Shown one piece after another: positions 1-64,000 of a stretch of 64,000 nt of DNA. Position 1 is the first letter of the stretch; each line of letters opens with the position of its first letter. A program made the translations under genes and the position numbers. Source of the DNA: Arcuatula senhousia (taxonomy: Eukaryota; Mollusca; Bivalvia; Mytilida; Mytilidae); NCBI GenBank assembly GCA_963971305.1, contig OZ020306.1, positions 65,321,022-65,385,021 on the forward strand, given 5' to 3'. Under the pieces are notes generated by a model that saw only the letters and a program-made list of their open reading frames with translations, searched no databases and had not been told where the DNA came from.

Positions 1-2088
1 TCTTGGGCATTTTCCATCGTATATAATACTTTTATCTTGGACCAAAGGAGAAGAGGCGAGTCGCAACCGCTGGTCACGTTAAAGGCTACTGGCTGTATTC
101 TGTTGTGGATTTTCTAAATTGCCATTTATATATATGTAGGTTGGTGGTGTACACTTATTCCACATCTCATTACCTTCTATGGAATGTCTCAAATTTCCAA
201 GAAGAAAACGCAAAACAATGCATAGACACACCGGTGAAATTAAAGTTCGCCGTGGTCCTTACCATCCTCGGAAACCCAAGGGATCTTTTCTTGCTTACCC
301 ATTCGTCACCCCCTGGGACATTACGCATGAAATACTTCGTTTTTGATAGTTTTATATCGAGCCTTTTGATTGTGATTGGTCGCATTACATTTTCCAATGC
401 GCTTAAAAAACATGTTTCTATATTAATTTTTAATGAAGTTCAAGATCAGATCCTGAATGCGAAACGAACAAAATAATACCAAATGACCCAGGGTGATGAA
501 TGATGAACGAAAGAATTTCCCCTGGGTTTCCAAGGATGTGTCCTATATAACTTGCTACAGGTATTTAAAACGAAATGATGGCGACACTTCTCTTCCTTTG
601 CGCTCGTAGGGTTAATTATAAAATCATGATTAAATATGCAATAACAAAAGAAATAATTAAGAAATTAATTTAAAAAGTTTCTGAAATGTTTCAGTCAGAA
701 TTATAAAGAGTTGTCTTGAAGAATATACATATTCTTCTACTAAGAGTTTGAAAATTACAGCTAGTCATGATAAATTCCTATTAAAATTTCATGCAAATGG
801 TAATTTTTTTTTTTTTCAAACTTAGAATTTTAATGGTAAATTACAGTTTTTGAGAATACTTCACTAAATGAACATAGAAATTCAAAATATTTTGACAGAA
901 CAGTTCTAAACTTTTGTGCAGTTGCTTTGCAGCAATTAATGTCATGACAATTAAGCTTATTATTAAAAAAATATAATGTAAATTCTTTGAATAGTTGGAA
1001 TTAAGACAGGGACCTTCCAGGGATATTCAGGTTTCTAGTTTCATGTAAAGGTGATTTTTTCCAACAGAGTAAAGAACTAGAATAAAAGTAGAAATTTGTC
1101 AACACTGTCATGACTGACTTCACAAAATTGCAAAAATGACATTCTCTGACAAAATAGCCAAGTTTTATTTTTATAGCTTCAACTTTTAACTTTACACATT
1201 CGCTGCCAGCTGATAAAAAGAAAATATATTCTTTCAATCCTAAGGTTTAGCCAATCTCATTAAAAATTAATAGTTCCCCATATTTAAAACTCTTAGTAAT
1301 TCTATGCATCACCTTAAGAAGTTCTATGTTCAAAAATGACTAAGTCAAAGTTTTAGTTTAGAAACTCAAAAAACTATTTCAAAATGACTGTTCATAAAGT
1401 ATTGGGCGCGTGCGTGTTCCGATGACAAATATCCCTGCAGCAGCGCTAAGCTTGTAGGTAAAAGAATATACTATAAAGCGTTTAAGTACGTGACGTCGGG
1501 TCAGTCCGCTTTGCCTACAAATCGACTGGAATGTGTGCACATGGTGGTTGAAAGAGACTTGACATAATGAATCGTGTCGCGGTCGTCCGGCTATAATGCA
1601 TAAAACCTGACTGTAAATCATAGTGCATCATGTTGGAAAAAATGTCACGTTCCTCGCACGTTAAAGAACACGTACTGCAGGTCTCGGTAAGAGTAGGACC
1701 AGTAGGATTCTGGCATTCATATATATCCCCTTCCATAGGCATGCAGGAGGCCTACCCATCACTCCATTTTCCAGTGGCAGCCAAAACACTCCTCTCCGAT
1801 TGGCCTTGTGTACCCATTTTCTCCACTTCACCATTCCATGTTCATGGTATTACCCCTCTCATGTTGACCGTGTTCATCTCCCTGATATAGCCGAAATTTT
1901 GCTGCTTGAGAGTAAAGCAATCATCTAACTAACCGAATGGGGATGATCACAAATGCCCTTTTACCTTCAGTATAGTTTGAAACATTATTTTCTTTCTTGT
2001 GTATGTTTTCCTTGAAGAATATTTTATTTTTAAATCCAGTTGTTTAATAAAATCAATTATATTATTATTTTTTTATTTAAGATTTTTT
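1..2088. other. Upstream DNA, no gene supported
   Basis: AT-rich with a more GC-balanced patch around 1390-1900 (containing CTGCAGCAGCGC and ACGTGACGTCGGG) that may be an old repeat or a regulatory region. Open frames here are short, lack domains and overlap on both strands. A poly-T run lies at 806-818. Confidence 0.5.
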
Positions 2089-2222
2089 TACAGTAAATGT
2101 GTGAACAATTCCCTTAAATTGTCTGTTATTTCACGTAATTACTAGACCCTTAAGGAATTATAATGAAGTTCCTGAATTTTAAGTAATTTCATGAAATTCC
2201 TAATTACACACATTTACTGTAA
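2089..2222. mobile_element. Short element with 16-bp perfect terminal inverted repeats
   Basis: TTACAGTAAATGTGTG at 2089-2104 is the exact reverse complement of CACACATTTACTGTAA at 2207-2222. The 134-base length with an AT-rich interior and no coding capacity fits a MITE or a deleted DNA transposon. Flanking target duplication is not clear. Confidence 0.7.
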
Positions 2223-2986
2223 CATAAAAATGATATTTAAGCATGCAATTACGTGCAAGATGCATATCTGAACTCTACGGAAACGTATTAGTGACTTTTT
2301 AATGAAAAGGCCAATGATAATCCTATTATGTTGAAGTGGATTTTGGATTAAGTAAAAATACTCTTGTTGAACAATAGAATAGTTTTTTTTACAATTCATC
2401 GAGTAACAAATGATTTATTATATTTGTAACAAATTATTCGTGCACCGAAATAAAAAAAAGAAATAATTGATAAAACATATTCATAACAGTAAAGGGTAGA
2501 AAACAGAGACTAGTCCACACTGGAGAAATTTACAAGTCATTCCTATCTATAGCGTCACGTTTGACACAAAAATTGCTACTGAACACAGGGTTATGTTGCT
2601 CAACGGTTGCTGCCTGCATGCACTCAAGAAATTTTACGGTAGACACCGTGCACTCGTAGACAAATACGGCACTTCTATCTCTCAAATGAGTACAGATGTT
2701 GGTTTGTCGTAGAAATCCTTCACCGAATATGACACGCTGAATTATAACTTAGCAACACGACGAGTGTGCTATAGCAGGCAGGAACTGCTTACTTTTCCGG
2801 AGCACCTGTGTTCACTCTTGTTACGACTTGAGTTCACGTTGTTGATTTCCGTCCTATGAGAAGGGGGGGGGGGGTAACTTGATAACTTTACTGGTGGGGA
2901 TGTGTCATTTTCGATTTGATTTCATGACCCATAATTATAAAAAGTCGACCATTTTCATGACCCTTATTTATACAAAATAAAAAAAA
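2223..2986. other. Non-coding, old dispersed repeat fragments
   Basis: The stretch about 2770-2810 (GGCAGGAACTGCTTACTTTTCCGGAGCACCTG) is matched in reverse at 30155-30190, so both belong to a dispersed repeat. A run of about 12 G occurs near 2862-2874. No gene is seen. Confidence 0.5.
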
Positions 2987-3118
2987 CGAAAGAATATGGA
3001 ATATGTGCCAAAAAGACACGATCCACATATTGAAATGATTTTCATGAATAAATATACAAAAGCAAAATTCACTGCGTGTGAAGCGCTTTTCTGGATTAAC
3101 CTTCATCAGACACGCTAG
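2987..3118. repeat. Direct repeat, left copy flanking the LINE fragment
   Basis: The block starting AACGAAAGAATATGGAATAT and ending near TGGATTAACCTTCATC recurs at 4382-4500 with a few differences and small indels. The two copies bracket the reverse-strand LINE fragment. They could be a very long target-site duplication or a local segmental duplication. Confidence 0.75.
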
Positions 3119-3517
3119 GATTAGAAAACTTGGAAAACCGGTAGAATATTAGATTTGATAAAATAAATGCCAAAAAATGTTACAACAATGACCAAACAAA
3201 TAAATTTATCAATTTTTAAAGAAATAGCCAAACGTTGTCAAATTCGGGAAATATGTAAACTGTGTCTTTCCAACACATATTCCAGTACTCGAAAATATAT
3301 AGAATAATAATTTTTATTAATCAGTGACTGGGCCCATTTCTGGGCAAAGGTTACATTGATCTAACAATAAACATACAACATGTACAAAGACATTACAACA
3401 ATAATGGTGTTCTTTAATTTGTTGTCACAGAATCAGAGCCTGTACAAAAAACTTATAAACAAATATACAGTGTAAAACGCGTGGATCAAAAATGGTGCTA
3501 TTTCCCTCAGCAGTTGA

Positions 3518-4426
3518 TCAGTTTTGTCTTAATTCAGACCCTTTAATTATAAATTTACCCAAGTTCTTTAATATAAGCAAATCTTTATTGCTAGTTAAAC
3601 ATAAAAATTTATCATCAGTAGAGAGATTAATAAAATTTTGACACATTGCGGAAATATCTTTAAATGAAATATCCCTCTCCTCTTTATATTTTGGGCATTC
3701 AACTAGAAAATGAATTTCATCTTCTACTTTATCTAATGAACAATTTAAGCACTTTCTTTCAGACCTCTCTATTTTATTCTTATCACATCTTTTTCTCTCG
3801 ATTTGTAGATTATGAGCACTAATTCTAAGTTTACAGATTGTGCGTCTAATGTTAAAATTTTCAATCAAAAGGTAGGTCTCAAAGCAATAGTTTACTTTAA
3901 ATTTAAAATATGTATCTAATTTAGTTTGTGAGATGGATGATCTTTTCTTGTTCCAAAAATTGATGTAACTATCACAAAGTTTCCTTTTTACAGTGTTAAT
4001 TAGAGTAGTATATTTAACATTATGTGACTGTACACCTAATTTCTCTAGAATATAAACAATAGAGGTATACCAACAATCTGTGTGATTTTGATACATGGTT
4101 TTGTTGCATATATATGCATCATATAGTAGTCCCTCATTTAATTCTTCAAGTCTTAACCAATATTTGATTAAAGTTATAACTATAGAGAAGAACAGATGAT
4201 ATCTTCCTACCTCAGCCATTACAGCTAAGTTGATGGCTTTTTTGTTTACCCCAAGAATATATTTTAAATATTTTATATGGGATCTGTCTAAATATTTATA
4301 TAAGAGCATACAACTGAAGCACGTGCGGGGAAGCTTTCTACGACCTCCACGCGGCACTAAACCAAACTCTGAAATAATATTAAAAACGAAAGAATATGGA
4401 ATATGTGCCAAAAAGACACGATCCAC
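3518..4426 (-). pseudogene. LINE (non-LTR retrotransposon) ORF2 C-terminal fragment
   Basis: An open frame of 302 codons on the minus strand. Its first ~17 residues come from the flanking direct repeat, so the true element starts near FGLVPRGGRRK. It carries LNLAVMAEVGRY-like and KYWLRL segments, LRISAHNLQIERKR, then CLNCSLDKVEDEIHFLVECP, the C-x2-C...H...C zinc-binding end typical of LINE ORF2 proteins in bivalves. The polymerase and endonuclease domains are missing, so it is 5' truncated and inactive. The frame itself is intact, so the insertion is probably not ancient. Confidence 0.8.
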
Positions 4427-4500
4427 ATATTGAAATGATTTTAATAAATATACAAAAACAAAATTTCACTGCGCGTGAAGCGCTGGATTAACCGTCATCG
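4382..4500. repeat. Direct repeat, right copy flanking the LINE fragment
   Basis: Partner of 2987-3118. It differs by TTTTAATAAA for TTTTCATGAATAAA and by loss of a few bases before GGATTAACC. Confidence 0.75.
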
Positions 4501-4520
4501 ACATTTTTATGACCCTTATT

Positions 4521-4679
4521 AATTTACTTTAGCTGTACATTGTAAAATTTAGATACCACTATGATTTATGTTGTTCTTTGCTTGTTTTATATTCATGTAT
4601 ATGTTTTTTAAGTTTTGTAAAGCTATAACCAATGCGGTTTACTGTGTGCTTTAATAAAATAAAATAAAATAAAAATATA
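4521..4679 (+). mobile_element. Probable LINE 3' end with TAAAA tail
   Basis: About 160 bases ending in CTTTAATAAAATAAAATAAAA, a simple A-rich tail. Both sides carry similar sequence (TCGACATTTTTATGACCCTT at 4498, ATCGACATTTTAATGAACC at 4682), which looks like a target duplication. No coding part remains. Confidence 0.5.
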
Positions 4680-4722
4680 AAATCGACATTTTAATGAACC
4701 ATATTTATATTCAGTAAACCAC

Positions 4723-4781
4723 AGGGGCTTGAATTTTGGTCATTTATATCGACTTTAAATGACCAGAGAACTCAAGCCCCT
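4723..4781. other. 59-base hairpin
   Basis: AGGGGCTTGA (4723-4732) pairs with TCAAGCCCCT (4772-4781). Inside it TGGTCATTTA pairs with TAAATGACCA around a short loop. The two 10-bp helices are separated by a small unpaired patch. This could be a MITE remnant or a small-RNA precursor. Only the structure is seen. Confidence 0.65.
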
Positions 4782-5541
4782 AGCTGCATGTGATTTTTAT
4801 CATCTTATATGGAATATTCCTTGCATTTAAAAAAAACCAAGCTTTTAATATCACAGTGAAACAATAGATTGCTTACCTCATTTACATAATTTAACAATTC
4901 TTTTGCTATATCTATAAATTGGCGAATCAATCATGTATAAACCCAAATAATATCGACCTTAGTCCCCCTTTTTTCGCCGTTAAAAAACCGCGGGAAATGA
5001 GTTATCTTCTCATATGTTATTAAAACAAACTTCCGGTGTTTTGCCACGCAATTTTCTGTCAAAAATGGAATTGTCCAGCTAAAAATAAACTCTTTATCTT
5101 TTATCTTAAGTATTGAATGAAAAAATACAGATAAGTACAAAAATAATCGACAAGGACGCTACATCACCGAAAGAAAGGACATTTTCACTACCAATTTTCC
5201 AAAATAAATCATCCAAATATTGATTTTGTCAAGAAACTGAAGAAATCCGGCACATTCTGCATGAGATTTAAACCCGATGTATCATCTATGAGGTAATCTA
5301 ATTAATTATTCAAGAAAATGTGATAATGAACGCGGTAATTCACCAATGTTATATGAAAATTAAATGAGTGAAGATATGTTAAATTATATTGGATTCTACT
5401 TCTAGCTTTTTCCAGTTCTTAAACTGCTCAATTCCAATCAATCAATCAGATAATCAGCATCCATAACCAAAGGCTGTAGAGATAACTGTAGGTGTACTTT
5501 TATACTTTCACACAGACAGTGACAGAGAATTAGAGACCACC

Positions 5542-5662
5542 ATGTCTTCCCAGAGATTCACAGTTACAAAAGCTGACGAAGAATCAAGAATTGGACAGGT
5601 CACAGACAATGGTTCTTATGGCGCTGTACCTGTTAACAGTGTCCAGTTGAATATTGCTGAAG
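5542..5662 (+). CDS. kcc: KCC exon E1a, alternative first coding exon with RFTV motif
   Basis: The ATG at 5542 sits in a good context (ACCACC before it). The exon encodes about 40 residues starting [15 protein letters not shown] and ends in phase 1 at a GTATAA donor (5663). RFTV at residues 5-8 fits the RFxV/I motif that docks SPAK/OSR1 kinases, which in vertebrates is found in the long N-terminal forms of KCC2 and KCC3. The phase matches the E2 acceptor at 23312. The donor is weaker than others in the gene. No cDNA is available here, so the start and the 5' UTR limit are inferred. About 80 bases upstream contain a TTTATACTTT stretch but no clear TATA box at the expected distance. Confidence 0.75.
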
Positions 5663-8600
5663 GTATAAGAGTCTTTTTTATGTTATTGAATTTTAAGTGT
5701 ACGAGTTTCAGAACTTGGGGTGGCATATGATTTTGAGAGCTGGTACATGTACATTTGTACATACATGTATATTTACATTTGTACAGTCAATTCAGAACAC
5801 ACATTTGTGTACAATAAATGAGTTATGAAGAATTTTTGAATGATAACAAGATAATGACCATTTGGCTAATATTGGCCTCTTGCACTTTTGCATGATCATC
5901 AAATAGTTTATTCATGTGCCTTAGATACTGTAACTGTGGGGGTTATTTATTTCTGATCACATATTCAAACTTTTCATGAAAATATCCCCAACATGAAGTT
6001 TTTCTTCTCGAAGCAAAAGAGTATGAACAATGAACAAATCACAAATTCATCTCTCATGTCTTTTGTGCTGTAACAGGGTTGCTCCCCTTCCTAGTAGATT
6101 TAAATAGCCAGCCTTTATCCCTGAACAAGGGAAGTACTTCTTTGGTTCAGAGGTAGAGCGCCTGACTGTAAACCTAGAGGTCCCGGGATCGAATCCCGCT
6201 CAGGACATGTCGATTTTGTGAAGTAAATAATGCTCTCCGGTTACATTGGCGCCCAACTAAAAGACCCACTATGGTTAGAACAGGAAAACTAGCCAGGGTT
6301 AGTTGTGTTAAGAGTCATACATGAAGGTATGATGACTCTTGAGGAGGGGGAAGTGTAACAGGGTTGCTCCCCTTCCTAGTAGATTTAAATAGCCAGCCTT
6401 TATCCCTGAACAAGGGAAGTACTTCTTTGGTTCAGAGGTAGAGCGCCTGACTGTAAACCTAGAGGTCCCGGGATCGAATCCCGCTCAGGACATGTCGATT
6501 TTGTGAAGTAAATAATGCTCTCCGGTTACAGTGCGAAAGGTTACATTTTCAAAAACATGAAAATAACACCCTGCAAAAATTTCATCATATTTAACAGTAT
6601 TCAGACAAATTTACATGTACATTTGTTGTAAACAGACTGCAGGTGATTCAAAACCTGATTTCTAATTGTCCTTTACATTAACTGTGGTCCTTTGTGTCTC
6701 AGTACCTAGCATGAGCCTTGTGTGAGAGGCCTTTTTATAAAAGCTGGAAAATTGTACTACATGGGTGTTGTATAGAATTTTCAATAACTTTGAATTTATA
6801 TAAGTCAGGGGAAAAAAATGTCAGTAGCCCAGTCGCCGATAGCTACATGTACAAAATTTTGAGTTGGGCTACTGAAAAATTAAATAATTTAGTTGAAAAT
6901 ATAGAGAGAATGGTAAAAAATGAAGTCTGAGCTACCAGATTGAAATTCCTAAATTTTAGCCCTGTAAGTATACATGTAGGTCCAGTCATCCTATCCACTG
7001 TATAGTAAGGGTTGTCTTTGGACTTGTGATGGATGTATCCACACTGTACACTAGTTATCTTAATTAATTGTCATGTCTCATTTAAAACAAAGTCTTGAAA
7101 AAAGATATTTTTGAACAAAATCTGCCTTTTCCTAAATGAACCATTTTGATTTTCTAAAAAGAAACACCAATAACATAACACTGTGTTTTATTTATGATAA
7201 ATTAGAAGACAATTTTGAATTTGCAAAGTATATTTCATAGATAACCTTGTTAAAGTGGGTACAAGTACTTACACATATATGTCATAATTAGATGATATAT
7301 AGCATTACAAGTACATGTACTTGACATGACTTAAAAATGATGAATGGAATTGTTAATGAAATATTTTAGATACAATTTGAGAGCACAAGAACTCTGAGAC
7401 ATTTTCAGTGAGTTTAAAGTTGTTCCAAAGCACTCATTTCTCCTTTTCCTTTTCCTACCATTTTCACACACACATATTTTTCCATGCATAAGTTATAGAA
7501 AAAATGAGTTTAGTTTAGTGTCAATTAATTGGTTTCATTCAAGGGTATATTATGCAATTTAATTTTAATCTTGATTTGGCTTGAATTTGCCATACATACA
7601 TGAAATATTAAGAAATTAAAAGGAGGATATACAAATGTATTGTCATATTTATAAATCAATATAATTTAGTTTATGAACACAAACTATTTAATCACTTTAT
7701 TGCCTCTCCCCTTTTTTCTTTGGCACTGTGGCCATTGTTACAGACACAAAGTCATACTGGAAGATGGCTGTCTTTGAAACATGATAGCAGCCATTAGAAA
7801 AATGCATTATTCTCAATAATAGACAGAAGGAAGTTTTGATGAATGATTTTTTAGTGTGTTCACTATATTTGAAATTACGATGACATTTCTCATTCGTTAT
7901 TTATACCTTTTGTCTCAGGTGTTCAGGTGATATTTCAAAATTTATCAAAGTAGTAATGGACAAGAATGAATGCCATTTATGTTGAGTATTCTAAATATGT
8001 CAACATTTTTTTTTCTTCCATCTTAATGTAATCTTTATTTTTTTTCCATTTAGAAATGTTCATTTAGTTTTATATTTTTGTATTTCTAACAATGTTAGAA
8101 TTTCCTGTACTTTTAGTTCTACATAGTAATTCACTATAAATAGATCTAACTAATATATTTGTAGAGTTTCCCGTTTTCTTGAAACACAGTACTTGAAAAA
8201 ACAAATATGGTACAAAATTCTGCAGTGATATTTATAGACCATTTTAGATTAATTTTACCTTGTACAATCTTTTACATGTTTTCTCATAAAATGTACATAA
8301 AAACATGAAACAGCAACTATGTACACATGATGTATTAAACATGTACAATATTCAACATGTGTAGACAGTAATTTCTGCAATTGAATACAATCTTAAAATC
8401 TTTTCATGCAAAATTAAAACATCATACATGTGTACAGATAGTGTTAGGCAAACAGTCAGTTATAAAATGCTCAAGTATAAAAGACTCATAAAAGATGCTG
8501 TAGCCAAAACATGTTAAGTTGGAATACCCTATGATCACTTTATGGCATAAAGAAAATTTTTAAAAGGGCATAAATGCAAAAAATTATATGAAATGATCTA

Positions 8601-11600
8601 CATGTGTAAACAATACCAACAAAAAGACAAATACATGTACATTGTAACCTACAAGTGTATCATATATGTCTTGCAGTAGAAAAATTAAGTGCATATTCAT
8701 TGTTGATAATTAGTTTGATTTTTTATTTAAACAAAAGTTTATGTACATGTACATGTACATTGCAAATCCATGAAATTAGGACAGTTTTTTTTTACATGTT
8801 TTGCAAAAGACACATTCAAAGCTATATACACTGTTTTGTACCTAGCTTTTGCCTGGATTTTTATGTGGTGTTTTTTTTTTACATATATTTTATAGATACA
8901 CTTTTTACATGTTTTCTGCATGCTTATATTTGATATCTTGCACATGTACAGCTTGCTTTTGAATGTTGTAGTGATTTTGTTTTTTCTCTATCTTTTTCAT
9001 ATTTGTTGCCTTGTCACCTTGGTGTTACCTTGACAACAGGAAAGTACCAGGTTATTTATGGTAATGCTATTTTTAGTTTCTTTTGATTTAACACATTTTC
9101 TTGGAATGCTTTAAATGTTTTTTGTAAAAAACTAAAAAAAGAAGCATTCTGTGGATTCATTTATTCTTGTGAATATCAATTTTTTCTTGGTTTTTCTAAT
9201 GGAACATATTGCTGGGTTTTTATATAACTCATGTGAAAAAAGCATTACATTGGATTCTTATTTTCGTGGTTGAATGAAAGTTCAAACCCACAAAAAGTAC
9301 GAAAATTGATACCCCACATGTATAATAATGAAACCAGAGACATGGATATGCACCGAAATTTTGATTTTTTACCATCCCTTTAAATCTTATCAGAAGGCTT
9401 CAAGTATTATAAAAACAAAAAGATTCCAAAAACTGATGTTTTTTACCCCATTTTCTAAGCATCTATGAAAATTGGTGCCCCATTGATTTCTGTTCTTTTA
9501 CAGTGTTTGTTTGTACTATGTACATATCATGTTAGCAATATCCATGAAACTTTTTTTTTGGTCTAACACAGATTTCTTGTATACATTTAAAGCATTCTAA
9601 AAAATAAAGTTTGAGCTAAATTTTCACTGATTTGTGTTGATATGTATTGACTAAAATGAAAGCTATTACATGTTTTAACAAACTTTGTGCCTGCACTTTG
9701 TATACAAATGTCTCTAAAAGGTAAATTTTAAGTTTTGAATTATTTAATATTTACAAAGAGAAAGAATTGTGATAAACTACATGTATTATAATATGACAGA
9801 ACATTAAAGTTTTACACATTCAGGTAAATTTATTTTGATTTAAAAATCCTCAATTCAGGGTACATGTACAATGTACATAATGAGTGCAAATTTAGTTCTT
9901 ACTCTTTTATATTTTGAGTTGCATTATGATTTTGATTTGCATTTTTGTTTTGTTTGTTTGTGTTTGTTTGCATTTAACATGTCCAAATTTTTATTAACAA
10001 AATTACTTTTCAGGTACATGTAAATCTGTTGAATTTGCAGGAAATTTTAATATTATGTTTGAGCAACATGAGTTAATGTTCTTGGAGCAGAAAGCTTTAG
10101 ATTGAGTCCTTTAAATATCATGATCACTTTAAGTTGCAATTTATCTTTTATCGTCCCCCGCGTAATGGTCTTCGTCCGTCCTTGGATCCGTCACACTTTT
10201 GTGAGCGCAACTCCTCTTAGACCGCTGAACAGATTTTTATGAAATTTTGTAGGACTGTTTGTCATGATATGTAGTTGATCATATTGCAATTCAATTTCAA
10301 TTATTCAAATTTTAGTAAATTTTCAACTTTAATACGGCAGCGGGGGACATTGGCTACGTGTAGCAGTCTTGTTCTGAGAGGATTGAAGGAACACATTAGG
10401 CAGAGCATAAAGGATAAAGGGCCCCCTGATTCATTGAGTCCTACCCCTGACTTTTGTTTTATTTTATTTCCACACATTTCCCTATGTTTCTATTTCTTTT
10501 GCTGCTCCCTCTTTGTGTCCAGTACTTTGTCAGGCTTATTGTCCCTCACTTAAACATTATGAACTTCAGTCATTCTATGTTGCAACATAGTTAGATTAAT
10601 GTACATGTACCTGTCCTGGTCCAAGGCCAGTGGTTTACTCCACCTCTAAAACTGACCCCCACCCGACATGGCCCAAATGAATTGTAAAGGGCCTAGAACC
10701 CCAAATTCATTACTCGCACACTCATCTTGTGACATACAAGAACTGTCATTCGTATGTCTTGCACAATAAGAAAGAAATGCCTAAAGAACTTGTAAATTTA
10801 TGTAGAAACTTGCATACTATTTGCATTGTGCATAGGTTTCAAAATTTGGTTTTTGAGAGAGAATAATAATATTGCATAAAAAGACAGATACTGTACTTAT
10901 ATTATTTATCTAAGTAAAGTTTCCATTTAGTCATTTTATACCCTATGCAAACAAAGTTTGAGGTGCATGTGTATAAGAATCACCCTGTCTGTCTGTCTAT
11001 CTCAGGGGTGGATTCAGGGGGAGGAAGGCTGTTTTGTTTGAAATATAAATTTAGGTTGGGCTTATAGGAAATGTTTGAACCATTAACAGAGCAGCTATTC
11101 TTTTTTTTCAAAATTTCTGGATGTGACTGCATCAGTTTACACATCTTGAAAGCACAACTTGTCTCTTATTAAACTGATAGATGGATTTTGATAAAACTCT
11201 ATACAAAGTACATCATATGGAGTTATTTAGTATGAAGAAATGGCATTGTCCAGCCTGTATATCATTGAACTTAATAATATTCCAATTTATGCTTCATTAT
11301 AAGCAGATGTATCCTTTTGTGAGATTGAAACAGCAGCCACAGATTTATAGAAGATATTTTAAAATCCTAAATTATTTTTTTTACGTTATAAAATTATTTT
11401 AGTACATTTGTACTAGACAATATAACTAAATCAATGCCTGCTTATAGAATTTTTCACCTTCAAAGTAAGTGATCAGATACCAAGATTAATCTTGATTGCA
11501 TTGGATAAAACCCATTTGTCATCTACCAAGTCCCAAGTTACCAGTTCGTAGCTTTTTATGATAATTAATAAATGATCATAATGATGGTAAATGATAGTGA

Positions 11601-14600
11601 ATTATTTACATCAATATAGTTGAAAGACAATTGTTCTTAATTTTGACCAATATTTCACTAATTTTCCAACTTTTCAATACATGTATTTTTATATAATTGT
11701 CCCCCGCCGCAACGCGGAGCTGGGACATAGAAATGCTGGGCGTACGTCTGTCCTTCCGTCCGTCCGTCACGCTTTTTGTAAGCGTTCTCAAGGCTACAAA
11801 TTTTGTCGGATATTCATGAAATTTATACCAAATGTTTATATCAATAATACCTTGGTCAAGTTTGAAAATCAGCATTTTCAATAATTTTTGTAGGAGTTAT
11901 GGGACTTTGACCATTAAAAAGACTGTTTATTGGCATAACAGACCTTTAGCGCTCTAATCCCGACAGATATTGACCGATTTTCATAAAATTTATACCAGAT
12001 GTTTATTTACTAATACTTCAGCGCACTCATCCCTACAAATGTTGACAGATTTTCAAGACATTTATACCAAATGTTTAAACAACTATTACCTTGGTCAAGA
12101 TTGAAAATTATAAATTTTTTGATAATTTTTGTAGGAGTTATGGGACTTTGACCGTAAAAAAGACTCTTTTTTTTGCATTCTCATCCCTACAGATGTTGAC
12201 AGATTTTCATGAAATTTATACAAATGTTAAAACCACAAATACCTTAGTCTAGTTTGAAAATCATCATTTTTCGATAATTTTGTAGGAGTTATTAGACTTT
12301 GACTGTATCAAAGACTGTTTTTTTTGTTTGCAAATTAGAACTTGTAAGTGCTTTCATCCCTACAGATGTTGACGGATTTTCATGAAATTTATACTAAATT
12401 TTTATACTACCGGTAATAATACCTTGGTCAAGTTTGAAAATCATCACTTTTGATAATTTTTGTAGAAGTTATGGGACTTTGACCATAAAAAGACTGGTTT
12501 TTTTGGCAAAACAGACCTTGTTTTGTAAGAGATTTCTCAGCTACTATTAATCCAAGGCTTTTGATATTTGGTATGCAGCTTCAGGTAGGAGCTTCATACA
12601 GTGGGATGCATTTCCAGCTCTGTCACTTACCTACTTCCTGTTAAGCAAGCAGACTTGGAATTTTTGCCGCTCGGCAGGGGACCCAGGAATTCTGTTCCTG
12701 TTTTGATATTGATACTGTGTAGCTTAGTTTGTTTGCATGGAAAGTATCTACCATTCAATTCCATTCAAGTTGACATGAATACTAACTGCTCAGTGATATA
12801 AATTTAACTTTCTTTAAAAAAAATATTTTGTGACATTAAATGAAAAAAAAATAGATACTTTGAATAATTCTGTAATCTTTCCAAAAAAAACCCCCACATT
12901 TTGTACTTGGTAAACCACAGAAATAGCAGTGCACTATAAATTTTCAAGATCACTCATAAATTCCAAGGTCAAGGTCAAAATTATAGATTCAAGTGCGATA
13001 GGCAGGTTTAATAAAGATGATCAATAAAAAGATTTTTCAAAAAGCTCGTACTTTTCCAATCCTCGATCATGGATAATAGAATTACGTAAAAATTACATGT
13101 GTGTATACAATAACCTAATTTCCATGCCAGTTTCCTTTTGTTTACTTTTCTATGGGGAAAGAAAAGTTTTGTGTAAATTGCATCACTAGACAAACATGAC
13201 GATTTTTCAAAGACAATCAGCCGTGATTTATAATTTGCGGTCGAACCCACTGTGAGTCTGTTGGGATCTTTCTTCTTCTGAAGCGAAGTAATAGAAACCT
13301 TTGATAGAGTTTTAGATATGAATTAGTAAATTGTTTGCCTTTTTCAGCAGTATTTTACGCCTTTTCAAGTTTTATGATGTGACTGATTTAAAGCTGTTTA
13401 AATCTATTGAATAATATTTTAAAGTTATGTAAGAAATATTGGTTTTTAAGTAAATATTTATTTTGATCGTTTGAATTGATTGAATTAGATCCTGTTTAAG
13501 TCGTTAAGTTAGATGCAAGATAAAAACTTGATGATTATAAAAGAAAATCAAGCTGAAATCAGATGTGGAAAAGTTGTTCTAAGAAAAAGATATTTAGAAA
13601 ATGAATTTTGAGCTCAGTATTGTTGACTGTTTACCATTTGAAAGTAAAGGGTCATGTGAAGGTCATGTCTGTTTGTCTGTCTGTTTGTTCCATGTCAGGT
13701 TTACCTTGAGATTGAAGTTGCTTTTTCAGCTGGTTGGTGGCACATTCATTTGTATCATGTCTTTAGAGCATTAATTCTTGTTTGTTGGTCAATAGTAAGT
13801 TACCAAATACAACTTTTGTTTTTTTAGTTTGATTTTTGTTTATAAATATACTTAAGAGAAAATAGCTCACTGTCAATACTATCCAAATGTTATACTTTCT
13901 TTTTTTTTCACAACTGTAGAAAAATAAATTGATTTAAAGAACAAACAATGATTTTCAGAACATCTTAGACAACGTCTATAAGAATTTCAATATATTTGAT
14001 GCTAAAATCTATTTTTATCCCAAGCGTTAGATTGTTATCTAATGATATTTGATTAAAAACAATTTTGGCTGTTTTATCAAAGAGTGTTTTCACCCCAAGG
14101 CCTATGTTAAACATCAAAAATAGAAATTAGAAATCAGCTGTAACTAATTAATAACCGATTTATGAATTATCGGATTTAATGGGATTAGCAGGGATTAATC
14201 TAAGGGTATTAGCTCTCATCTTTAGGCATCGAAACATCAATTTTGTGGATGATTTGGAATTCTGTTCGGGATGAGCTAAAACAATCAACGATCATATCGT
14301 ATTATAGGATTGGTAATTACATTGAAGGACGGATCATTGCTTTTCATTCCTTGGTTTGGAATTGGCACTTTTACTTAACTTTTTTCAGTGAAAATCTTTG
14401 TTATTGCATTGGCAAACTGGATTTTTTATTCATCCCCACTGTAATATTTGGGTAAAGGATTCTATTGCTTTCTTGCAAGAGAGAATTGGATTAGTTATCA
14501 AAGATCCAAACTTTTTGTCTTCTTTGAGCAAACTGGATTGGATATCAAAGTTTGCATGTGATTTTGTTAAACTAATAATCAATCAATCAATTAATCAAGG

Positions 14601-17600
14601 ATTTTATTTTAATGTTTACATATGAAAGATTGGAATATGTTGTGAATTTTACAGTTTTAAATTTAAATGAAAAAAAAAATGGCAAAATTAAATCCCATTT
14701 AAATGCAAAGAAAGGAAACCAGTAAATATTAGCTTGATGGATATCTTCACAATGCGAGAGTCATTTTACGGAATTTTGTACAAAGTATATTTCAATGTTA
14801 AATGGATTTAAACATTTAGTTGGTTTTTAGTTTCCTTAAACATTTATTGGGAGTTGCAGCGTTTTAAACAATTGATGAATGCTTGTGATTTATGTAAAAA
14901 AACAATTTAAAAGGCAGATTGAGATAATTCAAGGACATCACTTTTGAAGAGATTTGATAAAAAGGAAAATTGTGTACTGTGTATACAATTTTCCCTGTTG
15001 CTACAACACTAAAACTTTGATTTTTAGGACAAAAGTTAAATTGTGCTAAGCGTAAAAAATTCCATTCGACTGTACATGTATGTACATATATGTTAAATCA
15101 TGGTTGTACATGAATATTTTTGTTAGGTTGGTTAACTCAGTAGCAAGGATAAATTATAATAAATTATAACTCTGAGGTTAGAATTTAATTTAAATTTTGA
15201 AAATGGTGAAGGAGGATTCTCAGTATAGCAGCATCCCTGTGATACAAGTCGAGGGGGAGAATATCGAACAAGACATTCCAATGATAAATATTGTGACGGA
15301 TAAAAAAAGTTTTACTGTGACGCCAGCCGTTGTGGATTTTGATTTCGAGGAAGAAAAACAACCTCTCACTGCTGAGAATGTTAAAAAGGCATTATCTGAA
15401 CTAAACGGTAGGAGGTCTTTTAATTTTGCTATTAATTTGGGGGGGAGGGGCATAGGCCAAGCTGTAATCAAAGGCTGATCCAAAGGGGGGTTCTGGAGGT
15501 TTATAGACTTCCCTTTACCCTTAGATTTTCTGCAATAAATTGTTTTTTTTTAATTAAGGAACAACTTTAAAGCATAAAAAAACCCAATCTGGTTTAAAAA
15601 TTCAGATCATTCATGAATTAGATTTATTGTTCAGTACTGTTACTGGTTAAAAGGACAAACCAGAAAACATTATTAATATAAAGTACAATATTTAAACATT
15701 TCAATTAATGTACACTATTTAAACATTTCAATTAATGTACCACTATTTAATAAAAGTTGACATGTTCTTTGGTCCTTAAACTGTAATGATAGTGAGTCAA
15801 TAGCAGATCCAGTAAAGGGGGAGGGGTTTCCATAGACAATTTTGTGAATATTTACAGAAAAAGTTTGCCAATATTGGACTGCACCCCCCTTTCATTTAAG
15901 AATTTGTGTGCAAACCTCCCCTTTTTTTAAAGAATTTCAGGATAAGCCCCTGTTCTTTACAGTAATTCTACCAACTTAACTATTCTGGAAAATTATATTA
16001 TTTGCAGGGGTTCAAATTGATATTTTAAAGATAAAGGTTCAGGACCAGCGAAAAGTCCACCAGATGTTATTACATGTAATAAGTCATCACTATGGCAGAA
16101 ATGCAGATAATCTTTTTTTACTTGACACAACTTGTCAGACATTGGGTCCTACATAATAGGTAAGTCTGCTGGACCTGCAAAAATTTTACAAGACCTATCC
16201 ACTAAGCTGTAATGAATTATCCCCAAACTTTGCCAGACTTAGGTCCTGCAGTGTCTTTATTTGCTGGACCTGCTGAAATTTTACCCCATTTGTCTGACAG
16301 GTCGGGCACTTATCTGCATCACTGCTATGAGACACATGTACTGTAAATGCATGCAGGTCCAGGACTTTTGTAAAAAGAATTTCAAAGGTTCTGAATAAAA
16401 ATTTTGAGGTCTTTGACCTCAGCCAGTGCTAGTTTGAACCCCTGATTTGATAGTGGCCCATTCTCAGGACCAATTATTATCATGATTATGGCATTTCTTT
16501 ATTATGACTTTCAATGTACCATGTATGATTCTCTGCTTGAGGATATGCATTACTGAAACCTATTTAGATTATAACATCACAGTATTTTATAAAGCTTACA
16601 CTGTTTAGTGCTAGTCCAGACTGGGGATGGGTCCCCAGAGTTTCCCCCTCTCTGTTTCTTTTGAAACTTTATAACTTTTGTGCAGTTTTTAAGCAAAATT
16701 AACCTAAAAACCCCACTTTTCCTTTTCAATAGACTATAGACTGAACCTTTAAAATTCTTGAAAAAAAAAGTTTCTGGTTTTACTCTGATTCTGTTAACTA
16801 AAATCTGGAAAATTATATTATTTGATAATGCCTATCGTCCTTCGTGACCTTGCATGATTTTCTACTTAGTGTTTACATTAATGATCAGACATTTTGATAA
16901 TCCAATTATGATTACATCAGCAAAGTACTAGACTAGAGCTGGACATCTGTTGATTTTCAGTGGCAGACACAGAGAGGGTGTTTCTGGGGTCATAATCCCT
17001 CTTTTCTCTTGTCAATGCATGTACAAAAAAATGTAGGTCATGTAGAATTTTAGGAAAATTGGTCTTGAACCAACCCAGTAACTTTGTCAGCCCTTAGTTA
17101 TAACAATGTTTTCCAAGCTTTAAAGGGTATTCCCAAACTGTATCAAAAATGGAGGGGGGGCTTGACATTGGTTGTTATTTTTCCAAAACATGATAAAAGC
17201 TTAAATATCTACCTGCAGAAATGTTATATTTGTAATAAGGTTATGAACTTTAGTTTGGTACTTTTTGAAGTTGCACTCTTAAATTATCCTCAAATAACTC
17301 TTAAAAAACCCTATCACTTCATTATAATATCAATCAAATACAGAGATTAGACTTGTTTTTATTATCTGATTTTATCAACTCTGATCTATAAATAAATGAG
17401 TATGATAACTTTAACATATGATCATAATACTTATTAGATGGATAGGGATGTCGCATAGGTTTCAAGTTGTTGAGGTGGTGTATGGTAAGAATGAGTTTAG
17501 GTTGTGGCTGACCTTGGATGAGGATTGGTTGGGGATGGGGTGGGTAGGGATGTCTCATAGGTTTCAAGTTGTTGAGGTTATGTATGGTAAGATGAGTTTA

Positions 17601-20600
17601 GGGTGTGGCTGACCTGTGGAGGGGGTGTGGTTGGGGATGAGGTGTGAATGATAACATTAAATTTATTAAAGATGGATAGGCAGTCTCGGTCAGGTGATTC
17701 CACTATTAGAGGAATTTATGGCACTGATTTAAGGCTGCAGCTGACTGGGTGGAGGGGGGTAAGGCAGTCATCGAATTTAGCACTAAGGACTGACAGCTCA
17801 CGACCTGTAAAAATTTGTTTGGTCCTGTGAATTTTTGCAACTTTTGTAATACAATCTTGATAAAATAATTCAAAATAATGGATTGGGTCCTGTGATTCCC
17901 AAATCCTAAATTTGACCACTGGGGTGGACGATGGGAATGATCAATCCTAAAACTTAGCCATCAGCTTCAAGTTGAAGAAGTGGTTTGTTATAAGAAAAGT
18001 TCACACTGGACAAAATTTTGTTATGTATAGAAAAACCTCGGAAAGGGGACGATGTTATCAGTCTCATTGGTTTCAAGTTGTTGAGGGGGTTTTTATGGTA
18101 AAAAAAGTTCTCATTGGACATACATGATTATTCCTTAGTGTGGAACTTTAAACAAATGGGTAGGGGGTACTTATTGGATGATAACTTTAAAATATAACCA
18201 TAATATTTAGATGGTTTATTTCAAGTTTAGGGGTTTATGGCTTGAGTTCACAATGAGCTCTGACTTTGGGGGAAAGGGGCTCTGGGGGGATGTGGGGATG
18301 AGACATATTTTCATAATGCCGGTTCATAGTTGTTGAAGTAGTGATGAAAAGAAGGCTTCAACTTCACACTACAGTCTTTATGTAGAGTTTGAAATGATAA
18401 CCTCAAATGTATTATAAATATCTTTAAAATATGAGGTATAAAAAAATTATGTGCAAAGATCTACAGTTTTGAAAAAATGTTAATATGTAAAATAACTGGA
18501 TTACACCAGCTAGCTGTCAGTATAATGAGTTAATAGCTTAATATTCTAAACAAATATTACAATAATACATGTTGATATTGCAATACTTTTCTCATTTGAT
18601 TAGTAAAGCCACATGTGGATTTGTTGCAAAACTAGTTTAATCTGGTAGAAAGATATAGTAATCCTACTAACTTATAATGATAAATTGCTCAAGCTGTTTC
18701 CATTTATTCAGGTATAAATCAGAGGCGGATCCAGAGATTCTTTCCCTAAATCCTTTTTTATGGAAACTGTATGTCTTTAACCTAATAAGTAATTGTTTAA
18801 GAATTCAATTAATTTGTAAAGACTAGAGATTTATGTAAGGGCTAGACATTGATTTAATAAGTGTTAAATTCAGCTAATTCAGCTTAATTGTGGTAGTGGT
18901 TAACTCAGAAGTGACATGTCACATCCAATATTGAAGATTTCTTTTGGACAGCATGACCGTTGAATCTTATTTTCATCACAATTTCATCATCCAGTGACGT
19001 AAAGTCCAATATTGAAGATTTTTTTTTTTTGACAGCACGGCCAGAATCTTATTGTCATCACAATTTCATCGTCCAGTGACATAAAGTCCAATATTGAAGA
19101 TTTTTTTTTGACAGCACGGCCATAGAATGTTATTGTCATCACAATTTCATCGTCCAGTGAAGTCTTGTAGCTTTCAAAAAATTTTGTTGTACATGTTGAC
19201 ATAACAAGAATCCAATATTGGATTTTGACCCTGAGTTTTGACAGTTTAGATTGGCAGTATAACTGTAGCCTTGGCAAAGTGGTATTTATATTTTCCATGA
19301 ACTAAGTTTGGCAATTTTAAGATATCACAATCTCTCCATCCATCTATCCACATACATGTACATGTATCTTTTATTAGCTCAGCTACTTCTACAAACTAAA
19401 TTGCTTGATTGATTTTGATGAAACTTTTTACAAGGGAGATGTGCATGATGAAATTCTATTGCTTTTGATATCAATCTGAGCTTTTAAGTTTTTCCAATAA
19501 AGATTTTAATATTAAGAAAGTGTCAATACATTTTTGAGCTCTCTCATAGTATTTCTAGGTGTGTTTGGCCTTGAAATAAATTTGGTAATCAATTTTATGC
19601 TCCATGTATTAATTAACATATTTAGGAATTTGTTCAAATTCATTAAAATATTTTTAAGGTTATAAGAGTTCATTTCATTTATAATGAACAAATTTTCAAT
19701 ATTATGATGTCAAATACAGCAAAAAAAAGCAAACTTAAATGTTTAAATTTCTTATGAATAACATGACACATAAACATTGAAACCTGTTGTTTTGTTGACG
19801 CTGAACAGCAAACCAATATTTGATTGTTTTATAAGTAAAATTTGGATTTCAATTATTGTGTTTGTTATGGACAAAGTGGTATTTGATTTCAGTTTTGTCA
19901 AACATACTTTATAAATCAATAGGGTTAATAATGCCAGCTATATATAATAAAAATATTCCACATTCCCATGTTACAATATCAACTTTTTTTCAGAGGTTTT
20001 TGATTGTGAAGGGAATATGTCTCTTCTACTATTTATTATGTCCAACACGCATATTTGAAGGTATAAACAGAGCTTTTAAGGGGCAATAACTCTTTATTAA
20101 TAAGTGCAATGTTTTTATTTACATATGGAAATGTTAGTGTATAAAACATATTTCAGAGAAAAACACATGCCATAGGTGGAAAAATTCAGGGGAAGAAGCC
20201 CCTTTTTGGCCAGATTTCACAGAGTAAAAAATCCGGGTTATAAAATGGGCAGGCGGTGTTCGGACAATTAAGAATTTTTGTAACAATTTTATCAGCAACT
20301 ACTAATCACAGCGTCTTGATATTTTGTACACAGCATTAGGGTGGGGTCCCATGATATTGGATACGATTTCAGGTATGTCACGCACCTACTTCCTGTTTAA
20401 CAAAATCTGGCCATTTTTTACTATAGATTTTTTTATTTGGAATATGCATGAAATCATTGAAAGGTCCCCTCTTTAGTCATTAAATGACCCCTCTCCTTTT
20501 AAAATGTTTCATACTCAAGTTCAGCTTTTGCATACTGTGTATTCTTAAAACTGAAACCCTTTACTGAAAATGTTTTAAGAGCAAATTTAATTTCTGCCAA

Positions 20601-23600
20601 ACTCTTGTGTAACTCTTTTAATACATAAATTTTTAATTAGTTTTTTGCATTATCACATGATCAATCCAAATAGAATTTACAACTTTCTGCAGTACAATTT
20701 AGTGTTGAAGTTAAGCAAGGCTCTCAGACGCTGTAATTACACATCTCGTCCAATTTAATGCTGAAGCACACTCTCGCTCATGAAATATTGACATAGAACC
20801 ATGGACAGTTTACACTTAGAACTCGATATAACTCCTTAAGGAAATTGATTTTAAGATTTCTACCTTGTAAAGTACATTATCTGAATTTGTGGTAAGTGCA
20901 GTCTTTTTGGTATATCTAAATGTTAATTAATTAAATTTCCTGGGTTTCCACTTCAGGCTGACCCAATCTTAATAGTTTTTGTGCCCAAACTTTTATATAA
21001 CTGATATTATACTAGTGGAGCATTGTCATCTTTATGCAACATTTCTATAGTCCACAGGAACGTATCCTTAACTTATACACTAATATCTTAAAGAATCAAA
21101 TATTAAAATATGTAGTATTTTCTAGCATGTAATGTTTTCCCTACTAAAATGTTCATGTATACAGATGTTCTTTTATATGCTAGTTTGCTTAAAAGTTCTG
21201 GCCATAGATTTAATAAGTGAAAGTCTAAGTGTCTCCTTCATGTATCAATATAATTATGCAGTCTTCCTAAATTATTAAGTGTTCACTAGTTAACAAATGT
21301 TGGAGTTGTTCCAAAATATTGAATAAAACTGAAAGTTGTTAATACTTTCTTGCATGATTTAACTTCTGATAAGAAAATCCTAGACAGGTTTTCGCTAGTT
21401 CTAAAAAAAAATTACTAGCACATTTTTATTTCCGCTGAGACATTCCTAATACAAGTTCACACCAGTTTGCTAAAAACTTCTTTCTTGATATTAATTTGAA
21501 CTTTTTATATTTGATTGACACATTCTTATGTTTGCTAGAACCTATTCCTTTGATTTGTTGTTTTTATGTTGTAATTTTCGACCAAACAAGACTCAATTTC
21601 GCTAGATCGATCTATCTTATAAAGTGATGGAGAATTTATGACGAGAACTATATAGGAAATCAGTATGTGAGTTTAAGTGCTTGGGTTATAATCTATGGGC
21701 TCATCTTATACTGTTTTCCGCCTCTTATGATGTTTTGAAGAATAATCTATGGGCTATCTTATAAAAAATTTTGTTTCTAATGATATTTTGGAGAAATATA
21801 ACTTTTCATTGTCAAAAAATGTATCAAACGTGATAGATAGAGTATGATATAGTTCGTTGATAAAACTTTTGGGAAAACTATTTTTGGTGATAATTTATCA
21901 TATTGTTTTGCCAATGCAGTTTGTTTTCATTTGTTTTCGCTGCTTTTCCCTCGTGGTTATGTTAAAATTTAGGTTTTTGTTTTTTTTTATTGCCTCAAAT
22001 TTAGATTATCTATTGACGGGTTATGTGTCAATGATTAGTGGATTTTGTGTTTCAGTCTAATTGTGTTATTGCTATTAGTGTCAACATTTCAACTAGCTTG
22101 AGTCTTCGGGGAATTGAAATGAAATAAATTATTTAAGTGAAATTATGCAAAATTTTGTTACAATTAAAAGAAACTTCAAAATTGAATGATCATTATTTTT
22201 GTTTTTTAGCAAAAATTTTTTTCTTAAAAACGGATTGACAAAATTTAAATTGTCTTTTTGTAATTTAGATTAATTGTCAATCCATTTTAAAGAAAAAGAA
22301 GAAAGAGTAGAATTGGTCCCTTCCTTATTTGGCAAATTAAGTTTTCAAGATAGTTAAATGCAACCTCTTGTTTTATAAGATGTTTAATATTTAGCATTTA
22401 GATCAACATGAATTTGATGCATTTACACTGTTTTTTACTCAGATGCTTATACACTTTAAGATTAGAAAAAATATTTTTACTTTCACTAAGATTGAAATGC
22501 AGTAAAAGATTTTTGTTTTCTCATCAATAAGTGCATCTAATGTATTTTTCATTCCATTTTCAGTCTCATATGAAATGAATAAATCTACAGAAATCATTTA
22601 TAATGTATAAAACTACTTACAAATTGCATTTCCAGGAAGTCACTAGGAACATGTTGCTTATTTCCGCTACTGGTCAGGCCGCAGGGTAGGAAATTCGCTG
22701 AAAAAGTAACAGCTCTGAATTGAAATTCTTCCTGTTTTTACTATATAACCAGTCAAATTTTCATGAATTTTAGCCAGCCCTGTCCAAAAGTTACCAGTCT
22801 CGGGCTGGCAGTCAGGCTGTTATTTCCAACTCTGGGTCAAGGAGTAGTTTTTGTCATGTTGTTGATTATATTGCCATTAAATCGTAATGGAATGGCTGAT
22901 CCTCAAGGCCATTTTTGGAGATGGGCCATTCCATGGTCAGGTTGCATTTATGATTTGACTGTTCAAATAACTCCACAAACAACATTTGAAAATAAGGTGC
23001 CAAGATTTACTTGCATGTTCAAGAGATTTCCCTTTGAATAAACAAAATTTCTTGCTTTGCAGTTTGCTTATTCGTTTATAGTTCCAGCTTAGTTTCCTCT
23101 ATGTGACTTTGGAATGAAGAATTCCTATTTGGGATGTTGTTACCTTTGCCTTGATGTATTCAATATATGATTTTGTGTTGTTTTTTTATGTATGTAATAC
23201 ATGTATGTATTTATTTATATTCAGTTTAAGACATTATGAATTTACTGTTTTAATATGTATCCTTTGAAGTGCATTGTAATTTTAAAAGGACAATTTTCTT
23301 TGTCATTGTAGGAGATGACACAAGTAAAAACAAAGATAATGAACCACTGGCTGCCCAAGATGAGTTGGAGAGCCCCTATGAGCACCAAATGGCATTATAT
23401 GAGGTATGTACTCAAATATGACAAGGTCAGCAAACCACATAACTCTTAAGGGCAACTACTAAAATGCTTGATGGATTTTGATGAAACTTTATACAATAAA
23501 AGAACATCATGTGAGGACTTGCAAGAAGATAAATTATTGTACTCCTGTTATCTAGAGGAGATAATTGAGCTTAAATTTTGAAGCAGGGGTATCCTTTTGT

Positions 23601-26600
23601 GAGTTTGTTCTGTATTCCTAGTGTAGTTCTGTTTAGATAGACTCAAATTTACAAATTAAATTTCCTCTATACAAGTAATTGAAAAATTACTTCCCACTGC
23701 CTTCCAAAATGGTTTCAAGTTCATTGTTTGCCCTAAATTTTCCACTGCTCTGTAACATAAAATTTGATCTTGGTTCTCTTTCATCAAGAAATAGATTTGA
23801 TTATCAAGTTTTATAACAGACGCGTGAGAGACAGTACAAATATTGGTTCGTCCCAGAGGAACACGATAATTGACAGCTATGCAAGTTAAGATGCTATTAG
23901 TTTATAAAATTCCCAGCCATTTATGGACATTGATAAAGTTAATTACGTACAAGGGTAATGGAAAAATACCATCCTATTAACAATAATCAAATCTCCAGGA
24001 CCTATCAACATATAATGGGTTATCATTATGGCTGAGCATTTATAAAAAGATTTGCAGTAAATAAGCAGTTAGTCTATGATTGGGTTAGTTAAGTTTGGGA
24101 TGCTTAACTTTTAATACCGTGGTTTCATTATTATTCGTGGGGTATCAATTTTCGTGGTTTTCCTGGGAAGCCTTGAACCACGAAATTTGATATCCCAGGA
24201 AAAGGAAATTTAACATGTGTGTGTATGCTGCAGACTAAAGAACCACAAATTTAAGAATCCACGAATTGTTACTATTTTACCAAACCACAAAAATTGGTAC
24301 CCACGAAAATAAATGAATCCACAGTAGAGCAATTTGGTGTAAAAGGTGGACCTATTGGGGGTAATTTTACACACTTACTGTTCTCTTGCTGCATCATGTG
24401 GCATGATTGGCATCACAAATGTTTTTGTCAGTTTTTTAAGGAACTACATGCCACAGGGTCTTAAATTGATATTTTCTAAAGTACTCTATAATAGTGTAAA
24501 GATATTTCATGTCCAAAACTCATCTAAAACTGTCTTTCTAGTTGCTTAATGGTTCCATTGCTAAGATTTTAAGTCATTTTATACCGATAAGTTTGGTAAA
24601 CTTTGAGATCTTTGGCTCTGTTCAATGACTACTTTTATGATACTAATTACCTGCTACATGTACTTTATATCTTTCGCTGCTGAGATAAAAAGGAGTATTC
24701 AACTTGTTCTATTGAAATGTGTTGTTACTAAGATATCGAACAAGAATGAAAACCCTTTGAGTGATTACACCTCAGTTATGTTTTAAGTAAGTAGGTGTAA
24801 AATCTCTTCAATTTTGTATTTTCTTGATTTCTGAGCTTCAGACATATACTGAGAGGCAATGCATAAGATATTGGTTGTAACAAGTATTATCTAATCATGG
24901 TGGTGAAAATTATTACAATTACAGAAGTAGGGTAGGAATATTTCTCACCTAATTCAGACAAAGATTAGAAATGGTTGTTATAATTGGACTTTAGGGGTGC
25001 TCGAAGTGGAACAAAAATTGCAGTAAGCATATACTAATCGGAGGGCACCGGGTCTTTGGTCTGAAAAAAATTGTTGTGGATTTATAGAAAATCATTCAAG
25101 CATAACAAGAGTTAGACTTCTAAGCCAATCAATGCCTCCTTTTTTTTTCGAAATTTCTTTTACCATCACTTAAGTAAGGTTGTTTTGTTTGAAAGACTTG
25201 ACTGTAACTTTGTACAGTACATGTCTGACCACTAGCCTGAGACTAGTATATCTTATAAGCAGGGCCAGCTCATTTCTGACAGGTTGAATCTTATACCCAT
25301 TACCGCACAATGTTGTGTGGTACGTAGCATGTTATGCCCTCCTTTTGGTTCAAATTGGCTGTTTTCCATCTGTCCACTGATCATTTCAAGACAGCAGCAT
25401 GAATTCAAGATAGCAGCATGAAAATGCTTCAACAGGTTAAAATGAAATTTTACACTGCTCTTATGTACAATAAAATGAAGGTCATGTTCAAATTTTCATT
25501 AGAATTAAAAAAAAAATGAATTAATTATAAAAGAAATTGAGTTGGGCCAGGGTACATGTATCCTTTAATGGTGCTGTATACTGTGGATTTATTTATTTTC
25601 GTGGGTACACATTTTCATGGTTTGATTAAAAATTATCAGTTCGTTGATTATTAAATTTGTAGTTATGATGTCTACAGCATACAGATCAATGTTGATATTC
25701 CTTTTCATTGGATATCAAATTTCATGGGTCATGGCCTCTTTGAAAACCACGAAAATTATTACCCCACGAATAATAATGAAACCACGGAATTAAGTATTTG
25801 TTTGAAATGACTGTTATTGTTTCTTTTTTCAGGATGATCTTCAGGCGAGGGGAAAGATTTCACAGATCCTTAACAGGATTGCTAATTATCAGGCAGGGAT
25901 TGAACCAAACATGACCAAAGAGTATAGTGACAAAGACAAACAGGTAAATAGGCTACCAGTTTTCAACATATCAAGGGCTACCAGTTCTCATCATATAAAG
26001 GGAACCAGTAAATAGGCTACTAGTTCTTAACATATAAAGGGAACCAGTAAATTAGTCACGGTTTACATTTCAGTATTACTGTAGAAGCATAGATATTTGT
26101 TGGGATTAGATTTTGCAAAAAATTGTCCCCACTAATTCACGTTTGTGCTTATTTATCCCCATGAAAATAAAGGATTATACAGTACATGTATATCTGTGTT
26201 CACGGTCTCTTGATATATGTGTTGATCATATCACTGTTGCTTAGCAACTACATTTAGGAAACTCTCTATTAATTGTTGGAATGTTGAAAGTCTTATAATT
26301 CTATATAGATTACTTGTCCATCTCTTATCTACCGGTACACATGTTTCTGTTTCTCTATTAATTTGTCTTTCCTCAAGGCCCAATATTATTCCTGCCCAGT
26401 CACACAATTTCATCAATTTCAATGACCATAACAGGATAAAACCTACAATGTATAGAGAGTCTGTAGGACCTTTTATGGGACAGCAAAATAGGCTTATATA
26501 TTCATCAGGAAATCGACCAATAAAACTGCAGGAATTCAGGATTTGTACATTTTGCTTTATTGTTTTATCAGAAAAGTGGGATTTAGGAGTTATTTTTATG

Positions 26601-29600
26601 GGAGTGTGGGATCAATCCCCTATATAGTATAAATGAAAAGCATGTTTGTTAAAGAACAACAGTCTAGTTTAATCTTCATAAAATTTTACAAATTTTTGTT
26701 GGTCATTACAGACAAACTTTTGCCTTACAGGGAAGTCATTTATTAGTTGTCAAGCAGACCTTTTTGTCTTTTTGAAAGTTTCCTTGTTTGATCTTAAATC
26801 TATACTACTTACAGTATTTGATATAAATAAATTGAAAACTTTATGTTTGAAAACAGACTTTTATTATGATTATTTTGTGATCGTAATAATCAATCTTCTT
26901 ATCAGCAACAAACAAATGAGCAAATCCTGAATTGTTAAAATTTCTATGAATTCTTTAGATTTAGTACAAAAAAGAATTGAGAGATATATGTTCATTCACT
27001 AAATTGGCAGTTTCTCATTTGTTTAAGTCTTAGCAACAAATCAATTAATATTAAATGTGCAAAATCCTATAAAATTTCAAGCCTTTTCACCTCGATAATT
27101 ACCAACAGGTGTTTTAAAAGTTTAAATAGTGATATAAAAGTGCACAATGTGTTATTGGAAACTATAATTTGGCAATAAAAAGTCAGCTGAGAAAACAAAT
27201 GCAAGACATTAATTATGATTTGTTCAATTGCACATTTAAGAAGTAATATTTTATAACATCAATAAGTTTTTTCTGCAGCTACCAGTTACTTAATGGGAGT
27301 TATATTCGCCAAATTCACAATCTCAACGTGAAAGGTTACATTTACAAAAACGCGAAATATCACTCCACGAATATTTCCATGTTACAGTACATTGATCCTT
27401 TGTTAGGTGAATTGGGTTGTTGTGGTTCTGTCTTGTGTTTTCTGATAACTTACATTGTGTAACATTTATTTATATACTGCCTCCTTAGACACATTTCTAA
27501 GTTGGTTGTTTCCAACCTATATATTATAAAGTGGATGGTCAGAAAAAATATGCTGTATATTTTCATCGATTGTAAATATTGATTCTTTCCTCTAATGTTA
27601 ACTATGTTAAAATTTTCCTCTAATGTTAACCATGTTAGAATTTTTCTCTAATATTAACCATGTTAAAATTTAGATTATGTTTTTCTGCTTTTCAGGATAA
27701 GAAAATGGTATTAAGCACTGTATTTTGAATCCCATTTTTATTTTTAGTTATGTTTTTTTTCATATTTTGTTTACCTTAGCGGGGAAGGCTTTAAATAAGC
27801 ATGTTGTATGATATTTCCCTGTTTCTTGCAGCTTGCTTTGGTCTTGCTCATTGCCAATTTTTACAGTCATTTTGAAAGGGGGGGGGTGATTTTGCTGCAT
27901 GGACCACCTCTGCTATGCTTTAAAAACATGAACAAAGGGATTTGCTGTTTGATAATATTGTGGTTTACACCTTGAGCTTTTCAGAAAATCATTGTTTTGT
28001 ATTTCTTTTGTTTGTAACAATCGCCATATAAAAAATATACACAAATGCAACAAATATTTTTAAAAAGTTTCAAGAAAGTTTGCCAACATATTCTTCCATT
28101 ACACAGCATCAGAGTGCTTTTAGAAGCCTGGCTTATATAATATTAATTCTATGATGTTTTGTTATCCATTTTATTGCATTTGTTTACATCAAATAATTGG
28201 TATACATGTAATATGAACAGTTTTTACACCATGGCTTCTGCATCAATTTGTTTGATGGTATTGTAGTTCTTCAGATATTATAATGCCTGGATGTTTTTGC
28301 AATGTGCAGCTTATGCACTGTGAGGTTTAATTACCGCACTAGATGTTGGGAACCTTTGATTAGGAGATCAGTAGAAAAAAAAAGATAAAAAAATACAGCT
28401 TACTAATTTTGCAATCGGCTAGTGCTTCATTGCTTTGACCTCTATTTAATAATTAACTGAATCAGTCTGATTAATATTTTAATGCACATTTTATGACATT
28501 AACAACATTTATAACAAAACAAAAATAGTTTTAGGTCTGTTTTAATGTATACTCAGTAAGGATTAACATTTTGGCCAGATAACGTGGTTTCATTATTATT
28601 CTTGGAGTACCGTATCAATTTTCGTGGTTTTTGTGGGTGGCCTTGACCCATGAAATTTGATACCCCATGAAAATGAAATTGAACATTGATCTGTATACTG
28701 CTGACTTCAGATCCACAAATTTAAGGATTCTATGAAATGGTCCTTTTTCATCAAACCTTGAAAATTGGTACCCATGAAAATAAATGAATCCACGTACAGT
28801 ATCTTGAAGTGAAAATTCTGGTTATAGAATGGTGAAGTTAAGGTGGTGATGGTACCCAGTATAACACTGAGTGATTAATTATAAATTCACATGAGACATT
28901 AAGTGCCATTCTCTGTAAGAATCAGGCAATGGGTGAATGATGATTAAAAAAAACACACGAGTTTGACTTCAAAATACTGTTCAAAATGCTTAAAAAGTAA
29001 CAAAAAATGCATTGGCACTTTATTTAAAAGTCAGTAATTTGAGATTGCATATAAAATTTGAATCTAAGGGAGATTACTCTGTCAAGTCACACTAAATTCA
29101 TATCATTTTAACAGAACTCTGACACTCGAGACAACAACTAACGTTTGTTTCTTCATTAGAAGGCTATTTTGAATGACAATTTATTGTCAAAACCGTGTGT
29201 TTTTAAAATCATGATTCAAAGTTTTCAAATTTTGTCTTACAGAGAACTGCACTTAATTAAAAGATTTAGACAGAATCAGTTTTACTACAATGCACCTGCA
29301 TATATAATGCTGTTTAAGGGCACTCAAAACTCTACAAGTTGTTAAAATGGTGATTGTTTTTCAGTCAATTGATATTAAGCAGCATGCAGTGTAAGTTGGA
29401 AAATTTGTTTTGTTTTAACTTACAAATTGTGCTTTCTGACTAATACAAGTTGCACAGTTGGTTCACTACCACCAAGTTTTAACCATGTTCCCACTTAAGC
29501 AGTTCTGCTTTAATGCATATATTTATCCAAACAGGTTGATGTCTAATGATTTAATAACTGTTGAAATGTGAAATAATATGGATTCTTTTATTGAACAATG

Positions 29601-32600
29601 TGTATATATATACATGTATAATTAGAAAGTGGAATTTTGTACCACTGCCTTTTTGAATACCAAAGAACTACTGTGGTTTCATGATTATTTGTTGGGTATC
29701 AATTTCTTTGGTTTTCATGGGTGGTCCGGACCCATGAAATTTGATACCCAGCGAAAAGGAAATGTAACATTGATCTGTATGTATGCTGCAGATTTCAGAA
29801 CCACAAATCTAAAAATCCATGAACTTATTAATTTTTATCAAACCACGAAAATTGGTTCCCACGAAAATAAATGAATCCACAGTAATTACTTCCCACTTTC
29901 CTTAGCAACAAAAACAAAGAAAAAACCACAAACTCAACAAAAAATAGCGAAAAAAAATCTTCAAAATCTCATGAATGTTTATCAAAGAAGCAAATAAGCA
30001 ACAGTGGGGCATTCTATTGTCTAAAGTTCAAAAGGGCAATGACAAAACCAGCAAACATGAGTGAGAACAGCATGAAGAAACATCAAACATAAAAAACACA
30101 GACTCAGCCAAACAGAAATCAACAACTTGAACTCAAGTCATAACAATTGTGAACTCAGGTGCTCTGGAAGAGTAAGCAGTTCCTGCTTGCAATAGCACAG
30201 TCCTTTCCTTTGTTATTTCCCAGAGGTAGCCCGAATAACTGAACACTGTACCAAAGTGAACTAGCCCAAACAATGGAAAGTTCACCAGAGGTTACTAGCC
30301 CGAATGAATTTTTAGTAGTCCCGGGCTTTCGGCTACCTGTTAAAGGCGAGCACTGATAGCACACCTGTCATGCTGTCAAATCCCCAGGTCAAATCCAGTA
30401 AAGGAACACAATACAAAACCCTATGACAAACCTCCGAGAGATAAAAATATCAATTCATGTTACTTATTGACCATTTTGGAATGATGATATTACTTTTTTC
30501 CAGTTTAGGTAAAATTATTGATAATATGTAAATGATCTTTAACCTTTGAGAGTGTAAGTAATCTAAAATCTGATTGGTTATGACAAGCTGTCTATCAAAA
30601 GTTAACAGATTATTGGCCCTGTTAAACTTGACATATCAAGCTACAAATTTGTTAAATCAGTGTTGATGTATGGATTGACAACAAAATTTCCAAACAAATA
30701 AAAAAACAAGATGCCCAAACTAAGAAAAAGACAGTTGGGTACACATGGGATGTGCCTGCTGGGTTAAAATTAATCAATACTTAACTTTGTCTTGAAGTTT
30801 AATTATAATTTCCTTCCTTTAGTTTATACCCTTGCACTTGGAAATTGGGTGGTATGTAGTGATAGAAGTGTTTGTCTATCCTTGTGTAACTTTTACTATC
30901 TTAATAATCGTAGATTAAAAAAAAATCAGTTGTTTTATATGTTCACATGGTTTTTATGTCCCATCTACAATAGAAGGGGACAAATAGTGTTCAGGTCTGT
31001 CTGTTTGTTTGTCCGTTCCAAATGTTGTAAGATTGGGGCATTATGTCTTTTAAACATGTGTTTTTTTTTTTTTAATTCTCTTTATTTCTACCAACTTTTA
31101 TTGGAATCTTTAGGTTTTTAACCTTTGATTGTTTGAATTCAAGTTCTCTTTTGAATAAGCCTTGAAACTTGTAACTTTTCTATTGACTCCCAGTTTGGTA
31201 CTAATTTGTATGTAAAAAGAACCATATAAAAAGTAGGTCATTGATCTAAGACTAAGTTATATAAGTGCCCTTACCCGTGAATCTGTTTATAATCTTACAG
31301 TCACAGTGACCATACTGGAAATATGATTTTAACGACAAAAGGTAAAGATTATTATATTATACATTGTGTGACAAAATTAATTAAAACTTAATTAACAAAA
31401 GATGTAATTAACTTAAAGTTTTTTCTGTCCATTTTTCAGGCCAAGCTGGGAACCTTGTTTGGAGTGTACCTGCCTACCATACAGAATATATTTGGTGTCT
31501 TACTGTTTATTAGAATGACATGGATAGTGGGTATGGCAGGACTCTTTGAGAGTCTTGGGATAGTCTCTATATGCTGTTTGACGGTAAGTATTCATGGTGT
31601 GTTACTGTTTATTAGAATGACATGGATTGTGGGTATGGCAGGACTCTTCGAGAGTCTTGGGATAGTCTCTATATGCTGTTTGACGGTAAGTATTCATGGT
31701 GTCTTACTGTTTATTAGAATGACATGGATCATGGGTATGGCAGGACTCTTTGAGAGTCTTGGGATAGTCTCCATATGTTGTCTGACTGTAAGTATTCATG
31801 GTGTCTTACTGTTTATTAGAATGACATGGATTGTGGGTATGGCAGGACTCTTTGAGAGTCTCGGGATAGTCTCTATATGTTGTCTGACTGTAAGTATTCA
31901 TGGTGTGTTACTGTTTATTAGAATGACATGGATTGTGGGTATGGCAGGACTCTTTGAGAGTCTTGGGATAGTCTCTATATGCTGTCTGACTGTAAGTATT
32001 CATGGTGTGTTACTGTTTATTAGAATGACATGGATTGTGGGTATGGCAGGACTCTTTGAGAGTCTTGGGATAGTCTCTATATGTTGTCTGACGGTAAGTA
32101 TTCATGGTGTCTTACTGTTTATTAGAATGACATGGATTGTGGGTATGGCAGGACTCTTTGAGAGTCTTGGGATAGTCTCTATATGCTGTCTGACGGTAAG
32201 TATTCATGGTGTCTTACTGTTTATTAGAATGACATGGATTGTGGGTATGGCAGGACTCTTTGAGAGTCTCGGGATAGTCTCTATATGCTGTCTGACGGTA
32301 AGTATTCATGGTGTGTTACTGTTTATTAGAATGACATGGATCATGGGTATGGCAGGACTCTTCGAGAGTCTTGGGATAGTCTCTATATGCTGTCTGACTG
32401 TAAGTATTCATGGTGTGTTACTGTTTATTAGAATGACATGGATTGTGGGTATGGCAGGACTCTTTGAGAGTCTTGGGATAGTCTCTATATGCTGTCTGAC
32501 AGTAAGTATTCATGGTGTGTTACTGTTTATTAGAATGACATGGATTGTGGGTATGGCAGGACTCTTTGAGAGTCTTGGGATAGTCTCTATATGCTGTCTG

Positions 32601-35600
32601 ACGGTAAGTATTCATGGTGTGTTACTGTTTATTAGAATGACATGGATTGTGGGTATGGCAGGACTCTTTGAGAGTCTCGGGATAGTCTCTATATGCTGTC
32701 TGACGGTAAGTATTCATGGTGTCCTACTGTTTATTAGAATGACATGGATTGTGGGTATGGCAGGACTCTTTGAGAGTCTTGGGATAGTCTCTATATGCTG
32801 TCTGACGGTAAGTATTCATGGTGTGTTACTGTTTATTAGAATGACATGGATTGTGGGTATGGCAGGACTCTTTGAGAGTCTTGGGATAGTCTCTATATGC
32901 TGTCTGACGGTAAGTATTCATGGTGTGTTACTGTTTATTAGAATGACATGGATAGTGGGTATGGCAGGACTCTTTGAGAGTCTTGGGATAGTCTCTATAT
33001 GCTGTCTGACAGTAAGTATTCATGGTGTGTTACTGTTTATTAGAATGACATGGATTGTGGGTATGGCAGGACTCTTCGAGAGTCTTGGGATAGTCTCCAT
33101 ATGCTGTCTGACTGTAAGTATTCATGGTGTGTTACTGTTTATTAGAATGACATGGATTGTGGGTATGGCAGGACTCTTTGAGAGTCTTGGGATAGTCTCT
33201 ATATGTTGTCTGACTGTAAGTATTCATGGTGTGTTACTGTTCATTAGAATGACATGGATTGTGGGTATGGCAGGACTCTTTGAGAGTCTCGGGATAGTCT
33301 CTATATGTTGTCTGACTGTAAGTATTCATGGTGTGTTACTGTTTATTAGAATGACATGGATAGTGGGTATGGCAGGACTCTTTGAGAGTCTCGGGATAGT
33401 CTCTATATGCTGTCTGACGGTAAGTATTCATGGTGTGTTACTGTTTATTAGAATGACATGGATTGTGGGTATGGCAGGACTCTTTGAGAGTCTTGGGATA
33501 GTCTCTATATGCTGTCTGACGGTAAGTATTCATGGTGTGTTACTGTTTATTAGAATGACATGGATTGTGGGTATGGCAGGACTCTTTGAGAGTCTTGGGA
33601 TAGTCTCTATATGCTGTCTGACTGTAAGTATTCATGGTGTGTTACTGTTTATTAGAATGACATGGATTGTGGGTATGGCAGGACTCTTTGAGAGTCTTGG
33701 GATAGTCTCTATATGCTGTCTGACGGTAAGTATTCATGGTGTGTTACTGTTTATTAGAATGACATGGATAGTGGGTATGGCAGGACTCTTTGAGAGTCTT
33801 GGGATAGTCTCTATATGTTGTCTGACGGTAAGTATTCATGGTGTGTTACTGTTTATTAGAATGACATGGATGGTGGGTATGGCAGGACTCTTCGAGAGTC
33901 TTGGGATAGTCTCTATATGCTGTCTGACGGTAAGTATTCATGGTGTGTTACTGTTTATTTGAATGACATGGATTGTGGGTATGGCAGGACTCTTTGAGAG
34001 TCTTGGGATAGTCTCTATATGCTGTCTGACGGTAAGTATTTATGGTGTGTTACTGTTTATTTGAATGACATGGATTGTGGGTATGGCAGGACTCTTTGAG
34101 AGTCTTGGGATAGTCTCTATATGCTGTCTGACGGTAAGTATTTATGGTGTGTTACTGTTTATTTGAATGACATGGATTGTGGGTATGGCAGGACTCTTCG
34201 AGAGTCTTGGGATAGTCTCTATATGCTGTCTGACGGTAAGTATTCATGGTGTGTTACTGTTTATTAGAATGACATGGATTGTGGGTATGGCAGGACTCTT
34301 TGAGAGTCTTGGGATAGTCTCTATATGCTGTCTGACGGTAAGTATTCATGGTGTGTTACTGTTTATTAGAATGACATGGATTGTGGGTATGGCAGGACTC
34401 TTTGAGAGTCTTGGGATAGTCTCTATATGTTGTCTGACGGTAAGTATTCATGGTGTGTTACTGTTTATTAGAATGACATGGATTGTGGGTATGGCAGGAC
34501 TCTTTGAGAGTCTTGGGATAGTCTCTATATGCTGTCTGACGGTAAGTATTCATGGTGTTACTGTTTATTAGAATGACATGGATCGTGGGTATGGCAGGAC
34601 TCTTTTAGAGTCTCGGGATAGTCTCTATATGCTGTCTGACGGTAAGTATTTATGGTGTGTTACTGTTTATTAGAATGACATGGATTGTGGGTATGGCAGG
34701 ACTCTTTGAGAGTCTTGGGATAGTCTCTATATGCTGTCTGACGGTAAGTATTTATGGTGTGTTACTGTTTATTAGAATGACATGGATTGTGGGTATGGCA
34801 GGACTCTTCGAGAGTCTTGGGATAGTCTCTATATGCTGTCTGACGGTAAGTATTCATGGTGTCTTACTGTTTATTAGAATGACATGGATCGTTGGTATGG
34901 CAGGACTCTTTTAGAGTCTTGGGATAGTCTCTATATGCTGTTTGACGGTAAGTATTCATGGTGTGTTACTGTTTATTAGAATGACATGGATTGTGGGTAT
35001 GGCAGGACTCTTTGAGAGTCTTGGGATAGTCTCTATATGTTGTCTGACAGTAAGTATTCATGGTGTGTTACTGTTTATTAGAATGACATGGATTGTGGGT
35101 ATGGCAGTACTCTTTGAGAGTCTTGGGATAGTCTCTATATGTTGTCTGACTGTAAGTATTCATGGTGTGTTACTGTTTATTAGAATGACATGGATTGTGG
35201 GTATGGCAGGACTCTTTGAGAGTCTCGGGATAGTCTCTATATGCTGTCTGACTGTAAGTATTCATGGTGTGTTACTGTTTATTAGAATGACATGGATTGT
35301 GGGTATGGCAGGACTCTTTGAGAGTCTCGGGATAGTCTCTATATGTTGTCTGACTGTAAGTATTCATGGTGTGTTACTGTTTATTAGAATGACATGGATC
35401 ATGGGTATGGCAGGACTCTTTGAGAGTCTTGGGATAGTCTCTATATGCTGTCTGACTGTAAGTATTCATGGTGTGTTACTGTTTATTAGAATGACATGGA
35501 TTGTGGGTATGGCAGGACTCTTCGAGAGTCTTGGGATAGTCTCTATATGCTGTCTGACGGTAAGTATTCATGGTGTGTTACTGTTTATTAGAATGACATG

Positions 35601-38600
35601 GATTGTGGGTATGGCAGGACTCTTCGAGAGTCTTGGGATAGTCTCTATATGCTGTTTGACGGTAAGTATTCATGGTGTGTTACTGTTTATTAGAATGACA
35701 TGGATTGTGGGTATGGCAGGACTCTTCGAGAGTCTTGGGATAGTCTCTATATGCTGTCTGACGGTAAGTATTCATGGTGTGTTACTGTTTATTAGAATGA
35801 CATGGATTGTGGGTATGGCAGGACTCTTTGAGAGTCTTGGGATAGTCTCTATATGCTGTCTGACTGTAAGTATTCATGGTGTGTTACTGTTTATTAGAAT
35901 GACATGGATTGTGGGTATGGCAGGACTCTTCGAGAGTCTTGGGATAGTCTCTATATGCTGTCTGACGGTAAGTATTCATGGTGTGTTACTGTTTATTAGA
36001 ATGACATGGATTGTGGGTATGGCAGGACTCTTTGAGAGTCTTGGGATAGTCTCTATATGCTGTTTGACGGTAAGTATTCATGGTGTGTTACTGTTTATTA
36101 GAATGACATGGATTGTGGGTATGGCAGGACTCTTTGAGAGTCTCGGGATAGTCTCTATATGTTGTCTGACAGTAAGTATTCATGGTGTGTTACTGTTTAT
36201 TAGAATGACATGGATCATGGGTATGGCAGGACTCTTCGAGAGTCTTGGGATAGTCTCTATATGCTGTTTGACGGTAAGTATTCATGGTGTGTTACTGTTT
36301 ATTAGAATGACATGGATCATGGGTATGGCAGGACTCTTCGAGAGTCTTGGGATAGTCTCTATATGCTGTCTGACGGTAAGTATTCATGGTGTCCTACTGT
36401 TTATTAGAATGACATGGATTGTGGGTATGGCAGGACTCTTCGAGAGTCTTGGGATAGTCTCTATATGCTGTTTGACGGTAAGTATTCATGGTGTCTTACT
36501 GTTTATTAGAATGACATGGATCGTGGGTATGGCAGGACTCTTTTAGAGTCTCGGGATAGTCTCTATATGCTGTCTGACTGTAAGTATTCATGGTGTGTTA
36601 CTGTTTATTAGAATGACATGGATCATGGGTATGGCAGGACTCTTCGAGAGTCTTGGGATAGTCTCTATATGTTGTCTGACGGTAAGTATTCATGGTGTGT
36701 TACTGTTCATTAGAATGACATGGATTGTGGGTATGGCAGGACTCTTTGAGAGTCTTGGGATAGTCTCTATATGCTGTTTGACGGTAAGTATTCATGGTGT
36801 GTTACTGTTTATTAGAATGACATGGATTGTGGGTATGGCAGGACTCTTTGAGAGTCTTGGGATAGTCTCTATATGCTGTCTGACGGTAAGTATTCATGGT
36901 GTGTTACTGTTTATTAGAATGACATGGATTGTGGGTATGGCAGGACTCTTCGAGAGTCTTGGGATAGTCTCTATATGCTGTCTGACAGTAAGTATTCATG
37001 GTGTGTTACTGTTTATTAGAATGACATGGATTGTGGGTATGGCAGGACTCTTTGAGAGTCTCGGGATAGTCTCTATATGTTGTCTGACTGTAAGTATTCA
37101 TGGTGTGTTACTGTTTATTAGAATGACATGGATTGTGGGTATGGCAGGACTCTTTGAGAGTCTTGGGATAGTCTCTATATGCTGTCTGACGGTAAGTATT
37201 CATGGTGTGTTACTGTTTATTAGAATGACATGGATTGTGGGTATGGCAGGACTCTTTGAGAGTCTTGGGATAGTCTCTATATGCTGTCTGACGGTAAGTA
37301 TTCATGGTGTTACTGTTTATTAGAATGACATGGATAGTGGGTATGGCAGGACTCTTTGAGAGTCTTGGGATAGTCTCTATATGCTGTCTGACGGTAAGTA
37401 TTCATGGTGTTACTGTTTATTAGAATGACATGGATTGTGGGTATGGCAGGACTCTTCGAGAGTCTTGGGATAGTCTCCATATGCTGTCTGACGGTAAGTA
37501 TTCATGGTGTCTTACTGTTTATTAGAATGACATGGATTGTGGGTATGGCAGGACTCTTTGAGAGTCTTGGGATAGTCTCTATATGTTGTTTGACGGTAAG
37601 TATTCATGGTGTGTTACTGTTTATTAGAATGACATGGATTGTGGGTATGGCAGGACTCTTTGAGAGTCTTGGGATAGTCTCTATATGTTGTCTGACTGTA
37701 AGTATTCATGGTGTGTTACTGTTCATTAGAATGACATGGATTGTGGGTATGGCAGGACTCTTCGAGAGTCTTGGGATAGTCTCCATATGCTGTCTGACGG
37801 TAAGTATTCATGGTGTCTTACTGTTTATTAGAATGACATGGATAGTGGGTATGGCAGGACTCTTTGAGAGTCTTGGGATAGTCTCCATATGCTGTCTGAC
37901 GGTAAGTATTCATGGTGTCTTACTGTTTATTAGAATGACATGGATAGTGGGTATGGCAGGACTCTTTGAGAGTCTTGGGATAGTCTCTATATGTTGTCTG
38001 ACGGTAAGTATTCATGGTGTGTTACTGTTTATTAGAATGACATGGATTGTGGGTATGGCAGGACTCTTCGAGAGTCTCGGGATAGTCTCTATATGCTGTC
38101 TGACGGTAAGTATTCATGGTGTCTTACTGTTTATTAGAATGACATGGATTGTGGGTATGGCAGGACTCTTTGAGAGTCTTGGGATAGTCTCTATATGCTG
38201 TTTGACGGTAAGTATTCATGGTGTGTAACTGTTTATTAGAATGACATGGATTGTTGGTATGGCAGGACTCTTTGAGAGTCTCGGGATAGTCTCTATATGC
38301 TGTCTGACTGTAAGTATTCATGGTGTGTAACTGTTTATTAGAATGACATGGATTGTGGGTATGGCAGGACTCTTTGAGAGTCTTGGGATAGTCTCTATAT
38401 GTTGTTTGACGGTAAGTATTCATGGTGTGTTACTGTTTATTAGAATGACATGGATTGTTGGTATGGCAGGACTCTTCGAGAGTCTTGGGATAGTCTCTAT
38501 ATGCTGTTTGACGGTAAGTATTCATGGTGTGTTACTGTTTATTAGAATGACATGGATTGTGGGTATGGCAGGACTCTTTGAGAGTCTCGGGATAGTCTCT

Positions 38601-41600
38601 ATATGCTGTCTGACGGTAAGTATTCATGGTGTGTTACTGTTTATTAGAATGACATGGATTGTGGGTATGGCAGGACTCTTTGAGAGTCTTGGGATAGTCT
38701 CTATATGTTGTTTGACGGTAAGTATTCATGGTGTGTTACTGTTTATTAGAATGACATGGATTGTGGGTATGGCAGGACTCTTTGAGAGTCTTGGGATAGT
38801 CTCTATATGTTGTCTGACAGTAAGTATTTATGGTGTGTTACTGTTTATTTGAATGACATGGATTGTGGGTATGGCAGGACTCTTTGAGAGTCTTGGGATA
38901 GTCTCTATATGTTGTCTGACTGTAAGTATTCATGGTGTGTTACTGTTTATTAGAATGACATGGATTGTGGGTATGGCAGGACTCTTTGAGAGTCTTGGGA
39001 TAGTCTCTATATGTTGTCTGACGGTAAGTATTCATGGTGTGTTACTGTTTATTAGAATGACATGGATTGTGGGTATGGCAGGACTCTTTGAAAGTCTCGG
39101 GATAGTCTCTATATGCTGTTTGACGGTAAGTATTCATGGTGTGTTACTGTTTATTAGAATGACATGGATTGTGGGTATGGCAGGACTCTTCGAGAGTCTT
39201 GGGATAGTCTCTATATGCTGTCTGACGGTAAGTATTCATGGTGTGTTACTGTTTATTAGAATGACATGGATTGTGGGTATGGCAGGACTCTTCGAGAGTC
39301 TTGGGATAGTCTCTATATGCTGTCTGACTGTAAGTATTCATGGTGTGTTACTGTTTATTAGAATGACATGGATTGTGGGTATGGCAGGACTCTTTGAGAG
39401 TCTCGGGATAGTCTCTATATGCTGTCTGACGGTAAGTATTCATGGTGTGTTACTGTTTATTAGAATGACATGGATTGTGGGTATGGCAGGACTCTTCGAG
39501 AGTCTTGGGATAGTCTCCATATGCTGTCTGACGGTAAGTATTTATGGTGTGTTACTGTTTATTAGAATGACATGGATTGTGGGTATGGCAGGACTCTTTG
39601 AGAGTCTTGGGATAGTCTCTATATGTTGTTTGACGGTAAGTATTCATGGTGTGTTACTGTTTATTAGAATGACATGGATTGTGGGTATGGCAGGACTCTT
39701 TGAGAGTCTTGGGATAGTCTCTATATGTTGTCTGACAGTAAGTATTTATGGTGTGTTACTGTTTATTTGAATGACATGGATTGTGGGTATGGCAGGACTC
39801 TTTGAGAGTCTTGGGATAGTCTCTATATGTTGTCTGACTGTAAGTATTCATGGTGTGTTACTGTTTATTAGAATGACATGGATTGTGGGTATGGCAGGAC
39901 TCTTTGAGAGTCTTGGGATAGTCTCTATATGTTGTCTGACGGTAAGTATTCATGGTGTGTTACTGTTTATTAGAATGACATGGATTGTGGGTATGGCAGG
40001 ACTCTTTGAAAGTCTCGGGATAGTCTCTATATGCTGTTTGACGGTAAGTATTCATGGTGTGTTACTGTTTATTAGAATGACATGGATTGTGGGTATGGCA
40101 GGACTCTTCGAGAGTCTTGGGATAGTCTCTATATGCTGTCTGACGGTAAGTATTCATGGTGTGTTACTGTTTATTAGAATGACATGGATTGTGGGTATGG
40201 CAGGACTCTTCGAGAGTCTTGGGATAGTCTCTATATGCTGTCTGACTGTAAGTATTCATGGTGTGTTACTGTTTATTAGAATGACATGGATTGTGGGTAT
40301 GGCAGGACTCTTTGAGAGTCTCGGGATAGTCTCTATATGCTGTCTGACGGTAAGTATTCATGGTGTGTTACTGTTTATTAGAATGACATGGATTGTGGGT
40401 ATGGCAGGACTCTTCGAGAGTCTTGGGATAGTCTCCATATGCTGTCTGACGGTAAGTATTTATGGTGTGTTACTGTTTATTAGAATGACATGGATTGTGG
40501 GTATGGCAGGACTCTTTGAGAGTCTCGGGATAGTCTCCATATGCTGTCTGACGGTAAGTATTCATGGTGTCTTACTGTTTATTAGAATGACATGGATTGT
40601 GGGTATGGCAGGACTCTTTGAGAGTCTCGGGATAGTCTCTATATGTTGTCTGACTGTAAGTATTCATGGTGTGTTACTGTTTATTAGAATGACATGGATA
40701 GTGGGTATGGCAGGACTCTTTGAGAGTCTTGGGATAGTCTCTATATGTTGTCTGACTGTAAGTATTCATGGTGTGTTACTGTTTATTAGAATGACATGGA
40801 TTGTGGGTATGGCAGGACTCTTTGAGAGTCTCGGGATAGTCTCTATATGTTGTCTGACTGTAAGTATTCATGGTGTGTTACTGTTTATTAGAATGACATG
40901 GATTGTGGGTATGGCAGGACTCTTTGAGAGTCTTGGGATAGTCTCTATATGCTGTTTGACGGTAAGTATTCATGGTGTGTTACTGTTTATTAGAATGACA
41001 TGGATTGTGGGTATGGCAGGACTCTTTGAGAGTCTTGGGATAGTCTCTATATGCTGTCTGACGGTAAGTATTCATGGTGTGTTACTGTTTATTAGAATGA
41101 CATGGATTGTGGGTATTGCAGGACTCTTCGAGAGTCTCGGGATAGTCTCTATATGTTGTCTGACGGTAAGTATTCATGGTGTGTTACTGTTTTTTAGAAT
41201 GACATGGATTGTGGGTGTGGCAGGACTCTTCGAGAGTCTTGGGATAGTCTCTATATGCTGTCTGACTGTAAGTATTCATGGTGTGTTACTGTTTATTAGA
41301 ATGACATGGATTGTGGGTATGGCAGGACTCTTCGAGAGTCTTGGGATAGTCTCTATATGCTGTCTGACAGTAAGTATTTATGGTGTCCTACTGTTTATTA
41401 GAATGACATGGATCATGGGTATGGCAGGACTCTTCGAGAGTCTTGGGATAGTCTCTATATGCTGTCTGACGGTAAGTATACATGGTGTGTTACTGTTTAT
41501 TAGAATGACATGGATTGTTGGTATGGCAGGACTCTTTGAGAGTCTTGGGATAGTCTCTATATGCTGTCTGACGGTAAGTATTTATGGTGTCCTACTGTTT

Positions 41601-44600
41601 ATTAGAATGACATGGATTGTGGGTATGGCAGGACTCTTTGAGAGTCTCGGGATAGTCTCTATATGTTGTCTGACGGTAAGTATTCATGGTGTGTTACTGT
41701 TTATTAGAATGACATGGATTGTGGGTGTGGCAGGACTCTTCGAGAGTCTTGGGATAGTCTCTATATGCTGTCTGACGGTAAGTATTCATGGTGTGTTACT
41801 GTTTATTAGAATGACATGGATTGTGGGTATGGCAGGACTCTTCGAGAGTCTTGGGATAGTCTCTATATGCTGTCTGACAGTAAGTATTTATGGTGTCCTA
41901 CTGTTTATTAGAATGACATGGATCATGGGTATGGCAGGACTCTTCGAGAGTCTTGGGATAGTCTCTATATGCTGTCTGACGGTAAGTATACATGGTGTGT
42001 TACTGTTTATTAGAATGACATGGATTGTTGGTATGGCAGGACTCTTTGAGAGTCTTGGGATAGTCTCTATATGCTGTCTGACGGTAAGTATTTATGGTGT
42101 CCTACTGTTTATTAGAATGACATGGATCATGGGTATGGCAGGACTCTTCGAGAGTCTTGGGATAGTCTCTATATGCTGTCTGACGGTAAGTATTCATGGT
42201 GTGTTACTGTTTATTAGAATGACATGGATCTTGGGTATGGCAGGACTCTTTGAGAGTCTCGGGATAGTCTCTATATGCTGTTTGACGGTAAGTATTCATG
42301 GTGTGTTACTGTTTATTAGAATGACATGGATCGAGGGTATGGCAGGACTCTTTGAGAGTCTCGGGATAGTCTCTATATGTTGTCTGACGGTAAGTATTCA
42401 TGGTGTGTTACTGTTTATTAGAATGACATGGATTGTGGGTATGGCAGGACTCTTCGAGAGTCTTGGGATAGTCTCTATATGTTGTCTGACGGTAAGTATT
42501 CATGGTGTGTTACTGTTTATTAGAATGACATGGATTGTGGGTATGGCAGGACTCTTCGAGAGTCTTGGGATAGTCTCTATATGCTGTCTGACGGTAAGTA
42601 TTCATGGTGTGTTACTGTTCATTAGAATGACATGGATTGTGGGTATGGCAGGACTCTTTGAGAGTCTTGGGATAGTCTCTATATGCTGTCTGACGGTAAG
42701 TATTCATGGTGTGTTACTGTTTATTAGAATGACATGGATCGTGGGTATGGCAGGACTCTTTGAGAGTCTTGGGATAGTCTCTATATGTTGTCTGACGGTA
42801 AGTATTCATGGTGTGTTACTGTTTATTAGAATGACATGGATCGTGGGTATGGCAGGACTCTTTGAGAGTCTTGGGATAGTCTCTATATGTTGTCTGACTG
42901 TAAGTATTCATGGTGTGTTACTGTTCATTAGAATGACATGGATTGTGGGTATGGCAGGACTCTTTGAGAGTCTTGGGATAGTCTCTATATGCTGTCTGAC
43001 TGTAAGTATTCATGGTGTGTTACTGTTTATTAGAATGACATGGATTGTGGGTATGGCAGGACTCTTCGAGAGTCTTGGGATAGTCTCTATATGTTGTCTG
43101 ACGGTAAGTATTCATGGTGTGTTACTGTTTATTAGAATGACATGGATTGTGGGTATGGCAGGACTCTTCGAGAGTCTTGGGATAGTCTCTATATGTTGTC
43201 TGACAGTAAGTATTCATGATGTGTTACTGTTTATTAGAATGACATGGATTGTGGGTATGGCAGGACTCTTTGAGAGTCTTGGGATAGTCTCTATATGCTG
43301 TTTGACGGTAAGTATTCATGGTGTGTTACTGTTTATTAGAATGACATGGATTGTGGGTATGGCAGGACTCTTCGAGAGTCTTGGGATAGTCTCTATATGC
43401 TGTCTGACGGTAAGTATTCATGGTGTGTTACTGTTTATTAGAATGACATGGATCGTGGGTATGGCAGGACTCTTCGAGAGTCTTGGGATAGTCTCTATAT
43501 GCTGTTTGACGGTAAGTATTCATGGTGTGTTACTGTTTATTAGAATGACATGGATCGTGGGTATGGCAGGACTCTTTTAGAGTCTCGGGATAGTCTCTAT
43601 ATGCTGTTTGACGGTAAGTATTCATGGTGTGTTACTGTTTATTAGAATGACATGGATTGTGGGTATGGCAGGACTCTTCGAGAGTCTTGGGATAGTCTCT
43701 ATATCCTGTCTGACTGTAAGTATTCATGGTGTGTTACTGTTTATTAGAATGACATGGATCGTTGGTATGGCAGGACTCTTTGAGAGTCTTGGGATAGTCT
43801 CTATATGTTGTCTGACGGTAAGTATTCATGATGTGTTACTGTTTATTAGAATGACATGGATTGTGGGTATGGCAGGACTCTTCGAGAGTCTTGGGATAGT
43901 CTCTATATGCTGTTTGACGGTAAGTATTCATGGTGTCTTACTGTTTATTAGAATGACATGGATTGTGGGTATGGCAGGACTCTTTGAGAGTCTTGGGATA
44001 GTCTCTATATGTTGTCTGACTGTAAGTATTCATGGTGTGTTACTGTTTATTAGAATGACATGGATTGTGGGTATGGCAGGACTCTTCGAGAGTCTTGGGA
44101 TAGTCTCTATATGTTGTCTGACGGTAAGTATTCATGGTGTGTTACTGTTTATTAGAATGACATGGATCGTGGGTATGGCAGGACTCTTTGAGAGTCTTGG
44201 GATAGTCTCTATATGTTGTCTGACTGTAAGTATTCATGGTGTGTTACTGTTTATTAGAATGACATGGATTGTGGGTATGGCAGGACTCTTTGAGAGTCTC
44301 GGGATAGTCTCTATATGCTGTCTGACGGTAAGTATTCATGGTGTCTTACTGTTTATTAGAATGACATGGATTGTGGGTATGGCAGGACTCTTCGAGAGTC
44401 TTGGGATAGTCTCTATATGCTGTCTGACGGTAAGTATTCATGGTGTGTTACTGTTTATTAGAATGACATGGATCGTGGGTATGGCAGGACTCTTTGAGAG
44501 TCTTGGGATAGTCTCTATATGCTGTCTGACGGTAAGTATTTATGGTGTGTTACTGTTTATTAGAATGACATGGATTGTGGGTATGGCAGGACTCTTTGAG

Positions 44601-47600
44601 AGTCTTGGGATAGTCTCTATATGCTGTCTGACGGTAAGTATTCATGGTGTGTTACTGTTTATTAGAATGACATGGATAGTGGGCATGGCAGGACTCTTCG
44701 AGAGTCTTGGGATAGTCTCTATATGTTGTCTGACGGTAAGTATTTATGGTGTGTTACTGTTTATTAGAATGACATGGATCATGGGTATGGCAGGACTCTT
44801 CGAGAGTCTTGGGATAGTCTCTATATGCTGTCTGACGGTAAGTATTCATGGTGTGTTACTGTTTATTAGAATGACATGGATAGTGGGTATGGCAGGACTC
44901 TTTGAGAGTCTTGGGATAGTCTCTATATGCTGTCTGACGGTAAGTATTCATGGTGTGTTACTGTTTATTAGAATGACATGGATTGTGGGTATGGCAGGAC
45001 TCTTTGAGAGTCTTGGGATAGTCTCTATATGCTGTCTGACGGTAAGTATTCATGGTGTCCTACTGTTTATTAGAATGACATGGATTGTGGGTATGGCAGG
45101 ACTCTTTGAGAGTCTTGGGATAGTCTCTATATGCTGTCTGACGGTAAGTATTCATGGTGTGTTACTGTTCATTAGAATGACATGGATTGTGGGTATGGCA
45201 GGACTCTTTGAGAGTCTTGGGATAGTCTCTATATGCTGTCTGACGGTAAGTATTCATGGTGTGTTACTGTTTATTAGAATGACATGGATTGTGGGTATGG
45301 CAGGACTCTTTGAGAGTCTTGGGATAGTCTCTATATGCTGTTTGACTGTAAGTATTCATGGTGTGTTACTGTTTATTAGAATGACATGGATTGTGGGTAT
45401 GGCAGGACTCTTTGAGAGTCTTGGGATAGTCTCTATATGCTGTCTGACGGTAAGTATTCATGGTGTGTTACTGTTTATTAGAATGACATGGATTGTGGGT
45501 ATGGCAGGACTCTTTGAGAGTCTTGGGATAGTCTCTATATGCTGTCTGACAGTAAGTATTCATGGTGTGTTACTGTTTATTAGAATGACATGGATTGTGG
45601 GTATGGCAGGACTCTTTGAGAGTCTTGGGATAGTCTCTATATGCTGTCTGACAGTAAGTATTCATGGTGTGTTACTGTTTATTAGAATGACATGGATTGT
45701 GGGTATGGCAGGACTCTTCGAGAGTCTTGGGATAGTCTCTATATGTTGTCTGACTGTAAGTATTCATGGTGTGTTACTGTTTATTAGAATGACATGGATT
45801 GTGGGTATGGCAGGACTCTTCGAGAGTCTTGGGATAGTCTCTATATGCTGTTTGACTGTAAGTATTCATGGTGTGTTACTGTTTATTAGAATGACATGGA
45901 TTGTGGGTATGGCAGGACTCTTTGAGAGTCTTGGGATAGTCTCTATATGCTGTCTGACGGTAAGTATTCATGGTGTGTTACTGTTTATTAGAATGACATG
46001 GATAGTGGGTATGGCAGGACTCTTTGAGAGTCTCGGGATAGTCTCTATATGTTGTCTGACTGTAAGTATTCATGGTGTGTTACTGTTTATTAGAATGACA
46101 TGGATAGTGGGTATGGCAGGACTCTTTGAGAGTCTTGGGATAGTCTCTATATGTTGTCTGACTGTAAGTATTCATGGTGTGTTACTGTTCATTAGAATGA
46201 CATGGATTGTGGGTATGGCAGGACTCTTTGAGAGTCTTGGGATAGTCTCTATATGTTGTCTGACGGTAAGTATTCATGGTGTGTTACTGTTTATTAGAAT
46301 GACATGGATTGTGGGTATGGCAGGACTCTTTGAGAGTCTTGGGATAGTCTCTATATGCTGTCTGACGGTAAGTATTCATGGTGTGTTACTGTTTATTAGA
46401 ATGACATGGATCATGGGTATGGCAGGACTCTTTGAGAGTCTTGGGATAGTCTCTATATGCTGTTTGACGGTAAGTATTCATGGTGTGTTACTGTTTATTA
46501 GAATGACATGGATTGTGGGTATGGCAGGACTCTTTGAGAGTCTTGGGATAGTCTCTATATGCTGTCTGACTGTAAGTATTCATGGTGTGTTACTGTTTAT
46601 TAGAATGACATGGATTGTGGGTATGGCAGGACTCTTCGAGAGTCTTGGGATAGTCTCTATATGCTGTCTGACGGTAAGTATTCATGGTGTGTTACTGTTT
46701 ATTAGAATGACATGGATAGTGGGTATGGCAGGACTCTTTGAGAGTCTTGGGATAGTCTCTATATGTTGTCTGACTGTAAGTATTCATGGTGTGTTACTGT
46801 TTATTAGAATGACATGGATAGTGGGTATGGCAGGACTCTTTGAGAGTCTTGGGATAGTCTCTATATGTTGTCTGACTGTAAGTATTCATGGTGTGTTACT
46901 GTTCATTAGAATGACATGGATTGTGGGTATGGCAGGACTCTTCGAGAGTCTTGGGATAGTCTCTATATGCTGTCTGACGGTAAGTATTCATGGTGTGTTA
47001 CTGTTCATTAGAATGACATGGATTGTGGGTATGGCAGGACTCTTTGAGAGTCTTGGGATAGTCTCTATATGCTGTCTGACGGTAAGTATTCATGGTGTCC
47101 TACTGTTTATTAGAATGACATGGATTGTGGGCATGGCAGGACTCTTCGAGAGTCTCGGGATAGTCTCTATATGCTGTCTGACTGTAAGTATTCATGGTGT
47201 GTTACTGTTTATTAGAATGACATGGATTGTGGGTATGGCAGGACTCTTTGAGAGTCTCGGGATAGTCTCTATATGCTGTCTGACGGTAAGTATTCATGGT
47301 GTGTTACTGTTTATTAGAATGACATGGATCGTGGGTATGGCAGGACTCTTTGAGAGTCTCGGGATAGTCTCTATATGTTGTCTGACGGTAAGTATTCATG
47401 GTGTGTTACTGTTTATTAGAATGACATGGTTTGTGGGTATGGCAGGACTCTTTGAGAGTCTTGGGATAGTCTCTATATGCTGTCTGACGGTAAGTATTCA
47501 TGGTGTCCTACTGTTTATTAGAATGACATGGATTGTGGGTATGGCAGGACTCTTCGAGAGTCTCGGGATAGTCTCTATATGTTGTCTGACGGTAAGTATA

Positions 47601-50600
47601 CATGGTGTGTTACTGTTTATTAGAATGACATGGATTGTGGGTATGGCAGGACTCTTTGAGAGTCTTGGGATAGTCTCTATATGTTGTCTGACGGTAAGTA
47701 TTCATGGTGTGTTACTGTTTATTAGAATGACATGGATTGTGGGTATGGCAGGACTCTTTGAGAGTCTTGGGATAGTCTCTATATGTTGTCTGACGGTAAG
47801 TATTCATGGTGTGTTACTGTTTATTAGAATGACATGGATTGTGGGTATGGCAGGACTCTTCGAGAGTCTTGGGATAGTCTCTATATGCTGTTTGACGGTA
47901 AGTATTCATGGTGTGTTACTGTTTATTAGAATGACATGGATTGTTGGTATGGCAGGACTCTTTGAGAGTCTTGGGATAGTCTCTATATGCTGTCTGACGG
48001 TAAGTATTCATGGTGTCCTACTGTTTATTAGAATGACATGGATTGTGGGTATGGCAGTACTCTTTGAGAGTCTTGGGATAGTCTCTATATGTTGTCTGAC
48101 GGTAAGTATTCATGATGTGTTACTGTTTATTAGAATGACATGGATCGTGGGTATGGCAGGACTCTTCGAGAGTCTTGGGATAGTCTCTATATGCTGTCTG
48201 ACGGTAAGTATTCATGGTGTGTTACTGTTTATTAGAATGACATGGATTGTGGGTATGGCAGGACTCTTTGAGAGTCTCGGGATAGTCTCTATATGCTGTC
48301 TGACGGTAAGTATTCATGGTGTGTTACTGTTTATTAGAATGACATGGATTGTTGGTATTTCAGGACTCTTTGAGAGTCTTGGGATAGTCTCTATATGCTG
48401 TCTGACGGTAAGTATTCATGGTGTGTTACTGTTTATTAGAATGACATGGATAGTGGGTATGGCAGGACTCTTTGAGAGTCTTGGGATAGTCTCTATATGC
48501 TGTCTGACGGTAAGTATTCATGGTGTGTTACTGTTTATTAGAATGACATGGATTGTGGGTATGGCAGGACTCTTTGAGAGTCTTGGGATAGTCTCTATAT
48601 GTTGTCTGACTGTAAGTATTCATGGTGTGTTACTGTTTATTAGAATGACATGGATTGTGGGTATGGCAGGACTCTTTGAGAGTCTCGGGATAGTCTCCAT
48701 ATGCTGTCTGACGGTAAGTATTCATGGTGTGTTACTGTTTATTAGAATGACATGGATGGTGGGTATGGCAGGACTCTTTGAGAGTCTTGGGATAGTCTCT
48801 ATATGCTGTCTGACGGTAAGTATTTATGGTGTGTTACTGTTTATTAGAATGACATGGATTGTGGGTATGGCAGGACTCTTTGAGAGTCTTGGGATAGTCT
48901 CTATATGCTGTCTGACTGTAAGTATTCATGGTGTGTTACTGTTTATTAGAATGACATGGATCATGGGTATGGCAGGACTCTTCGAGAGTCTTGGGATAGT
49001 CTCTATATGCTGTCTGACGGTAAGTATTCATGGTGTGTTACTGTTTATTAGAATGACATGGATTGTGGGTATGGCAGGACTCTTTGAGAGTCTTGGGATA
49101 GTCTCTATATGTTGTTTGACGGTAAGTATTCATGGTGTGTTACTGTTTATTAGAATGACATGGATTGTGGGTATGGCAGGACTCTTCGAGAGTCTTGGGA
49201 TAGTCTCTATATGCTGTTTGACGGTAAGTATTCATGGTGTGTTACTGTTTATTAGAATGACATGGATTGTGGGTATGGCAGGACTCTTTGAGAGTCTCGG
49301 GATAGTCTCTATATGCTGTCTGACTGTAAGTATTCATGGTGTGTTACTGTTTATTAGAATGACATGGATTGTGGGTATGGCAGGACTCTTTGAGAGTCTT
49401 GGGATAGTCTCTATATGCTGTCTGACTGTAAGTATTCATGGTGTGTTACTGTTCATTAGAATGACATGGATTGTGGGTATGGCAGGACTCTTTGAGAGTC
49501 TTGGGATAGTCTCTATATGCTGTTTGACGGTAAGTATTCATGGTGTGTTACTGTTTATTAGAATGACATGGATTGTGGGTATGGCAGGACTCTTTGAGAG
49601 TCTCGGGATAGTCTCTATATGCTGTCTGACGGTAAGTATTCATGGTGTGTTACTGTTTATTAGAATGACATGGATTGTGGGTATGGCAGGACTCTTTGAG
49701 AGTCTTGGGATAGTCTCTATATGCTGTTTGACGGTAAGTATTCATGGTGTGTTACTGTTTATTAGAATGACATGGATTGTGGGTATGGCAGGACTCTTTG
49801 AGAGTCTTGGGATAGTCTCTATATGTTGTCTGACTGTAAGTATTCATGGTGTGTTACTGTTTATTAGAATGACATGGATCATGGGTATGGCAGGACTCTT
49901 CGAGAGTCTTGGGATAGTCTCTATATGCTGTTTGACGGTAAGTATTCATGGTGTGTTACTGTTTATTAGAATGACATGGATTGTGGGTATGGCAGGACTC
50001 TTTGAGAGTCTTGGGATAGTCTCTATATGTTGTCTGACTGTAAGTATTCATGGTGTGTTACTGTTTATTAGAATGACATGGATCATGGGTATGGCAGGAC
50101 TCTTCGAGAGTCTTGGGATAGTCTCTATATGCTGTTTGACTGTAAGTATTCATGGTGTGTTACTGTTTATTAGAATGACATGGATTGTGGGTATGGCAGG
50201 ACTCTTCGAGAGTCTTGGGATAGTCTCTATATGCTGTCTGACGGTAAGTATTCATGGTGTGTTACTGTTTATTAGAATGACATGGATCATGGGTATGGCA
50301 GGACTCTTCGAGAGTCTTGGGATAGTCTCTATATGCTGTTTGACTGTAAGTATTCATGGTGTGTTACTGTTTATTAGAATGACATGGATTGTGGGTATGG
50401 CAGGACTCTTCGAGAGTCTGGGGATAGTCTCTATATGCTGTCTGACGGTAAGTATTTATGGTGTGTTACTGTTCATTAGAATGACATGGATCATGGGTAT
50501 GGCAGGACTCTTCGAGAGTCTTGGGATAGTCTCTATATGCTGTCTGACAGTAAGTATTCATGATGTGTTACTGTTTATTAGAATGACATGGATCATGGGT

Positions 50601-53600
50601 ATGGCAGGACTCTTCGAGAGTCTTGGGATAGTCTCTATATGCTGTTTGACGGTAAGTATTCATGGTGTGTTACTGTTTATTAGAATGACATGGATTGTGG
50701 GTATGGCAGGACTCTTTGAGAGTCTTGGGATAGTCTCTATATGTTGTCTGACTGTAAGTATTCATGGTGTGTTACTGTTTATTAGAATGACATGGATTGT
50801 GGGTATGGCAGGACTCTTCGAGAGTCTCGGGATAGTCTCTATATGCTGTCTGACTGTAAGTATTCATGGTGTGTTACTGTTTATTAGAATGACATGGATT
50901 GTGGGTATGGCAGGACTCTTCGAGAGTCTTGGGATAGTCTCTATATGTTGTCTGACGGTAAGTATTCATGGTGTGTTACTGTTCATTAGAATGACATGGA
51001 TTGTGGGTATGGCAGGACTCTTCGAGAGTCTTGGGATAGTCTCTATATGTTGTCTGACGGTAAGTATACATGGTGTGTTACTGTTTATTAGAATGACATG
51101 GATTGTGGGTATGGCAGGACTCTTCGAGAGTCTTGGGATAGTCTCTATATGTTGTCTGACGGTAAGTATTCATGGTGTGTTACTGTTTATTAGAATGACA
51201 TGGATTGTGGGTATGGCAGGACTCTTTGAGAGTCTCGGGATAGTCTCTATATGTTGTCTGACGGTAAGTATTCATGGTGTTACTGTTTATTAGAATGACA
51301 TGGATGGTGGGTATGGCAGGACTCTTCGAGAGTCTTGGGATAGTCTCTATATGCTGTCTGACGGTAAGTATTCATGGTGTGTTACTGTTTATTAGAATGA
51401 CATGGATTGTGGGTATGGCAGGACTCTTCGAGAGTCTTGGGATAGTCTCTATATGCTGTCTGACGGTAAGTATTCATGGTGTGTTACTGTTTATTAGAAT
51501 GACATGGATTGTGGGCATGGCAGGACTCTTTGAGAGTCTTGGGATAGTCTCTATATGTTGTCTGACGGTAAGTATTCATGGTGTGTTACTGTTTATTAGA
51601 ATGACATGGATCGTTGGTATGGCAGGACTCTTTGAGAGTCTTGGGATAGTCTCTATATGTTGTCTGACGGTAAGTATTCATGGTGTGTTACTGTTTATTA
51701 GAATGACATGGATCATGGGTATGGCAGGACTCGGGATAGTCTCTATATGCTGTCTGACAGTAAGTATTTACTCAAAAAGTTATTTTCCTGCTACAATGTA
51801 TAAGATGATAATATGGCTGACATTTTTGGCTCTCTTTGCCTTTTAACCCCAAAATTGAAAGGCCTCATAAGCTTTGAAGTGTGTAAGTATGAATTTCTAT
51901 CAAGGAGTTTAAAAGTAATGCTCCCACACGAATCTGGATAGAGAGGAAGCTATTAAGTCCTTAGGTTATTCCAGAAAATTGGAAAAAAAAATATGGCCTT
52001 ATAAGTTAAATATTACAGGTCTCTGAGTTGAAATCATTTTATGCCATTATAAAGAATGTTTTAAACATCAACATTTTGTTTTGATTTAATATATTCTCCT
52101 TGCTGCTCAACAGTAGATAAGTTTATATATTCAAAATTATAAGTAGAGTTTATATATAATAATTATTATTATTTACTAAGTGACTCCTTTCCCTCTCACT
52201 GCAGCAATGCAGTAAATGAAATAACAGATAAAGAAAAGCAGATAAGATTTTGTTTCATCTATTACTTCAATACCCAGTTGCAAAATCTAATATCAAATAT
52301 TCCAATCGTACAAACAAACATTAGACATGATGATGCATTCAATAAATAAAATGTAGTCTCGTAGTTTCTTATGATGTGAAGTTGATTTGATTTCAAGAAG
52401 ATGTAATAACTCTTTCTGTAAGAATGAAGAGATATTGTTTTGCCGAGGATCGTTTTTAACATCTCTCTCTATTCTAATGATATATTACAAGCAATATTAG
52501 ATTTGACTTAAGCACCATGTTTCATTTCTTGGTGTTGCCTCTGGGGGTTTGAGTATTGCTTCAATTGACATGGAGCATTACAAGTTTTCTACATTTGTTC
52601 AATATTTGTTGTGCAGTTCTGATATCTTTATGATTACATGTTGCTGTTTTTATGCAGTTATTTGTTTACAATAACCAAACCTATCATGGTAATATTAATA
52701 TTTCCCAACTGGAATGATCAATTACAAATGTCTAAGTAGTAACAATTGATTGGAGATCACAATGGTCTTGACTTGGGTCCAGTCAATTAGAAAAGAAAAT
52801 GGTTTGTTGAACCAGGTTTTATGGCACAAATCTCACTTTTCAATTTTGTTCTTGGGGTTCTGTACGTAGTAACCAGAATTTTAAGCATTTAGAAACATGT
52901 TTAATTTATCCAAAAAATTGAAGTCAGTTCGGACTCGATCCCTTGGACATTTTTTCCTGTAAAAGCCCTGATCTAAAATCATAAGAGAGGCATTTTGTTG
53001 TGTTAGAATTAGTTGTCATGTGTTCTTCTTATAATGAACTTTACAGTATTGCCTTATTTTATTCACAAGGTTGGAGGCCATGGCCTAATTTTTATGGTCT
53101 TTTAGGCATGATTTTAATGAAGAAGCCTGAAATAATTGACCTGTTACCAACACAATCTTAAAATTGAGTAATAACCTAAAGAAAAAATAATAAATATTCT
53201 CTTTTTTACCATAACATCACTCTATTGATAAAGTACTTATGTTTGCTTTACAATTTGTTTGCCTTTTTCAGACCATGTTGACAGCCATATCTATGAGTGC
53301 TATAGCTACAAATGGTGTGGTCCCTGCAGGAGGGTCCTACTTTATGATATCTAGAGCCCTAGGGCCCGAGTTTGGAGGAGCAGTGGGGACCCTGTTTTAT
53401 CTTGGGACTACAGTGGCGTCCTCTATGTATATCATTGGTTCTGTAGAGATTTTATTGGTAAGGTTGACCATGTACTGTATAACTCGTAATTGTTGCAGAT
53501 TAGAATGAAACTTCTGTGATTTTATTTTTGCAGATTTTAATTTTTGTAGTTTTGCATCTTTATTTACACATACCAAAAGACTGACCATTAGCTCCATACT

Positions 53601-56600
53601 TTATATGCCATTTTAAATTTTGTGGCTGTGTGGCCACTGTGAAATAATGCAAAAATTAAATTACCACAAAAATTACCAGTTGTATGATATGAATAATTGT
53701 GCTGAAAAAAGACAAATCGTGAAAAAATGTTGCATTTAAAACCATTATTAACCCTTTACTTCAATGTAAAAACAAATGTCAAATACAGTCTTGTAATCGA
53801 TGCCCAGTTCTATGAAACATCTCAAATTTGGATTTCTTCATCTTCAAATCTCCAAAGGATTTCCTGTACCTAGCTATGACCTTAAGAGGAGAATTTTTAA
53901 GAAATATTCAATAAGAAATGTTTTATGAAAACCCAAGCTTGACCTATTCAAGAGCAATAAGTTGAAGCAATAACTCTACACTAATACTCCTTAACAGAGT
54001 TACTGCTTTACAGCATACATAACTACTATTTACATCTCCAAAATCACCACTCTTTGTAAGGTTTCTAAGACATAAGTAATGGTAACAGACATCCATACAT
54101 CTACTGATAATCTTCAGTCGGTCAAAGATGGTTTTAGATCATCAGATAAATAAATAGTGCTATTGGTAAATCAGCGTTCAAGACAAAATAATTGTATGTC
54201 TTTTATTTTGGAGGCTTTTGTTGTTATTCAATAGATAATAGTTAACTATAGAAGAAAGGGGTCAATATTTAGGTCATGTTGACATATGATGTCTATTTGG
54301 AACTAGGACAAGTAAGAAAGATGGCAACTCTTAAATGTAAAGGTTCATTTACACTAAAACCACACAAAACCTGATGTTGCCAGTAACAGTTTTAATAAAA
54401 GTAGTTAAAATTTTAAATTATTAATTTATTAGAGACAATAAGATATAAAAAAAAAAACAATCTTCAGATAATCCTCATTTTAAGAAAAAAGTTACACAAA
54501 GAACTTTCAAGTGTATGTGGTACCACTTCCAGAAACCAAATAAAAAAATTTAAGTGAAAAACTGCTTGCAGCCTTTAATTAATTAATGTGACCTACGGTA
54601 TAGCTGGTTATTTTCGCAGTGGTTTTATTTTGGCGGATCAATGACAAGCACGAAAATAAAACCCACGAAATATTTAAGCTAAAGACAGTTATTTTCTTTG
54701 GTGTGATTCCTATCTTTTTAAGGCTTTATGGATCACTATTCTTTTACTCAGTAAATTCTTAAAAGTTAATTTACATCTAAATTATTAAAAATGAACATTT
54801 TTCAATCAATTTTTAAAGTTTTATTAATACAGGCAATCCACAAATATTTAAGTTCAAAAGAGTTAGAAGCTTGTACACCCAAGCCTTAATTTCAATTAAT
54901 TGGTGAATATCAATAGACAATTTAAATGAATGATAGAAAACAATTACAATTACATTATTTTTATTTATTAGAATCAACACCTCAATTAATGTTAATTGAT
55001 TACAATTTACGTTTTATTTTCTAAAAAAAACAAGACCATCCTCATAAATTGTGTATGCTCCATGAATGAATGGCGAAAATTAAACCCGTGAAAATTGTTG
55101 AGATACTTTCTGCTTCTATAATCACGAAAATTTACCACCGCGAAAATAACCCGCTATACGGTATGTTCACTGCTATGCCCAATATTTGATTAGAACTGAA
55201 ATCTTATTCATCATAATAATTCCTTATGACTTATTTTCTTTACATTTCAGAAATACATGGCCCCACAAGTGTCGTTGTTCGGTGATGTGACAATTGAATC
55301 TAACGCTTTAAACAATTACCGTGTGTACGGGACATTAATATTACTACTTCTGAGTGTGATAGTTTTTATAGGTGTGAAATTTGTTAGTAAATTTGCTGCG
55401 CTTTCGTTAGCGTGTGTGATATTATCTATATTCTGTATTTATATCGGATTCTTTGTGTCAAATGAGGACAATAGTGTCAAGTAAGTATTGAATATATAAA
55501 TACTGTGGATTCATTTATTTTCGTGGGTACCAATTTTAGTGGTTTGACAATAAGAACTATTTCGAGGAACCTCAAATTCATGGTTCTGAAGCCTGCAGCA
55601 TACAATACTTGTTTAAATTTCATTTTCGTGGAATATCAAATTTCGTGGGTAAGGACCACAAACGAAGACCACGAAAATTGATACCCCACGAATAATAATG
55701 AAACCACAGTAATAATGATTATTGTACATGACACATATATTATCCATGAAACTATAGAAGATAATGAGATGTGGAATAAGTGTATGTGACAAAGCCCACA
55801 AAAACAAGCAGCAATTAAAAAAAACAAAATGAAAAACAGCAGACAGCCTTCAACAGGGTTGCCACGCATCCTTGAAACCTGGAAAAACCCTTGAACTTCA
55901 TTTGTCAGTTCAAGGTCTTGGAAAAATGAAAATATCTTTGAAAACCCTAGAATTTGATAGTTCCATAATCAAAGGTTCATGATTGAACTGTTTCACAAAC
56001 AAAATTCATTGGGGACTGAAATTTTGTCGACTATTTCCATCCTTGAAAATGACTTAAATACCCTTGAAAAGTCCTGGAAAAACCCTCGAAGTTTGCAACA
56101 AGAAAATAGTGGCAACCCTGCTTCAATGAAGCCAGTAGAAGTTGCTTGTTGAAGTCTCATTAAAACTGAAAATCGTACATGGAAAGTAGTCACCAACCAC
56201 AAATGTAAACAAATCTGAGAGTTGTAAAAGATAGGCCCACTTTTTTGACAGCAAAATCCAAAAAACATTGATTAAACGTTTGACAAAGATTGTTTAGCTT
56301 AGTATTTTTCTATACTTTGGTTGTCAACACTCATTATAAAGAGTTGCAAGGCATGATATTATTTAACCTATTATCATTTTCCAGCTCTGATTCTGTTTTT
56401 TTTTCTAAATTCATGAGCTTAAACTTTGAAGGATTTACTTTTTGCAAAAGCATAAAAATTCACACCAAAGTGCATGTGTAGATGACAATTTAACTTGAAT
56501 AACATAGATTTTTAATGAAAATACCTAAATATTTTAAGGATGTATTCTTCTGAGGGGTCAAAATTTTCCTTAATCAAGTTTTTTCCCAAACCTGCTATTT

Positions 56601-59600
56601 TGAAATGCTAAGACCCTGAGAAAATCAAATCTACTAGAAAAACAATATGTCCGTGTGCATTTTAGTTCGCTACAGCCATTTATAAAGGGCCTATTTTTAC
56701 AATTTTCCCAAAATTTCATCATTTTTGGCCTATTTTGAGGTAATTTTCTTTAAAATATCAAGTTTCAAAATCAAGTTTTCTCTCAAAGTTTCCATATTGA
56801 TAGATGCTATGATTCTGAACAAATTTAACTTATAAAAACTATATGTCCGTGATGATATTAGAAAGTTTGGTCCCGAAAATGTGCCTTTTCAGGTCATTTT
56901 CAAGACACCATAAAACCGGTAAAAATCAAGATTTTTCAAATTTTCTATCATACCAAAACCTCAAAACTCTCCATTTTTGTTTGAAATATGGACAATTATA
57001 TCTTTTTGAATTTAGAAAAGGAATTATATGAATTGCAAGAATATTTTGTTGGAAAAATGAATTTTACTACCCCTACCCTGAAATTGGCTAAATTCAGATT
57101 GAGATCGATGGTCAAATTTGGTCAAAAATGAAAATTTTGCATATCTCAAAAACTACTGATCATATCTTCATAATTTTTGGACAAAATTTAGATGGATCAT
57201 CATTTGATATATATCCACCAAAAGTTTTCAATTATAAGACAAGGTTTAAAAATTATTCACAAACGAGATTTCAACGAGACTGAAACCTCAGAAGAATACC
57301 CCCTTAAGGAAATATTTCATTACAGAATGATTAGATTATTATGTATTTTCCATCTAATCCAGCTCCCAATGATTTCTCTCTTTTCTGTTTCAGTATATGC
57401 TTCCTAGGAGATAGACTATTAACCTCGGCTGTGGCCTATGTCAACGGGTCGATGTATTGTAATAAGTATAATAACAGTAATATATACTCCCATTATTGTA
57501 CAGTGGGGGTCAATGAGACAGTATGTCAGGAGTACTTCACGGAGCATGATACAAGAGTTGTCATAGGCATACCAGGGCTGGCTAGTGGTGTAATCAATGG
57601 TAGGTCCTTCTTGGAAAATTATGTCTCTCCCCACTTATTGTTTTTTCGTGTCCGTCCGTCTGTCCGTTACAAAGTTTGTCAGCGCAACTCCTCTGAAACT
57701 ACTGAACCGAATTCAATGAAACTTGGGATATAGAAAGTACTCTATATGTAGTTGTGCATGTTACCAGGAAATTTTGATCCTCAAATTTTTGTTGGAGTTA
57801 TGGCCCTTTGAACTTAGAAAATTGCAGAAAATCCTCATTTATCATCTTGTCAGCGCAACTCCTCTGAAACTACTGAACTGAATTCAATGAAACTTGGTAT
57901 ATAGGAAGAACACCATATGTAGTTGTGCATGTGACCAGGTTATTTTGATCCTCAAATTTTTGTGGGAGTTATGGCCCTTTGAACTTAAAACTTTTTGCGG
58001 AAACGGGGGGAGACATCGTTTTTGTAGGCAAAAATAAGCTTTAATTATATTTTGTTTCATCTTTTGGTCTGTCTTGATCTTTTAGGAAAGGGGAATAAGA
58101 ATAGACTCTCTCTATCAATTTCATGTTCTATGCTCTTCATGTTCAAATAGTGTTTTCAATCTTTGGGTAGAGCGCCTTTTGATGAGTCTTAAATAGATAA
58201 AACACTTGTTTGGTCTTGCAAAATTTATTGTCTCAAACTTTGTTGTAATTTCAATTTCCAAATGTATGTAGGAATGCCAATATTATAAGCGCAACTCCTA
58301 AAATAATGTGTAAAGTTTTATAAAACTTGATATGAAGAATGAATTGCATGTGGAGATGTGCACACCAAAACTTATTTGAGAGAAAATTCATTGAACTTGA
58401 ATATCATTCATGATTGGTATTTTGACTTTTTCCAAGTTAAGCCAAATTATCATCAGTGATCTTGCTCCCAATTCTAGTTTAAACAATATAATGATTGACT
58501 TTACATTCAAGCCTTTATTGAACTGGTTATCATTACATTGGTTTTAATGGTTTTAACCTTTTCTGAATATAATAAGAAAGGACGATGTAATCTTGGTTTA
58601 TAATCTTGTTTTAGATCTTGGTGCAAAACAGCATGTCCTGAAAGAACCAAGGAAATGCTTATGATGTGCTGTAGTGATAACATTAAAGAATCAAAATGAC
58701 AAATCAAGATGTATTGACACTTTGCAAAAACCGGCAACACAAACTCTTCAAAAATTTGAATGACTTTAGGTGGCACTGTTGTGGATGCAGCAAATTCTAG
58801 GATTGATTATTATAACCCTGCAAACACATATTTTTTGGGGTTTATATGAAAGACTGTCTGTCAATCTGTATATCTTGTAAACACATTTTTTTCTAATCTT
58901 TTCAATGGATTGTAATGAAACTTTATGTAGAGAAAGAACATCATATGGAGATGTGCTGACATTTATATGCTATGATTGTATTTTGTAGATAATTTATACA
59001 GTAGATACACAATGAAAGACAGGGTGATTGGAAGCGAGGATCATGGAAATAGAGTGTATGGTGAAATCGTCGCTGATATCACGTCTAATTTTATGGTGCT
59101 ATTAGCTATTTATTTTCCTTCTGTTACTGGTTAGTAAAACAATGGAAGAAAGTCTTTCTTGCAACTTGGTTCTGGTAAAAGGCAAACTTAAGGTCTCTAT
59201 TTGAAAAAAATACTAATAAAACATAATTAACAAACTTAATTTTCATTTGGCAGTTGGAAAGAGAACTATTTGTTGAGGATGAAGTAGGTTAATAATCTAA
59301 CACATAATTACATGTTTGCAATTCAAAGGACATTTATTATTTAATTAAATTAGAATACTGGGAGTAACTATAATGGATTAAAAACTTCAGATTGTAGAAT
59401 GAACACAATATTTACAAAACCCATATAAAATTGTATGTGTTTTGTGCTATGATTTCAGGTATAATGGCTGGGTCTAACAGATCTGGAGACTTAGCGGATG
59501 CTTCCAAATCTATCCCTGTTGGGACTATACTTGTATTTTATCTTATGATTTCAGGTATAATGGCTGGGTCCAACAGATCTGGAGACCTTGCTGATGCTTC

Positions 59601-62600
59601 CAAATCTATCCCTGTTGGGACTATACTTGTATTTTATCTTATGATTTCAGGTATAATGGCTGGCTCCAACAGATCTGGAGACCTTGCTGATGCTTCCAAA
59701 TCTATCCCTGTTGGGACTATACTTGTATTTTATCTTATGATTTCAGGTATAATGGCTGGGTCCAACAGATCTGGAGACCTTGCTGATGCTTCCAAATCTA
59801 TCCCTGTTGGGACTATACTTGTATTTTATCTTATGATTTCAGGTATAATGGCTGGCTCCAACAGATCTGGAGACCTTGCTGATGCTTCCAAATCTATCCC
59901 TGTTGGGACTATACTTGTATTTTATCTTCTGATTTCAGGTATAATGGCTGGGTCCAACAGATCTGGAGACTTAGCGGATGCTTCCAAATCTATCCCTGTT
60001 GGGACTATACTTGTATTTTATCTTATGATTTCAGGTATAATGGCTGGGTCCAACAGATCTGGAGACCTTGCTGATGCTTCCAAATCTATCCCTGTTGGGA
60101 CTATACTTGTATTTTATCTTATGATTTCAGGTATAATGGCTGGCTCCAACAGATCTGGAGACCTTGCTGATGCTTCCAAATCTATCCCTGTTGGGACTAT
60201 ACTTGTATTTTATCTTATGATTTCAGGTATAATGGCTGGGTCCAACAGATCTGGAGACCTTGCTGATGCTTCCAAATCTATCCCTGTTGGGACTATACTT
60301 GTATTTTATCTTATGATTTCAGGTATAATGGCTGGCTCCAACAGATCTGGAGACTTAGCTGATGCTTCCAAATCTATCCCTGTTGGGACTATACTTGTAT
60401 TTTATCTTATGATTTCAGGTATAATGGCTGGGTCCAACAGATCTGGAGACTTAGCTGATGCTTCCAAATCTATCCCTGTTGGGACTATACTTGTATTTTA
60501 TCTTATGATTTCAGGTATAATGGCTGGGTCCAACAGATCAGGAGACTTAGCTGATGCTTCCAAATCTATTCCTGTTGGGACTATACTTGCCATTATTACA
60601 ACATCCAGTGTCTGTATCCTTATGTAGCAATCTAGATAAAACACCAGCCAGAGACATGTCACAGCCTAAACCAAGGGTCCAGTTGCTTTTTCAATAAGTT
60701 TTCAAATACTTCTGTGTGAAAAGGGTAAAGAAAAATGTTATAACAATTTTGCATGCTTGTAATTATATAATTTGGCTAGTGCATGTTTCGATGATTAAAA
60801 ATCATCAGAGATGCTCTAACCAAATTGTTTTTTGAAATATTAAGAACATTGTAATACAACTAAAAGTATCAAGCAGGATTCAACATCTAACAAGAATTTA
60901 CCTTTGCAGTTAATTTAAGGTTAAGCACCTTTGTGCATATCATAGAGCATGAGTTGATCAAGATAATCACGTGAAAGTGTTTGATATTAAGAAGACAATG
61001 AACAGTGTGCATTACACAACATATGTTAAATGTTTTTTTATCAATCGAAAACACTTCAATGGTGCTTATATTTAAATCTCATTGTTGAGAAGTTCTTTGT
61101 CGTTGTATGTTTGATTGAAGATAGTGAAAAATCTTTTGCCAATTTCATCTAAAGAGTTGTTGATGTGCAACAAATAAATATTGGCCATATATTTATTTCA
61201 TCTCATTGAGAATTGCCTTAACAGTACTAACAGATGTAACGTGTGTGATATTCTTTGCTGGTATTATAGAAGGAGATCTTATGAGAGACAAGTATGTATA
61301 GGTTTAAATTTGCAGGTCCAAAGAAAACTTTTACCAGAATACATGTTAAAGTTTAGACTGTTTAAAAAAGACTAGGGGTTTTAACATTGTAGATTATCAA
61401 ACTAATTAAAACAATTTGTTTAACAAAAAAATAGTATACTCTATCATTCAGGCAATAACCAGTGTAAATGCCTGTCTCCACCTTTCTTGTATAGGTTTTA
61501 ATTATACCCCACGCAACGAAGTTGCGAAGGGTATAATGTTTTTGACTGGTCCGTCCGTCCGTCCGTCCGTCTGTGATCAAAGTTTGTAATCGCAACTCCT
61601 CTTAAACTACTGAACAGAATTTAACGAAACTTGGTATGCAAGAAGGACACCATATGTAGTTGTGCATATTACCAGGAATTTTTGATCCGCAAATTTTTGT
61701 GGGAGTTATGGCCCTTTTGGACTTAGAAATTTGCATTAAATCATGATTACAGTTTGTAATCGCAACTCCTCTTAAACTACTGAACAGAATTTAACGAAAC
61801 TTGGTATGCAAGAAGGACACCATATGTACTTGTGCATGTTACCAGGAATTTTTGATCCGCAATTTTTTGTGGGAGTTATGGCCCTTTTGGACTTAGAAAT
61901 TTGCATTAAATCATGATTACAGTTTGTAATCGCAACTCCTCTTAAACTACTGAACAGAATTTAACGAAACTTGGTATGCAAGAAGGACACCATATGTAGT
62001 TGTGCATATTACCAGGAATTTTTGATCCGCAAATTTTTGTGGGAGTTATTACCCTTGGGACTTAGAAATTAGCTGAAAATCTTTATTACAGTTTGTGATT
62101 GCAACTCCTCTGAAACTACTGAAAAGAATTTAACAAAACATAGTTTGCAAGAAACATAACATATGCTACTACTGTGTATGTTATAACATATTTTTAATTC
62201 GCAAAAAGTTTACCAGCTCCAGGTTAATTTATATAGTCAAATAGCAGAAAGCGTGGGGTATGTGAGCGTGCTCACTAAGGTTCTTTCATTTGTAATGTTC
62301 TGATTCACATTGATTTTTCAGTGACATGTTTTACCAATATTTTTGTTTCCATTGCTTCTATGTATAGAAAATAATGAGGTGTAGAATAAGTGTGCACGAC
62401 ACAGCCTACATTAAGTGGCAATTTAGAAAAACCACAATGGACAACCGCCAGCAGCCTTCAACGAGGCCATTTGGCACTGCTCGCGGTTCTGCAATTGGCC
62501 CATGGTCTAAATGTTAATTTTAATTTTCACCTTGGTTTACCTTTGCATTGTGTGAATTCTGACATTGGGACTTTGGCGGAATGGATCAACTTACAATTTA

Positions 62601-63899
62601 TCTAGACTGTAAAAGAACTTGATTCTTGGGTTCAAATTAATGGGTTGTGAAAATTTTATCATACAAATTTACTGTTATCCAACTTATCTTCGCAATAATT
62701 TATTTCACATTTTTATGTCAGAGGGTGATTTCGCAGATATCTATATTCACAAGACTTCATTACATTTTATTATTTACTATAAAAATGAGTTTATTCGCTA
62801 CAATTAATTTTCATGAATTTCTGTTCATAGCGAAAGACACTAAAAAAAGTTGATTTACAGTAATGTGAAATTCCATTGTCATTTGGAATCAGATTTCAAT
62901 AATGCCTTTACAGTATTACATATACAGTAATTAAGAATTATCCTTATGTTTTGCAATAATCATTGAGCAGTAAATATAAAAATGCTGTATTTTCTAGATT
63001 TGGCGAGAGTATAGGAGGAGGCCTTGTTGTGGCTAAGCTGTCATGGCCAAATGAATGGGTGATTCTGATTGGTTCATTTTTGTCCACTCTTGGTGCTGGG
63101 TTACAAAGTCTTACTGGTGAGAATTTTTAAGTTCCTCTACAAACTTAAAGATGGTCGCTTCAGAAATTAAATCTAAGTTTTATGATCTTTGTCAGATGAG
63201 TGACCATCCTTAAGTAAAAATTTTAATCATTTACATACACGTTGACAAAGAACTGAAATAAAAAAGCCCTATAGTTTTCATTTGTTTGTCTAACAGTCAG
63301 TCAACAACATTTTCTTTATGTTCGATTCTACATGTATAAGTGGTACAGATAAAAAAATTAACAAAGTTAATAAATTCCTAATAAAATTTCAAGAAAGGAA
63401 AGAAAATTGTAAAACAAAACACCTCCTTTGTATTTTTTGTTTGCATACCTTTCTGAACCTTTAACTACCACTATCATAACCAAAAAAATCTTATATCTTC
63501 TTTTCCATAATTGGTGAGGAGCTTAGGATGGTGTAGTGGTTACAACCTCTGTTCTGTTAGCTAGGTGCATACGCCGTAGATGTCCCAAATGTTGTGAGTT
63601 CGATCCTCGCTGAGGGCACTCAAAAAATCTAAATCTGTTTGTCAGATGGTTTTTAGGGTTGAAATTACAGTAACATTGTTTGATTATATTCTAGACATTC
63701 TTTTCAATAATTTATATATTTTAGGAGCTCCAAGACTGTTACAAGCTATAGCTTGCGATGGGGTCTTGCCGTTCCTTAATATCTTCAGTGTGACAACAAA
63801 GAGGGGAGAGCCTTTCAGAGCCCTCGTGTTGACTGTACTCATCTCTGAGATAGGGATCTGTATAGCTAATCTGGATTATGTAGCTCCTATTATAACCAT
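5542..63899 (+). CDS. kcc: K-Cl cotransporter (KCC, SLC12A4-7 type), 3' part beyond window
   Basis: Electroneutral K+/Cl- symporter of the plasma membrane, which exports KCl for volume and chloride control. Reading: E1a or E1b, then E2, E3, E4, E5, E6, E7, E8, E9, E10, E11, E12. Conserved SLC12 blocks seen in order: GTLFGVYLP before TM1, [20 protein letters not shown] (E5), FYLGTT (TM3), [17 protein letters not shown] (TM6), [25 protein letters not shown] (E11/E12). KCC rather than NKCC is indicated by the long loop between TM5 and TM6, which carries four cysteines and NxS/T sites (E6-E8), and by FGVYLP. Codon phases agree at every junction. The C-terminal half (later helices and cytoplasmic domain) lies right of the window. 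Exons E4 and E9 are expanded into tandem arrays. Which KCC paralogue this is cannot be told, since invertebrates often have a single one. Confidence 0.93.
6069..6245 (+). repeat. Left 177-bp LTR with tRNA-Tyr-like sequence
   Basis: It holds TGGTTCAGAGG (A-box-like) and GGATCGAATCC (B-box-like), with a D-arm GTTC/GAGC, a seven-base anticodon loop CTGTAAA reading GTA, and a T-arm CGGG/CCCG. The acceptor and anticodon stems do not pair well, so this is a tRNA-derived promoter module, not a working tRNA gene. Confidence 0.8.
6247..6257 (+). promoter_or_regulatory. Primer-binding site of the miniature LTR element
   Basis: TGGCGCCCAAC, one base after the left LTR, equals the first 11 bases of the Lys-type primer site used by several retroelement groups. 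Confidence 0.75.
6310..6340 (+). other. Hairpin in the internal region of the miniature LTR element
   Basis: AAGAGTCAT (6310-6318) pairs perfectly with ATGACTCTT (6332-6340) across a 13-base loop, immediately before the purine tract. It may be an RNA recognition element used for packaging or dimer formation. Confidence 0.65.
6341..6353 (+). promoter_or_regulatory. Polypurine tract of the miniature LTR element
   Basis: GAGGAGGGGGAAG, 13 purines directly abutting the right LTR, where plus-strand priming would occur. Confidence 0.75.
6354..6530 (+). repeat. Right 177-bp LTR
   Basis: Same length and sequence as the left LTR by eye, including the tRNA-like module. Followed directly by the target duplication GTGC. 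Confidence 0.85.
10153..10348. mobile_element. 196-bp element with GTCCCCCGC terminal inverted repeats
   Basis: GTCCCCCGC at the left end and GCGGGGGAC at the right end are exact inverses. The interior has a GTCCGTCC run and GCGCAACTCCTCTTAGACCG, the core shared with elements at 57623 and 61504. No protein is encoded. Confidence 0.75.
11699..12682. mobile_element. 984-bp element with GTCCCCCGCCG ends and internal repeats
   Basis: The left end GTCCCCCGCCG and right end CGGCAGGGGAC are inverse with one mismatch. The inside repeats a roughly 160-240-base unit four to five times (TTTATACCAAATGTTTA near 11821, 12061, degenerate at 12215 and 12389; GGAGTTATGGGACTTTGACC near 11892, 12133, 12470). 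Non-coding. Probably a non-autonomous DNA element expanded internally. Confidence 0.7.
15203..15407 (+). CDS. kcc: KCC exon E1b, alternative first coding exon without RFxV
   Basis: The ATG at 15203 has A at -3 and G at +4. The exon encodes 68 residues ([10 protein letters not shown] to KKALSELN), acidic and hydrophilic like KCC cytoplasmic N termini. It ends in phase 1 at G|GTAGGA, so it can splice to E2 exactly as E1a does. It holds FTVTP but with S rather than R before F, so the RFxV docking motif of E1a is absent. Two first exons with equal phase 9.5 kb apart imply two promoters and two N-terminal isoforms. It could instead be an internal exon, but splicing from E1a (phase 1) to an acceptor here would not suit the in-frame ATG. 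Confidence 0.7.
17441..17642 (+). repeat. Two-copy ~102-bp tandem repeat with decayed copies downstream
   Basis: GGGATGTC(G/T)CATAGGTTTCAAGTTG occurs at about 17445 and 17547, each followed by GTATGGTAAGA and GGTTGGGGATG. Related phrases (TTTCAAGTTGTTGAGG, GTTGTTGAAG) recur with drift to about 18340, so an older array extends right. Confidence 0.75.
18912..19165 (+). repeat. Three-copy ~82-bp tandem repeat
   Basis: TCCAATATTGAAGATTT begins at about 18924, 19005 and 19087, followed by GACAGCA(C/T)G and CATCACAATTTCATC. Copies differ mainly in poly-T length. Confidence 0.8.
23312..23403 (+). CDS. kcc: KCC exon E2, shared N-terminal cytoplasmic segment
   Basis: The exon begins after a TTGTAG acceptor and ends GAG|GTATGT, entering in phase 1 and leaving in phase 0. 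It encodes about 31 residues ending in [11 protein letters not shown]. This matches the KCC pattern of an aromatic/acidic stretch followed by (N/Q)MAL(F/Y)E just before the membrane domain. It joins either first exon to E3. Confidence 0.88.
24116..24325 (-). mobile_element. Near-palindromic ~210-bp element, copy 1
   Basis: Begins CCGTGGTTTCATTATTATTC and ends AATAAATGAATCCACAGTA. The halves are largely inverse of each other (TTTTCGTGG against CCACGAAAA). Same family as the copies at 25579, 28582, 29670 and 55501. Ends of TACTGTGG/CCACAGTA type suggest a MITE with TA target. Confidence 0.8.
25579..25788 (+). mobile_element. Near-palindromic ~210-bp element, copy 2
   Basis: Begins TACTGTGGATTTATTTATTT with GTGGGTAC and ends ACCCCACGAATAATAATG, AAACCACGG. 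It lies in reverse orientation to copy 1. Confidence 0.8.
25833..25943 (+). CDS. kcc: KCC exon E3, pre-TM1 cytoplasmic segment
   Basis: This exon has 37 codons in phase 0-0 between TTTTTTCAG and CAG|GTAAAT. It encodes [20 protein letters not shown] and on to YSDKDKQ, corresponding to the KCC block with (L)LN(R/K)(M/L)ANY that precedes TM1. The donor-adjacent intron start (GTAAATAGGCTAC) is itself partly duplicated at 26008. Confidence 0.92.
25944..26055 (+). repeat. Small tandem repeat at the start of intron 3, copying the donor region
   Basis: GGCTACCAGTT-type units recur at about 25951, 25977 and 26014, and the donor heptamer GTAAATA of E3 (25944) reappears at 26008. About three degenerate copies are present. 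This is a small version of the donor-side repetition seen at E4. Confidence 0.75.
27696..27707 (+). CDS. kcc: Possible 12-base microexon (DKKM)
   Basis: A pyrimidine-rich TTTTTCTGCTTTTCAG is followed by 12 bases, then GTATTA. The 12 bases are in phase 0 and would insert four residues between E3 (phase 0 end) and E4 (phase 0 start) without a stop. KCC paralogues vary in length at this place. The evidence is only the motif and the phase, and a chance match is quite possible. Confidence 0.25.
28582..28797 (-). mobile_element. Near-palindromic ~210-bp element, copy 3
   Basis: AACGTGGTTTCATTATTATTC at the left and AATAAATGAATCCACGTACA at the right. More substitutions than the other copies (CTTGGAGTACC inside), so older. 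Confidence 0.75.
29670..29884 (-). mobile_element. Near-palindromic ~210-bp element, copy 4
   Basis: ACTGTGGTTTCATGATTATT at the left, AATAAATGAATCCACAGTAA at the right. The central part resembles copies 1-3 (GTATGCTGCAGATTTCAGAACC). Confidence 0.8.
31440..31583 (+). CDS. kcc: KCC exon E4 (first-donor form), TM1 and start of TM2
   Basis: Acceptor TTTTTCAG at 31439. The exon encodes 48 codons, [20 protein letters not shown] through TM1 ([14 protein letters not shown]) into the first half of TM2 (GIVSICCLT), phase 0-0. With the donor at 31584 (ACG|GTAAGT) it joins E5 to give CCLTTMLTAIS, the same length as vertebrate KCCs with no gap. NIFG and the following residues form the unwound part of TM1 that holds K+ and Cl- in solved KCC structures. 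This is the only copy with the authentic 5' part of the exon. The donor is the first of 199 equivalent ones, and use of a later donor would extend the exon in 102-base steps. Confidence 0.93.
38640..40475 (+). repeat. Higher-order duplication inside array 1: 9 units (918 bp) twice
   Basis: Marker variants recur exactly 918 bases apart: the TGA-bearing TTTGAATG at 38849 and 39767, the TTTGAAAGTCTCGGG unit (AAAG at 39091 and 40009), and the CTCCATATG plus TATTTATGG unit near 39520 and 40438. The match breaks down just before 38640 and after about 40475. This indicates a recent block duplication by unequal exchange or replication slippage. Confidence 0.88.
41130..42115 (+). repeat. Higher-order duplication inside array 1: 5 units (510 bp) twice
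   Basis: The order of variants GGTGTGGCAGG, TATTTATGGTGTCC, ATCATGGGT, TATACATGG, GTTGGTATGG, TATTTATGGTGTCC is seen once around 41210-41600 and again 510 bases on. TAAGTATTTATGGTGTCC begins at 41371 and 41881. A single difference (GACTG against GACGG) shows slight divergence since duplication. Confidence 0.85.
51672..51759 (+). pseudogene. Last unit of array 1, with 12-base deletion
   Basis: This unit reads GGACTCGGGATAG where others read GGACTC then TTTGAGAGTCTC/T then GGGATAG. Twelve bases (residues LFES or FESL) are lost between CTC microhomologies. It ends with ACA|GTAAGT and is followed by unique intron sequence. Splicing from this most distal donor would shorten the TM1-TM2 link by four residues, which argues that the distal donor is not the working one. 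Confidence 0.8.
51771..53271. other. Right part of intron 4, unique sequence
   Basis: AT-rich and non-coding from the end of array 1 to the E5 acceptor. If the first E4 donor is used, intron 4 is about 21.7 kb and contains 198 further donor sequences. No element is recognised here. Confidence 0.65.
53272..53457 (+). CDS. kcc: KCC exon E5, TM2 end to TM3
   Basis: 62 codons in phase 0-0, between TTTTTCAG and TTG|GTAAGG. It encodes [20 protein letters not shown] and on through the TM2-TM3 region, then [18 protein letters not shown]. The Tyr of FYLGTT is the TM3 residue that coordinates K+ in KCC structures. This is the most conserved stretch of the window and the main anchor for the family call. 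Confidence 0.97.
53458..55250. other. Intron 5
   Basis: Non-coding. About 54595-55165 looks like a decayed palindromic element: it starts TACGGTATAGCTGGTTATTT with TTTTCGCAG and ends CGCGAAAATAACCCGCTATA, CGGTA, so the two ends are inverse of each other around roughly 570 bases. The rest is AT-rich. Confidence 0.6.
54595..55163. mobile_element. ~570-bp element with inverted ends CGGTATAGC(T/G)GGTTATTTTCGC
   Basis: Left TACGGTATAGCTGGTTATTT and right AATAACCCGCTATACGGTA are inverse with one or two mismatches. Further inside, CACGAAAATAAAACCCACG and GGCGAAAATTAAACCCGTG recur. Non-coding. Likely a longer relative of the near-palindromic family. Confidence 0.65.
55251..55480 (+). CDS. kcc: KCC exon E6, TM4-TM5 and start of extracellular loop
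   Basis: Begins after TTTCAG with [12 protein letters not shown] and ends SNEDNSVK/N at AA|GTAAGT, phase 0 to phase 2 (230 bases). It holds [19 protein letters not shown] and [19 protein letters not shown], two hydrophobic helices matching TM4 and TM5, with the KFVSKFA basic link between them as in other KCCs. Confidence 0.95.
55501..55711 (+). mobile_element. Near-palindromic ~210-bp element, copy 5
   Basis: TACTGTGGATTCATTTATTT at the left and AATAATAATGAAACCACAGTA at the right, only about 20 bases after the E6 donor. One of the best preserved copies, with exactly inverse ends TACTGTGG/CCACAGTA. Confidence 0.85.
55712..57393. other. Rest of intron 6
   Basis: Contains an old repeat (55735-56145) that resembles 62345-62480, with the element at 55854-56120 inserted in it. 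Around 56600-57060 there is a degenerate repeated phrase (ATATGTCCGTG at about 56646 and 56840, CATTTTCAAG, AAATCAAG). No gene. Confidence 0.6.
55854..56120. mobile_element. 267-bp element, TIR CAGGGTTGCCAC, nested in an older repeat
   Basis: CAGGGTTGCCAC (55854-55865) and GTGGCAACCCTG (56109-56120) are exact inverses. CTTCAA lies directly outside both ends (55848-55853, 56121-56126). The related repeat near 62454 reads AGCCTTCAACGAGGCC with no insert, which gives an empty site. The interior has several CCTTGAAAA phrases in both orientations and no coding capacity. Confidence 0.85.
57394..57599 (+). CDS. kcc: KCC exon E7, large extracellular loop with four cysteines
   Basis: Acceptor TTTCAG at 57393, donor G|GTAGGT at 57600. 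It encodes ICFLGDRLL, then three more Cys (MYCNKY, SHYCTV, TVCQEYF) and ends [12 protein letters not shown]. Four cysteines between TM5 and TM6 match the two disulfides of the KCC long loop. NGS, NNS and NET are possible N-glycosylation sites. GIPG(L/I)ASG is a KCC signature. Confidence 0.95.
57600..58988. other. Intron 7
   Basis: Holds the element at 57623-58014, then AT-rich non-coding DNA. Confidence 0.65.
57623..58014. mobile_element. 392-bp element with GTCTC(T/C)CCCC ends and two internal copies of the shared core
   Basis: GTCTCTCCCC at the left, GGGGGGAGAC at the right. A unit beginning GTTTGTCAGCGCAACTCCTC or CTTGTCAGCGCAACTCC occurs twice (about 57672 and 57847, period near 175), each running to GGAGTTATGGCCCTTTGAAC. 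It starts only 24 bases from the E7 donor. Confidence 0.8.
58989..59129 (+). CDS. kcc: KCC exon E8, loop end and TM6 start
   Basis: Enters after TTTGTAG, leaves at ACTG|GTTAGT (phase 1). It encodes [15 protein letters not shown], then [27 protein letters not shown] is the first half of the discontinuous TM6. Pro and Thr in this motif help bind K+ in KCC structures. Confidence 0.95.
59130..59458. other. Intron 8 up to the first E9 acceptor
   Basis: AT-rich and non-coding. It effectively extends to 60514 if the last acceptor of array 2 is used. Confidence 0.7.
59436..60589 (+). repeat. Array 2: 12-copy, 96-bp minisatellite spanning the E9 splice acceptor
   Basis: Units of about 18 intron bases (TATTTTATCTTATGATTTCAG region) plus 78 exon bases repeat from the acceptor at 59458 to the one at 60514. 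That is 11 x 96 exactly, so 12 acceptors. Every unit keeps TGATTTCAG|G and is open (32 codons: [12 protein letters not shown], then [20 protein letters not shown]). Variants are mostly silent (GGG/GGC, GACTTAGCG/GACCTTGCT). One unit has CTG for ATG (near 59930). The donor is present only after the last copy. Confidence 0.97.
59459..60613 (+). CDS. kcc: KCC exon E9 (first-acceptor form), TM6 second half, expanded
   Basis: From the first acceptor (59458) the exon would be 1155 bases, all in frame. From the last acceptor (60514) it is 99 bases (60515-60613) and gives the normal protein, [20 protein letters not shown] then [13 protein letters not shown]. The short form matches other KCCs residue for residue in length, so it is the likely main product. 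Forms using any of the 12 acceptors stay in frame and add 32 residues per extra copy, including a hydrophobic VFYLMIS. The donor is taken as T|GTATCC at 60614, because joining to E10 then rebuilds a Tyr codon at a conserved site. Confidence 0.88.
60614..61233. other. Intron 9
   Basis: Non-coding and AT-rich. The weak donor (T|GTATCC) at its start is supported mainly by codon phase and protein alignment. Confidence 0.65.
61234..61291 (+). CDS. kcc: KCC exon E10, TM7 region
   Basis: 58 bases between ACTAACAG and ACAA|GTATGT. With E9 ending in T it reads Y, then [19 protein letters not shown]. This aligns without gaps to the VYLS...FFAG...LRDKFG region of KCCs. A second AG four bases after the A of TTAACAG (61224) would shift or lengthen the product, so the acceptor at 61233 is preferred. 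Confidence 0.85.
61292..62997. other. Intron 10
   Basis: Contains the element at 61504-62261 and, at about 62345-62480, the old repeat that provides the empty site for the 55854 insertion. The remainder is AT-rich without a gene. Confidence 0.65.
61504..62261. mobile_element. 758-bp element, TIR ATACCCCACGC, four internal ~170-bp repeats
   Basis: ATACCCCACGC (61504-61514) and GCGTGGGGTAT (62251-62261) are exact inverses. CGCAACGAAGTTGCG forms a small palindrome at the left end. Units beginning GTTTGT(A/G)AT start at about 61582, 61752, 61922 and 62091 (period 169-170), and each holds CGCAACTCCTCTTAAACTAC and GGGAGTTATGGCCC. Non-coding. Confidence 0.85.
62998..63116 (+). CDS. kcc: KCC exon E11, TM7-TM8
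   Basis: Starts after TTTCTAG, completes the Lys codon of RDK, then [20 protein letters not shown], then [20 protein letters not shown]. It ends ACTG|GTGAGA. SWP.(E/P)WV and [12 protein letters not shown] are invariant KCC blocks. Confidence 0.96.
63117..63724. other. Intron 11
   Basis: Non-coding, with a tRNA-like SINE sequence at about 63520-63625. Confidence 0.65.
63520..63625 (+). mobile_element. tRNA-derived SINE-like sequence
   Basis: TGGTGTAGTGG (63529-63539) fits a Pol III A box and GAGTTCGATCC (63596-63606) a B box. The spacing is longer than in most tRNAs but close to Ser/Leu types. The acceptor ends do not pair, so it is a SINE head rather than a tRNA gene. Ends and tail are not defined. 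Confidence 0.55.
63725..63899 (+). CDS. kcc: KCC exon E12, TM8-TM9, last exon in window
   Basis: Acceptor TTTTAG at 63724, donor AT|GTAAGT at 63900 inside a Met codon. It encodes [20 protein letters not shown], then [19 protein letters not shown] and [11 protein letters not shown]. It corresponds to the loop after TM8 and TM9. The next exon should begin with G and FFLMCY-like sequence, outside the window. Confidence 0.95.
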
Positions 63900-64000
63900 G
63901 TAAGTTATTTGTTAGAGAATGTGTTTAATTCAAGATTCTTGGATATTACTCAAAGAAGATAAAAGGGACTGAAGTATTTCCAAATATAAAGTAAAAATTG

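Follow-up and report, generated by a model that had tools for sequence, protein, structure and literature searches.

A KCC transporter gene with intact exons carries two mirror-image tandem arrays, one multiplying the donor-bearing end of an exon (array 1) and one the acceptor-bearing start of another (array 2), and we propose, with a probability of about two in three, that the extra copies in each are intronic decoys kept clean by exchange with a selected copy. Each array would have arisen via tandem duplication over an exon boundary. At each exon, splicing would then use the site closest to the unique part and skip the extra copies, while short-tract exchange with one functional copy would expose the other copies to purifying selection, thereby filtering the variants that become common.

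On sequence grounds, the host of both arrays is a KCC (SLC12A4-7) gene. Joining E1-E12 in phase yields 588 codons with 0 stops for the portion inside the window, i.e. the whole 64,000-nucleotide stretch of DNA analysed here, and the gene must continue beyond it after E12. Assignment to KCC rather than to NKCC/NCC follows from the best solved relative, KCC3 (SLC12A6), which matches at 2e-152 as compared to 5.7e-48 for the best NKCC. Bivalve KCCs are the top proteins among the matches listed, with that of Mytilus californianus first, and 401 of 452 residues encoded by E4-E12 (89%) are identical to the latter. The DNA therefore probably comes from a mussel or a close relative. The exons are as follows.

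15203..15407, + strand: KCC coding exon E1, with the start codon (from in-phase joining)
23312..23403, + strand: KCC exon E2 (from in-phase joining)
25833..25943, + strand: KCC exon E3 (from in-phase joining)
31440..31583, + strand: KCC exon E4 (phase 0, 144 nt); the final 90 nt belong to unit 1 of array 1
53272..53457, + strand: KCC exon E5, the acceptor of which ends the intron bearing array 1
55251..55480, + strand: KCC exon E6
57394..57599, + strand: KCC exon E7
58989..59129, + strand: KCC exon E8, 5' of array 2
60515..60613, + strand: KCC exon E9 proper, i.e. copy 12 of array 2, running into unique exon sequence; weak donor, with TCT before the junction and GTATCC after it
61234..61291, + strand: KCC exon E10, poor acceptor, least certain boundary
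62998..63116, + strand: KCC exon E11
63725..63899, + strand: KCC exon E12

Splice sites were scored with a small profile built on the gene's own sites, in which its donors range from -4.3 to 10.7 and 10 of its 11 real acceptors from 2.7 to 13.5, the remaining one, that of E10, scoring -14.1. The E9-E10 junction is the least certain one, because this poor acceptor is combined with the weak donor of E9.

Array 1, most copies of which would lie in the 21.7-kb intron between E4 and E5, comprises the following features.

31494..51770, + strand: array 1, 199 copies of a 102-bp unit (end of E4 plus start of the intron, with donor GTAAGTAT)
31584..31591, + strand: donor 1, GTAAGTAT, the predicted used donor (use inferred)
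33960..33962, + strand: stop that first closes the read-through frame, in unit 25, TGA replacing AGA
38628..40463, + strand: exact nine-unit block duplication, units 71-79 being identical to units 80-88
51760..51767, + strand: donor 199, the last, followed by unique intron

An earlier note on this DNA had counted 199 copies of a 102-bp unit, and this number is borne out for the assembly both by segmentation from 31494, giving 194 full 102-bp units, four shortened to 100 bp by the identical 2-bp deletion (units 31, 58, 59 and 195) and a last one with a 12-bp deletion, and by Tandem Repeats Finder, which reports 198.5 copies at 31493-51732 with a period of 102 and 96% matches. The donor it had placed in every unit is equally present, with GTAAGTAT in 199/199 units, and its 198 donor-to-donor periods, corrected for five indels, agree with the first and last donors at 31584 and 51760. 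The make-up of the unit needs revision, as about 91 nt derive from the end of E4 and about 11 nt from the intron, instead of the ~87 and ~15 bases given before. Placed on the KCC topology, the unit presumably encodes the latter half of TM1 and the first half of TM2. Where the unit passes into intron, 16 of units 1-198 carry GTAAGTATTTA, matching the unique intron 3' of unit 199, and most others read GTAAGTATTCA at that site. Chance is a non-issue for a 20-kb array. The window contains no further copy of the unit elsewhere, Rfam returned 0 matches at gathering scores, and Pfam returned 0 matches to the array 1 read-through peptide.

Array 2 lies at E9 (59459-60613) and consists of 12 copies of a 96-bp unit formed by an acceptor and the exon start, which makes it the mirror image of array 1.

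59459..60514, + strand: extra copies of array 2, 11 x 96 bp (75 nt of E9 start plus 21 nt of intron with the acceptor)

This array was absent from the earlier note, as were the synonymous bias described below and the human IFI6 donor minisatellite. Only copy 12 extends into the remainder of E9, all 12 copies are stop-free and encode the same 25 residues, and the unit, like the 102-nt unit of array 1, is a whole number of codons. Units 10 and 11, adjoining the functional copy, have its TTA-GCT codons. When scored evenly, the acceptors reach 7.1 in ten of copies 2-12 and 10.5 in copy 6, as compared to 6.2 for the native first one; acceptor 12, at 7.1, equals most copies and lies under copy 6. 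The notion that the unit acceptor exceeds the native site was discarded, since the 11.4 on which it was founded reflected close kin in the profile, and even scoring leaves 7.1 versus 6.2. The unit also contains donor-like GTs scoring 5.7, 5.6 (where an AG meets GTATAA) and 2.0, inside the range of the gene's donors, and because of these GTs recursive or cassette use within array 2 may occur; the GT scoring 5.7 would give a 59-nt exon that is out of frame. Of the two splice sites that intron gain by tandem duplication would supply, array 1 units bring donors only and array 2 units bring acceptors and donor-like GTs of putative use, with no complete new intron evident in either.

If the nearest sites are paired, E4 measures 144 nt and E9 99 nt, and the family sequence is restored insert-free. 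We therefore favor a scheme in which exon definition would pick donor 1 for E4 and acceptor 12 for E9. Donor n adds 102(n-1) nt to the exon, minus later deletions, and surplus sites outside the smallest exon would be ignored by exon definition; so many usable sites may be tolerated because they lie outside the exon-defining pair. Site strength does not single out donor 1, which is among the 136 of 199 donors with G at position -1, all scoring 10.7. RNA folding is likewise unsupported as the cause of its choice, the predicted accessibility of donor 1 ranking 190 of 199; a two-unit stretch of array 1 does fold better than 200/200 shuffles (z -3.48). Use of array 1 units as cassette or mutually exclusive exons was rejected for want of a good acceptor, as the consensus unit offers no AG scoring above 0.7, a value that 10 of the 11 real acceptors exceed. 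Translation of the entire array as a single coding exon is excluded, because the read-through frame, open through unit 24, meets the stop in unit 25 and is then shifted by the 2-bp deletions, from unit 31 onwards.

The multiplied donors could alternatively serve as regulatory RNA, with some 200 strong sites binding U1 snRNP and thereby altering polyadenylation, speed or gene output. The retention of GTAAGTAT throughout the array would suit such a role; however, 74 of the 102 columns are invariant across the 194 full-length units, so that eight invariant columns are ordinary, and for the same reason we make no claim of selection on the donor from its 199/199 occurrence. Array 2, moreover, multiplies acceptors and not donors, and we regard a regulatory RNA as very improbable.

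Support for exchange with a selected copy comes from the variant spectrum. Within the exon-derived columns of array 1, 13 of 14 common variants (present in 9 or more copies) are synonymous, versus 3 of 17 rare ones (in 5 or fewer; Fisher 3.9e-5), at an expected synonymous share of about 0.26; these counts were made with unit 199 realigned (12-bp gap) and omit indels and the intron-derived last 12 columns, where variants occur in 4 and 16 copies. V12M is nonsynonymous though common (18 copies), and the rare class includes three stop-making changes, found in 11 units. In array 2 all seven variants are synonymous, two of them being private to copy 12 and two representing one codon change, CTT/TTA, with one intron-derived change (unit 5) left out of the count. 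As common variants are mostly synonymous and rare ones mostly nonsynonymous, the former look filtered at the level of protein, and the latter look unfiltered or near-neutral. Damage, counted without V12M, affects 30 of 198 array 1 units, and its frequency does not change along the array (Spearman p 0.67); the first damaged unit is 24, units 1-23 being free of damage (P = 0.018, post hoc).

The arrangement of variants fits prolonged short-tract exchange together with a recent block duplication. Within units, the association between sites is highest at 1-4 bp (mean r2 0.13) and reaches background beyond 30 bp, and across the unit junction, at 30-60 bp, a faint excess is found (r2 0.011 against a background of 0.005). 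Placement of variants along array 1 is near-random, neighbouring units differing at 3.49 sites as compared to 3.71 for random pairs (z -3.1). Polar growth from unit 1 finds little support, as differences from that unit average 4.0 in units 2-11 and 4.4 beyond unit 24, in line with the lack of a positional trend in damage; that resemblance to unit 1 hardly declines along the array also speaks against the preferred reading. We modelled the array by birth-and-death with random overwriting between copies and selection on unit 1 alone, a single-lineage simplification, which predicts synonymous shares of 0.61 for common and 0.29 for rare variants. By frequency class, 5.2 of the 14 common variants are expected to be nonsynonymous and 1 is seen (P(1 or fewer) = 0.0086). 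Exchange so modelled would thus bias variants in the right direction while undershooting the size of the bias, and something more may act.

Near-random placement of variants could also be produced by polishing, which would imitate part of the exchange signal, and in a broader form assembly or polishing error may have inflated a smaller array or shuffled variants between its units. The 194 full-length units fall into 107 distinct sequences and include the exact nine-unit duplication, which argues against simple assembly stutter. Neighbours share rare variants (units 25-27 and 67-68), and a second array, of different sequence, displays the same bias, all of which makes such an error quite improbable.

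Another reading is a leaky splice ladder, in which minority transcripts use donors 2-24 or acceptors 1-11, giving in-frame inserts of 34 or 32 residues, respectively, and keeping the nearby units clean. Both units are multiples of three and open (array 1 to unit 24), the damage-free units 1-23 lie where the ladder would act, the synonymous excess exceeds the model with selection on unit 1 only, and human IFI6 offers a precedent, two downstream repeat units being used as donors according to the relevant passage of a citing paper (PMC4526556). Clean first units would, however, equally follow from an exchange with unit 1 that drops with distance, and each unit would add a hydrophobic stretch, located within TM2 or between TM6 and TM7, that is expected to upset the fold. 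No repeat-bearing protein was found among the matches listed or in 197 relatives: relatives cover at most 18% of the array 1 read-through query (best 120 of 258) and at most 43% of the array-2-extended query (best 120 of 5330), and a second copy of the tested motifs is present in 0/197 relatives. We consider the ladder unlikely. Quite unlikely is its extension to both opposed arrays, in which both arrays combine to make in-frame transporters with as many as 23 additional units at TM2 and as many as 11 before TM7, the ladder itself being under selection. It had been suggested that either the first donor is chosen strictly or a ladder is made; the first donor fits better, with extended products open for donors 2-24 only, so that a ladder would span at most 24 units. 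The term 'coding minisatellite', applied to array 1 before, holds only in part, as most copies are probably intronic, rare variants are apparently unselected, and the frame is closed by the stop in unit 25 and shifted at unit 31.

With intronic decoys and one selected copy as the preferred reading, the 198 further strong donors after one exon and the 11 further acceptors before another constitute a natural test of how splicing chooses between sites that are the same. That common variants are silent and rare ones unfiltered suggests a way in which a single selected copy may keep 20 kb of array in check by exchange, which is a question of concerted evolution.

Donor minisatellites and boundary repeats are of an already known kind, and the scale, the mirrored pair and the split between common and rare variants are unmatched in the literature searched; in the open-licence literature, no KCC gene with such arrays is among the matches listed, the cotransporter being named in part of the search only. 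The IFI6 minisatellite reportedly has a 12-nt unit in about two dozen copies and keeps the frame. The minisatellite of human IFI6 (6-16, G1P3) is reported to be, like array 1, an exon-end tandem repeat the units of which give several splice donors (Turri, Cuin and Porter 1995, PMC306954). Array 1 shares these features, with a consensus donor in 199/199 units and a frame-keeping 102-nt unit open through unit 24, and differs in its dimensions (102 nt x 199 copies) and in the mirrored acceptor array within the same KCC gene. VNTR6-1 in intron 6 of TERT is, like array 1, a large intronic repeat in a splicing context, but it has a 38-bp unit for which the title and start of the abstract state no exon origin, whereas the array 1 unit is exon-derived (PMC11830802). 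Potato RdRp resembles both arrays in its tandem duplication spanning an exon splice boundary, going by the available part of that report (PMC4974935), as compared to which the copies carry donors in array 1 and acceptors in array 2, with no complete new intron evident. Human genes in segmental duplications likewise carry minisatellites at exon-intron boundaries, retained in the exon or spliced out, and the accessible portion of that study gives units of about 30 bp in 4 copies on average (PMC2812944), in comparison to which the array 1 unit is three times longer and present in far more copies.

On a profile built from the splice sites of the host gene itself, a KCC (SLC12A4-7) transporter gene on the forward strand, the weakest sites are the donor of exon E9 (TCT/GTATCC, 60613) and the acceptor of E10 (61234). 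E9 is also the exon of array 2, a 96-bp unit of acceptor plus exon start in which the last copy is E9 proper. GTATAA follows immediately 3' of the E9 acceptor (TTTCAG/GTATAATG), at 59459 and in each later copy, with a donor score of 5.6 at this junction. Because GTATAA directly adjoins the acceptor, all array 2 copies resemble a recursive splice point in their sequence.

Besides array 2 and array 1 (copies of the E4 end with its splice donor), the gene holds a third, small boundary-linked repeat (25944-26060). The E3 donor at 25944, GTAAATAG, recurs 3' at 26008 (GTAAATAGG) and 26047 (GTAAATTAG), both copies being entirely intronic, located within a 39-bp repeat and preceded by CCA, as compared to CAG at the E3 donor itself. 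Other repeats are:

57676-57987 and 61574-62153, a pair of intronic arrays located between E7 and E11, both built from similar repeats of 170 bp (GCAACTCCTCT...AAACTACTGAAC)
55497-55540, just 3' of the E6 donor, short dispersed sequence
24287-24326, 29845-29888, 25578-25615, 28761-28793 and 9146-9183, its other copies

The dispersed sequence, found on both strands, in KCC introns and upstream, may represent a mobile element end.

E4 encodes a serine at 31566-31568 (in GIVSICC) that is also present at codon 25 of the array 1 unit consensus. Both Mytilus KCCs compared (labelled P0001 and P0030) have valine at this position, and serine occurs in 16 of 196 relatives.
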